Assembly: GCA_015501595.1 (NCBI GenBank)
Contig: JADNRX010000224.1
Coordinates: 1 to 64,000, forward strand
Direction: 5' to 3'
DNA: 64,000 bases
Source: Hymenopellis radicata
Lineage: Eukaryota; Basidiomycota; Agaricomycetes; Agaricales; Physalacriaceae
The notes under the pieces were generated by a model. That model was not told the DNA's origin and did no database searches. It saw only the letters and a list, made by a program, of their open reading frames with translations. Positions 1 through 64,000 of this stretch are shown one piece after another. Both the position numbers and the translations under genes were made by a program. Every line of letters starts with the position of its first letter. The first letter of the stretch is position 1.

Positions 1-1300
1 TCCCAAGTCCCTGGCTTCCAGGGGATCAAGTATAGTCAGATACACTATGACCTCTCGGAGCCTCGAATTGGACGGAACGGCGGTCAGACTTTCGACGTAC
101 CAGTCCGAAGCGATCTTGATGACATTCGAAAAAGGGCGAAGTCTTCACAAATGTCCAAATCCATCTTTACACTTTCGACACCGCCGAGGTAGAGCGGTGT
201 ACCAGCCACGTCTTCGACTAGTAGAGAAGTATGTCAGGGGATAAGGGAAATCGTAAAGAAAGCACACCACATACAATCTGTGAAGTGACTGAACCACAAA
301 AAAGGAGAGTTCACTGTACCGGCGAATAAGATTGTTGATCCGGAGCACAGTTGTGGCAGTTATCGCTGATTCGCCTGCGTATATCCGCAAGTTGTCCACA
401 TCGATGAACGGCGACCACTCTTCGCTTGCGAGGAAGTCCATCAACATCAATGTTCCACACCCAAGGGACTTGGAGAGTATCAGGTCGAGATGTGTAACAA
501 ATAAGAAGGACGCCGTGTGGGGCAAGTTGTCGACCTCCCATTCCGTCCAGGTATCCTCCTCATCCAGTCCCACTGTGTATCTCCTTCGATTTCAAGGGAC
601 ATCTGATCCGACGTGTAGGTGGTATGCGGAATGAGGGATATACTCTCAACGCAGACCTCCGTAAGCCCCATATCCTCCCAGTAAGCGAGGAACGCGTTGA
701 ATGCTGAGATGGAGAAGGTGCTGTTGATGAGTGTGAGGTGCGTCACCGAGGATTCCTTCAGGACACGTAAGGCCTTGAATTCGATGGAAGTCTCATCGTG
801 AAAATGCAGGTTGTCGAGGCAAAGAAATCTGAGTTTGTGCATTTTGGGAATGAAGGATAAGAACGAGAGGAAGAGCGAACGGCTGGCAGTGGGAATGAAG
901 GGAGAATTTTTGGGCAACAAGCCGTTGGTATTTCGATGAGTGAATTCAAGTCTCTTGACGAACGTGGAAACACCAGTGGGATCATTTCCTAGGGCCTGGC
1001 AAAGACTATGGAGCAACGCGTCTATACGGTGATCATTGAAGCGAAGAGATATCTTTTCGAATAAGATCTTGCGAATGATGGCAATCGTGTCCGGCCAGAC
1101 CAAGCACACCGTGCACAGGTCACGAAAGTATGCCGCTTTTTCGTCCCCGGACACAGCGGTAGAGCGAGGGTTGGATGTGGAGCCGTATGGAGATAATTCA
1201 CGAATGATGAGCGTTTTGATTTCGAGAGGAATGCCAGGCTGAGTCTTTTCTCGGCGTTGTAAAAAAGCGGAATGAATCGAGACGACCGGACGCGTACCAT
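1..1300 (-). CDS. F-box-like protein, family A, copy A (C-terminus beyond window, one frameshift)
   Basis: First of five family-A copies here, running off the left edge. The start is a lone ATG (1300-1298) followed at once by an intron (1297-1239); exon 2 opens with PGIPLEIK, an F-box-like N-terminus (P-L-E-I, then a Leu/Cys-rich helix with DLCxVCLVWPDT). The rest is leucine-rich and probably repeat-like. F-box proteins normally bring substrates to SCF ubiquitin ligases; that role is inferred from the family. The frame shifts near 575, where copies D and E show that one G is missing from a GGG run; downstream the frame resumes with EEDTWTEWEVD. A second intron lies at about 245-303. It sits downstream of, and on the same strand as, DAAO copy A, as in blocks B and C. 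The single-base break may be sequencing error. Confidence 0.72.
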
Positions 1301-1740
1301 GATCAAATTCTTAACGCGGAAGCTCCCAGAAAAGACGACTGGAAGAACGGATCCCGAGACGAGGAATATCCTCGCGTTTGTAGTATGAACTACGCGCTCC
1401 TCGGTAGGTCGTGGTATGAGTGCAAGAGGAAAGGTCTCAGCGTTACTTAAGCAACCCGTCACTGACAGCTCGGCATCGCTATTGCCGTTCGTCTGTTGCA
1501 TTGGACGCGTTTCTGACGCGTTAATCGCGCTTTTAAAACAGCATAAGAGACAAAAAGATCTCATAAGATACGTTCGAGTACGCTGAAGCTACAAGGTAGA
1601 CTTTTCAGACGTGCCGACTGCCATCGCCAACTTCGGGTAGGCCTTTTTTGTCAAGGTGGAATGAAGGAGATATAAGATTGCAAGACATAAATAGATAATA
1701 ACTTAGGTGACTGCAATCAACGACTTTACCAAGCACGCTG
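1301..1740. other. Intergenic, upstream region of F-box family A
   Basis: No gene seen. The stretch around 1420-1740 is repeated upstream of family-A copies B (about 17230-17600), D (about 32800-32910) and E (about 40310-40680), including an ACGCGTC-rich segment. It is therefore part of the duplicated unit and presumably holds the F-box promoter. Confidence 0.6.
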
Positions 1741-3226
1741 CTAGTGCCGAGCACAACCCATCTTGGTGGCGGGAACACTAAGTTCCACCTCCTCAATCAA
1801 CTCCAAGACATCGCTAGCACACCCAAAGGAGAGCGAAAAGCCTGCGCCGCCTTGACCGTAAGAGTGGACGATGCGGCTCATAGACCCATCTGGCCTTGAG
1901 CGCAGCTCGCGTTCAACGCGCACGTTGGATCCGCGGAAAGGACGGAGCCCTTGCACTAGGGGTGCATCTGGGTCGTATTCGGCGCGCTCCAACCCGGGAA
2001 CAAACTTGTTGCAGCGCTCGCGACGCGCATGCGTACAACTTCGGGACTGTCCAAGGTGAGATCGAGCTCGTATTTGTGGGGTTGCGCCAAGCCTGAAGAA
2101 AAGTGAATTAGTGTTAGTGTTCCTTGTGCTGAAGACAATGAACGTACCACCAAGAATAAGCGTGTTGTCGTTTCGGGGAACAATAAAAACAATGTCCTCA
2201 TCTTCGCCGCGCGTGTCATCATGTGTTACAGCGAGCGCCTCGGTGACTTTAGGGAACATCTTCCCGTCGTTGATGACTCGGATGAGAGCTCCACGAAGGG
2301 GGTATACGGATTCGTCACCAGCAAGCTCAAGACCAGCGAGTCCAGTCGCGTTTACGATGGCGTCTGCGCCGTACTCAGCGAGGAGTTCTTCCTCCTGTTC
2401 GAGAAGATCGCCGTTGATTCGGCGAGTCGCCATCACGGCGCCTTTGCAGACGAGGACAAAACGAAGCCAGTTCATGTATGCATCGGTGTCAATGACCGGC
2501 GCGAGATGCTGGTACGCATCGACAACACCAGCCTTGTGGTTGACTTCATGTTCGTTGACGATGTTGCCATCGCGCCGAACACCTTTGATCTACCATGGCT
2601 GTTAGCCTTGTGATCAAGTTCAAGGAGGAAAAGACTAACATCTTTCTGAGCCATGATCTCTTCAAACTTGTCGAGCTGACCACGGTCGGGCATATGCTCC
2701 ATCTTTTCGTCGAAGAAGAAGTTGGCCATGCACATCTGAACCCCATGATCCAAGTAGTCGCTTCGCGGCATCGTCTCTTGAAGTTTCTCAAAGACGCGGT
2801 AGGCCGTCATGCACCACCGCTTCGAGTTGTGTAGAGATATGACCTTTGATTCACGGTAAGATGGCGATTAGCCCAAGGAGGAAGATGCATACATCGGTGT
2901 GCTTTCCGCAAACAGCAGGTGGGAATTCCCACAAAGCACCGGCAATTTGAGAAGTGATGCGATTCTTGGGATCAGCCCAGCGCTCGGCAATTATGGTGAC
3001 CTCGTATCCGGCATCTAATAGTGCCCAAGCGGTCTGAAGGCTTGATGAGCATGTTGACCTAGAAAGTAGTTGATTGACTAACAGTAAATCCAGTGACACC
3101 ACCCCCGACAACAAGGATGCGCTTCTTAGGCACATCGAGGTTAGGTTGAGTAGGCTGTCCATGGTTGAGGATGAGTTCGTCGCCGACGCGAGTCAAGAAG
3201 AAGTCGGGAGCAGAGGCGATAGACAT
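1741..3226 (-). CDS. D-amino-acid oxidase, copy A (5-nt frameshift insertion)
   Basis: FAD-dependent oxidase expected to deaminate D-amino acids to 2-oxo acids, NH3 and H2O2. Five exons begin at ATG 3226 (MSIASAPDFFLTR) and carry the dinucleotide-binding motif VVGGGVTGFT, then ALWEFPPAVCG, the DAAO-type GLRPFRGS and, near the end, HSYGQGGAGFS. Intron positions match intact copy C. In the last exon five extra bases (about 2023-2027, absent from copies B and C) shift the frame just before ERCNKFVPGLE, so a spliced message would end early. This is not a homopolymer slip and is probably a real lesion. No C-terminal SKL-type peroxisomal signal is visible. Divergent to F-box family B at 4319. Confidence 0.85.
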
Positions 3227-3304
3227 GGTGTTTTGTAGATGAAGCTGAATCTGAGTTTGAGTCTGAGTGTGGACTGATGCTCCATTGTCCTGGACACATC
3301 CAGG

Positions 3305-3311
3305 TTATATA
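3305..3311 (-). promoter_or_regulatory. TATA box of DAAO copy A
   Basis: TATATAA on the minus strand about 80 nt upstream of the DAAO start; the same box and flanks recur in copy B at 19741-19747. Confidence 0.6.
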
Positions 3312-4318
3312 CCAATACCACGTCCGCGACTTTGAAAGAGCTCGGACAGCGCACATGTTGTGCTCATCCGCGGCACCCTGACGTCTCGCTGGTCGTTGTG
3401 GACTTGCAGGGTTCTGCGCGGAGAAAGCATAGGCCCCGGGTGATGATGAGTATATGAATGGCCTCGGAGCGTTTGACAATTATCCTTCATATTCGTACTA
3501 GTTAAATTGTTAGTCTGCTGCGACATTCAAGAAATAAGAACACTCACAGGCGCCTTTATCGTCGTGTACAACATTGTATCCATGACCAGTAGTCATGAGC
3601 TATACATGTAGAGATTTGCCCAAGCAACTTTTGTTAAGTTGCCGGAGTGCGAGCTGAGCTGAATCTGAGTGTACAATCTCGAACCTGACCATTTCGAGAT
3701 CTTACCGAGGACCAGAGAAGACAGTGCACACATGTCCGAGCATAGAATCGCGGCTGGAAGTCAGGCATTCTTCTCAGGCGAGACGACGTGTGAATCTATA
3801 AGCTGAAGCGTAGGCAAATTGCAGTACACAAGCAGAATGACAGTCAGTGCTGGTCCAACGTTGTAAGGTTAGGGGGACATCATCGGCAAGAAAGAATTTA
3901 AAAGCACAATCTCTCAAGTCCACGGCAATCGTTGAAGATGAACGCTCCGTATAGGAATCCCGAAAGCATACTTATGATGCATGTCGGAGGTCAAGTTGAA
4001 CACGGTGATACCGGTGTTTAAACCCGTCGGCAATCGTGTCCCTTCCATGGCGTTAAGCGATGAGTGCATCCCTGCACCTCCTCGCGCTTCTCGACTGCTC
4101 AGATCTGCCTCGGAATTATGTACAAGTTCAAATTCCTGTTCTCTGAAGTTGGAGAGATTGGGCAGTTCAATTCTGTGGCGCGGCTCCTTGGACGTTACAC
4201 GATCCATGGATACTTGCAGCTGTCTTGCAGGAACTGCTAGGCCTCTTCAGGAGCTCTCACGATCTTGAACCGCTTTTAAAGCTTCCTCTTTGCAACTCAT
4301 CTCTTCAACTCGCCCTCC
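3312..4318. other. Divergent intergenic region between DAAO and F-box B
   Basis: No gene supported. It is repeated almost intact in block B (19748-20770), and its 3400-3870 part recurs inverted at about 39600-39930. It probably carries both promoters; a TTTTAAAG run lies about 45 nt before the F-box B start. Confidence 0.5.
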
Positions 4319-5446
4319 ATGAACAGCACTTCTGAATTCCCGCAAGAACTCCTCGATGAGATAGTCGACTGGCTCCGCGACGATCCCTCGGCACTCATAG
4401 CATTGGCCAGTACGGCGCAGTGCCTCCGCCATCGTTCGCAAATGCACTTGTTCCGAGAACTGGCGGTGTCACCAACGACAAAGCCCCCGTCCAGCTGTCT
4501 ACTACCCCTCCTCCAAACGTCACCTCATATCCTACCATACGTGCGCCGGCTCCGGCTTGTAGCTGGGGAGTTTCCTAGTGCAAGTGACGCTCGGAAGCGG
4601 CTGTACGTTCACGAAGACCAATCGCTTGGTCAAGTGTTTCGCTCCCTGATCAATCTCGATGACCTCGAGTTGATGCAGATGGTCAGATTGGACGCCTTCA
4701 CGGGGCCTAGCGGCCTTCTCCCCATCATCACATCCCCCAATGTTAGGAAATTGACTTTAAACACGGTCTTCCTGGAGTCCTCCCATTCCTTGTTCAAAGT
4801 CCTTTCGTACTTCCCTTCTGTCACATCTCTTCGACTGCTCGAGGTCCACGCGATGAGCGCAGCCGCTCCACTGGACTTTCAGACACGTCGTATTACCGAG
4901 CTGTCTATTACGGCAGGACTGCTTTCGTCTCCGTTGGGCGTGTCGTTGTTAGACAACGCGGCCGATGGGTGGCTGGCGTGTCTCCGTACTCTCACGATGG
5001 AGAGCTACTTCCCTAGCGAACTCCCAGCCATCTCAAGGATCATCGGTCAGCTCCCGAGCTCACCTCCCTGACCCTTCGAAGTCCCGTTGGCGATATTGGT
5101 CATAAATCTAGTGAGCTTTGGTATCATTGTATACCTGAGTGGCAACTAACTCATTGATGGAATAGTACAAGAACGACTGAAGGCAGAGATGCCTTTCTTT
5201 CCGCTGCACCGGCTCCAGCAACTTCGGATAGTCCTTCCTAGCCTCAACTCACCATGGTTGGCCTGGTGGATTGACAATCTAAAGCTAGCAGCATCTGTGC
5301 CAGCGCTTCATTTGGATCAGTTGATGCTCGAGCTAGCATGTCCTCAGTATTCGACGTGTTCTTGTGAGCACAAAACCTTCCGGGACATAGGCGAAGGACT
5401 GACTCGGCTCCCTAACCTGCAGTCGGTAAAGGTGTCAGTCAGTTGA
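4319..5446 (+). CDS. F-box-like protein, family B, copy A (frameshifted)
   Basis: The N-terminus after the initial MNSTSEF is a good F-box: LPQELLDEIVDWLRDD-type sequence, followed by ALIALASTAQCLRHRSQMHLFREL and a leucine-rich tail. One intron (about 5111-5165) separates the C-terminal exon that ends near KVSVS. Comparison with copy B (20771) shows one C missing from a CCCC run at about 5051-5056, which truncates the first exon after RIIGQLPSSPP. The lesion is a one-base homopolymer change and may be a sequencing error. Divergently transcribed from DAAO copy A. Substrate unknown. Confidence 0.75.
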
Positions 5447-7447
5447 GAGCTGTGGCGTCCTGACGAAGCTAGGTACAATGATCTTGTTTAGAATGATGGC
5501 TGAAAAATATATGTACAAAGTGCCCTTTAGTCCCACTATATGCCTCCATCTCAACGGTTTTTGATATGGTTTCTTCCTCGTCTTGGATCTCGAGTCGTAA
5601 CTCGTTGCGCGCGGACTGTTAGTCACGTGAGCACTTCGGAAGGAATCCCGACTCCCGAGCCTCGGGCCGAGCGGAAAAACTGCTTGTTTCCAACCCTCAT
5701 TACGACCCCAAAGGCAGCAGTCGCTCTGCTCAGGAATGACTTGGTCAACCGGCGCGGGTTTTGCTCGCCCCCATCTGAACGCTCGGAATTGCGATTTGGC
5801 TGCCGCTGCTACAAAAGGCGGCTCTTGGTGTCTTCCAACACGTCGTGTATTTGTCCTATATCTGCTACATAATTCGAAGCCGCTCAATCCTCTAATTCGA
5901 TGATCAGCGAGGAGAGAACAAGGTGCGCAACTTTTCTGTTTTCTTTAGCTAGCGATCTCAATGTGTTTTTCTACACAGAATATGTCGGGACTATATCTAG
6001 CTGACCTGCTATGTCCTCTTTTCAACTTGTACCGCGAAGTAAGGCGTCATAGCGCAGGACGTGTCTATGGCGACGTGTCCTAAAAAGTGTATGTCATCAG
6101 TGTCATCCTTTGTGGATTCATTTTCGCCATTTCACCTCGCGTTTCGGCCCTCAGTGCTTTCAACTCAAAACTCCTGTCCTGCGACTCTATTCCCAAGTGT
6201 GTACTTCTGCTTGTATATCACCTTCATGAGCCTCTAATGATTTGCAGTACGACTCGGCCTAAAAATACGTTTCATCTTAGTCCAATTATCTACCATCTCG
6301 CGGCTCTATTCCCCAACTCGCTTCTACCCACGTGCACTTTCTTTCGTCTTCCAGCACGGATGATGCCACATTGGAAATCAGCGTGAAGAGAAATGTAAGC
6401 CATTTTCTCTGGTGCGTCCTCCATGTTTGACAGTCCGTAGATATTCTCGCGCACGAGATCGTATCACACGCGACGCGACGCTTCGGGAGGTGTTGATCCC
6501 TGTGTGGGCTCACATTCCGTGGCGATCGAATCTACGACGAGTATGAATCGTTCATAAAGATCTCGTTCCCGAATCTTGCTACCGGTCATCAGCGCATCTA
6601 GATTTTGACTTCTTCCCTACACCTTACCTGGCGCAGAGGTTACCTCAACTATCGCAGATGTACCACTATCTCTGGATCTCGGGCCTGTGTGTTGCCAGCA
6701 GCCCAACGCGGGTGGACCAAGAATTGTAGACTCGCCCTCGCTCAACAGTTGGACAAAGCGCAAATTCACAGGACCGCTACTCACGCTGCAGCACCTGCTT
6801 TTTCGGTGGATGGAACGTTGGGACCTGGCTCTGGCATTCGAACATGATACAGTGCAAGTGCTCCGAGGAACTCTTGTTTATATTCAAAATATTACTTGGA
6901 ACGTGAAGCTTCAGCTTGGTGGATTCGGCATCCCGTTACCCGTTACCTGTCCTGCAATCTCTGACGAGTGTGTACAGTACATTGGTGTCGTACTGTAGCC
7001 TAGCGTCCGGCGATCTACATAGGTCCGTGCCGAGTAATTGATGATGATGATGAGTGTCCTCGGTAGGGTCTACCAGTCAGGTGCGAAGATTGCCCTGCAA
7101 GAATATGTCCGGCGCGAGGCATTCTCTTTCTTGCTTTCATACCATCTAATGCGTACCTACAGATGCAAGAACACGATGAAGGTCCAAAGGGGCTTCTCTG
7201 ATACAGTGAAGGTATGGGGACATTCACCCTCTTTTAATCGCATTAATCTCATCCCGAACAAGGACTCAACAGACAGAGGCCGATCCGAGGCGGATTATCT
7301 CTGACCTTCACCCGGGTTACCTTGCTGGTCCGCGCTGTTGTCACTCATGTTAATCAAGAGGTCGACTTGCAACTTGTAGTCGTCAGGGTACCGCGGAGGA
7401 TGCACCACGACTTGTGTTGAAGCTCGGACATGCAGCTGGTGGGATGC
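5447..7447. other. Intergenic, no gene supported
   Basis: Only short overlapping ORFs without consistent introns or recognisable domains. A weak Cys-pair pattern at 6690-7000 is discussed among the rejected items. Confidence 0.5.
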
Positions 7448-7454
7448 TATATAA
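7448..7454 (+). promoter_or_regulatory. TATA box of DAAO copy C
   Basis: TATATAA lies 73 nt upstream of the ATG at 7527, followed by GATAGACG. Position and sequence fit a core promoter. Confidence 0.6.
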
Positions 7455-7526
7455 GATAGACGTGAGCAGGACGATAGAGCATCACCAGCAGTCAACGCTC
7501 AGACTCAGCTTCATCTTCAAAACAAC

Positions 7527-9031
7527 ATGTCTATCGCCTCCGCTCCCGACTTCTTCTTGACTCGCATCGGCGACGAGCTCGTTCTCAACCACGGACAAGC
7601 TACTCCACTCAATCTCAATGTGCCTAAGAAGCGTGTCTTGATTGTCGGTGGTGGTGTCACCGGTTTCACTGTAGGTGTTCAACAAACAACTGTCTTGAGA
7701 ACCATTCTAATAAACCCTTCAGACCGCCTGGGCACTACTCGATGCCGGATACGATGTCACCATAATTGCCGAGCGCTGGGCTGATCCCAAGAACCGCATC
7801 ACGTCTCAAATCGCTGGTGCTCTCTGGGAATTCCCACCTGCTGTCTGTGGAAAGCACACCGACGTAAGCATCTGCCTGTCGGGTTGATCGTCGTCTTACC
7901 CCGGGAACAGGTCATCTCTCTGCACAACTCGAAGCGGTGGTGTATGACGGCCTACCGCGTCTTCGACAAGCTTCAAGAGACGATGCCCCGCAGCGACTAT
8001 TTCGACCATGGTGTTCAAATGCGGATGGCCAACTTCTTCTTCGACCAAAAGATGGAGAATATGCCCGACCGTGGGCAACTCGACAAGTTTGAGGAGATCT
8101 GTGCTCAGAAAGATGTGAGTTTTCCTTCCCTTTGCCTTATACCGAGGCTAATAATGCTTCCAGATCAAAGGCATTCGTCGCGATGCCAACATCGTTAAGG
8201 AACACGAAGTCAACCAAAAGGCTGGCGTTGTCGACGCGTACCAGCATCTCGCGCCCGTCATCGATACTGACGCGTACATGAACTGGCTTCGCTTTGTCCT
8301 TGTGTGTAAGGGCGCCGTGATGGAGACCCGCCGAATCAATGGCGACCTTCTCGACCAGGAGGAAGAACTCCTCGCCGAATACGGCGCAGATGCCATTGTC
8401 AACGCTACAGGACTAGCCGGTCTTGAGCTTGCTGGAGATGCGTCCGTTTACCCCCTTCGTGGAGCCCTCATCCGCGTCGTCAATGACGGGAAGATGTTCC
8501 CTAAAGTCACCGAGGCACTTGCTGTAACACATGATGACACTCGCGGTGAAGACGAGGATATTGTCTTCATCGTACCACGGAACGACAACACGCTCATCCT
8601 TGGTGGTAAGTCGTACATCTTCAGTACTAGGGACACTGATGCTAATTCCCTCCTCCTCAGGCTTGGCTCAACCTCATAAATACGAGCTCGACCTCGCCTT
8701 GGATAGCCCCGAAATCGTACGCATGCGCGAGCGCTGCAACAACTTTGTTCCCGGGTTGGAGAAGGCCGAATACGACCCAGATGCACCCTTGGTGCAAGGT
8801 CTCCGTCCCTTCCGCGGATCCAATGTACGCGTTGAACGCGAGCTGCGCTCACGACCGGACGGGTCCATGAGCCGCATCGTCCACTCTTATGGACAAGGCG
8901 GCGCTGGGTTCTCGCTTTCCATTGGGTGTGCGAGCGATGTCCTGGAGTTGATTGAGGAAATAGAACTTGGCCTACCGGCTACCAAGATGGGTTGTAGCCG
9001 GCGCCAACAGCGTGCAGAACTCGCGTTGTGA
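7527..9031 (+). CDS. D-amino-acid oxidase, copy C (intact)
   Basis: The only undamaged DAAO of the window. Exons are 7527-7670, 7723-7863, 7911-8114, 8164-8605 and 8661-9031, giving 433 residues with all junctions in frame. Visible features are the FAD-binding IVGGGVTGFT near residue 40, ALWEFPPAVCG, NATGLAGLELAG, VFIVPRNDNTLILGG, the substrate-region motif GLRPFRGS with its conserved Arg, and HSYGQGGAGFSLS near the C-terminus. Length and motif order suit eukaryotic DAAO or D-aspartate oxidase; I cannot separate the two. The C-terminus (...RAELAL) lacks a canonical PTS1, so peroxisomal location is not evident. It lies 760 nt upstream of F-box A copy C on the same strand, the arrangement shared with blocks A and B. 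Confidence 0.92.
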
Positions 9032-9789
9032 AACAATTTGATTGTTGCTTAATTTATTCTCTATTATGCCAAGCTTAGCCAGTGGTTAGCAAAGCCTTGG
9101 GTGTAGACAAGAAGAACCATAAATGGCGGCATGCTATCACAGCTATAGGGCTTCATACATCGCGTAGAATGGAGCCGCGACAAAGTTTGGGGGGATGCGG
9201 GTGAAGCTGGAGCCCATTCCTGGTAGCGCAAGACGACGAGGATATGTGTCACGACTGCACCCAGTCGAAGAACAGGTTGCAGTCGCACAAGATTCGGGCG
9301 ACAGTCTTGCAGGTTTACGTTCGTCGCTCGTTCTTTGACGAACCCAGATTGAAATCTGCATAGCGCAGAGAACGCAACTGTTTTACTCAGGAGCAAGTTG
9401 GCACTGCCATGGCAGTTTGGTCATGAGTAGTTCGGTACGAAGGGGGTTGAGCAGTGTGAAGGAAATTTGATGATACCCACCCATGTTCGTCGTTCGAGGT
9501 ATTCGTACAATACTAAGCTACGATAAACCATGATAGGCACTAAGGAATGTCTTGTGGGGTCTCTAGAAGCTGAAGAAAGACGCGAACAGCAACAGCGACG
9601 CCGAGTTGATGGGTTGCTTAAGTAACGTGCACGCTTGCCTTTGTCCTTCAAGGCTTACCCTCATACCGCGTCCTTTGACTTGCTATTGAGCCACCCGGTG
9701 CGGTATTGCTGCGTGTCAAGTCGAACAAATTTCCTAAACTTCACTCTGATGACTAGGAACATCTTTTCCGGGAGATTTTCGCGTCGCCC
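9032..9789. other. Intergenic between DAAO C and F-box A copy C
   Basis: No gene supported. A CTTAAGTAACG motif near 9618 recurs upstream of the other family-A copies (about 1441, 17268, 40622). Confidence 0.45.
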
Positions 9790-11276
9790 ATGGTACGCGT
9801 CTGCACCTTCCTTTCATTCGATTCTTCATTGAATGAAATACCATTCAGCCTCACCTTCCTCTTGAAATCAAGATTTTCATCATCAGGGACCTATCCCCAT
9901 ATCTCTACGGATTCAATCCCAAGTATGAACGAGGTGTCCAACTTGAACGAGTGGCGTACATGCGCGATCTGTGCGCAGTCTGCCTGGTCTGGCCCGACAC
10001 AGTTGCCATCATTCGCAGAATCATATTCAAAATGATTTCCATCCGGCCCAATGAGCACCGTATAGACGCGTCCCTCCGCAATCTTTGCCAGGCCCTAGAG
10101 AATGATCCCAATGTCTGCACATTCGTCACGATACTTGAATTATCCGCCTCAAATCCCAGCGGCGGTCCAAGTCATTTGCCTGAGGATAGTCCTTTCATTC
10201 CCACTTCCAGTCAACCTCTTTTCCGCTCATTCCTATCCTTCATTCCCAACATGTGCAATCTCGTCAATCTTCGACTCGACAATATCCGTTTCCACCAGGA
10301 CACATCTCTTGATTTGCGCATCCTGAAAGGGTCGTCTGTCATGTTTCTCGCCCTCGAGAACTGCTCCTTCTCCTTCTCATCATTGTGTGCATTCCTCGGA
10401 TATTGGGAGCAAGTAGAAATTATGGAGTTCTGCGTTAGGGGGATCACTTTTCTTCCGGATACTATCTATTCCTGGGACTCGGAGCAGACGTCACTCCTCG
10501 CAGAAGAAGTGTATAACTGGGACAGGGAGTCTACTTGGGCTGAGTGGAAGGTCGACAAGCCCAGCAGATCGTCATTTGTGGGGGTAACAGACCTCGAGCT
10601 GACGCTCTCGGAGGCCCCGGGATGCGGTATGTTGATGTTGATGGACCTTCTGGCCAGCGCGAAGTGGTCGCCGGTGATGAGTGTGAATACCTTGCAGCTT
10701 TTTGGATCAACGATGACAGCCACAACCGTAATTCGAATTAACAACCTCATTCGCCGATACGAGACGACACTCGATACCTTGTGGTTGAATGAGTTTAGAG
10801 ATTGTGTGTCACTCTTGTTCTATTTTCCACGTTTCGCCGCATTGCCTGACATACATTCATTACCAGTCGAAGACGCGATTGGTACACCGCTCTACCTCGC
10901 CGGCATCCCGGGGTTGCAGATTGACCTAACCGTGTATGACACGTTAGAAATTGCTGACGACGATGAATTCGACTGGTATGTTGAAAGCTTGGCCGCCGTC
11001 CCGCCCAATTCGAGACTCCAAGAGGTCAGATTGCATCTTACAATAGACCTTCCCCGGGAGGAGATATCAGATTTGCACACACCGGTGTTCTGGGAGGAAC
11101 TGGATACTGTCTTATGTGGCGATAATCTAGAGCTGGACTCTGTGACTTTTCGGGTTGCGCCAACAAGTTGGTCAGCTGGTTTCACAACGCGCGGAGCTGA
11201 GGAGTTACAGACGTGGCTGAGGGAGATGTGCTTTCCGAAGGTTACTGCGAAGTACTTTAGTCTTCATAAACAGTAA
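9790..11276 (+). CDS. F-box-like protein, family A, copy C (intact)
   Basis: The start is the isolated codon ATG 9790-9792, followed directly by a 56-nt intron (GTACGC...TTCAG). Exon 2 from 9849 begins PHLPLEIKIFIIRDLSPY, an F-box-like helix, then DLCAVCLVWPDTVAIIRR. The remainder is leucine-rich and ends ...VTAKYFSLHKQ. Where copy D has its second intron, copy C has a 63-nt GT-AG segment (10804-10866) whose length is a multiple of three and which contains no stop. Both the spliced and the retained forms are therefore translatable, retention adding 21 residues. A role as an SCF adaptor is inferred from the fold only. Downstream comes the decayed P450 on the opposite strand. Confidence 0.82.
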
Positions 11277-11439
11277 GTAAAAGGAAAGGTGACGAGCACG
11301 TTGACGTTGTATATGATACCCGCAGTACTTACACTAGTTACAATCATTTCGCTACGAAAGTTTGGCATTCAGACGATCATTCCGCGCCTGATGTACAATA
11401 AACTCGCCTCGAAACGTCAGGTAGAGCTCGCACCAGGCA

Positions 11440-12764
11440 AAGCTATATGTCAGTGTGAGCTCAAGAGGTATGGAGGGACCGGAATACACACTTCATCCCC
11501 CAAACAGCTTTTCGCAAGATATTTGTCAAGCCCTAGGGAAGCCGGTTCCATCCATCGCTCGGGTTCGAATGCCAAGGGGTCGGGAAAGATATCTGGCGAC
11601 GCCGCCTACAGACTACGGGTTCTCAGATAGTATCCAAGCGTGCACGTACGCCATCAGGAACAGCGACCCCATCAATAACAGCTGGCAAAGTAGCGACACG
11701 CGGAAGGGCAGCGGTAACTCCTATGCTTAGGCGCAGAGCTTAGCAGTCAATGGTAGACAGTATGGCAGCCACGCATACAAGGTAAGGTAACCTCGCCGCC
11801 ATCTGGAAAGAAAACGGAGCGTCCTTGTCCGGCCAAGCACCTTCCTCCCCCTTCTTGATAAGCTCAGGCATAATTAAGTGATCATAGATCGTCTCATGCT
11901 CTACGCTCCTCAAAATATCCGGATTCTTGAGAAGCGTTTCGACGTGCGCCGTGAGAAAGTTCTTCATTCTGCGCCACACCCGCAACGTCGGGGTTCAGTA
12001 TGGTGCTCAGCCATATTGGGAGGTGATATAGAAGACGGAGAGCAGGCAGATACTGCGCCGCGGTCCCTAGGGTCTCTGCACGGATAGTTGAAACCAGGCA
12101 TGGTGAGCCCGCCGAAGGAATGCGCATAGCAGTAAGCGGTGACGACGTCCAGCGCGAGGGCCTGGAAGCCAAGGTAGAAGTTGACGGCTTTGCCATTGTG
12201 CTGGCGGATCTGTTCGAACAACAGATTGATCTGAATAATGAATTTCATAAGTAACACAGAAGACCCGAGACAACACATGCAGACCTTGTCCTGTCCAACA
12301 CTTTCCAAATTCAATATAGAGGGTTGAAGACTTCACGTCGCTTCTTGTATCGCATTCCGAAAGCCGCGTCATGGGCTGGGAAGCGATTATAGAAGGCATC
12401 CTTGGTGAATCCGGAGGTGGGAGGGTATATCGCAAAGTACGCCGCTGGAGTACTGAAGTGGAGCTGCACATTCGTCAGAAAAGGATAAATGAAATGAAGT
12501 GCACCTACTTCGTTCGGCCGCACCCTAACCACAGGCCCTAAGACAGAATTGATTAGTTCGCAGCATATACAGTAGGTCTACGATGAACGTACCGTATATA
12601 CGATGCAGTTCTTCGACATGTTTGACGAACATGCCATTCTTCCACGACGCATAATATCCTGGTAGAAACTCGTAATTGCGGCGAGGCGGGGACACGAAAT
12701 AGAAGACTCGCAACAAGACGATGAAGAAAAGCGACTGGACCGCAACCGGTGCGAGATTGGGCAT
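11440..12764 (-). pseudogene. Cytochrome P450 (trichodiene-oxygenase-like), decayed
   Basis: Reads as a fungal P450 on the minus strand. It has an N-terminal membrane anchor (AVQSLFFIVLLRVFYFV, residues about 8-24), then GYYASWKNGMFVKHVEELHR, GPVVRVRPNE spliced to LHFSTPAAYFAIYPP, ETIYDHLIMPELIKKG and FSFQMAARLPYLV before the end. The final exon retains ERWMEPASLGLDKYLA but then jumps to KSCLGDEV. The haem loop FxxGxRxC is deleted by several residues, so the encoded enzyme could not bind haem normally. Further P450 fragments occur at 40000-40170 and 42590-43010, always beside family-A F-box genes. Similarity to the trichodiene oxygenase group is judged by eye only. Confidence 0.72.
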
Positions 12765-12999
12765 GGGCTGAAAATGTCTCCGTAGCGATGTCGGTTCCTG
12801 GTACTTATATGAGTAGTCAGACTATAGTGCGGTGACATGAAGACTGACAAGGAAACGCACCACAGGTCAACAGACCTGAGATCCGATGCACTCACTGCCG
12901 GTCTCAATCTTCCGTCGCTTCGCCGAGCGATTCCACGTCTCGCCGCCTCCGAATGACTGGTGCTCAATTCGAGAGAAACAGATGTACCGCGAACGTTCA

Positions 13000-14481
13000 T
13001 GACACAAAACCCTTCGATAGGCATGAAGTTGGTCACTGGACATGTGAACGAAGATCTGCATTTTCTTCATGGATTTTGAACGCAACGCGACAAGCTTCGT
13101 CGAGTACCCGCGGGACATCAACCGAGAATTTAACCCACTAGGCAGCATCATTTGTGTACTCACGTTGCAAGAAATTCCGGGACGAGCGCTATAAAGATGC
13201 GTCCCATGTCAGGCAAAGCCTAATATGATTACCACAATCAGTACAATGCTCGCAAGCTTTTCTACGACCGGTTGCAGATCAGCCACCTTGGTTAGCTTCA
13301 ACGATAGACGTGACATGCTGAATTGAATTGAAGCCGCGGGTGACGGGAAGACGGTACAAGTCTCACGATGGGCTTGTCGGCCACGCCGGTAACCAGTAAA
13401 GCTGCTTTCGAGAATTTACACTCAACATGTAACTCATGATGTCTCCTATGAAAATGAGTTATTCAACACAAGAAAGAGATGGGGTGTCACGTACTTCGTG
13501 TCGAATAGCTTCGCGGCCCTTTGGTGAACACAACGAGTCGTACTTCGTGTTGCAAACAGTTCAACGAACATCGCCATGGACAGAAAGCAATTGTACAGTA
13601 AACAATTTCGCATATTATAGCAGAACTAAATGGAAGGCTTTGCTCGCTATAGCCAAGAGATCAGAGATTACACCAAGACCACACAGAACAGACTTACACT
13701 ATGCAGTCCGGGGCGCGTCGGCCTGTTTTTCGCATGAACCTCTCAAGCCTGGCTTCAATCTCCATTTCCTCCAGCGCAGCTTCGGACCAGGCCAAAAAGC
13801 CCTCCTTGTCGTATATATCCTGTAGACGCTGCCGAGCGGCTTCCCAGTTCCATTGGGAGACCGAGTCCGGGATGTCGTCCTCATCAGAATAGGTATGCAG
13901 GTTGTGTATCCGCGATGTGATTACTGGCATCTTGTGCGCCAACATCGAGCGCATACGATACGAGAATTCGTGAACCTAAAAGCAGATTCAAAACAGATTT
14001 TACGGGAAGGAATATGAACGCACGTTATTGACACCTAAGACTGCCATACCGCCCCATATGGTCGCTGCAGACGTGATGGCGACACCAGTCGTCGCGATTC
14101 CAAAGGCCATCGCCATGCGCAATACAGCCTCCATCGGTGGTCGCGCCTTTGTCACTGGGCCGGGCCGTATGATATCCCTAATCAACGCGCGAATGTTCAC
14201 CGAGGTTTTTGGAACCGGCGCCGTCGTTGGGAGCGCCTCTGCCGCCGTTGTCTGTGGCAGCATTGTCGAAGACGCGCCAGTGGCCCTCCGCGGGGGGGCT
14301 TTTGCTAAAGCATTATTGCGAGAAATCCGACGAAAGGCGAGGATCCCAAGGGGTATGGAGAGTCCTACGACGGCAGCTGTAGCCTGTACGGATATTATTA
14401 CGCTAGAATGAGCGAAAGCTGGTGGCGTACAGCGGGTAGCCAGGTGCGCCGTGTCGGCGGTCGGGCTTGCTGGTCATCCAT
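13000..14481 (-). CDS. Uncharacterised protein with two predicted membrane segments
   Basis: I do not recognise the family. The best-supported part runs from ATG 14481 (MDDQQARPPTRR) to about 13694. A first hydrophobic stretch (ATAAVVGLSIPLGILAF) and a second (MAMAFGIATTGVAITSAATI) flank a Pro/Ala-rich linker. After an intron (about 13977-14024) comes an acidic tail (NLHTYSDEDDIPDSVSQW, then ARQRLQDIYDKEGF) typical of a soluble helix. The exon around 14400 joins two frames (LSLILA to VIISVQ), as if one G were missing. The 3' end is uncertain: a good GTAAGT donor follows DCIV near 13695, and an isolated minus-strand segment at about 13050-13130 (FSVDVPRVLDEACRVAFKI) could be a later exon. Confidence 0.45.
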
Positions 14482-14639
14482 GGGATCCCGCCGCGTCGGT
14501 GGTCGTGGTGGTTGTTCATCAGCAGGTTGCGCTTCTGGCGGGCAGCAGGTTTTCTGGTTCGGCACCGGCTCCGGACTCCGAAGTCAGCTTCTACCGTGAC
14601 AGTCAACGCGTCTTCACAGTTCTGACGGACGCGGCTTGC

Positions 14640-15576
14640 TATTGATGAAGCTCAGCAACCACGACCACCGACGTGTTACTGCCGCCATTCCACTACTGCA
14701 GCCAGCCAGAGAAACAGGTCGATAACTGATCGTGTAAGTCCGTTCTGTGCGATCTTCGTGCAACGTCTAATCTAGTACCTTCAGAGAAAATTACTACTCT
14801 GTGTCGAACTAGCGAACTGTACAATTCAAAAACTCAATCTTGGATCAATTGCTCTGTGCCGAGTCCAATGTCATTGAATAGCGTGCTCTCTTTCTCGTCC
14901 GCGTATTCGGTGAATTCGAGGTGTCAACCGCCCTGCTCAGTACTCTTTCCGCAGGTCGTGCCAGATATCTATGGATAAATATTCAAGGCATGCTGCTTAC
15001 AGCTCTCACTCGCCCACATACGCGTGCATCTATTTATCGACCCGGAACAACTTAGGATTGCGTGCGCGCTCAAGGTGATATTCCCGGCCGATTTCCGATA
15101 GCCATCACCTCGAAACCCGTCGTCTTGTGAAGGGTTGACTATCACAGCGATCGCCACCTGCAGACGCCATTCAAATCCAGCTTGTCATGGGTGCGAACGA
15201 CATCTTTAACGTCGTTCCTCAATGGGACCCATGAGGTTTCCTACCTGCCTACCTACCTACCAAAGTGGTTGATCTGCGACTAGTGGAACAATTCTTTTAC
15301 ACAATTGTCTTGGTGACTTTGGGACTGTCTGCCACGGAGGGTCGTGTTCGAATGGTGCTCGTTCCGGAACGTCTTACAACGCGTGAGAATCTGACACATA
15401 TGTTTGATATAGCGAGGAGTACGTGACTTTCAGAGATCATATGGTGAGAGCACTACGCCCTTGCAAAGGAAAAGGCAGCGTAATGTCACGGAGTATTCAA
15501 CTTGATATCAAACTTTCAGAGCGAGGTAGCGTGAGTAACAACAGGTTCATAATGCTCTCTGATGATATATTCCTAA
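14640..15576. other. Intergenic, no gene supported
   Basis: Only short ORFs without domain signal; a small CCTACCTGCC microsatellite lies at about 15238-15262. Confidence 0.5.
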
Positions 15577-17125
15577 TTACTGTTTCTTTGCATCGAACTG
15601 CTCATCTCCGATCCACAGCCTCAGCGCACTCATCTCCCTCTCTTCCGTTTCCTCCATATTGCATCTGAAGTATTTTGCGGTAACTTCTGGAAAACAAATC
15701 TCCGTCAACCACGTCTGTAACTGCACCAGTCGGGGCGTCCTGGCGTTTGAGGAAGGCTCGAGAAAAACATCAATTATGAGGGTCTTGAGCTGTAAGTTCT
15801 CGCCAGACAAGGCTGAATCCAGTCTCCCCCAAACACCTTGTGATCCCTTGAAGTCCCCGGCTTCCAGAGGAACAAGTTGAGCAAGTTCCAATGTGAGCTT
15901 TCGGAGTCTCGAATTGGGCGGAACGGCGACCAAGCTTTTAACATGCCAATCGAAGCGATCTTCGTCAAGTTCGAATAGGGTGAAGTCGTTACGAATCCTG
16001 AAACCCATCACCGCCCGTTTGAGGCCGCCGAGGTTGAGCGGTGTACCAATTGCGTCCTCAACTGGTGAATAAGGTATGTCAGGCGATAGGAGGAATCATA
16101 AGTAAAGTGTGCCACATACACTGATTTGTGAAGAAATTCAAACCCAAGTAAGACAGTTTGTATCGGCGAATGAGATTGTTGATCCGGATCACAGTTGTGG
16201 CGGTCATCGAATCTTCCGAGTATACATGCACAGTGTGTACATATTCCAACGGCGACCAGTAATCGCTGGCCAGGAAGTCCAGTAACATCAACATGCCACA
16301 TCCACGCGACTTGGACAATTTCAGCGCGAGCTCTGACACACACAAGAAGGACGCCGTGCGGGGCTTGTCGACATCCCATTCCGTCCAGGTATCCTCCTCG
16401 TCCCAGTTGTATATGTGTTCTTCGAGAACATACATCGGATCCGACATATAGGCGGTATCCGGAATGAGAGATATAGTACCGTCAAAGCAGACCCCCCTAA
16501 GCCCCATGTCCTCCCAGTAGCCGAGAAATGTGTTAAATGCTGAGACGGAGAAGGTGCTGTTAGTGAGCGTGAGGTGCGGAACCGAGGATTCCTTCAGGAT
16601 GCGAAAGTCATTGAACTCGATGGAAGTGTCATCGTGGAAATGGAGGTTGTCGAGTCGAAGATATTCAAGGTTGTGCATTTTGGGAATAAAGGATAAGAAT
16701 GAGAGGAAGAGCGGACGACTGGCAGTGGGAATGAAATGAGAACTTTGAGGCGACAAGCTGTTGGCAGTTCGATGAGAGAATTCAAGTGTCTTGACGAACG
16801 TGGGAAGACTGGGATCGTTTTGTAGGCCTGGCAAAGATTGCGGAGCCACGCGTCTATATGGCGATCATTGGAACGAAGAGATATTGTATTGAAGATGATT
16901 TGGCGTATGATGGCAATCGTGTCAGGCCAGACCAAGCAGACTGCGCAGAGGTCACGAAAGTATGCCGCTTTTTTCGTCCTCGACATGGCGAGCCGGAACA
17001 AATAGGGAGCCGTATGGAGACAATTCATGGATGATGAGGGTTTTGATTTCAAGTGGGATGTCAGGCTGAGTATTCTCTCGTTAAAAAAGCGGAATGAATC
17101 GAGACAACAATCGGACGCGTACCAT
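15577..17125 (-). CDS. F-box-like protein, family A, copy B (frameshifted)
   Basis: Same architecture as copies C and D: a lone ATG at 17125-17123, an intron (17122-17066), then PDIPLEIKTLIIHELSPYGS, DLCAVCLVWPDT and a leucine-rich body, a second intron near 16066-16125, and a C-terminal exon ending in WIGDEQFDAKKQ. At about 16827 a CCC run is one base short compared with copies D and E, moving the frame between NLCQA and NDPSLPTF. The lesion is a single homopolymer base and could be a sequencing artefact. It is downstream of and parallel to DAAO copy B. Confidence 0.75.
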
Positions 17126-17619
17126 GATTGGATGATTCGCGGAAGTCTCCAGAAAAGACGACTGGAAGAACGGATCTCGAGACGAGGAATATCCTTGCGT
17201 TTGGATGAACTACGCCTTTCTTGGTAGGTGGTGGTATGAGTGCAAGAGGAAAGGTCTCATCGTTACTTAAGCACCGATCCGTCACTGACAGCTCGGCATC
17301 GCTATTACCGTTCGTGTGTTGCCTTCGACGCGTTTCTGACGCGTTAAGCGCGCCTCTAGGATAACATAAGAGGCAAGAAGACCTTACAAGATATGTCCGA
17401 GTACGCTAAATCTCCGAAGTTGACTTTTCACTGGGCGTGCCGACTGCCATCGCCAACTTCGGGCAGTCCTTTCCGCGCTCGGAGCTGGCTCGTCAACGTG
17501 GAATGAAGGAGATATAAGATTGCAAGACATAAATAGGTAATAATTTAGATGACTGCAATCAACGACTTTACAAAGCACGCTGCTACTAGTGCCGAGCACA
17601 ACCCATCTTGGTGGCGGGA
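17126..17619. other. Intergenic, duplicated upstream region of F-box A copy B
   Basis: Matches 1301-1740 in block A, including the end of the DAAO 3' flank; no separate gene. Confidence 0.5.
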
Positions 17620-17628
17620 AGACCAAGT
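17620..17628. repeat. Target-site duplication of the MULE-like element, left copy
   Basis: AGACCAAGT, identical to 18226-18234. Confidence 0.85.
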
Positions 17629-18225
17629 GAGGGATGACAAAAACCGTACTATTAGTTATTCGTCGACGACTGCAAAACGACTGAATTCGGTACCGTTTTC
17701 AGTTATTATGCTGTATTTGCAATTTCTTCGACAAAAAACAACTAAAATCAGTACCCCTTGTACAGAATGACTAGAATTGGAACGATAGGTGCGCCCGACC
17801 CGCTATTTCCTTATTTGGTAGGACAAAGGGTCCCCGATGTGGCGCAGTTTGTGGTGACTGATGGATTCCGGTTAGGATTGGGTTAGGTTGGTTAGGCGGG
17901 AGGTTAGGGTAGGTTGGTGACGCTTCGGCGCGCGCTAGCGCGCCCTACACTTAGGCTTCGGGAACCGAAGCCTAAGTTCTCGGGGTTAGGGGTTCGGGTT
18001 CGGGGTTCGGGTGGTGGGAATATATCTTCTCGGGGGTCTGGGGTCTCCCCAGCACTTGGTTCAGGCATTTCCCCTCACTGGGTCAGCCCGGACAGTGCGT
18101 CGGGAGGGGCTGTACCAATTTCAGTTATCGGGATCCCGCCGAAGCCCTGTCTCCCCGATTTCAGTCATTTTACACATTTCAGTCAATGTGCATAATAACT
18201 AATAGTACGTATTGTGTATATACTC
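17629..18225. mobile_element. MULE-like non-autonomous element (MITE, 597 bp)
   Basis: It begins GAGGGATGACAAAA and ends ...ATATACTC. The reverse complement of the right end aligns with the left end and shares the 16-base block CGTACTATTAGTTATT. It is flanked by perfect 9-bp duplications AGACCAAGT at 17620-17628 and 18226-18234. Comparison with DAAO copy A shows the uninterrupted site, so the insertion is directly visible. It has no coding capacity. The interior holds G-rich TTAGGG-like stretches (about 17870-17920) and a 12-bp inverted repeat (CTTAGGCTTCGG with a 3-nt loop, near 17950-17977). A 9-bp TSD with GAG-type ends fits Mutator-like elements; the class is inferred. Confidence 0.85.
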
Positions 18226-19668
18226 AGACCAAGTTCCACTTCCTCGATCAACTCCAAGACATCGCTAGCACACCCAAAGGAGAGCGAAAAGCCGGCGCCC
18301 CCTTGGCCGTAAGAGTGGACAATACGACTCATGGATCCGTCTGGTCTCGAGCGAAGCTCACGTTCAACGCGTACATTGGAGCCGCGGAAGGGACGGAGGC
18401 CTTGCACCAACGGTGCATCTGGGTCGTATTCGGCTCGCTCCAACCCGGGAACAAAGTTGTTGCAGCGCTCGCGCATGCGAACAATTTCGGGGCTGTCCAA
18501 GGTCAAGTCGAGCTCGTATTTGTGGGGTTGCGCCAAGCCTGAGGAGGAGAGAATTAGCATCAGTCCCTAATAATAAGATATATGACTTACCACCAATGAT
18601 GAGCGTATTGTCATTCCGGGGAACAATAAAAACAATGTCCTCATCTTCGCCGCGCGTGTCATCATGTGTTACAGCGAGCGCCTCAGTGACTTTGGGGAAC
18701 ATCTTCCCGTCGTTGACGACTCGGATCAGGGCTCCGCGAAGGGGGTAGACGGATTCATCTCCAGCGAGCTCAAGACCAGCGAGTCCCGTCGCGTTCACGA
18801 TGGCGTCTGTGCCGTACTCGGCGAGGAGTTCTTCCTCTTGGTCGAGAAGATCGCCGTTGATTCGGCGAGTCTCCATCACAGCGCCTTTGCAGACCAGCAC
18901 GAAGCGAAGCCAGTTCATGTACGCGTCCGTATCGATAACTGGTGCGAGATGCTGATACGCGTCGACAACGCCAGCCTTCTGGTTAACTTCGTGTTCAAGG
19001 ACAATACTGGCATCGCGCCGAACACCTTTAAGCTGGAAACATTATTAGTTTCGTTATCAAGTCGAGGGAGGAAAACTCACGTCTTTTTCGGCCATGATTT
19101 CTTCAAACTTGTCGAGTTGCCCGCGGTCAGGCATATTCTCCATCTTCTGATCAAAGAAGAAGTTGGCCATCCGCATCTGAACACCGTGATCGAAGTAGTC
19201 GCTTCGGGCCATCGTCTCTTGAAGCTTGTCGAAGACGCGGTAGGCCGTCATACACCACCGCTTCGAGTTGTGCAAAGAGATAACCTGTAAGTCAAGGTGA
19301 GAATGGTGATCAGATTAATGAAAAGGGTACTTACATCGGTGTGTTTTCCACAGACAGCAGGTGGGAATTCCCAAAGAGCACCAGCGATTTGAGAGGTGAT
19401 GCGGTTCTTGGGATCAGCCCAGCGCTCGGCAATTATGGTAACGTCGTATCCGGCATCGAGTAGTGCCCAGGCGGTCTGGAGGCCATATTAGCACACGGAT
19501 TTCGAAAGTACGTCGAACACCTACAGTGAAACCAGTGACACCGCCACCGACAACCAAGATGCGCTTCTTAGGCACATTGAGGTTGAGTGGAGTAGCTTGT
19601 CCGTGGTTAAAGACAAGCTCGTCGCCGACGCGAGTCAAGAAGAAGTCGGGAGCAGAGGCGATAGACAT
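18183..19668 (-). CDS. D-amino-acid oxidase, copy B (C-terminus replaced by transposon sequence)
   Basis: Five exons from ATG 19668 with the same splice pattern as copy C. It keeps VVGGGVTGFT, ALWEFPPAVCG, NATGLAGLELAG, GLRPFRGS and HSYGQGGAGFSLS in one open frame. After EEVELGL the frame enters the MULE-like element and reads SIYTIRTISYYAH followed by a stop (18183-18185). The last roughly 8-15 native residues are thus replaced by 13 transposon-encoded ones, all FAD- and substrate-site motifs remaining. Expected reaction: oxidative deamination of D-amino acids. It may still be functional because the lost tail is short. Divergent from the intact F-box B at 20771. Confidence 0.88.
18226..18234. 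repeat. Target-site duplication of the MULE-like element, right copy
   Basis: AGACCAAGT, identical to 17620-17628; the sequence continues directly into the DAAO coding strand. Confidence 0.85.
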
Positions 19669-19740
19669 GATGTTTTCGAAATGAAGCTGAGTCTGAGTAT
19701 GGACTGCTGATGATGCTGCATTGTCCTGGACACATCCAGG

Positions 19741-19747
19741 TTATATA
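19741..19747 (-). promoter_or_regulatory. TATA box of DAAO copy B
   Basis: TATATAA on the minus strand 73 nt upstream of the start codon, in flanks shared with copy A. Confidence 0.6.
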
Positions 19748-20770
19748 CCAATACCACGTCCGCGACTTTGAAAGAGCTCGGACAACGCAGAAGTTGTGCT
19801 CATCCGCGGCACCCTGACGTCTCGCTGGTCGTTGTGGACTTGCAGGGTTCTACGCGGAGAAAGCATAGGCCCCGGGTGATGAGGACGATATGAATGACCT
19901 CGGAGTATTTGACGATTATCCTTCATATTCGTACTAGTGAAATTGTTAGTCTGGTGCGACATCCAAGAAATGAGAACACTCACAGATGTATTCATCGACG
20001 CCGACATTGTATATATGGCCAGTAGTCCTGAACTTTAAGAGTAGGTATTTGGGCAGTCGAGTTTTGTTAAGTTGCCGGAGTGCGAGCTGGGTTGAATCTG
20101 AGTGTGCAATCTGGAACCTGACTATTTCCAGATCTTACCGAGGACCAGAGAAGACAGTCACGATGGAGACACGCCCGAGCATATAATCACGTCCGAACGT
20201 CTGAGTCTGCAGAGATGCGATAATGCATGAATATAACAACTAAAAGTCAGGGAATATCAGTACTACGACCACGGAATGAAAGTAAAAGCACCATTTCACC
20301 GCTGCTGGTCCGACTTTGTACGGTCATAGCGATATCATCGGAGAGAAATACTCTGAAGGCACAAGTCTCTCAAGTCCACGGCAATCGTTGAAGATGCACG
20401 CTCCGAATAGGAATCCCGAAAGCATATGATGCAGGTCGGAGGTCAAGTTGAACACGGTGATACCGGTGTTTAAACCCGTCGGCAATCGTGTCCCTTCCAT
20501 GGCGTTAAGCGATGAGTGCATCCCTGCACCTCCTCGCGCTTCTCCACTGCTCAGATCTGCCTCGGAATTATGTTCAAGTTCAAATTCGTCTTCTCTGAAG
20601 TTGGAGAGATTGGGCAGTTCAATTCTGTGGCGCGGCTCCTTGGACGTTACACGATCCATGGATGCTTGCAGCTGTCTTGCAGGAACTGCTACGCCTCTTC
20701 AGGAGCTCTCACGATCTTGAACCGCTTTTAAAGCTTCCTCTTTGCAGCGCATCTCTTCAACTCGCCCTCC
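19748..20770. other. Divergent intergenic region, duplicate of 3312-4318
   Basis: No gene; presumably the shared promoter region of DAAO B and F-box B. Confidence 0.5.
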
Positions 20771-21893
20771 ATGAACAACACTTCCGAACTCCCGCAAGAA
20801 CTCCTCGATGAGATAGTCGACTGGCTCCGCGACGATCCCTCGGCTCTCATAGCGTTGTCCAGTACGGCGCAGTGCCTTCGCCATCGTTCGAAAATGCACC
20901 TGTTTCGAGAACTGGTGTTGTCGCCAACGACAAAGCCCCCGTCCAGCTATCTTCCCCTCCTCCAGACGTCACCCCATATCCTACCATACGTGCGCCGGCT
21001 CCGGATTGTAGCTGGGGAGTTTCCTAGTGCAAGTAACGCTCGGAAGCGGCTGTACGTTCACGGAGACCAATCGCTTGGTCAAGTGTTTCGCTCCCTGATC
21101 AATCTCGATGACCTCGAGTTGATGCAGATGGTTAGATTGGACGCCTTCACGGGGTCTAGTGGCCTTCTTCCCATCATCACATCGCCCAATGTCAAGAGAC
21201 TGACTCTGAACACCATCTTTTTGGAGTCGTCCCATTCATTGTTTCAAGTCCTCTCTTACTTTCCCGCTGTCACGTCTCTTCAGCTGCGCGAGGTCCACGC
21301 GATGAGCGCATCCGCTCCACTGGACTTTCAGACACCTCGTATTACCGAGCTGTCTATTACAGCAGGACTGCTTTCGTCTCCGTTGGGCGTGTCGTTGTTA
21401 GGCAACACAGCCGATGGATGGCTGGCGTGTCTCCGTACTCTCACGATGGAGAGCTACTTTGCTAGCGAACTCCCAGCCATCTCAAGGCTCATCAGTCGGC
21501 TCCCCGAGCTCACCTCCCTGACCTTTCGAAGTCCCGTTGGCGATATAGGGCATAAATCTAGTGAGTTTTACTATAACCTTGTTGTTGGATGCTTACCAAC
21601 TGGACCATGAACCAGCACAAGAACGACTGAAGGCAGAGATGCCTGTCTTTCCGTTCCACCGGCTTCAACGACTTCGGATAGTCTTCCCTAGTCTCAGCTC
21701 ACCGTGGTCGACCTGGTGGATCGACAATCTGAAGCTAGCAGTATCCGTCCCTCATCTGGATCAGTTGATGCTTGAGCTAGCATGTCCCCAGTATACGACG
21801 TGCTCCTGTGAGCACCATACCTTCCGAGAGATCGGTGAAGGGCTGGCTCGGCTCCCAAGCATGATGTCGGTAAAGGTTTCAGTCAGTCAGTGA
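20771..21893 (+). CDS. F-box-like protein, family B, copy B (intact)
   Basis: Starts MNNTSELPQELLDEIVDWL, a clear F-box, with ALIALSSTAQCLRHRSKMHLF completing the domain in the first 50 residues. A leucine-rich body of irregular repeats follows (LTLNTIFLESSHSLFQVL, ITELSITAGLLSSP). One intron (21561-21615) joins GHKS to TQERLKAEMPVF. The C-terminal exon ends KVSVSQ and carries a Cys-rich CPQYTTCSCEH. No frameshift. The protein is about 355 residues. It is likely a substrate receptor of an SCF ligase, inferred from the F-box. The copy in block A differs by a one-base deletion. Confidence 0.82.
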
Positions 21894-21996
21894 GAGATCA
21901 TTGGGATGCGCGCACAGTACGCCTGATATGAAGCTGAGTAAGATGATTTGGCTTAGAATAATGGCTAAAAAATATATACGAAGCGCCCGTGTAGTA

Positions 21997-22378
21997 CTGT
22001 AGTATTACTACCATAGGTTTACGTCACAGGTCACGAGCCCTCATGATGCGAACCTAATTGTAGTTGGTCACTAGGTCACAAGGCTCTGTGAACATGTCTA
22101 AAATTGGTCACAAATCTGACTTGATTTAAATTTTGCTTCTACGGCCCAATTTTAGTAGTTTTTTCTTCCATTTTGCTCTATTTAGGATGAAAATTGTCTA
22201 TTTCTGCTGTTTGTATCTACTTTATAGATAAAATTAAGCTAAAAAAGCAGAAAGTTAAAAATCTCAATGAATATAATTTTTTTTAGGTCACACACTTTTG
22301 GCTAGCATGAACATGCCACTTAACATGTTCATGAGGTCACAGGTCACACCCTGTGAACCTATGGTCAAAATACTACAG
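21997..22378. mobile_element. TA-flanked MITE (382 bp, Tc1/mariner-like)
   Basis: AT-rich non-coding element with terminal inverted repeats: left CTGTAGTATTACTACCATAG, and the right end in reverse complement starts CTGTAGTATT and then ACCATAGGTT. It is flanked by TA at 21995-21996 and 22379-22380. Subterminal GGTCAC repeats recur in both halves. The TA duplication suggests the Tc1/mariner/pogo group; there is no transposase. Confidence 0.75.
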
Positions 22379-22380
22379 TA

Positions 22381-23550
22381 GTCTCATCATAATCATGTAC
22401 TGTGTCTCGAATCTCATACACAATAAAAGAGTGCCTGCTTTGTGGGAAAGACCTGCGAGCAAGAAAGCTTGCCAAAATTGCGATTTTAAAGTTGAACGGT
22501 GACAAGAACTTAGAAGCAAAAGGTTTGTACTAGGCGCGATCTGCTGCGCGACTGACGACGTACCCCAATCTCCTACGACTAACTCGGCCAGTCCTGCAGG
22601 TTGCGGAATTGCTTCCCTGGCCTGTCAAGGTCCGATTATTCCAAGGCCGTGCCGCCGCTTGCGCAGTGGTGGCCTGTGGAGACCAAGTTTTCTGGAGAGG
22701 GCAGCCTTGAACCAGCGCACTCGCAGATGGATTCGCTGACGTAAACCCAATACATTCCCAGTTAAGCCATTACAGCCGATACACCAGGGGTAGTCGTGGC
22801 TTCTTGATTCCATCGTTTGACCTTTTCTGACATGACTCAACTTTAAACCACAACCACCGCACCATCACCTTTGCAATTGATTCGGACAATGTCTACGTGA
22901 ACCAGGACCGCTTTCATGGTGCTTCTTTGCATGCAGGCTTGTCCCCGCCCGTTTTGGGGCACGTTCTTGTTAGATTCAGAATCCTGGAGTTTCTTATCTG
23001 CGCCAGTCGGCGTTTGTACGCCAATGAAACCAATCGACATCTACTGGGATGGCAGTAAACGCATGGGTTATTTTGACCTCTACGTGGCCTCTCTTCAAAA
23101 ATAGCATGAAGCATCACGGCTAGGCCATGTCCGTTGATTCAGACAACATATCATTGACTGATTCGACTCAGCGCCACATGATGTTCTTCGCGGTAGAACC
23201 CATGGGACGCGCTTTGTGTAGAAAGTAGCCTGAGACCACCTTGTGGTAGGTTGCTTCTCGACTGCTTATTCCTCGGCCTCATCAACTGTTTTGCAGTTAC
23301 TGTATTGCATCGCCGGTGAATGCACGTATGCACCGCTATCACGAAGGCCGGGTCTCATATGGTTGGCTTTCGTAACCCAACATCTTTCGAACGCGTTATC
23401 TATCTCTCGTGGACGCCTCTGATGATTCTGAGATTCTTTTCGCATGGGAAAGGTCTATTTTTATTTCCATCGATCCCCTTGAATGGTAAAAAAGATGGTA
23501 GAGTGCATTGGAATCTTTACCACTTGGTATACTGGGTATTCGTCAACACA
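22381..23550. other. Intergenic, no gene supported
   Basis: No domain-bearing or well-spliced reading frame seen; it presumably includes the upstream region of the protease gene at 23551. Confidence 0.5.
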
Positions 23551-24931
23551 ATGTTCGCTCTGTCCGTTCGCCACTTTTTGGCGATGCTTTACCTTGCGGC
23601 GATGAGCGCCTCGGCTGCACCTAGCTTGTCGTTGTCCGTCGCCGGTAGCTATGCATCTCAATAGCATATTGTCGATTTTTCACTAACATTTATTCCGCAG
23701 GGGCCGACTCCGTCGTTGATGTTAGCAACCTTGAGGTCGCCACCACTGTCACCAACACCGGTGATGAGACCCTCAAGATTCTCAACGACCCCTCGTCGGT
23801 CCTTGTGAGCGACTACGCGACGAACTCCTTCTCTATCTCCAGCCTCGCGGACAACGCGTCTCCCAAGTTCACTGGTGTCAAGCTCAAGTATGTCCCAGAG
23901 TATGTAGTCGCGAAGGCTGCAGACTCGTCCTTCACTGTTCTTGCGCCGGGCGAGTCCGTTACGGTTTCCCACAACCGTACGTCTAAATCGTAGTCTATTC
24001 TTTTTATCACTGTACCTGATCGTCCTCGATGACAGTCGGTGCAGCTTACAACTTCACTACTTCTGGTGAAGCCACCTATAAAATCGCCCCCTCCGATGTG
24101 TTCAGCGTTGTTGACGCGTCCGGCTCGCTTGTATCCCTCAAGGCTTCGACCGTCGACACCCACACCGCTGCGCTTAAGGGCACGTTGTCTGTCGCTCGTC
24201 GCTCCAACTTGAACAAGCGCATCTCCTATAACGGATGCAGCTCTTCACGCCAGAGCACCCTCGTCACTGCCGCTGCCGCCGCTCAGAGCTACGCTTCGGC
24301 TGCTAATTCGTGAGCCGCACGTTCTCCTAATGAAAATCAACGCTAAATGGCATTGTCTTAGTTATCTCACCGCTAACACTGCGTCTACGGCTCGCTATGT
24401 GAAGTGGTTCGGGACTTACACTTCCAGCCGGCACTCCACCGTCGCGTCGCATTATGCTAACATGCTCCAACACCCTTACGCTGACTACGAATACGACTGC
24501 ACCTGCACTGACAGCGACGTTTACGCCTACGTTTACCCTGATGAGTATGTATAAATCTATCATCATGAGGAAATCATCATCTAACCGGCGCCATAGATTT
24601 GGTACCATATAGTACGCGTCTATTTCTGGACGTTGTTTAGACTTTTAAACACTTCCTTTTAGTCTTTGTGCAGTCTTTTGGGAAGTGTCGAATACAGGGA
24701 CTGACTCTCGGGTAAGCCCTTCGTCTACACGACTGATTTCTGCCTAACAGTGTGACCTAGGGCGGAACCCTCATCCACGAATCCTCCCACTTCGACATCA
24801 TCGGTGAAACTCAGGACTACGTTTACGGCCAGTCTGCCGCGGCCTCCCTTGCTAGCAGCAACCCCTCAGAGGCCATCGAGAACGCCGACAACCACGAGTA
24901 CTTTGCGGAGAACAACCCAGCTCTTTCATAA
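23551..24931 (+). CDS. Peptidyl-Lys metalloendopeptidase (M35), secreted, copy 1
   Basis: Secreted zinc protease expected to cut on the amino side of lysine, as the Grifola and Armillaria enzymes do. A signal peptide is visible (MFALSVRHFLAMLYLAAMSASA). The propeptide continues through DVSNLEVATTVTNTGDETL to about residue 180; the mature part starts near the repeat of Tyr, Asn and Cys (ISYNGCSSSRQSTLV). The catalytic end has HESSH (zinc-binding HExxH) followed by GETQDYVYG, the M35 GTxxDxxYG-type signature in slightly altered form, and NHEYFAENNPALS. Introns: 23645-23700, 23977-24034, 24310-24361, one near 24543-24660 and one before GGTLIHE. The fourth exon ends earlier than in copy 2, losing about five residues. 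Tandem with copy 2. Confidence 0.9.
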
Positions 24932-25965
24932 TGAGGAGACACAGAGTTCAAGTTGTATACTGATATTTCTCTGGGAAACGCCTCCTGATCAATGAAGTTA
25001 TACCAGTGCGTTGTAAATGAATTCGAATAGACTTTGCTTGAGCTGATGTACTATGTGAATGCGTGAAACCCATATTCTTCGGTGGTTCTTGGCCATGCCA
25101 TGTCGCGTGATCGGTCTAGATTCCTTTACGATCATGAGCAAATTTGGTAACTCGACACAAACTCGACATCTACTCAACGCTTGGAGACTCGGTACTATAT
25201 ATCAATGGGGTCGTTGAGTCGCTGATGCACACCGCATGCCATTCGTCGCGGTGCTGCATGGGGCGGGAGTTATTCGACTGTCACGACCTTATGGCGAGCT
25301 GCTTCTGTTTTATTCATTCGCCGGATTTTAACCTCTTGTGATATCTGGACGTGACAACAGCCGCGCTAGCTACATGCATCGGCACGCGCGATAGTCGATT
25401 GTTCGTGTGGTTCTTACGCCAATCAACAATCGCTCTGTCAGCACATGTGTACAACCTCGTCCTAGCGGTCCGGTTCTAGCTCACTCGTAATAAATCCTTC
25501 GACCGTGTCTGCGGAGGGAATGGAAGCATCAGTACTTTAGCGGCTAACGCAGATGCGATGGTCTTTCCTCTCCCTCGCCTACCGCGTGTAGGTGACCACG
25601 AATACGCTCTATTCTGCTTTAAAAGCGGCTTCTCTTCGCCAGACCCAGCAACTGATACAGGCGACCTGTTTCGAGCATTCTGTCGGTACCGAGGCTGAAG
25701 AACCGGCATGCTTTTAGGCTCCATGTGACATTGCTGTTTATGTTACAGATGGTCTTGGCAGTATGCGGAGGAAGCGTTGAAGGAACCTCTTCGGGATTCT
25801 CGTCAGTACAGCTGTGCTTCCATAACACGCGCTCACGTCTCGAGACTTATGATTCCTTGTACGTGCATATGGAGGGTGCGACTGGGCCTGTATGGTCAGC
25901 ATGGCCGCATTTATGGCGTTCGTGTCTGGAGGCGATAAGTTATCGTGTGGAAGACATTGAGCGAC
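24932..25965. other. Intergenic between the two metalloprotease genes
   Basis: No gene supported; it should contain the copy 2 promoter. Confidence 0.5.
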
Positions 25966-25972
25966 TATAAAA
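25966..25972 (+). promoter_or_regulatory. TATA box of metalloprotease copy 2
   Basis: TATAAAA lies 64 nt upstream of the ATG at 26030. Confidence 0.6.
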
Positions 25973-26029
25973 GTCAACGCAGCGTACTGAAATACTCCAC
26001 CAGTAGTCTGCTAGGTATCCATCCACACA

Positions 26030-27365
26030 ATGTTCGCCCCCTCCCTTCGCAGCTTCTTGACCGCTCTCTGCTTGTCGGCAATCACTGCTTCGGCTGCGCC
26101 TTCTCTGTCGTTGTCGGTAACCGGTAAGCAGGCGTCATGCCCATAACATTGGAAAATTGCTAAGAAAGTTGCCTCGTAGGAGCTGACTCTGTCGTCGATG
26201 TTAACAACCTTGAGGTTGCCACGACCCTCACCAACTCTGGTGACGAGACGTTGAAGATCCTTAACGACCCATCTTCTATCCTCGTCAACTCGTACGCGAC
26301 CAACAGCTTCGCCATCAACAGCCTCGGCGTGAACGCATCCCCGTTGTTCACTGGTGTCAAGGTCAAATATGTACCCGAACAAGTCGCCGCCAAAGGTGCC
26401 GACTCTTCTTTCACTGTCCTCGCTCCCGGCGAGTCGGTGACTGTCTCCCACAACTGTAAGGCTTCTCTTTGTCGATCATTTCAAAACGTGTTCTGATGTT
26501 CCGAATCGCAGTGGGTGCCGCGTACAACTTCACCAACTCCGGTGAGGCGGCGTACAGCATCGCTGCTGACAATGTCTTCAGCGTTGTCGATGCATCTGGC
26601 TCGCTTCAGTCGCTCAAGGCGTCCGTGGACACCCACACCGCTGAGCTCACCGGTGCCCTAGCTGTTGCTCGCCGCTCCAACCTCGAGAAGCGCATCTCTT
26701 ACAATGGATGCAGCTCTTCGCGCCAGAGCACCCTCGTCACTGCCGCTGCCGCCGCCCAAAGCTACGCTTCGGCTGCTAATTCGTGAGTTGTACGTCTTCC
26801 CATTGAAGATTACCGCTAAACAGCGTTCTCTGTAGTTACCTCACCGCTAACACTGCGTCTACTGCTCGCTATGTAAAATGGTTCGGAACGTACACCTCGG
26901 CTCGCCACTCGACTGTCGCGTCGCACTTCTCTAAGATGCTCAACTACCCTTTCGCCAACTATGAGTACGACTGTACCTGCACTGACAGCGACGTCTACGC
27001 ATATGTCTACTCTGACGACTCCAGCACAATCTACTGTAAGGCTTCTCTTTGTCGATCTCATAAGTTCAAAACGTGTTCTGATGTTCCGAATTTCAAGTGT
27101 GTGGCGTCTTCTGGGAAACGTCAAATACAGGCACTGACTCTCGGGTAAGCGCGTCATTCAATGCAGCTTCTTGCCATCTAAAGATATGTTCCAGGGCGGA
27201 ACCCTCATCCACGAGTCGTCCCACTTCACTGTCATCGGCGGAACTGACGACGTTGTTTACGGCCAGAGCGGAGCTGCTGCTCTTGCCATCAGTAGTCCCG
27301 CCCAGGCGATCACTAATGCTGACAGCCACGAGTACTTCGCTGAGAACAACCCAGTTCTCTCATAA
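26030..27365 (+). CDS. Peptidyl-Lys metalloendopeptidase (M35), secreted, copy 2
   Basis: Tandem paralogue of the gene at 23551 with the same intron positions. Signal peptide MFAPSLRSFLTALCLSAITA; propeptide with the same TNSGDETLKILNDPSS segment; mature start region ISYNGCSSSRQS; catalytic HESSHF followed by GGTDDVVYGQ, the full M35 HExxH plus GTxxDxxYG signature, and SHEYFAENNPVLS at the end. Length is about 350 residues, close to known basidiomycete enzymes. It is more canonical than copy 1 at the zinc-site loop. Predicted extracellular; a nutritional role in protein digestion is inferred. Confidence 0.92.
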
Positions 27366-27569
27366 ATGATGCGGGAAACATTCCATGTTGTAAGATGTAG
27401 AATGAAATAAATTTACGAACTTCGCATGGTTTCGGTGTCGCATATTCTTGACGCATGCTTTGCTTACATCGTTCTTACATATGCTGGTTCTGATTTTCAT
27501 TGCTTGACATTGCATGATGGTGTTCGGAACTTGCCGGTCGGGTTTGCTTCCTTCCATCATCATCACAGA

Positions 27570-30500
27570 ATGCCTTACCATGTCATTGTAAGTTTTAGGC
27601 CTCCTTTGGGTGTATGTTCTCATTTCATACGTAGAATGGCGATGATTCAGAGGGCGATGTTGATGAAGACACGCCCAGCCATGCCGACGAAGACTCGGAG
27701 TGAGTATATGTTATCTTTGGAATCCAGCAGTGAATCTAATTACAGTTAATTACAGTGATGGTGAAAGCATGCCCAGACATAAACGCGCGCGAACGAGCGG
27801 TGCCGCGAATGGCACGACGAGCAAACGGCCTCCCTTAAAACCCAGGCTTCCAGAGGCCGGCGCGTTCAACCCGGAGTATGATATTCGAACACACGGCGTT
27901 CCAACGCAAACAAACAAGCGGAAGGATTTAAACATTCAACGGGAATACGGCACAAGATCCTTCTGGCCCGTGGAGGCGGGTCTACGTGAATTATTGCAGA
28001 ACACCTGGGACGGATGCGTCGCGTTCATGCGCTCCAAACGGCGTGACGCGACCGCGGAGGACATTGAAGTGTGCATCCTGGTAGATGGCGAGCCCGTTCC
28101 GCGTAAAGATCCTCTTGCCGAAGAGCCTCTTGGAGACCTCGAAGATGGCGTAGTCGTCACGTTTCTCTTTCGAGTCAAGAAGACCCTTGCCAGGCCTCCC
28201 TGCCTCCCCCGACCTCCAATCACCGCCAGACAACGGGAAGATGCTCTCCAAGAAGGCAAGCGGCCCCGTTCTCGCCGTTCGCGCTTCGAGCGGAGAGGTG
28301 ATTGCGGAGCATGGAGCGACGACCGACTACTCGGCTGGGTCAGTTTTCGATCGGGCAAGGAGCAGTGCGTTGATATTGAGTTGTTCAACGTACATAAGCC
28401 TCTCACATTGGCCACTATGACATTTGGCGCAAGCACCAAAGCCGAGGAAGTTGAAACAATCGGTGAGTGGGGAGATGGAATGAAGATGGCAAGCGATAAT
28501 GAATGCGCAAGATGAACAACGAACTCACGTCAATTTATAGGGGATTAACTGCATCAAAGGTGTCGAAGCCCCACCCGGCGGATGTCCATTATATCACTGG
28601 CAATGTTCAATGGGATTTCGCCTATAACGACGAAAAGTCACTCGAGGTCCGGGAGACTAAAGCCAACATCCCCTTTGTACCTGGTGTTCTCGTTCGGATT
28701 GTTGACTTTCCGTCGCATAAAGTCGATCTCAAGAAATTTTTGTTTCTATCTCCCCCGAAACAGCGTCTGGCGGCGAAGCGTGGAACCATCATCTTGGATA
28801 AGGCTTTGGCGAAAAATGTTTATGTCTGTCCATTGCTATCATTTCAAATGCCTTTGGTCTTACCAGTAACAGGTGAAAGGAATTCATGTTACCACCATGC
28901 CCGACCTGGTGTACGGAGTAGACATTCGAACGAACATGCCGCTATCTCGTGATCGCTCAGGTTTACAGTCCGAATTTGAGACTGCCGACACTATCTTCCA
29001 TATTTGGGCTGAACTTTTTCCTTCCAGTCGCAAGGCTAGAGACTTGTATATCGACCTTCTACTTGCAAAGTCGAAACCTGTCGAGGTCATCGCTGCTTCG
29101 TATGCGATGACCACGCCGCACTTGAAGCGGCTTTGGAAGCAGCTGAGGAACCGGGAAGGTGATGTCTTTTTCTGTTTGGATAATTCCTCACAGAAGCACA
29201 TCACGAAACACATCCTGTGTATGCGACCGTATCCCCTCAACGAACCCTTTTGGGCTCTCCTTAACCGGCGTCAACTTATTCAGTCTCCCGACGCAGCTCG
29301 CGCCGAAAGATTTGGCAACCTCCCTCCATCTCCTGTTCGCAACAGCTTGCTCATGCAGGTTCAGTTCACATTCCACCTCATTGAAGCTTTCAGATGCTTG
29401 GAGAAAAATGCGAGACAGTGTAACTACGAATTCAAGGCTGCACCACCACGTATGGACGTCGAGGTAGTCAACGCAAACGGCGTCATTCTACTCAACGATT
29501 TTATATTATCCCCCGCCTATATCCACCAAAAGCATCCGCAGTGTCCATCTTACCAGCGGTACCAGGAGAGTCTAGCAGACGACGAACAGCATGGGGCTAC
29601 GTCCTTACGGGGACCTCCTACCCACAACAGATTTCCCGATGTTGGATCCGCATTCATTTGTCACTGTGCCGCATTTCATGTCCTTGCCCATCTCGATCGG
29701 GAAATGGCCGTCGCTGGGCAGGAGAATAGACAGGAGGCCCGCCAAACTGCTCTTCAAACATTGCCGAGGGACGTCGTGTTCCAAATCACAAGGAGGCAGG
29801 ATGCCCAGGGATCAGATGTCCCAATGGACATTGGCCTCTCATGGCGAACTTGGAGCTCTGTATCGAAATTCTTGGTTACAGTATCATCCGACGTTACTGG
29901 AACAAGTCGACTGGTCCATGACGTGGAGAACGGCGTAACTCAAGCTGCTACTGCCGCTCTGCCACCCACCGAAGGAGAGACGATAAGTAAGTTCATATAC
30001 ATGTTTCCTTGAGTGTTGGGAAATTGACTGCCGCCCAGCACTGATATTCTCGCGAACCTTTGAATGCAAAAACAATACTCTTTGCCTCACCGATTTGGTT
30101 CCTCGGGGACAGAAATACGCTGCGCAAGTATGTTCGAACAAAAAAGGATCCCTCTATAGCTTGCCGCTCTATTTTACTGTCCCAGCCTCTCCTCCGCGTT
30201 CAGCCTCGATTGCCGTCGTGCAGCATCTGCCTGATCAGCTGCTCGTTACATGGACAGCCAACCCAGATGCTGATGGCGCCGATAGCTGGATTGTCGTCGT
30301 TCGCCATGGTGAAAGGGAGCTCCTTCGCAAGGAGGTTTCCACGCCGACGCTGGACACAAGGGTTGAGGACCTGCCGACCGACATCTCGAGTGCTAACGTT
30401 TCCGTGCATGTGTATGCAAAGTCGGCTAAACTCGACGGCCTCACGAGTACGGACTGCGCTTCATGGCCATGTCAAAAAACGAATCCGTCGCCTGCCTTGC

Positions 30501-32463
30501 CTGAGGCTGATGAGGAGATGGCGTATGCTGATAATGAGCGCACTGTTGGCGATGGTGCCCACGACATTGGCAATGCTGGACAGAACGAAGACAGGGAGCA
30601 GACCCCGGAGAACATCGCCGAACTCGTTATTCCAACATATGATGAGCTTGTGGCAAAGCCAAGCCTTTCGGTATGTCCAGGGTTTAACCGGACGACCGCA
30701 ACTGACTTTTGATAACTAGTCGAGCGATGAGAAAACCTACATCAACGTCAACGTCCGGTGGATTACTGTTGACGGCAATAAGAAGAAGCTTACTACTAGG
30801 AAGTACTTCATCGTCAGTCTCCAAGGAGCCGATGGTCGCCGGTTTGAGGGTACCATGCTCTACATTCACTCCATCGGCGTCCCTGATGATCCTGGTCCAG
30901 ACGACGAGGACGTCGTCGTTGTTTCCCAGTATATTCCCCGGGATCGTATTCAGTCGGACGCGCCACCCAACGAATTCCTGCGGATATGTCATCCACAGCA
31001 CGGCCCGGCAGAAAGCTCACATTTCCGTCTTTCGGATATCCTGGACGTGCATTCGGAAGCGATACCCGTCTCGGACCTTGACGTCGTCGCCGAGGTTGGC
31101 GGGGACAGGTTCTGCAAGTGGAACATTGTCTTTCGTGATGGTGAAGAGCCACAGTTCACCCCGTCCTCGCTTGCGGTGCTACTCCTCCTGCCCTGCCAAC
31201 GCTGGAGTTTGGCGAACTCTTGTCTGGGACAGGTAATGCCTCGCTGGGATTCCGGCAGGCGGGCTTTAATAATCGCTTTGCTGTTGAATGTGATGTGTCC
31301 CTTGCCTCTGCTTTCAGTGTCAGTCAACTACTACCAGTGTGCTCTGGATATTCACCTTACCAGCTTCTTCGTAGATGAATTCTCGGACGCCCGTTTTCAA
31401 GGAATCGACAGAACACTTCTTCTCGCGATCGTGGGCAGCTAAGCCGATGCTGCAATACCCATTCGCGGCTTTACTGGTCAACTGCGATACGAGGAATGGG
31501 CGAACGATTCCCAAGGACATTCTCATCAAGTGTATTGAAGAGTTTAGACCTGCATATGCTGTGAGTTCTTCCTTCCCTAGATGAACGGAACACTAACCTT
31601 CAGGTCGTGTTAGGTCTGCACTGTGTCACCCGTGAGTGATCGCCTGGGCCTTCAAATAGCTTGTTGATCTTTCCTTTCACAGGACATGAATCGTGGAAAA
31701 CTGTATGATATGACATACAAAGCCATGACGCTGGGTTACTGCCTCAAGTGGCAGGTCCTCGATTCCGCGGATTTCGGTGTTGCCGCACACAAGAAGTATC
31801 TCGTCGTATTCGCCAGTGCGCCTGGACGAGAGATGCCTGATTTTCCTCGGCCAAAGACGAGTCGCGCGCGTACACTCGAAGACGCCATCTCGGATCTGGA
31901 ATGGGACAATGCGACGTGCCGGCCCTCGGGCAAGGGCTTTGCGACGGAGTTTCCCCACCTTGCCGTCGACCAGCGTCAAGCGCTCTCCTGGCACTGTACG
32001 GGCTGCTACTTGCCTGATGTCACATCTTGGGACCCCGATGTCACCGTTGCGAAATGGGATGAACCGTTGCCTGGTAAGCTCTCTATTTTCCGATTCAGTC
32101 TTGCTGTTTACACGGCGGCGTAGACACGTTTCTTCTGCCTTCGGAGACCGTCAAATGTCGCCACCCGCGTAGGTACTTTCAAGTAGATGTTGATATTGCT
32201 TTTCTGACACGTGGATCCCGTAGACCACCCGGAGCGTTTCCTTTCTGTTCGTGAAATGGCACGGATTTTGGGAGTATCGGTAGGCTGCTCATTTTGCTGC
32301 GAAAGGAGTTGAGCTGAAGCACTTTAAGGATGAATGGGAGTTCACCGGCTCCCTTCGGGAACAGTATAGCCAACTGGCCAGTGCCATGCCGGCTTTGCTC
32401 TCTCAGGCCATTGCAGAGGAACTGGGCAAGGTTCTTGTCATGGCTAATCCTCGTCTTGCTTGA
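27570..32463 (+). CDS. GHKL ATPase / FN3-like / BAH-like / C5-DNA-methyltransferase-like fusion, copy 1
   Basis: Very large multi-exon gene. Order of parts: acidic N-terminus (GDVDEDTPSHADEDSD, spliced before MPRHKRAR); a GHKL ATPase with N-box EAGLRELLQNTWDGC (27974-28018) and glycine box GEWGDGMKM (28464-28490); a long middle region with VPGVLVRIVDFP and ALQTLPRDVVF; a fibronectin-III-like segment (LLVTWTANPDADGADSWIVV, 30240-30300); a BAH-like segment (SQYIPRDRI and FRLSDIL); then a C5-methyltransferase-like domain with motif I (FGELLSGTGNASLGF), LVNCDTR where motif IV stands, VLDSADFGVAAHKKYLV (motif VIII), DHPERFLSVREMARIL (IX) and SLREQYSQLASAMPALLSQA (X). Two frame breaks (near 28560 and 31160) and a GC donor after GDGMKM suggest decay or base errors. 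Start chosen by exon linkage, uncertain. Confidence 0.7.
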
Positions 32464-32911
32464 GTATACCCATCTGTATCAGTACTATGTTGTGTTTGTA
32501 TATTGTATATCCTGTAGAGAATGTTGTACAAACATGACCATCCCCAGAAGATAGACCTAGGCATAGACCAGTCAGATCCTGCCCAAGATGGAATTCATAA
32601 TAATAGTAATGATACACAGCAAATGTCCCACGAGGGAACCACCAGCTATACAGGAATCTGCGAGGTGACCACACCCCAACCGAGGGGGCGCTCTGCCCAT
32701 ACAAAGAGCCCATACAGGACAATACATCATTTTGTGCTCTCCACATTCCCCCCGACATCCGACCAGCGTGTCAAAAGAAAGTAACCGAATCTTGTCTTAC
32801 GCTGTCCTAGAAGCGCGCTTAACGCGTCAGAAACGCGTCGGATGCGACAGACGAACGGCAATAGCGCCGCCGAGCTGTCACAGAGTCAGTGACGGAAGTA
32901 ACGCTGAGACC
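32464..32911. other. Intergenic, upstream region of F-box A copy D
   Basis: No gene; from about 32800 it matches the duplicated upstream sequence of family A. Confidence 0.5.
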
Positions 32912-32919
32912 TTCTTTGC

Positions 32920-33422
32920 AGGACCCCTGAAAATGCCTACAAGAGGTTCGATCCAAAAAAGCCAAATCAGCCCGATTTTGAGATTTATGTATGATCCAAA
33001 AGGCCAATTTCGAGCACTTTTTGAACCACATGTCCAATCCCGAATTGAGCCAAATCTACCTGTCTGAGCTTAGGTTTGGTGTTAGGAGGGCCAAATCTGA
33101 CCATGTACCAAGACTTCGACATGTTGAGAACTAAGGACTAACAACTAGTGTGCAAGTGTTGTTTGTCGGACGATGAGTCTGCAGAAGCACAGAATGGTCC
33201 CAGAACACGACAAAAAGGCTGAATGACTGTAGCAGCAGAAAAAAATACACAATTTGAATGCTCTAGACAAAAAATGGGAGGTCCGATTTTTTTGGGCCAA
33301 AAGTGCTGACTTTTTCGGAGGTCCGATTTATAAGGCCAAAAACGAGCCAAAATCAGAAATTTTCAAGAGCCAAAAACACCCATTTTGGGATCGAACCTCT
33401 TGTAGGCATTTTCAGGGGTCCT
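32920..33422. mobile_element. hAT-like MITE (503 bp)
   Basis: Perfect 35-bp terminal inverted repeats begin AGGACCCCTGAAAATGCCTA and end in the reverse order at 33422. The flanking 8-bp duplication TTCTTTGC is at 32912-32919 and 33423-33430. The interior is non-coding with recurrent GAGCCAAA and GGTCCGATTT stretches. It interrupts the conserved GAGACCTT...CTCTTGCACTC segment that is continuous upstream of family-A copies A, B and E. An 8-bp TSD suggests the hAT superfamily. Confidence 0.88.
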
Positions 33423-33555
33423 TTCTTTGCCCTCTTGCACTCATACCACGACCTACCAAGGAGCGCCTAGTTCATACAAACGCAAGGATATTCCTCGTCT
33501 CGGGATCCGTTCTTCTAGTCGTCTTTTCTGGGAGACTTCCGCGAATCATCCTATC

Positions 33556-35106
33556 ATGGTGCGCGTCCGGTCGTCTCGATTCATTCCGCTTTTTTATAAC
33601 GAGAAAAGACTCAGCCTGGCATTCCTCTCGAAATCAAAACTCTCATTATCCGAGAGTTATCACCATACGCCTCCAGATCCAACCCTCGCTCTACCCCTGT
33701 GTCCGGAGACGAAAACGCTGCATACATTCGTGACCTCTGCGCAGTCTGCTTGGCCTGGCCAGATACAATTGCCATCATCCGCAAAATCCTCTTCGAAGAC
33801 ATTTCCATTCGTCCAAACAATCACCATATAGACGCGTCGCTGCGCAACCTTTGCCAGGCCCTAGAAAATGATCCCGGTCTTTCCACGTTCGTCAAGACAC
33901 TTGAATTCTCTCATCGAAACACCAACAGCTCGTCGCGCAAAAAATCTCCCTTCATTCCCACTGCCAGCCGTTCGCTCTTCCTCTCGTTCTTATCCTTCAT
34001 TCCCAACATGCGCAAACTCAGATTTCTTACCCTCGACAACATGTGTTTCCACGATGAGACTTCCATAGAGTTCAACGACTTACGCGTCCTGAAGGAATCC
34101 TCGGTGACGTTCCTCACCCTCAGGAACAGCACCTTCTCCATTCCAGCATTTAACGTGTTCCTCGGTTACTGGGAGGGTAGGGAGCTTGACCTCTCCGTTG
34201 ACGGTATATCCCTCATTCCGCATACCACCTACACGTCGGATCAGATGTTGCTTGAAATCGACGAAGATACAGGGGACTGGGATGAGGAGAATATTCGGAC
34301 GGAATGGGAGATCGACAAGCCCCGCGCGGCGTCCTTCTTATCTGTTACATATCTCGAGCTGAAACTCTCCAACTCCGGAATGCTGATGCTCATGGACTTT
34401 TTAGCGAGTGATGAGTGGTCGCCGTTGAAATCTGTACATGGTTTGGAGATATTCTCGGAAGATGCGATAACCGCCACAACTGTGATCCGGATCAACAATC
34501 TCATCCGACGATACGAACCGGTCTCTTATCTGGGTTTGAATTTCTTCTCCAATGAGTGTATGTGGCGTGCTTTATTTATGATTTCTCCTATCGCCTGACA
34601 TACTTTCTTCGCCAGTTGAAGATGCAATTGGTACACCGCTCTATCTTGCCGGGATCGAACATGGGGGCGTCCGTCTAAGGCTTCATAACTGCTTCACTCT
34701 TTTCGAACTGGACAAAGATCTCTTCGAGTGGTACATTGAAAGCTTTGCTGCCGTTCCGCCCAATTCGAGCCTCCGAGAGTTCTGCTTGGAACTTGCTGTA
34801 CTTGTTCCCCTCGAAGCCAGGGACTTGGGATCACAAGGTGTTTGGAGGAGACTGGATTCAGCCTTGTCTGGCGACAACTTACAGCTCGAGACCCTCATCA
34901 TTGATGTGTATCTCAAGCCTTCCCCGAATGGCGCCAGGACGCCCGGACTGCCGCAGTTACAGACGTGGTTGATGGAGATTTGTTTTCCGGAGGTTACCGC
35001 AAAATATTTCAGATGCAATAAGGAGTCGGAGGAAACGGAAGGAAGGGAGATGAGCGCGCTGAGGTTCTGGATTGGAGATGAGCAGGTCGACCCAAGGAAA
35101 CACTGA
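33556..35106 (+). CDS. F-box-like protein, family A, copy D (intact)
   Basis: A single-codon first exon (ATG 33556-33558) and a 56-nt intron, then 33615-34557 and 34616-35106: 478 residues with every junction in frame. It begins PGIPLEIKTLIIRELSPYAS, followed by the helix DLCAVCLAWPDTIAIIRKIL and a leucine-rich, irregularly repeated body (LRFLTLDNMCFHDETSIEF, VTFLTLRNSTF). It ends WIGDEQVDPRKH. One of two undamaged family-A copies. Its upstream region carries the hAT-like MITE about 130 nt before the ATG, which may separate it from its original promoter. A DAAO remnant follows it, the reverse of the DAAO-first order in the other blocks. Confidence 0.85.
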
Positions 35107-35365
35107 TTAGGAATACAGTATCGGAAACCTGCTGTTACTCGCGCTACCTCGCTATGAGAGTTTCAAGTTTGATATCAAGTTGAACACTTCTGAATGCCAT
35201 ATCCTCCGTACTATCAAAACATACGTGTCAGATTCTTCGTCAAATGAAATTCTGGAATGACCAAGGCCGTCTCATATCAAACTTGCCGACCAAAATGCCC
35301 CCATCTATCCCGCCGCCGTCGCGCCTCTCCCGCCATAGAGCGGCGTTGTAATTACTTAATATATC

Positions 35366-35600
35366 ATGCCTAAGAAGCGCATCCTTGTTGTTGGGGGTGG
35401 CGTCACTGGTTTTACTGTAAGTCTTTACTTAATAATCTACTTTCATCTCATCAACCTTCAGACCGCTTGGGCACTTCTAGATGCCGGCTCGTCGCCGACC
35501 CCAAGAACCGCATCACCTCTCAAATCACTGATGCTCTCTGGGAATTCCCACCCGCTGTCTGTGGAGAGCACACCGACGTAAGGATCTTCGTCCTTGGGCT
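35366..35600 (+). pseudogene. D-amino-acid oxidase fragment, copy D
   Basis: Retains MPKKRILVVGGGVTGFT, an intron, TAWALLDAG, and the end of exon 2 (ALWEFPPAVCG-like). The ten residues YDVTIIAERW are deleted after TAWALLDAG, and everything from exon 3 on is missing. The N-terminal 31 residues are also absent. It cannot encode an oxidase. Confidence 0.82.
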
Positions 35601-35610
35601 GATCGCCGTC

Positions 35611-35931
35611 TTACCTAGAGAAACGGTGAAACATCCTCATCCACACTGTGATAGCTGTCGAGTACTCTGGATCAAGGCATGGTGCTAAATAAGCTCTCAA
35701 CGATCTCCCGATATGATGCAACAGGCCGAACGGATGCCCTATCGAATATGAGGCAGCGCAGCAGGCGCAACGCATCGTCCGATCCCGACCGACCAGTATC
35801 CGCCCAGGCATAACCGCGCCAATCTCTATCCAGAAGTGCGCGCGCGCAATAATTGACTCATGGGCCTCGCACTGCAGAGCGACATGCGCCACAGTTTCCA
35901 GGGATGATGGATGGCACTGGCTGGCGTGCAT
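35611..35931 (-). pseudogene. Possible reverse-transcriptase C-terminal fragment
   Basis: Minus-strand reading frame with CHPSSLETVAHVALQCEAHE, which resembles the zinc-knuckle tail (ETxxHxxxxC) that follows reverse transcriptase in LINE elements. No catalytic region is present nearby. The family assignment rests on a short motif and is tentative. Confidence 0.3.
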
Positions 35932-36210
35932 CTAAGTACAAATGGTTCCGCGTGCCCATGTAGGAGGTATAAACGGGTGCTCGTAGGCTTGTTTTATTGG
36001 CATGAGCGACGTCCTTTATGAAACTGTCGACTGTACGTACCTTCGCACTCATTGTGCAGACCAACCTACACAAAAGATTGCTGGATATTGCTGGCCCGTC
36101 AGGTGGGAACTTGTAGAGACTAAGAGAGAGCAAAGTCATCGAGCACTACGCGGTCGGCCGATATAATGAGCTCTGTAACTCATGCAATGATGAGACCATC
36201 TCTCTCAATA

Positions 36211-37770
36211 CTAAATCCATGACTGGTGATGGTATACAAATGTCATAGTTCGATAGATCTGGCGTAGCGTTACACAGCGAAGCAACATATTAAATAACGC
36301 AAAAAGCAGCACGACGTACACCATCATATCATTAGGCATCAGCCCCGGCTTATTCGCCATCATCCAAGTATCAAGCGCCTTCCAAAAGCTCGCGACAACG
36401 GCCTTGTCCACATGCCTCCTATTCTGGTCAATCTTCAACTCCGACACGTTCCAATCCTTAATCTTGGCGTTTGGAGGATCACTCGCCCATGAAAAGTATA
36501 TCCCTTTGACTACGGAAAGATGAGTCAATGTACAAGAAAGTGAAAGGCGATAGAGCGTACCATGGTGAAAGAGAATTCGAGGCTCTGACCAGCGGTATGG
36601 CTTGAACTGCCAGGCTTGGCCGTGGTCATCACGCAAACTACGCGCTCCCAGGCATCCGGTCCGAACCTGTTGAGGGACTCGTGCGAGTCGACGACGATAT
36701 ATCTTGCCTGCGTTGAGCGTTCCTTCCCACCAGGATCGATGTGAGTGAGCTTCCGGTCGACAGTGACGAGCTTTTCAGTGTTGCCCTTCTCTCGTGCCTC
36801 TTGGGACGTCTCGAAACTGTTGGATATTGAGAACGAATGAGTAATTAATAGATGAGAACACTTACACGGCCTCCTGCAGAAAGCGTTTGACGTTGTGCAT
36901 TGTGATGAGGGCGGTAGGGGACGACGAGACCATGATGATAGGGAAATTGCTGCGGGCCTTGCGGGCTTGCATCTTGTGGTCTGGCGTAGAAGCCGTAGCA
37001 GCAGTTGGCGGCGCGCCTGCCTTGTTCGCCTCCCGCATCTTTTTCAACTTTTCGGTGTAGACGTTCTTGATATTGGTAAAGTTCTGTACAAGAATCAGTA
37101 GATGACGAGGAGGCGACCAATATACGCATACATTGGGCTTGGTGCCTTGGAGGACTGCGTTGCGGTCGCGCAATTCAATCTCGCTGCGCTTGATTTTCTT
37201 GACCACTTCCATGTCGTGCGGGTCTGGCACATAGCGTCGCTTGCTTGACGGCGTATCTGGAACCGATTTCTTGGGCGACGTCGTCACTGGCAGGCTGCTC
37301 GTCGTGCGCGTCGGTGTCCAGGTGGTGTCGAGGATTCGCCTAACAGCAATGTTAACCAATGTCGAGACCGTTTAACAGCACTCACCTGGTAGTGACACTA
37401 TCAAGTCGCCGTCGTCGATGTCGCCTTCAAGCCACTCCAAAACGCGTTTTCTGGCAGTGACACTGACCAGTAGACCGACGCCGACGCCGTTCTCACGCGC
37501 CTGTCGCGTGTACTCGGCCGCAGAGGCGTCCTTGAGATGCCAGGCGAGGTACAGAGCCTCAAGTGAGTAGAAATCATTGGGGCCCGTCGGCGTCGTTACG
37601 TCCAGCTTGCGGAATCGCGTTGCCGTCGACTTTGGGAACGAGTGAGGTGGGATGACGACGTGGGTCGCCGTCGACAGCGACGAGCACGGCTGGTCGTTGA
37701 TAGCATAGGTAATTATCTGCTTCCCTTTAATGGCCTGGCGCAGGGTCAAGGCAGCGTCTGGCGAGCTCAT
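36211..37770 (-). CDS. cdc73: Cdc73 / parafibromin, PAF1 complex subunit (one frameshift)
   Basis: Nuclear component of the PAF1 transcription-elongation complex. Five exons start at ATG 37770 with TLRQAIKGKQIITYAI, then FYSLEALYLAWHLKD and SVTARKRVLEWLEGD. The middle part has PDPHDMEVVKKIKRSEIELR and KNVYTEKLKKMRE. The conserved C-terminal Ras-like domain shows FPIIMVSSSPTALITMHNV, YIVVDSHESLNRFGPDAW, QAWQFKPYRW and IKDWNVSELKID. Near 36620 the frame moves between VVCVMTT and QAWQFKPY because a GGG run is one base short. Since this gene is normally single-copy and important, a sequencing slip is more likely than a real mutation. The last 40 residues are unusually hydrophobic (VYVVLLFALFNMLL) and may be a misread intron. 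Confidence 0.9.
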
Positions 37771-37964
37771 CGTGGTCGACGATGAAGAAAGAGGCGGGAC
37801 GGCAGGCTTCCATCCGGTGCCGGATTTAGCTGATAGTCACGTGACACAAGAGCCTTTCTCAAGTTTCTAGGAATTGAACAGCCTTTTTTCGCTGGAGTAC
37901 AAGACTCGTGAAGTGCCGCCTTGCTTGAGCAATGGTGGTAGGCATGGACACAAGATGAACATTA

Positions 37965-38273
37965 CAGCGGATTGCAAAACGATAGGCGTGTTCTGGTCGC
38001 GAGGTGGTGATGGCGGAGTTACAAAATCTGGCTTGTATGACTTCGGCCGGCGAGCTCGGCTCTCTGCAAGAGTCTTCAGCTAGACATATTGTTCTCGCCG
38101 AAGAAAATGCAGAAGCTATACGATACATAGGGAAGCAACTAGTATATTACATACACATTCAATGTTGACATGGAGGCCACGGCGGGCATAGGAAGGTTCC
38201 AGCCGCCACATATTTCACATTCCGCCATCAGCACGTCGCGACCAGAACACGCCTATCGTTTTGCAATCCGCTG
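37965..38273. mobile_element. TA-flanked MITE with long inverted repeats (309 bp)
   Basis: The two ends are inverted copies: 38 bases match exactly (from CAGCGGATTGCAAAACGATA) and similarity continues to about 51. TA dinucleotides flank it at 37963-37964 and 38274-38275. There is no ORF of note. TA flanks with CAG-starting ends suggest a Tc1/mariner/pogo-like origin. Confidence 0.72.
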
Positions 38274-38580
38274 TAAATTGAAGTGAGTACCCTAGACAAC
38301 TAGTAGTGTCCAAGAAATAAACATGACTGGAAACAGGAAGTCATTTCCAGGTCATTTCAAGGAATCAATGTGGGACTTTCAGTGTCACCAATTCCTTCCA
38401 GTTGCAGGAGCGAAAAACGAGTCTCTTACAGTCAGGCTACGACACGTTTGAGCAGACATCCTACAAGAAATTCTCGACAGCTGTAATCCTCAAAAAATGC
38501 TTCGTCAAAATTAAGACGCGAGAATGTAAATGTACAGGAGCAACGCAGCGCGTATTAGTATCGAGTTCTATCTGTCAATA

Positions 38581-39385
38581 TCACGGTTCATGATGATTGT
38601 CTGGCCTTCTTACGCGCTGGGGCCTTCTTCTTCCCTCCTCCTCCTTCTCCCAATCTCTGACTATCCACCTGCGAGCCACGCCCGCATACTTCTTGCCCTT
38701 CGTCTTGCTGTCGCGTCCCTCCGCGACGAGCACTCCGTCCCGCGCGTTGTCCGGAGGGAACTTCATGGCCGTGAGACCCTTGCACGGGAGCTTCGCGCAG
38801 ACGAGGCCGGGGACGTAAGATGGCGTCAGGGCTACGCCGCCAAACGTGTGTGCGCCTGTGTCCCCGTAGTAGTCCGACCACGAATATAGAATCGTGTACG
38901 CATAGTGAACAGTGGTGTCGGGCGAGGCAGCCTTGGCGTCTTCTCTAATAGCTTCGGGGGTGGTTGCGCGCTGTGAAATGAAATCGTGAATACGTGGTGA
39001 CAAAAGAAAGAAAAGGACGCACAGTTTTTCCTTCGGCGACTTTCCACTTTTCCACACGCGCTTGCATATCTCCGATAGACGCCTCACCAACAAGCTTTCC
39101 CTTCTTGTTCGCAGTGTCCAGCCCATCAAACTCCTCGGGCGTCTCGCCCTCCTTCAAGTTCTTTGCCTCATACGCGTCATGCAATGACTTTAGAAGCTCC
39201 GTCGCGCCAGTGATGGTGCGCGCGACACCGAGAGGGCGTGGGCCCTCATGGGCACTGTCCAGCCCGCCGCCGTGCTCTTCATCAACGAGGACGACGAAGA
39301 GATGGGATGGTGCTGGGGCAGCAGTATGCGCGGTCGTTTCTGAGGCTGGAGCATCCTCCTCAGCAGGACGTTTGAGGCTGGACAT
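38581..39385 (-). CDS. Uncharacterised conserved protein
   Basis: Two exons (39385 to about 39023, then about 38972 to 38581). The N-terminus is MSSLKRPAEEDAPASETT, followed by HLFVVLVDEEHGGGLDSAHE, LLKSLHDAYEAKNL and a Lys-rich helix. Exon 2 has VHYAYTILYSWSDYYGDTGA, VPGLVCAKLPCKGLTAMKF and WIVRDWEKE. I do not recognise the family; no membrane segment or signal is seen. At the very end one G seems missing in a GGAGGG run: shifting by one base would give a basic tail (KKKAPARKKARQSS) instead of RRRPQRVRRPDNHHEP. Upstream lies the remnant DAAO promoter region of block E. Confidence 0.65.
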
Positions 39386-39599
39386 GATGATGGAGAAAAG
39401 GAACGTTAAAAAACGGCATTCTAATTTCTATCACCGCCTTTACTATCACGTGACCGCCGGCAAAGACCGTCCCGGCTATCCATGCGCACGACAAATGCCA
39501 CCTTCAAAGATGCCCCATCTACCTCGCCGCCGTTCACCCTCTCCGGCCAGATAACTACTTTGTGCTTTCAAATTCTTTTTCGCCGATGATCTCGCTATA

Positions 39600-40300
39600 A
39601 CCTTACAAAGTTGAACCAGCACTGGTGAGGTGATGATACTGTCATTCTGTGCTTGTACTGCAATCCAACTACTCTTCGTCTCGCCTGAGAGGAATGCCTG
39701 ACTTCCAGCCGCGATTCTATGCTCAGACATGTGTCCACTGTCTTCTCTGGTCCTTCGTAACGTCTACGATGATACATTTTGCTTGTGAGTGTTCCCACTT
39801 CTTGGATGTCGCAGCAGACTAACAATTCAACTATTAGTAAGGATAATTCCCAAACGCTCCGATGTCATTCATGTCCTCATCATCACCCTGTCATCACCCG
39901 GGGCCTATGCTTTTTCCGCGCAGAACCCTGCCAGTCCACAACGGTACGACGTCACTATCGTCGCTGAGCGCTGGTCTGATCCCAAGAACCGCATCACGTT
40001 GTTAATGCCTATGCTTACACGAAGGGCTTCTGTGATTACACCTGTCTGTGAAACAACACGCGTCAGTAATCAGCGGGATGCACTCAGGCGTTGTCGCCTA
40101 CAAGGTAAGGCAACTCTTCTGCCATCTGCAGCGAAAACGGAGTGTCACTGTCCAATCAAGCCGCCTGAAATTCTGCCTGCGATTTCTTTCTCGCTGATTC
40201 CTCGTGGGGGATATAGGATTACTATCCTGCACAGTCTGCACTTTATTGAGGAAGTGGAACTTTTGGTCCTCCCGCCACCAATCGGATGATGGCTTGTGGT
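39600..40300 (+). pseudogene. Mosaic remnant: DAAO pieces with a P450 fragment between
   Basis: About 39600-39930 matches, inverted, the DAAO upstream region of block A. It fuses directly to exon-2 codons (YDVTIVAERWSDPKNRIT, about 39950-39998). From about 40000 to 40170 the sequence is instead P450 on the minus strand (QMAEELPYL, then TGVITEALRVSIG). From about 40230 the DAAO 3' end (EEVEL) resumes, followed by the usual F-box A upstream region. It is not a functional gene. Confidence 0.75.
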
Positions 40301-40768
40301 CGGCACTAATAGCGTGCTTTATAAAGTCGTTTGATTGCCGTCACCTAAGTTATTACCTATTTATGTCTTGCAATCTTATATGTCCTTCATTCAATTTCCA
40401 CGTTGACGAGCCAGCTCCGCGGAAAGGACTGCCCGAAGTTGGCGATGGCAGTCGGCACGCCAGAAAAGTCAACTTCGGAGATTTAGCGTACTCGGACATA
40501 TCTTGTAAGGTCTTCTTGTCTCTGACGCTGTCCTAGAGGCGCGCTTAACGCGTCGGAAACACGTCGAATGCAACAGACGAACGGCAATAGCGATGCCGAG
40601 CTATGAGTGACGGATCGGCGCTTAAGTAACGCTGAGACCTTTCCTCTTGCACTCATACCACCACCTACCAAGAAAGGCGTAGTTCATAGACGCGCGAGGA
40701 TATCCCTCATTTCGGGATCGTTCTTCCAGTCGTCTTTTCTGGGAGACTTCCGCGTTAATAATTCAATC

Positions 40769-42317
40769 ATGGTACGCGTGTGGTCGTCTCGATTCATTCC
40801 GCTTTTTTAACGAGAAAATACTCAGCCTGACATCCCACTTGAAATCAAAACTCTCATCATCCATGAATTGTCTCCATACGGCTCCCTATTTCCTCATGTC
40901 GAGGACGAAAAAGCGGCATACTTTCGTGACCTTTGCGCAGTCTGCTTGGTCTGGCCGGACACGATTGCTATCATTCGCAAAATCGTCTTCAGGACGATAT
41001 CTCTTCGTTCCAATGATCACCATATAGACGCGTCGCTGCGCAACCTTTGCCAGGCCCTAGAAAATGATCCCGGTCTTTCCACGTTCGTCAAGACACTTGA
41101 ATTCTCTCATCGAAATACCAAACAGCTCGTCGCGCAAAAAATCTCCCTTCATTCCCACTGCCAGCCGTTCGCTCTTCCTCTCGTTCTTATCCTTCATTCC
41201 CAAAATGCACAAACTCAGATTTCTTCGCCTCGACCACATGTGTTTCCACGATGAGACTTCCATAGAGTTCAACGACTTATGCGTCCTGAAGGAATCCTCG
41301 GTGACGTTCCTCACCCTCAGGAACAGCACCTTCTCCATTCCAGCATTTAACGCGTTCCTCGGTTACTGGCGGGGAGGGAGCTTGACCTCTCCGTTGATGG
41401 TATATCCCTCATTCCGCATACCACCTACACATCGGATCAGATGTTGCTTGAAATCGAGGAAGATACATGGGACTGGGACGAGGAGAATATCTGGACGGAA
41501 TGGGAGGTCGACAAGCCCCGCGCGACGTCCTTCTTATCTGTTACAGTTCTCGAGCTGAAACTCTCCAACTCCGGAATGCTGATGCTCATGGACTTTTTAG
41601 CGAGTGATGAGTGGTCGCCGTTGGAATCTGTACATGATTTGGAGATATTCTCGGAAGATGCGATAACCGCCACAACTGTGATCCGGATCAACAATCTCAT
41701 CCGACGATACGAACCAGTCTCTTATCTGGATTTGAATTTCTTCTCTCATCAGTGTATGTGGCGTGCTTTATTTATGATTTCCCCTATCGCCTGACATGCC
41801 TTCTTCACCAGTTGAAGATGCAATTGGTACACCACTCTACCTCGGCGGCGTCGAAAGGACGGTGATGGGTTTCAAGATTCATACAGACTTTACCCTATTC
41901 AAACTTGACGAAGATTGCTTCGACTGGCATGTTGAAAGCTTGGCCGCCGTTCCGCCCAATTCGAAACTCCGAGAGCTCACATTGGACCTTTCTCAACTTG
42001 TTCTCCTGGAAGCCGGGGACTTCAACTTCAAGGGATCACAAGGTGTTTGGGGAAAACTGGATGCAGCCTTATCTGGCGACAACTTACAGTTTGAGGCCCT
42101 CGTCATCGATGTGTATCTCGAGCCTTCTCCGAACGCCAGGACGCCCGGACTGGCGCGGTTACGGACGTGGTTGATGGAGATTTGTTTTCCGAAGGTTACC
42201 GCGAAATACTTCAGCTGCAATAGTAAGCCTGAGCCTGAGGAGGAAACGGAAGGAAGGGAGACGAGCGCACTGAGGCTCTGGATTGGAGATGAGCTGGTCG
42301 ACCCAAAGAAACACTGA
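40769..42317 (+). CDS. F-box-like protein, family A, copy E (two frameshifts)
   Basis: A lone ATG (40769-40771), a 54-nt intron, then PDIPLEIKTLIIHELSPYGS and DLCAVCLVWPDTIAIIRKIV. Compared with copy D the frame is first shifted near 41122 (one extra A in CCAAACAG) and then restored near 41370. The second half reads ATSFLSVTVLELKLSNSGML, an intron, and ends WIGDELVDPKKH. Its C-terminal exon carries extra residues (KPEPEEETEGRE). Whether the two shifts are biological or base errors cannot be decided here. A P450 fragment on the opposite strand follows. Confidence 0.75.
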
Positions 42318-42589
42318 TTAGGAATACAGTATTGTAGAGCGTATGAAACCTGCTGTTACTCGCGCTACCTCGCTATGAAAGTTTCAAGTTTGATATCAAG
42401 TTGAGCGCTTCTGAAAGCCATATCCTCCGTTCTATCAAACATACGTCCCAGATTCTTCGTCAAATAAAATGTTGGATGACCAACTCCGTCTCATACAACT
42501 CTCTATCAAACTTGGGCACCAAATGCGCGAACGTCAAGTACAGTTCGCACGACACGGACTGCGCCACTGGGAGCTCAATAGGTAGTACG

Positions 42590-43010
42590 GTGGGAATAGT
42601 ATACACACTTCATCCACAAGCAACTTCTCGGCCCTCTAAAAAACACGATGAGATACTTGTCCAACCCCAGCGAATCCGGCCCCATCCATCGCTCGGGTGA
42701 ATGCAAGGACCACGGTCTACAAGCTTTTATTATTAAACATCGGTCTACAGGAATGGTCCTGGCGATTCCACATACACCAGCAGGAACAGCAAACCCATAT
42801 AACAGTCGCCGAGGTAGCGACGCGCGGAAGGGCAGTGGTAACGCCTATGCTTAGACGAAGAGCTTCTTTGATTACACCTGTCTGTGAAACAACAAACGCC
42901 AGTAATCGGCGGGATGCACTCAGGCGTTGGCGCTTACAAGGTAAGGCAACTCTTCTACCATCTGCAGCGAAAACGGAGTGTCACTGTCAGATCAAGCCCC
43001 CTGTAATTGG
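42590..43010 (-). pseudogene. Cytochrome P450 C-terminal fragment
   Basis: Reads QMVEELPYL, intron, TGVIKEALRLSIGVTTALPR, then HSPERWMGPDSLGLDKYLIV and FFRGPRSCLW, the last matching the haem-binding FxxGxRxC. Only the end of the gene is present; the N-terminal two thirds are absent. The same fragment, shorter, is in the mosaic at 40000-40170. Confidence 0.7.
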
Positions 43011-43128
43011 ATCACGCAAGCATTACATGGGCGCCGTTCCGGATTCGTCCTCGAGCGGGAAGCATAAAGTATACATTGACGTGTCCTGTTAATCGCTTCC
43101 GCAACATTCGCTGCCTCTTACTCTCATC

Positions 43129-43960
43129 ATGCTCACCCAGTACATCTCCTCTACAAATGAGCGCTCTACGACTCGGGATGTATCTGACAACAACATTCCG
43201 GATGAAGATGCCGAATCCGACTACCAGAGTTGCGGGTCATCCATGTCAGATGAAGACGAGGCGCGCACGGCGGAGGATTATGCAGATGGGGAGCTTGAGA
43301 TCCTTGAATACATAGGTGATGATAAATGGGAGCCCATCCAGGCATGGTATGTCACGGCCTTTGCATCATGGTATGAAGCACTCACAAGGAGGCTTAGCGA
43401 CGTGCCAGAACTTGTCGGGGCTTCGGTGACCGATACGGACTGGATTTCGTCGATTGAGGCCTTTCAACTATTTGATGCGCTGGTGGACGTTCAAGAAAGG
43501 AGCCGGGACGCAATAGCTTTACTTGCCGAGACTATAGGTGGACCGGCGAGAGAGCCGTGGCATCACATTTTGTCACATCGGAAAAAGCATGGCGTGGTGA
43601 GTATATATAACATAGGATGGTTCATGTAGCCTGATTTGTAGAATGTCACCTATGTCCCCACACTGCAGCTCTTGCTCGTTCTCATCATGTTCGGCAAAGA
43701 AGCTTGGACCAATACCTCCTGGTGGAAAGCCCGTACACTCTACATTCCCAGTCAAGGAATGTACCACCAGTCCTTCACCTCGAGTTTGTTTGAAGGAACA
43801 ATGCTGTATGATCGATCGTTGTCGAAGGACCTTGCAGAAGTCATGAGGATTGCCCTTCCGTACTTCCGGCAGATGAATGCTCGCATCGACGTGCTGTCCA
43901 AGCTTCGGAATGTCGGCTACTCCTCCTCCCTGATTCAGCATCGATTTTTGGACCAACAAA
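43129..43960 (+). CDS. Acidic uncharacterised protein
   Basis: I do not recognise the family. The N-terminus is strongly acidic (DEDAESDYQSCGSSMSDEDE), then WEPIQAWYVTAFASWYEALT and a helical stretch. Exon 1 ends at KKHGV before an intron (about 43594-43639); exon 2 has LLLVLIMFGKEAWTNTSWW and LSKDLAEVMRIALPYFRQM. The frame runs past the start of the next gene at 43962 in another phase, so the stop is uncertain and the two may be one spliced message. Confidence 0.5.
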
Positions 43961-43961
43961 C

Positions 43962-44712
43962 ATGGCGAACCTCATCACATGCCTCGACATCGCGGAAAGT
44001 GTCGCGAAACTGGTTCCGTTCTTGGGAGATGTGCTTGAGGGCACGTGCGGAATCCTACGGAAGACGGTCCAGGCTGCAGAGGTGAGTACTGTTCTGTATG
44101 CTCACAGTGGTGATCAACTGATTTCTTTCTAGAATGCTCGAACCGCTCGCAACGAATGTCGGGCTCTCGCAGAGCACACAGCTTCCATCACACTTGCCAT
44201 CTTAAACGAGATTGGACCCGCATCTACAATCAGTGGCGCTGACATTAACAGAATTTGTGAACTTCGCGAGTACTACATTGACACACCTCCTGTAGAATCC
44301 GACACTGACTCCCTTCAATCACAGGACCATTAAGATTGTGGATTCCAGAGTCCAGAGTCTCTCGAAGCTCGGGCGGCTGAAATACTTTGGATCACGCGGA
44401 AGAATCAACACTGAGGTGATAGAGCTACGTGCCCAAGTGGACAATGCGCGGATCGCGTTTAAAGTGGGGTCGTTACATCTCTGATGTGTACCGCTGCTAA
44501 TGAGTTTATTAGATTCGGAGTGATATCTCAGCAACACGATTACTAACCGACCTGAAAAACATGCAGACACGTCTCATGATGCGCGTTGAGGACATGTACG
44601 AGGGCCAAAAGATGACACACCACATGTTGCGTACGCTTCTGGTGGAGGTCAGGTCCGATCTCTCTAGTCAGCTCGATACTCACAGTCTTGATGCAGGTTC
44701 GAGGACGTAGAA
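43962..44712 (+). CDS. NLR-type N-terminal helical domain protein
   Basis: MANLITCLDIAESVAKLVPF, then LGDVLEGTCGILRKTVQAAE spliced to NARTARNECRALAEHTASIT, is the amphipathic start of the helical domain that caps many basidiomycete NLR-like proteins (of the HeLo/MLKL four-helix type). It continues after an intron with KLGRLKYFGSRGRINTEVIE and, after another, SATRLLTDLKNMQTRLMMRV. No NACHT or NB-ARC motif (P-loop) follows before the next gene, so this is a stand-alone or truncated version. In the family such domains execute or trigger regulated cell death; that function here is inference. The exon near 44310-44340 does not join cleanly. Confidence 0.5.
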
Positions 44713-46184
44713 CCGGAAACGTGTATGCCGATGATGCAGATTGAGGAGGGAGAGCGAAGGGTTCCTGTTTTTTATACGCTAATTGCTGTTGATCCACTGG
44801 TTCGCATGGTAGAGTTTGAGCAGGGTGGAAATGACACATTCCCGACCTCGCTGTCCGATTCGAATTGGAGTAGAAAAATGGTCCAAGCAAATGTCTACTC
44901 GTCAATAACGACAAGAAATTCAACGTTGAAATTGTCTGCATTTGAACTTGGAGTGTGGCGCGGAATACTCGAAAGTCACTGTTATCTCGGTAGCGGGCAG
45001 CTCGCAGCGCGAGTGCAGCGGTAGAAGTGCTGCTGCTTACTGCGATTCAACTGAAATGGAGAGCTTGAATTAAGTCGTTAGTCCAAAGAGCGCGATAAAC
45101 GAGATAACCTACCCAACAACGAATTTGTCGCCACGATGTCCGAAGCCGTGCCCCATCAGATCCAGAGTGGGATCAGCATATGTGGTCAGCCAAAGGTTGG
45201 ATAGTCTAGTACGGGGCCATGTTGAATGTGATGGGTTCTCAGTGATATGGGATGGTTTAACGGAAGGGCAGATGTTGCTGGCGCCGGACGGCGATTCTGG
45301 GGGAGCAAGAAATGTGTTATACGTCGACGACGACCATCTCTAGGAAGTGCGAAACCAAAGTTGAAGTGTAGCGTCCATTAGGGTAACGACGGCGATCATA
45401 ATGATATACCAGCAGTGACTCGTGAGAGGCTTGTCGATCGAACTGGGCGGCGGCAACGCAACTGGGGCAATGAATGAGCACGGGAATTCAGGCAAAACGA
45501 ATCAACACACCTATCAGGAAACGCTTTTCCCCTCCAGAACGGGCCACTTTTTCCGGAGGCTCTGGAACCCAATTCCCAGTGACATTGGCATATCTGAGTC
45601 ATGCATTTACAGATACAATGGTTCCAGTTGCAATCGATACTGCAATACCACCCGGAGGCGCCTTGAATCTGTTCAACATTTATGTAGCATTGTTGTCGAG
45701 AGGAGTTCAGGTCGGCATGCTATACGGTTGCTGAGGGACGTTGATGAGGCGCCATTCACCGAAATTGTTGCAGGAAGATGACCAATTGGAGAGAATGAAC
45801 AAAGATATGATGGATTAGTGCGTAAGATGGAAGGACAGCATGCATACCGTAATAGTAGTAGATGAAGTTAGACGCAGCGGGAAAAACAACAGATGCCGCC
45901 GGTTTGTACTTATTTGGGATATTCATGTCAAGCGTTAATTTCGTACCCTGACAAGCAAGGTGATTAGGCCTAATTGAACAGCCTTTTTTCGCTTGACGAC
46001 AAGAGTGTGCCAGCGCGCTCATGAGTTCAATGTGGCGCACTATTCCGTGTCCTACAGAGATTTCGGAGGCACTGTCCTCCGCCGAACGGATCGCGCGGAC
46101 CGACTGTTCGCCCCATGATCATTGATCACAGCACGCCTTGCTGGTGTGCTACGAGTGGTCGTTTCTGTCGTGTCGTTGTCAGCG
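44713..46184. other. Unassigned region
   Basis: Several modest ORFs on both strands, none convincing. A minus-strand frame ending DPTLDLMGHGFGHRGDKFVV (near 45115-45180) and a plus-strand frame with IPPGGALNLFNIYVALLSR (45650-45735) may be exons of unknown genes. Confidence 0.4.
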
Positions 46185-48021
46185 ATGGGCGACGAGGTAT
46201 GTCCTTCTAGTTCCGTGGCCTTGAACTGACGCGATTCTAGATGGGGAAGGACATAGAGACGGCCTACAGAAAAGACTTTGGATTCATTCCGGTACCCAAA
46301 CGGTTACAGTATAATGTAGAAAAACCCTTTCATTTTGGGTTACCTCTCAACATTGCTTTCGGGGCTGCAAGCACGTTTAGTAGGCTGTTCAAATTGCTAT
46401 GCATTCAACCCGTTTGCTGATTGTGTCCTAGCGGTTATGAACCTATATTGGTGTCAACCTCTGCTTAGTACGTCTTTTTCTGGATGCTGCGACGCCTACT
46501 TATGCGTCGAACAGTTGAACTATCGAAGGATTTCAATATCAGTTATGAAGAAGTATCCAGGTTGGCTATCTTATTACAACTGTTCTACAAATCTCATATC
46601 CTTTTACTAGAGTACCAACTCTTCTACAAGGCGGGTACGTGCTACATCTTCCTCGAATTCTACAAACTAATTATTTTTCAGCTATGCAACTGGACTACTT
46701 TTCTTAACACCTCTCGGAGACCTCGTCCGTCGTCGCCAACTAATCCTCATCCTCATCTTCGTCGCCGCATCCCTCACCATCGGCCTCTCCGTCACCACCA
46801 GTTTCGCCGCATTCTCCGCACTTTCGTACCTGGTCGGTGTAGTCACCGTCACACCCCAAGTCCTCATCCCACTCGCCGCAGACCTCGCCCCACCCGCGCG
46901 CCGCGCCTCCGCCATGTCCATCGTTCTCGCCGGTCTCCTTTTGGGCATCCTCCTCGCCCGGGTCCTCTCCGGTGTCATAGGCGAATTCGTCTCCTGGCGC
47001 GCGGTCTACTACCTCGCCATCGGAGTGCAGTATTTCGTGATGGTCGCGTGCTATTGGGTCGTTCCCGATTATCCGGCCAAGAACAAACATCTAACGTACT
47101 TTGACATTCTGAGGTCGATGGCCACGCGGTGACGGAGCCGCTCCTGATCCAGGCGTGTCTCATCAGTATAGGATCGATGGCGTCCTTCACAAACTTTTGG
47201 GTCACGCTGACGTTCTTGCTCGGAGACGATCCGTACAATTATTCCACGTCTGTCGAATCTTTCGCCTTCTCTATTTCAAGTTGATGCTCACGCATCTCCC
47301 GTAGCTTGGTTATCGGTCTCTTTGGTTTGATAGGCATCGCTGCTGTCGCGATGGGTCCCGTACTAGGCATGGCCATCGACGGCTTGGTCCCATGGTACGC
47401 GACATTGTTCAGCATTTTCATGCTAGCATGCTCTCATGCCGTGTACACCGGTGCTGCTGGCCTGTCAGTCGCTGCAGTCATCATAACCACAGTCGGGATC
47501 GACACATTCAGACAAATGCTTGAAGTGTCAATGGCGACTCGCATCTTTGGGTGAGTTTGGCCGTAAACGATCCAATGAGCTTCGTTTGATAACTCGTTTA
47601 GCATTGCACCAGAAGCGCGCGCGCGCTTGAACGCCGTGTACATCCTATCAGTATGTTGATCCTCGGCCGTCTGTCCATGACTTACATGTTGCAATAGCTC
47701 TTCATCGGTCAAGTCATGGGCACGTCTGTTGGAACTCAAGTCTTCGTGGCGCATGGCTGGCGAGCCTCCGGCGCTCTTTCAATGGCATTCTGTGCCTGGA
47801 TGTTCTTCATTCTCCTCTTGCGGGGACCGCATTGCGACAACAAGACATGGTTTGGATACCAAGGCGGTATAGAGCCGAGAAAGTCGGTAGTTGACAGCGC
47901 TAGAGAGCATCCGATGACGATAGACGAGAAGAAGGATGATGTAGAAACGGAAAGTAGAGAAAAGGAAGAACTCCCGGAAGTGGGGAGTACCCTCAACGAA
48001 AAAGAACGTACCAATGTATAG
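46185..48021 (+). CDS. MFS transporter (one frameshift)
   Basis: Membrane transporter of the major facilitator family with unknown substrate. Six or more short introns can be placed: after MGDE, after AASTF, after CQPLL, after YEEVSR (continuing VPTLLQGGYATGLLFLTPL), after LLQGG, after NYST, and two near 47550-47700. The family signature GDLVRRR follows the third segment, the loop typical between TM2 and TM3, and VSWRAVYYLAIGVQYFVMV marks later helices. The frame stops at about 47128 (SMATR) where one base is missing; adding it gives AVTEPLLIQACLISIGSMAS and continues well. The tail (RKSVVDSAREHP) is hydrophilic and cytosolic. Confidence 0.82.
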
Positions 48022-48283
48022 TCTGTGCTTGTACTCGAGTAAGTTTGGCAGTGCACATTTGTAATACATCATGTATTACACGGGGATTACTTGGAACGAA
48101 GTCCTTCACGGTCGAGTAGAGATTTGCCGTCGCAGCTTTCATTTAAGCGTAGTAGAGTCGAACTCAAGTATTACAAGACTGCAAATGGTATATGTACAAC
48201 AAGTTCCGTGCCAGTAAATGAAACAGGATATACACGAGGCTACTAACCAGCCCACAAGTCCATGGTATACAAAAACGAGTAGA
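48022..48283. other. Convergent 3' region
   Basis: Short space between the tails of the transporter and the large gene on the opposite strand; nothing else seen. Confidence 0.5.
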
Positions 48284-51200
48284 TCAAATTAAATTAACAG
48301 ACTGGAGGGCGAAAAGATTTTGTTTTCGTTGGGATTTCGTAGTATTAGGATTTGCGACAGACACAACTTTGCGAATTTCTTCCGCAATCGCTCGAGCAAA
48401 CCGAGGCGGGATCGAGCTCGCCAATTGGCCATACTGTTTCTCCAGTGAACCCGAGAAGGTGCATTTATCCTAAGACGAGTATCAGTTCAACTCTCCAAGA
48501 ATAATTAGAAAAACATTCGTCGTACGGGGAACGATAAGATCCGCGCCATTTCTCGAACAGTCAGGAAACGCTCCGGGTGGTCTGTCAAAACCGACGCGTT
48601 AGTATGGTACAAGTCAAGGGGTATCAGAGCACGCACGCGGGTGCCTACACTTCACATTTTGAGAAGGTAGAGCAAATACATCTACACCGTTTTAATCATC
48701 GAAACAAACTTGAGAAGTAAGAACCTTACCAGGTAGCGGTTCGTCCCAGTCAGCGATAGTCGTGGCCGGATCCCAAATCGAAAAGTCGGGTACACAACAG
48801 CTTGTACAATGCCACGTAACCCCGTGCGGTTGGTTCACAGTGTGGCTGAACGAGGTGGAAAGACCGCGGTCTGAAGCACGGCACTTTGCATTATCCCACG
48901 TCAAGTCCTCAATGACATCCTTGAGCGTCAGACGTGTCTTCTCCTGGGGCACGGGGAAAGAGGGCATTTCTCGACCAGGCGCGCTGGCAATTACAAGCAA
49001 GTATCGCCGGTGAACGGCTACGCCAAAGTCCGCTGCATCGAGCAGCTGCGACTTGAAGCGGTATCCGAGATCCATGGCTTCGTGTTCGATGTTATCAAGC
49101 TGCTCGGGACCCACGTCCTGATGAAGAAACAATTAGAACAGGAGAAGCAGAACAGATAAAGTGACTTACTGGCGACAGAGCACATACCTAAGAGTCGGGG
49201 TTATCAGCCCGTTCAAGTGTACATCCCAGATAAATTGGACTCACCGCATATGCAGGTTTGAGCGCCCGTATTGACTGTACAAATGCGCCAGTTGAAGCAT
49301 CCCTCATATCGCAGTTGACGAACACTGCGGTGAACTGGTATTCCGACAATTCACCTCGTCCTAAGAAACTGTCCACCGGTTCGTTGTATACTTCAACCGT
49401 TGAACAATTCCTCTAGAGAAGGCATCAGACGAACTTCTGGCGAATGCGTTGCGTCTGAACAACTCACCTCAAAAAGCATTGATGAAATCTCTTCCGGCTC
49501 AACGCCAAAGCGAGGATTGAAGCCAGCTTCGTGGAAGCCGAGGGACGCGCCTCCAATTCCACATGATATGTCCACGAAGTCTAAACTCGTCAAAGCGGCA
49601 AAATCACCAGTTGGCGGAATGACTGGAATGAATTGGGGTCGAACACCGCCGAATACAATCTTCCACTTGCAAAAGTGTGTGTCAACTCCGGCAAGCACGT
49701 CGACATGGGGATAGACATCACATCGGAATCTCGGACGAGCACGATGTCGGACAAGAGGTACCTCGCCTTATCGACTGGTTCTCCACCAGGCTGGGGGTGG
49801 CAGACAAGCAGGAACTCGTCAGGGGATGCCTCTGAGTGAATGGAGCGCCGCGGAATGTACTGACGGACAGTGACGACCTCAGAGACACCTCCATCAGGAC
49901 TGGGTTCATCTGGCACACCGATGGAGTCGAGCCGGATATAAACGGAGCGAGTTCGGCCATAGCTCTTTATGAGCGTGATGAGGTAGGTGTTGCCGACGAC
50001 AAGGTTCTTCCTCTTAACACAGCGCGCTTTGACGGGAACGTACACCCGGTCGTCGACCAACTATCCGGAATGTCAGCCTCAAGTTGAATAAATGCGAGAA
50101 TAATTGACTTACGGGAAGAGAAGGTTTGACCACGTACTGGTCATAGATAGGGATAGCCTGAATCTCATCCTCCACCTCTTGCTCCTCGACATCCATCTGC
50201 TCGTCGTCATCGTCGTCCAGCATCGTGGTTGTTCGCGGCGGCCATCAACGCAAGACTGTGCTCGTTGTCCACGTACTCGAGCTCTTCTGAGTCGCGGAAC
50301 GCCGGTTGGGAAACGTGAGAAGTCGACCTGTCTGGTGATTCAGAATGGTGGAAGCTCGCCTGAAGAGGCGTGGGAGGCGAGAACGGCGGGGAAATCGTCC
50401 TATGAGACGACCACGACGCGTAGTTCTTGCTCACTATCCCATCACCAATCGTCGACTTGGCATGGATCTCCACAAGGATGTCGGCATCTGACAGAGTTGT
50501 AGGGGAGGTCTTCAATCCTCTCCTCCAGCGTCGGCGTATTCACTTCGCGTCGCGTCACTTCTTGCATGTTGAGCCGAATGACGACGATCCAGGCATCGGC
50601 GCCATCAGCTGGACTGGACGCCCACGTTGCGCGCAGTTGGTTCGCGAAGAGTGCTCGACGACGACTGATGCGGAGCGCGGAGGCGACGGTGGAACACAGA
50701 ACTGATACGGCATGCTGAAAGAGAGATTCCTTCTCGTTCCAGCAAATTTGCGCCACGTATTTCTGGCCTGGCCGAAGCTTGTCATTAAGGCAGAGCATTG
50801 GCCATCGCACTCGAACGTTCGCAAAGACGGCGGGTCTTGAGAATAGTCAGCATGCGTACTGTGAAAAAAGAAACAATATCGCTGTTCGGCGTACCTATCG
50901 CTTGAGGGAGGCCCTGAACCTGCGTCTCGTTGATCAAAAGACGTGTCCGTGGCCCAGCGTCATCGTAGATTTTGACCAAGAAACTCAGGTTGTCGATCCA
51001 AGTCTTCCATGACAGAGTCATCTCCACCGGCGCGTCTGAGCTTTCAACATTTGACTGCGCCGTTTGAAAGCGCAAGTCCCGTGGGAGCGTCTGGAGCGCT
51101 ACATACCGCCTCCTTTCCACCTCTATTCTCCACTGTTGTGTTACCGAGAGTTCTCCTGGGTGATCAGCGAAAGGATGTGAAGAGCGGAACAATGACAGAT

Positions 51201-53440
51201 GTGTTCCGCGTCGACGTCGGGAAATCGATGATCGTCAAAGAGTTTAGAGATGTCGCCAGACTGGGGCTCCGTCTCGCCGCGAGCGTGCAGGTGCCGCCTG
51301 TAGTATGGGCACATACCGCACTTGAGGTGGACAAACTCGGACGACAAAGTGCAGTCGTTAATAAGGAGCACCTCGCCATCCACCTTATCCACCTTATCCA
51401 CCTCGATACTATCCAACGTATGCGGGACAGCTTGGAACCGATACGCGTCGCGGTATCGAGCCATCTCGCTCTCGGAAGCTAGAAAACTCGCGAGGAGATG
51501 AAGTGTGTACCGGACCTGCAGCGTCGGCTGCGCGATAATCGGCGAGGCGGCGAGATTGAGGAATTTTGCGCTTCGGGCTGCCTGCGGGGATTGTATAAGC
51601 CGGTGCCTCCGGAGATGAGAGTGAAACCTGTCGTGGATGGGGAAAGGAGTTTTACGCAACACATCCTGGGTGATGCGTATATCCTCGGGATTCTCAGAGC
51701 AGAAGAATACGTCGCCGCCGCCCTTTGTCGCCTGCAGACGTGTCCAAAGGAGCTTGACATCATCAACATCCATCGGGGACCATCCCTCGCCCTCCGCGTG
51801 TTTGACGTCGACAGAGGACTTTTTGCCAAGCAGAAGCTCGAGGTACAAGTCCATAGATTCCGCATTGGAGCGGAAATTAGCCGCCCAGATGTTATAGACG
51901 TAGGGCGAGAGATCTGATGAAATGTCGCCGTACATACTATTGCGGTCGCGCGTGAGGGACGCATCCTGTAAGTTGACACCATACGCGAGGTCATTATCGA
52001 CTGAGACGTAGAAATTTTTGATCTGCAAATGCCATTAGCAACGAAGTGAGAAATTGACAGATAGCCTAACATAAATGCGGGACGACAAGTGCGTGTCCCT
52101 AAGGATAGAACCGCGTGCAGTGGTTAAACATTTTTGCGGTGGACGGATGAAGAGAAAATGTCCAAGGTCAACGATGTCGCGAGGGAAGTCGACGATCCGA
52201 GTGAGGACTCCGGGGACGAAAGGAGTATTGGCGACGGTTTCGATAACTTCCAGCGATAAATCCTGGACCTCGTTGTATTCGAATTCCCATTGCTTTGTTC
52301 CTGTGAAGCAGGAGAGATTGGGGACCAAGCCCCCGTTGGCGGTGCCCTCCCGAATTATAGCATTGATTCCCTGTGATGATGAAACTCAGCTCAACATGGA
52401 CAGCAGTATAGATAAGGAAATCTACTCACCATCTTTAATCCATCTCCATGTTGTCCAACAAGGACCCTCGACTTCGCTTTCGTGGTCGCCCCGAACCGCA
52501 TCTTGGACAACGTGAGCGGTTCATGGATATCGAAGAGCTCAATCTCGAACGTATTCCGAGCCGCTGCGCGCAAGCCCAACCAACCCAGGAGGCGACTATC
52601 ACTCCAAATTCCACAATCACCTTTGCGCCCCAACTGTCCTGCTGGCACTGGGCCCCCAGGTTGGGGAAGTGGAGGAGGGTCAAGGTGTCCTTTTACGCGG
52701 AAGACCACCGTAATCGTTTCGCCCAATTCGAGGTGCTGAGACCAGGACGGATCCAAAATGCCCCAGTCGAAAGCGTGGGAAGGTCCCTCCTTGTCCTTGT
52801 GAACGACGGACACCGCGATGTCATCGGGAGATCCATGACAGAATTGCATGCAGCCATCCCACATGTTCTGGACCAGCTCGCGTAAACCCGCCTCCCGAGG
52901 CCAGTAGTCGCCGTAGTTCTGGAGGAGGTTGAGATCCTTGACCACCCTGTCGCGCCCTGCGCGACGCGACGACACCACGTAGTGGGGATTGAACGGGCCA
53001 GCCTCTGGTAGACTGCGTTTGGGACCGGTCGGTTTCTTCGGCTCTGGCACGCCGCCTGCTAGAGTGCGTCTGCGTCTAAAAGGTGGAGGACGCGTAGATT
53101 CGGATTCCGACGAGTCGGTAGTAGTGGAATGCTCGTCATCCGACGGGTACTGAACACAGTCAGAATACAACAGACAGTAGTTGAATGTATTCTTTGCCCA
53201 CCAGCGCGTGCTTGGGCATCCAGGTCCTGCTAATACTACGCGATCGAGATTGTCGTGGACGGAAGCAACTCGTGCCGGCAACCGCCGAGACGATTTCTCT
53301 TCCACCATCATGATCAGAGAACGCCGCTCCTGCTGGCGATCGTCTCGGAGGTAACCTCCGAGGTACCTCGGAGGCTCCGCAAATACAACCTGCAGGTGTG
53401 CTGGCAGACGGACGTATTCCGGGTGTCCGCCCGCAGACAT
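48284..53440 (-). CDS. GHKL ATPase / FN3-like / BAH-like / C5-DNA-methyltransferase-like fusion, copy 2
   Basis: Same order as copy 1 and better preserved. N-box EAGLRELVQNMWDGC and ATP-lid glycines GQHGDGLKM, spliced to GINAIIREG, define a GHKL-type ATPase (about 52400-52910). The middle region has VLTRIVDFPRD and ALQTLPRDLRF. The fibronectin-III-like part contains ADAWIVVIRL; the BAH-like part VRQYIPRRSI and YLLSDIV. The methyltransferase-like domain shows motif I (FVDISCGIGGASLGF, 49530-49590), FVNCDMRDA in place of the PCQ motif (about 49300), AYAVCALSP where ENV is expected, LDAADFGVAVHRRYLLV (VIII), FLTVREMARILSFP (IX) and GSLEKQYGQLASSIPPRF (X), ending QSVNLI. The FN3 stretch reads in two frames. 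First exon and start are uncertain. Expected nuclear; function unknown. Confidence 0.78.
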
Positions 53441-53564
53441 CGGGCTGACCGAATGAGCCTGTTGGATTAGATGTCAGGCAAGCATCCTACAGGTCTAAAC
53501 ATTTAGAACCTGTTGGATGGTCTCAATGCTCTTGTAGTGTACCAAGTAGAATACAACTGAGTAC

Positions 53565-53825
53565 ACCTACAGGAGCCTCCAATATACCTATAGGATGCCT
53601 TTGCTGTGTACCTACAGGAGCACTCGAACATACCTGTAGGATGCATTTGCTGTGTACCTACAGGAGTGGTTCAATGCACCTATAGGATACTACTCTTGAG
53701 TACCTACAGGAGCACTCGAACATACCTGTAGGATGCCTTTGCTGTGTACCTACAGGAGCCCTCGAACATACCTGTAGGATGCCTTTGACGTGTACCTACA
53801 GGAGCACTTGAACATACCTGTAGCA
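53565..53825. repeat. 46-bp minisatellite, left array (about 6 units)
   Basis: Units start ACCTACAGGAGC and contain CCTGTAGG, the inverse of CCTACAGG, so each unit can fold on itself. Variants: 'CACTCGAACATA', 'CCTCCAATATA' and 'TGGTTCAATGCA' types. Confidence 0.85.
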
Positions 53826-54661
53826 TCAGGAAACAGGTCACCAGCCCAGAGGACCGCTGAGTCAACCACGGTAAACATGGTTGCCTAGAGGACATCAGGG
53901 TGCGAACTCTGCCCGGTTAACTTTGGCAAAGGTTCAGGTCCAAACCTTCCTTGAGGATGCCCTGAGTCTAACTCAAGATCACTTAAGTCATATTCAAAGC
54001 AGCTTGTGCTACCCCCAAACAAGATATATGTAACTTAGAGTTAACATAAGGTAACCTACAGCAGCCCAGCACAACATAAACTCTAATCAAATCAGTTAAG
54101 AAAAAAAGGGAAAGCTTCCAAAGAGCTTAAAACTCAGGAAACAAGACAAAAGATTTAAAATGCAGTGCATTCAAACATCACAGTACATATACACAGTAAT
54201 ACATGTAAGAAGGAATATAACAACAGGTCCCATACCAGTACTACAGATCATACAGTATCGAGACAGAGAGACGGCAACAACAGGAAAAGATTGACGGTGT
54301 CTGGCAGCATGATCTATGAAGCAATTAGTGCACAAGACATGACAAGACATGAAGTAACTCACCAGATCAGCATAGCTCGATTTCAGCTGTAAGGAATGTG
54401 GGGAGCGCAGCACTTGCGGGAGGTGACTCTGCGACAACGGCAGTCTTCAAACATAGCATACGTACATATTTCAGGCTAGCACATAGACATGGAACACAGG
54501 GAGGGCGGAGGAGTGGGGACGCACCGGTCTCGTGGGGGGTTTTCACTATGGGATCGACGCTGACATGACGGATGGTACGGCCTGTGAGGTGCTTCAGCCT
54601 CGAGAAGCGGTTAATATTGATATTGCTCACCTGGAAAAGAAATAGCATAGGGGTCCTCGTT

Positions 54662-54865
54662 GAGGCTTAAGGCGGTCATCATCATCGAGGCGGTCGTTGT
54701 CGAGGCTCGAGGCGATGTTCGTCATCGAGGCGGTCATTGGTCGTCATCAAGGAGGCGGTCGTCATCGAAGCGGTCGTTGGTCGTCATCGAGGAGGCGGTC
54801 GTCGTTGAGGCTCGAGGCAAGAGTTGTCGTCGAGGTTCAAGGCAATAGTCATCGTCGAGGAGGTA
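54662..54865. repeat. Short tandem repeat, GTCATCGAGGCGG family
   Basis: Degenerate repeats of about 15-27 bp (CATCGAGGCGGTCGT and relatives) with no credible coding role. Confidence 0.7.
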
Positions 54866-57299
54866 GCTGCTATGTACCGGCCATTGTTCGCGCATGTCGC
54901 TCTAGGTCAGCAGGAGGAATGAGATGGGATGGTGGTAGAAGAACAAGTTGAAACGCACCCTCATTCGAGCAAAACCCAACCAACACGTGACGGCTACGTG
55001 GCATCAGTTGCGTGGCCAGACTTGGACAAATTTCCTGGGCAGAGGGATTGATGGAGGAGGGAATGGACTGGAAAATGTATATCAGCCTGACAAGAATGGA
55101 GGTCGCATGTGAGGACGCTGGCGAACATGACGGGCTTACCGCAGCGGAAAATGGTCCAGAGCAGCGTAAGAGACTGCAGCGCCGACACCACTTCCCAACC
55201 ATTGGCCCACAAAGCCCTGCTCAAGGTCGGCCTGGCTCTGAGTGGGCCTACGCTTGGGTGCGGTGTCGTGGTGTGGCGGCGGCGAATATAATAGAACTGT
55301 CACTGTCGTTGCTTAGCACCGGCAAAAAGGAATTGAAATGAAAACGCACCGCATAATGCTGCTCGTCTGCAGACGGGACAGCATCCGTTCCTCAAGAGCC
55401 GCTCTCGCAGAGCCGATTTGTGGTTGAGCGCGCGCGTTGCGCTGCCTCATTGACAGTACGCCTTTGATGCGAAAGCTGCCTGTTTTGACAGGGCTTACGC
55501 GGGGAAAAGCTAGCCAGCTGAACGGTAGATACACCAGGAATGGCGATGGAGAAGGAAGCAAGCGCGAGTGGTCGACGAAAGTGGATGCTGATGGTGGTTG
55601 GAAGGAAGAAACAACGGCTCCGAACAGTGATCAAGCATTGTTCGGAGTAATGGGCCTTGTATCCGAACATCGTTCAACGTGTTGTAGACGTTGAACGAGA
55701 GCACGTAGCAGCCTAAAAATGCTAGATAATACGGCCAACCATGTTTACTAAACATCTGACAGAAATGTTTTGTTGACGACTTACCGTACAATGTACTAAA
55801 CTCAATGTGGGCCATTGACAACATGTAAGTTATCGTCTCTTCTGCCAAAAAATCACTGAAAAAATTAAATACTCTCAATAGGTACCGGAACGCATCCCGC
55901 TATATGCGAAGCCTCAGTTCGCCTCCGTTACGGCGCTGGAGACCATACAAGTCGTCGAAAACCACTCGGTCCGATCATCCGAGTGGTGATCGCAAAGGTT
56001 TTTCTAACGATAAGTCTCCTTCCTACCACCACGATGGACGATACTCGCACCCCAATGATTCAAATCTGGGACACGGATCTTCCTACAGTTGTCTTCTCCT
56101 TTTTCCGGCCTTTTCGTGGAGTACCAGGCCTCCGCTAAGTGGCAGGATGTGGCAACTATTCGGAGCAGCTTAAGCCCTCCAACGAGGCCACACGCTCCAA
56201 TACGGCGATACTACGATAAGCCACGCAGGTGTGTCCTTCATTACTTGTATTTCCGGAATTTCTCATTGAGTCGACTTGGCAGCCATTGCAAGCTCTTTCC
56301 TCGATACCCTGTTTCCCGCGCGACGCGTAGAGGCTACATTGGAACGCGCGGGTTCGACGGCGAGGAGAGGTCCATCGAGGCTGCACCTCTGCAGCACACG
56401 TCTCGCTGTGTCCTCCTTACTCTATGACCACGCTACCCTCGTATGAATGCGCCGGATTGGGAGGACCGTAGTGGAGAGTGGCGGAGAGCTCGTGCAGAAC
56501 GAGTTTTTACTCGTGCATAAGTGCGTTGTACCATATGTTTATGGAGTTTACTTATTAAATACTTTCAAGGCCATCCATCCTCCTCTTCCCCCCGGAAAGG
56601 CTGACGGTTCGCCGCGACAACACCCAGTAGGTGACCTGGACGACGTCAGCATTGACGACTCGCCGTGTAAGCCCTTGCCTCAAGACTGTACACACGCTTC
56701 GAGCTTACTCGTGATCCGTTCCTACAGCCAGAGCACCGGCGCCGACTAGCCGCGTAAGCCCTCACCCAACGACAGTCACATGGAACGCCCCCCTTCACCC
56801 TCCGACTTGCCCATCGCTGGACCATCCACGCCCTGCATAAAGTCCTTCCACCAACGTCACCGCGCCGTATTACACCACCGTCGCGTTTCTCGATCTCCTG
56901 CACCAAGGCAATGTACGCCAGCAGATCAAGTCTGACGCGTTCCCAGACTCGTTCTCGTGATCGCCTACCGGTCCTCAACCGTGTCTTCCTCGGGCGCATC
57001 CGCATCGATTCCAAAGGTGCTCTTGATGTCGTACACGCACCTCGGGCAGATGCTGGCGAATCTGCTTGGGAGCAACATCATCGCGCCCGATGTGTGGCCG
57101 AGCGAGATGACACGGTCGGCGGTACAGGCTGCATATAACATTTATCCCCTGGCAACGGCAACAGCGACGACGGTCGCTATCGAGTCTCCACTGCTCGAGC
57201 AGAAACAACTCGTCGCGTAAGCCCTCACCGCAGGCAGCAAATCATTTCCTTCACGGTGAGAGGACGGCGGCGACGATGCGATGAACCCGCCTTGAGACA

Positions 57300-57420
57300 A
57301 ACGACGACAACCTTGACCCTTTGCGCCCTTGTCAGCACCAAGGATGCCGGCGTTATCATTGGTCAGGCTGGCAAAAATGCGATGTGTGAGACGAGGCCGG
57401 TGTCAGTAAGGTCTTCTGCA
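57300..57420 (+). pseudogene. KH-domain-like fragment
   Basis: TLTLCALVSTKDAGVIIGQA followed by GKN reproduces the KH-domain GxxG loop (V-I-I-G-x-x-G) of PCBP/Rnc1-type RNA-binding proteins. It stops after about 40 residues. It is an isolated fragment inside the minisatellite-bounded element. Confidence 0.45.
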
Positions 57421-57984
57421 TGTGCAGGTACGTCTTTACTGCTCAAACTCTTTTCTGTGTGAACGCGTAAGCCCTTGAACAAGGCTTTAGATCAACCTCA
57501 AGAAGTCCAACAACCCACCGCATCCTCGCTCAGGCGTCCGGCCACGACGGGTGCATATACACATTGGCTCGTTTTCCGGTCTTGGTCCCATTTTCTTATG
57601 AAGATAATCATGGCGTTCAGTCCGTATTCGCCCAGGTCAATGCCACTAACGGCGCGCCTCGCTCAACGAGCGCTCACGGCGACCGAGACACTTACCGCGC
57701 GACGCACTCGCCCAACTAATAATTGTGGGAAGTGTCTTAATGGCATCGGTGCAGCGTCGGATCCACACTATGACTGCGACATGTGGGATGACTGGGCGGT
57801 TAGTCGTCTTATTCTCCTTTCTTCGCTTTATCCCTAATCAAAGAATGTGTAGTCATATAACGCCACTATCATAGCGTCGCTCGAGTCTGTTGCCCTCGCC
57901 TCCATGGACGCATTACAAAACTTTTTGTTCTAGACGTGGAAAATCGGAGACTCCACCGAGCTTGGACGTTCGTCGTCCTCGATG

Positions 57985-58390
57985 TGGCACCACCACCTCA
58001 GGTTACAGCATGGATGGATGCCTGCCGATCCGCGCGAGGCTATCAACTACTGCGGTGGCAGCCAGCTCTTCGACGGTTCATATGCTGCGTCGGCGACGGG
58101 CGACGCGGCGAGCATGCAGCCAACTCCGAGCCTGGCATTCCCTCCAGCAAAGATCAGTCCGAGCTTTGATGCGACGCTGCTGCCGACGTATACAGCGACA
58201 GGGAGTGTAAAGACTTTGTTTGCACCTACATCTACGGCGGCGCTACACGCGGCCTCGGCTTGTGCATCCGCCCTGCTCGCGTGGGAATTGTTCGCCTACG
58301 GCGTTCGGCCAAATAGCGGTAGACAAGCAGCAATCAATGATGCCGTGTCTTCCAGAACGAGACGGTTTACAAACACGTACAATACTCTAT
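57985..58390 (+). pseudogene. Possible glucan 1,3-beta-glucosidase C-terminal fragment
   Basis: PADPREAINYCGG, FDGSYAASATGDAASMQP and TLLPTYTATGSVKTL resemble the Ser/Thr-rich tail of secreted fungal exo-beta-1,3-glucanases. The catalytic part is missing. Identification is by memory of the tail sequence and is weak. Confidence 0.35.
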
Positions 58391-58790
58391 AGACGGGGCC
58401 GGTCGTAGTGTTTTGTCTTAATCACACCGTATCCTGTAATTAACACTTTGTTCGAGGCTATTTTTGATGCGATAGTCCTAAGCGATACCGGTGTTAGCTT
58501 TGAATTTGACTAGGGACACATGAGTTGCTTAGAGTAAAGAGCTGGGATATCATTATCTTGTAGTATGGTAGAGTCATCTTGAGTTGACGGCTGTAGGCCC
58601 TTGTGCTTTGAGTTGACTTGGAGTAATCTCAAGGGTCTCAAGGCAACTCAAGCTTATGACTATCACAGTCTTAGCCTTGAGACAGCTAAAGCTATCTTAA
58701 GATACCTCAGTGCCCTCTGGTTGATCACTGCCACAGCAAGTAACTCAGGCAACCTCTGGCCCACATGCTGTTTCCTGATGAGGATGCTGT

Positions 58791-59043
58791 ACCTACAGGA
58801 GTGGTTCAATGCACCTATAGGATACTACTCTTGAGTACCTACAGGAGCCCTCGAACATACCTGTAGGATGCCTTTGCTGTGTACCTACAGGAGCACTTGA
58901 ACATACCTGTAGGATGCTGTACCTACAGGAGTGGTTCAATGCACCTATAGGATACTACTCTTGAGTACCTACAGGAGCGCTCGAACATACCTGTAGGATG
59001 CCTTTACCAAGTACCTACAGGAGCACTCAAACATTCCTGTAGG
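58791..59043. repeat. 46-bp minisatellite, right array (about 6 units)
   Basis: The same unit types as the left array, including the TGGTTCAATGCA variant twice. Confidence 0.85.
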
Positions 59044-59047
59044 AAGA

Positions 59048-59784
59048 GCAACAAGCACTGTGATGACGTAGATGAATCCGTGTTGCAGCTTGAAATTCGG
59101 ATCCATCTACGTCATCTCTTTCTTCCACCCTTGCTCTCTCGAGTCTCCACCACCCTCGCCATCATCGGCCTCGTTACGCGCTACAGCGACCTCCTGGAAT
59201 GCCCAACGATATGCATGGATGTCAGCGATGTTTCAATTCGGCACTCAGGATGCGGAGGAGTTCATTTGAACGACAGCAGCGGCCTCGGATGCCGCTGTCG
59301 TTAACGGTGCGTGTCCTTTCTGTCTCTTGAAAATATAACTCATATTTGTCGTTCTGTAGAACTGCCTACAGCGTATTTCCGCCACCAACTGCTCGCCTCG
59401 CCATTCTCGTCTGCCAGTCGTGTCTACAACGCGGACTCGTCGGTGCCTTTGACTTGTTCTCATGTCTATCTTGGACAGACCAGTATCAGCTTGGAGCCTG
59501 GTGTCGAGGTCGAGGTCACCATCCTCGGCGGTTAACTTACGCGCTGTCGCTGTCTCTTATGCTTCCAATACATTGCTTATGCTGCCATGAACTCTCATTG
59601 CGGATTCAATGCGTCGAACGCCTCAATGCCTACCCACGAACGTCGGCCGTTCTGAGAAAAGAGGCGCGTTTAATTTGGTGAGAAGGGTGTCTCGCGTCAT
59701 CAGGCCTTTACCGTTCGTTCCTCTATCATTGGAAGCCAATACACGTATAAACCCTCTGACCTTTGGCAAGCTTCACCACACAGA
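59048..59784. other. Intergenic, no gene assigned
   Basis: Short frames such as CSHVYLGQTSISLEPGVEVE (about 59455-59530) look protein-like but I cannot assign them. Confidence 0.4.
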
Positions 59785-60140
59785 ATGCGCCAAGGAATCG
59801 CCGTTGTCAAGCGCTGCACGCAAAGTAGTATCGGTCGGGCCATCGCCCTGCAACTCGCGAGTGACGGGTTCGACGTGGCCCTTGCAGAGGACCCGTCTCA
59901 GCAAGCCGAGTTGGCCTCCCTCGAGTACGAGATCACATCGAAGGGGGTGCAATGTCGCTCTTACTTTTGTGATGCGGCCAAGGAAGACGAAATTAAGCGC
60001 CTGATCGAGGATGTGGTAACGGATTTTGGCGGAATAGACGTCGTATGTTTCTTATCTCTGGCTACGAGGAAGCTTTCCAACCTTATTCTAGATGGTAGCC
60101 AATAATCTGGTCATGCCGACAGTTGGTTCGTTGGTTGATA
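59785..60140 (+). pseudogene. Short-chain dehydrogenase/reductase N-terminal fragment
   Basis: SSIGRAIALQLASDGFDVAL, then a region with CDAAKEDEIKRLIEDVV and FGGIDV, spliced to MVANN, is the start of an SDR. The TGxxxGIG dinucleotide motif is degraded to KRCTQSSIG, and the catalytic Ser-Tyr-Lys half is absent. Not functional. Confidence 0.65.
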
Positions 60141-60561
60141 GTACGTCTCGAAATCTCCAGTAGAGAGTCATATATCATAGAATGTGCCTCAGTAAAAACA
60201 GTCTAACGCCATACAAGTTCTCCTTTCAACACAAACGTCAATCCGCCTTTCTATCCCTAGCCTACTAGCTTCAAACTGTGTGAACACTGTCATTGTAATC
60301 AGCTACTCCTGTTTTCCTGCGATGTGTTCAAAATTCATAGTCTCTGTGCAGTGCATCATGCATCTCAAAATGAGCTGTGAAAGTAGTACATATTCAAACG
60401 GAATCTTTGCACTATCAATGCACTACTATGCCTCACAGAAACCGAAGCCCAGACAGCGCAGGTGTTGTACAAGGCTGAACATGTTAGCAAATTCCAAGCA
60501 CAGTATATAAATACAAACAAATTTATATTACACTTTCTCTTCCTCATTCCTGTGCCACATA
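60141..60561. other. Intergenic, no gene supported
   Basis: AT-rich, short ORFs only. Confidence 0.5.
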
Positions 60562-61850
60562 TCACTTCTTCGGCGCCACATACGTAACATCGCACTGCAC
60601 ATAGTTGTTGTACAACTCGTCCTTTGTCAGGAGCGTGTCGTCGCCGTCTTTGTTCTCAGGTTGGAGGAACGGAGCAAGGACGTCGTGGAATTCGAGGAAC
60701 GCGGCGGCTATGGCGTCAGATCAGTGAAGGTTAACGGGCGATTAAGATAGGGCTTACTTCCAGGCGCGTACCCGTCCCATGCTCAGTGATCCCAGAACCG
60801 CCATGGATTTTCTTCCTAGCACCCTTCTCCGGCCTCACCCCGGTGTTAGCATAAAACATAGCTCCGGATTCTACAAAACTCACTTCGTTAGGACAGAAAA
60901 AGGATGGTACCCGAGCCTGAGGGACATACGTGCAACTGCCAATCCCGACGTCTCTGAAGAAAGCTCAACCAACAGATCCATCACTTTATTCGCGATGATC
61001 CCAACCAGATCAAGTGACTGGTCGTCGAGAGACTTGAGTGGAACCCTCTTCGGTATCGCGACCTCTCTCAGCGAATACATAGTAGTCATCGTACCCGCCC
61101 GACCGTGCATGAGAGAGATACAAATCCTCGATCTTCTTGCCCTTGGTATGATCGTCCACCGGCGCATTCGCCACAGAGATGTAGCTATTATCGCGCAACC
61201 CGTCACCGTCCAGCGAGGTGATCCTATCCGCTTTCATCTCCAGCACATGCCCTTTCACGTCCGCGCCCTGGTTCTCTTTCAGACTCGCGTCGAGGTTGAA
61301 GCCCCAGTGCTGCGTCAGATTGATAGGTGTCACGTCCTTGTCAACTTTGGCACGGTACACGTAGATCAAGCGGCCCATGTCGCTTGTCGTGGACGAGGTA
61401 GGTTTGGGAGGGAGGAGGGCGACGAGCACTTTCATCGTAAGTGTTCCAGGATATCCTTGGTCTCTGTCAAGCGAGATGAGGCTGAAGACGGCGAGTGGGA
61501 TAGTTCGGCTTTGGAGAATAGCGTAGGAGGTGTGGTAAGTTGTTCTCAAGGGAGAGAATCGCATCTGACTGGGCCACCAGTCGAGACCAGCGCGGTTCTG
61601 AAATCGAATCAGTATCCGAAGAGTTTCATGCAAGGAAAGGACGTCGACTTGCCAGATGCTTCGGTCTTGAATGAACTGCAAACGATGACAGTTAGAGATG
61701 CGAATAGGATCGCGAACAAAGGTGACTTGACGACGTACCGGACGAGAATCCAACAACCTGAAGAGTTGGTGACTCACAGTTGGTCGGCAACGAACAGCGC
61801 CATCAACGTTGACGAGGACCTGTTGATGAAAATATTCATCAACATCTGTA
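60562..61850 (-). pseudogene. Aldose 1-epimerase (galactose mutarotase-like), N-terminus lost
   Basis: Carries GLDWWPSQMRF, DQGYPGTLTMKVLVALLPP, VTPINLTQHWGFNLDASL (with the conserved His of mutarotases), VLEMKADRI and GGYDDYYV. A C-terminal exon with ESGAMFYANTGVRPEKGARK and a last exon ending DVTYVAPKK complete it. The family interconverts alpha and beta anomers of aldoses. The N-terminal part is unrecognisable, and the sequence meets the 61856 element at the position where it should start. Near 60775 one G is missing in a GGGG run, changing GDGYAPG. So it is broken at least at its 5' end. Confidence 0.7.
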
Positions 61851-61855
61851 GAGGG

Positions 61856-62997
61856 AGGCACGAGTGTCTACCCGGGTGCATCTGCCACCCGGGACGCAAG
61901 TACTCGTGCCAGAAAAGCCATACTTGGCACCCGTGACAATACTTGCCACCCGCGGGTACTTGACCCGCGGGTGAAGTACTTGCCAAGTACTTGCCCGCGT
62001 GTGGTGCAAGTACTTGCCAAGTCCCTCCCTACAGCCGGCACATTTTTCATGCCCGCCGACGACCCCCGAGCAATTGCGCGGGGGCCATCGACGTGCATGA
62101 TGTACAAGGATGCGGCGTGCGGGGTAGGGACGTGAGGTGGGGATGGCGCGAGGGGGTAGGAATGGGGCGCGGACTAACAAAAATAGAAAAAACGTACTAT
62201 TCGGGGCTGGATGCGTCCGCGACGCCCTCCAGCCCAAAGGAAAACTCGAGCACGACAACGCGGGGGCTATCCCAGCCTCTTGAAGCCCGTTGTCATCGTT
62301 CTGAAGTGCTGCTCCTCGTCCAGGAGGCTTATGCGTCGTCCTGAGGCTTGTACGCCGTGTCCTCCTTAAAACGGCGCCGTCGTGGAGACGAGTGCCGCTG
62401 CGAACCCGCGCTCGCTGTCCAATAGTTTGGCGGCCTCGTCGCGAGGGCTTACGCCGTCCAGATCCTTGTGGAGGAGTGCTGTCATGAAGACAAGCACAAA
62501 AGATCGCCCCGGAACGGATCCGAGGGCGCAGCGTCCGGCGCGAAGCCAAACCGCACAGCAAAAGCAGAGCAGAACAAAGAAAACAAGTTAGATAAGCCCC
62601 AGAAGAAGTTCTGGGGCCGACGAGCACGACGATAATGTCGTGCTGTGATGGGAAGAGGAGAGAGATCGTGATCAGAGGTGGCCGATCGTTATCCGGCAAT
62701 TGCCGGGACGTTCGGCCAGCTCGGCGATCACCGAAATTCGTCGGCAACATCGTTTCTCAACGATGTTGAGCTCGTTTGAGCTCAAATAAAATTGAATAAA
62801 TTCCCAGAAAATCATATTTACCTACCTGCAGGTACTAGGCAAGTACTTGTAGCAAGTACTTGCCTCAGCAAAGCCATACTTGCCATCTGTGTCACCACCC
62901 GTGGGAAACAGATACTTGCCATCCGGGTGCCGGGTGCGGCACCACCCGGGTGACGTCAATACTTGCAAGTACCTGCAAGTACTTACCACTCGTGCCT
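61856..62997. mobile_element. Non-autonomous element with AAGTACTTGCC subterminal repeats (1.14 kb)
   Basis: The 11-bp ends AGGCACGAGTG are inverted at the two limits. Copies of AAGTACTTGCC or its reverse complement cluster just inside both ends (61900-62030 and 62830-62990), with CACCCGGGTG-type palindromes. The interior is GC-rich and non-coding. I could not see a target-site duplication. It abuts the truncated epimerase. Confidence 0.6.
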
Positions 62998-64000
62998 TGC
63001 TCTAATTCTGTATCACCGCATTCTCCGCATTTCCCGCGGTGTTCGAGACCTGCTTTGCTCTCCCACCACGATCCGACCTTGTATGCGTCGTGCATCACCA
63101 TCCACAGGAAGTACCTTACTGGTTGCCGATGGTTTTTTGCCAGCCGTCATGGTGGTTGAACACCCACTTTCTGCTCTCTTCTCATTGGCTCATCATTTTC
63201 TCTTTTCGGAATACCTTACATCATCGTATCTACTTTCATCTCACTGCTCACTTTTTCGTTCAACCACCATCGACGGCTGGTTCAAGAGCCTGGCTCTGAG
63301 CATGAGGGACAACAGTCTGCATGAGCTGGGCTTGAACCAGCGTAAGGTACATAGAGCACGTGACGTCCCAATTAGGCAATTATGGTCGGTCGGTCGCTCA
63401 GCCGCAGGCTTAAAAAAAATCAGCCCAATATAAAATTTAACATCCCGCCACCCCCTTGCCAATAATTCTCCATGCTTACAACAGTGACTGACGCCCTGTA
63501 CAGGAGCATCCATCAAGTTTCTTTCCTTACTCACTGCACCGTGCCGCCATTTCCAAAATCAATAAGCCAAGCCAGTTAACTTCGTTCCGTTCTGTTTTGA
63601 TCTGGAGTCCTTTCTATTATACGAGTAGGATGTACGCCTCGAAGGAGGATCATTGGAGTTACCTGGAACCTCGTCGTACCAACTTGAACTGCGGGTGGGA
63701 CCACAAAAAGGACGCCAGCAAGATTGAGCCGCTCTACTTATACGGATCTTCCGGCTTAATCATTGCAATTTCTCTAGGTCCTTCACTTGGCTTGTGGGCA
63801 GTCCAATAGAAGCAACTCTGGGCGACTAAGAGGAACTACTTATGACGGCGGCAACGAATTGGCGCACCTTTCCTTGCCATCCACACCGCTTATCTTATTC
63901 TTGGCTGCAGTGCTTGCTACTCGAAGGTCCGTATGCTGCCTCTCACACAATCAGCCAAGTACTTATTTTGGTGTACCCAATATATTACTGCCCTGATAGT
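62998..64000. other. No gene assigned
   Basis: Several short overlapping reading frames with no recognisable domain or splice pattern. Confidence 0.5.

What the first reader, a model, noticed from the sequence alone, without database searches (positions are those of the whole stretch)
48284..53440. Single protein joining a GHKL ATPase to a C5-DNA-methyltransferase-like domain, present twice
Both copies (27570-32463 and 48284-53440) have the same order: GHKL ATPase N-box and glycine box, a long middle region, an FN3-like part, a BAH-like part and a C5-methyltransferase core with motifs I, VIII, IX and X. I know GHKL ATPases (MORC, MutL) and C5-methyltransferases as separate chromatin proteins, and I do not recognise this fusion as a named family. 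It could be an ATP-driven chromatin or DNA-modification reader, or a defence factor against the many repeats around it. The function is inference.
Basis: partly seen in the sequence, partly recalled or inferred. Interest (0 to 1): 0.85.

Follow-up and report, generated by a model that had tools for sequence, protein, structure and literature searches.

The report
ATPase fused to dead DNA methyltransferase
A mushroom gene family joins an ATPase module of the Hsp90/MORC type to a DNA-methylating-enzyme domain that looks catalytically dead in nearly all members found but intact in one distant relative, which points to an apparently undescribed kind of chromatin protein.

Summary
The fusion is real. 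The window is, by exact protein matches, a Hymenopellis radicata contig. Both copies encode, in one run of exons, a GHKL-S5-like module, a helical stretch, an FN3-like part and a DNMT1-type C5-methyltransferase domain. GHKL is below sequence significance (only PDB hits: MORC2, E 0.64), but two AlphaFold models have GHKL ATPases at the top of PDB searches. BAH found no support.

Key correction: the methyltransferase looks dead. Of 11 members read, 10 lack Cys at the catalytic column of motif IV and only one shows ENV in motif VI. Yet in 11 of 13 pairs this domain is more conserved than GHKL, so it seems maintained. Botryobasidium keeps TSCQ, ENV and QHRKR: the ancestor was probably active. Against a simple reading: 7 of the 10 have a Cys three columns upstream. 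The presumed adenine-contact Asp of GHKL is Asn in 9 of 10.

Copy A needs 2 and copy B 6 frame breaks; a neighbouring CDC73 gene also has one, so decay and assembly error cannot be told apart.

No listing or passage that I saw describes this fusion. Function (DNA clamp or reader) is inferred.

The parts
48284..53219 (-). Copy B, whole gene; 6 frame breaks relative to P0003, near 51148, 50717, 50643, 50501, 50218 and 49708 (8 relative to P0008)
   Evidence: public model P0010 ends at the first break
52850..52888 (-). Copy B GHKL N-box, GLRELVQNMWDGC
52514..52543 (-). Copy B G1 position, IELFDIHEPL (Asp kept)
52430..52459 (-). Copy B G2 box, VGQHGDGLKM
51936..51956 (-). Copy B RDR motif of the S5-like part
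49519..49578 (-). Copy B methyltransferase motif I
49299..49325 (-). Copy B altered motif IV, VFVNCDMRD
49170..49187 (-). Copy B 18-base microexon at motif VI, VCALSP
   Evidence: seen by eye, coordinates; same residues region present in the Mucidula protein
48992..49030 (-). Copy B altered motif VIII
48535..48567 (-). Copy B motif IX
48389..48433 (-). Copy B altered motif X
27570..32463 (+). Copy A, whole gene; 2 frame breaks relative to P0003, near 28577 and 31159, which the public model P0001 avoids by other splice choices; GC-AG intron at 28489-28540
27979..28017 (+). Copy A GHKL N-box, GLRELLQNTWDGC
28375..28404 (+). Copy A G1 position, IELFNVHKPL (Asn in place of Asp)
28459..28488 (+). 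Copy A G2 box, IGEWGDGMKM
28945..28962 (+). Copy A RDR motif of the S5-like part
29752..30220 (+). Copy A stretch holding the FN3-like part (P0001 residues 658-775 lie under the fn3 match of P0012), with an intron inside
31208..31267 (+). Copy A methyltransferase motif I
31471..31497 (+). Copy A altered motif IV, LLVNCDTRN
31614..31631 (+). Copy A 18-base microexon at motif VI, VCTVSP; absent from public model P0001
   Evidence: seen by eye, coordinates; Mucidula protein has VCAHSP here
31770..31808 (+). Copy A altered motif VIII
32238..32270 (+). Copy A motif IX
32365..32409 (+). Copy A altered motif X

Best explanation
These are two members of an Agaricomycetes family in which an N-terminal GHKL-S5 module (the nucleotide-driven clamp seen in Hsp90, topoisomerase VI-B and MORC) is joined through an FN3-like part to a DNMT1-type C5-methyltransferase domain. 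The ancestor was probably an active methyltransferase whose hold on DNA was gated by the GHKL clamp, comparable in principle to DNMT5, where an SNF2 ATPase is joined to a methyltransferase. In the Physalacriaceae and Russulales members found, both window copies included, the methyltransferase became a pseudo-enzyme that is still maintained, most likely to hold DNA and perhaps S-adenosylmethionine (motif I is kept). The protein would act as a DNA or chromatin silencing clamp, or as a partner of an active DNMT, not as an enzyme. Supported by the calls: the fusion, the GHKL and methyltransferase fold classes, the changed catalytic motifs, the shared history of the halves, and the conservation of the methyltransferase half. 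Inferred: gating, clamp action, DNA and SAM binding, and silencing. The window copies themselves may be decayed.
Against: No sequence-significant GHKL match; models are of middling confidence (pLDDT 66.6 and 69.0, pTM 0.62 and 0.56), with low Foldseek TM-scores (about 0.2-0.5) and only one match at E 0.001 or less. Presumed adenine-contact Asp is Asn in 9 of 10, so ATP use is doubtful. Seven of the 10 changed members have a Cys three columns upstream of the catalytic column, so a shifted nucleophile is not excluded; Armillaria and Artomyces keep R-x-R of motif VIII and Artomyces the Glu of motif VI. An active ancestor rests on one intact member. Pairs are not independent, and four include Botryobasidium. 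Frame breaks in both window copies. No expression, binding or genetic evidence.
Confidence: 0.4

Rival explanations
1. Both window copies are decaying leftovers of the family with no present function; intact members elsewhere do the work.
For: 2 frame breaks in A and 6 in B against P0003, 8 in B against P0008; the public model of B ends at 639 residues.
Against: A neighbouring CDC73 gene needs a break in its conserved core too, so assembly errors may explain some; A is otherwise open through long exons.
Confidence: 0.35
2. The methyltransferase is still active in the changed members, using the Cys three columns upstream of the usual place or another chemistry.
For: That Cys is present in A, B, Mucidula, both Armillaria, P0012 and Artomyces, 7 of 10 changed members; motif I kept in the alignment; domain well conserved.
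Against: P0003, P0004 and P0005 lack that Cys; ENV lost in all changed members with data, and the Glu in all of these but Artomyces.
Confidence: 0.08
3. The protein is an ordinary DNMT1 paralogue whose N-terminus resembles GHKL by chance.
For: No GHKL or HATPase Pfam family in 9 of 9 fragments; best PDB profile hit E 0.64, none with the smaller profile.
Against: Models from two different genera both rank GHKL chains first among all PDB chains; motif set conserved in 10 of 10; the only PDB profile hits are three MORC2 chains at the G2 box.
Confidence: 0.05
4. The fusion is an artefact of gene models that ran two neighbouring genes together.
For: No transcript evidence was available.
Against: The same order in eight models from seven species; in the window, long exons bridge the S5-like to FN3-like part and the pre-methyltransferase to motif I part.
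Confidence: 0.03

Closest known systems
DNMT5 (Rad8-type SNF2-methyltransferase; passages of PMC5073141, PMC7862722, PMC9998398)
   Same: One protein couples an ATPase to a C5-methyltransferase domain, in fungi among others
   Different: SNF2 helicase-type ATPase there, GHKL-S5 here, with the ATPase half first; most members here lack the catalytic residues. DNMT5's motif substitutions keep it switchable, as the PMC9998398 passage says
DNMT1 / Masc2
   Same: Nearest solved structures of the methyltransferase half
   Different: No BAH or DNMT1-RFD Pfam match in the 13 proteins scanned; GHKL-S5 half at the N-terminus; catalytic motifs changed in 10 of 11
MORC and prokaryotic MORC/paraMORC ATPases (passages of PMC2292703)
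   Same: GHKL plus S5 order; G2 box resembles MORC2; prokaryotic MORC genes often lie near cytosine methylase genes
   Different: No significant sequence match; the paper says MORC is missing from fungi; no fused methyltransferase named in the passages seen; Asn at G1
Hsp90 and topoisomerase VI-B ATPase domains
   Same: Best fold matches of the N-terminal models
   Different: 10-17% identity in the shown matches; different partner domains
DNMT3L (recalled, from no call)
   Same: A dead methyltransferase domain kept for regulation
   Different: DNMT3 class, no GHKL module

Membership tests
GHKL ATPase superfamily | Bergerat ATP-binding fold | tested here: met
   AlphaFold models plus Foldseek and VIA-align: top rows GHKL; middling model confidence
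GHKL ATPase superfamily | N-box with Glu and Asn | tested here: met
   RELxQNxxD in 10 of 10
GHKL ATPase superfamily | G1 motif DxGxG with adenine-contact Asp | tested here: not met
   Asn in 9 of 10, Asp in copy B only; no DxGxG in any of the 10. Placement by sequence only
GHKL ATPase superfamily | G2 glycine box | tested here: met
   G-x-x-G-(D/E)-G-x-K in 10 of 10
GHKL ATPase superfamily | ATP binding and hydrolysis | not testable with these tools
   needs biochemistry
MORC family | Significant similarity to MORC and its GhXhhpXXRhl S5 motif | tested here: inconclusive
   Only MORC2 hits, E 0.64; the S5 motif was not scanned
C5-methyltransferase domain | PF00145 match | tested here: met
   above cut-off in 9 of 10 members with such a stretch
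Active C5-methyltransferase | Catalytic Cys of motif IV | tested here: not met
   absent at its column in 10 of 11, window copies included; present in Botryobasidium
Active C5-methyltransferase | ENV of motif VI | tested here: not met
   only Botryobasidium; Glu also in Artomyces; P0003's model does not cover it; A and B read from the microexon
DNMT1 | RFD and BAH domains | tested here: inconclusive
   no Pfam match in 13 proteins; BAH also by profile, none
DNMT5 | SNF2 ATPase after the methyltransferase | tested here: not met
   no SNF2 or helicase Pfam match in 13 proteins

The most novel reading that the evidence does not exclude
A separate class of eukaryotic DNA methyltransferase in which a GHKL clamp, not an SNF2 motor, gates a DNMT1-type domain. 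It began as an active enzyme, as still in Botryobasidium, and in the Physalacriaceae and Russulales members found was turned into a conserved double pseudo-enzyme that clamps or reads DNA, taking a MORC-like silencing role in fungi, which are reported to lack MORC.
Probability: 0.3. Interest if true: 0.85.

Novelty: new variant of a known kind. Interest (0 to 1): 0.7.

Why it matters
DNMT5 is the ATPase-coupled DNA methyltransferase that the passages describe; a GHKL-coupled type would be a second, independent solution. A family that runs from an intact to a lost active site while the domain stays conserved makes it testable whether a dead methyltransferase is kept for reading DNA. It also bears on what stands in for MORC in fungi, which PMC2292703 (passages) reports to lack it.

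Tried and rejected
BAH domain: looked for and not supported (controls 91, 92, the plant template holding only two sequences). Prokaryotic relatives of the GHKL part: the scan of genome contigs matched 43 stretches, none confirmed by tblastn; only two peptide patterns were used. NCBIfam gave TIGR00675 below its cut-off and chance matches. The idea that frame breaks prove pseudogenes was weakened by CDC73; whether that CDC73 copy is single or intact in other reads was not tested. Copy number across the genome was not obtained (genome search did not complete). In the VIA tables no MORC row is shown; a MORC3 row stands at rank 30 of Foldseek; neither counts against MORC. Family size is a lower bound: each of the three protein searches scored about 8000 candidates, and one search did not return P0004 or P0005, which were in its own query.

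Literature: 10 searches; one search found 0 papers; in the listings seen, no title or abstract start names a GHKL-methyltransferase fusion. I saw passages, not whole texts, of PMC5073141 (0 occurrences of 'ATPase'; 'GHKL' not asked), PMC7862722 (0 of 'GHKL' and 'HATPase'), PMC13297926 (0 of 'GHKL', 'HATPase', 'MORC'), PMC2292703, PMC9998398, PMC12730594 and PMC10538959.

Recalled, from no call: numbers and roles of methyltransferase motifs I-X, names and roles of GHKL boxes, the effect of Asp-to-Asn in Hsp90, DNMT3L, and the early branching of Cantharellales.
Full report
Where it is.

Gene structure. Copy A runs 27570-32463 (+), copy B about 53219-48284 (-). Open frames, tblastx, an exon-chain script and a spliced alignment with P0003 agree on the order. 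Against P0003 each copy shows 10 introns, 8 at the same residue (286, 388, 1007, 1211, 1273, 1379, 1394, 1412), so they descend from an intron-bearing gene, not a retrocopy. The intron at 1273 is long in both because it hides an 18-base microexon, seen by eye (coordinates) and supported by the Mucidula protein; public models P0001 and P0003 lack it. The intron of A at 28489 is GC-AG.

Frame breaks. Against P0003, A needs 2 and B 6; against P0008, B needs 8. Public model P0001 avoids those of A by other splice choices, but Mucidula P0002 carries the residues skipped at the second. As a control I read the neighbouring CDC73 gene (about 37770-36316, minus): two frames joined by an X match solved Cdc73 at E 1.9e-23 across the join, so that gene has a break too. 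Decay and assembly error cannot be separated here.

Family. The three searches returned 15 proteins. Two are the window's own (P0001, P0010). Three were left out: plant DNMT1-like P0006 and P0007, and P0011, a DNMT without the GHKL half. Orders looked up: Agaricales, Russulales and Cantharellales (Mucidula and Hericium not looked up).

Methyltransferase half. PF00145 passes its cut-off in 9 of the 10 members with such a stretch; P0005 is below. A six-sequence profile finds DNMT1 first in the PDB, E 1.4e-34. Motif I is kept. At motif IV (B) only Botryobasidium has Cys at the catalytic column (TSCQ). The other ten read PPSG, APSS (Armillaria), VPSN, APLE (Dentipellis), APYV (Hericium), PSRE (Artomyces), DADS (P0003), DTRN (A, Mucidula) and DMRD (B). 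Seven of these ten have a Cys three columns earlier (A, B, Mucidula, both Armillaria, P0012, Artomyces), which may be a shifted residue. At motif VI, ENV is in Botryobasidium only; Artomyces keeps the Glu; eight have other residues (A and B from the microexon) and P0003's model does not cover it. R-x-R of motif VIII is kept in Botryobasidium, both Armillaria and Artomyces.

The domain is maintained. Over 13 pairs of eight full proteins the methyltransferase is more alike than GHKL in 11, equal in 1 (P0004/Artomyces, 45%) and less in 1 (Hrad_A/Hrad_C, 55 against 61%). Examples: Armillaria pair 74 and 72%; Armillaria/P0003 42 and 40%; Dentipellis pair 67 and 63%. Pairs are not independent, four include the intact Botryobasidium, and active methyltransferase domains may differ in baseline; still, a freely drifting dead domain should fall behind. 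The S5-like part is higher still in several pairs.

Other parts. FN3 is above its cut-off in P0012 and weak in P0004. BAH is not supported.

History. Trees of the methyltransferase (12 rows, Hericium left out) and of the N-terminal half (10 rows) share the Russulales and Physalacriaceae groups at high support, with Botryobasidium outside. Roots are midpoints, the deepest methyltransferase fork is open, and the ENA row and Tetrapyrgos are long branches. One fusion with an active ancestor, later losing the active site, is the simplest reading; it rests on one intact member, and one or several losses cannot be told.

What it does. Best reading: a GHKL clamp tied to a DNA-engaging domain, once gating methylation, now clamping or reading DNA. 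DNMT5 is the working parallel: in passages of PMC7862722 and PMC9998398 its SNF2 ATPase drives or releases methylation. MORC is the other: PMC2292703 (passages) reports MORC in most crown lineages except fungi, and prokaryotic MORC genes beside cytosine methylase genes. Silencing is inference, and the window copies may not work.

Novelty. In 10 searches no listing named this fusion, and passages of fungal DNMT papers did not mention GHKL where asked. Subscription papers are not held. I file it as a new variant: a known domain pairing principle (ATPase plus methyltransferase) with a different ATPase and a mostly dead methyltransferase.

Noticed in passing
window 28489-28540: Copy A has a GC-AG intron where copy B has GT-AG, right after the G2 box.
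   Followed up: yes
window 36316-37770 (-): A CDC73 (Paf1 complex) gene that needs a frame break inside its most conserved core; it warns of indel errors in this assembly or of a decayed copy.
   Followed up: partly
window 53565-53823 and 58781-59044: Tandem arrays of a related 46-base unit, the first just upstream of copy B's start.
   Followed up: no
window 641-5301 and 16477-21751, also 8121-9015 inverted: Large duplicated blocks about 16.4 kb apart, with an FAD-dependent oxidoreductase (DAO) frame in one; most repeats here are duplicated genes rather than simple repeats.
   Followed up: partly
window 33600-35048 and 40904-42250, also 9942-11296: Three related copies of a gene family with no Pfam match in the two frames scanned.
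   Followed up: no
window 46671-47129 (+): Part of an MFS transporter gene next to copy B.
   Followed up: no
P0015 (Tetrapyrgos nigripes): Carries the GHKL-S5-like half but no methyltransferase match in its 1108-residue model: a model cut short, or a version without the fusion.
   Followed up: no
   Followed up: no
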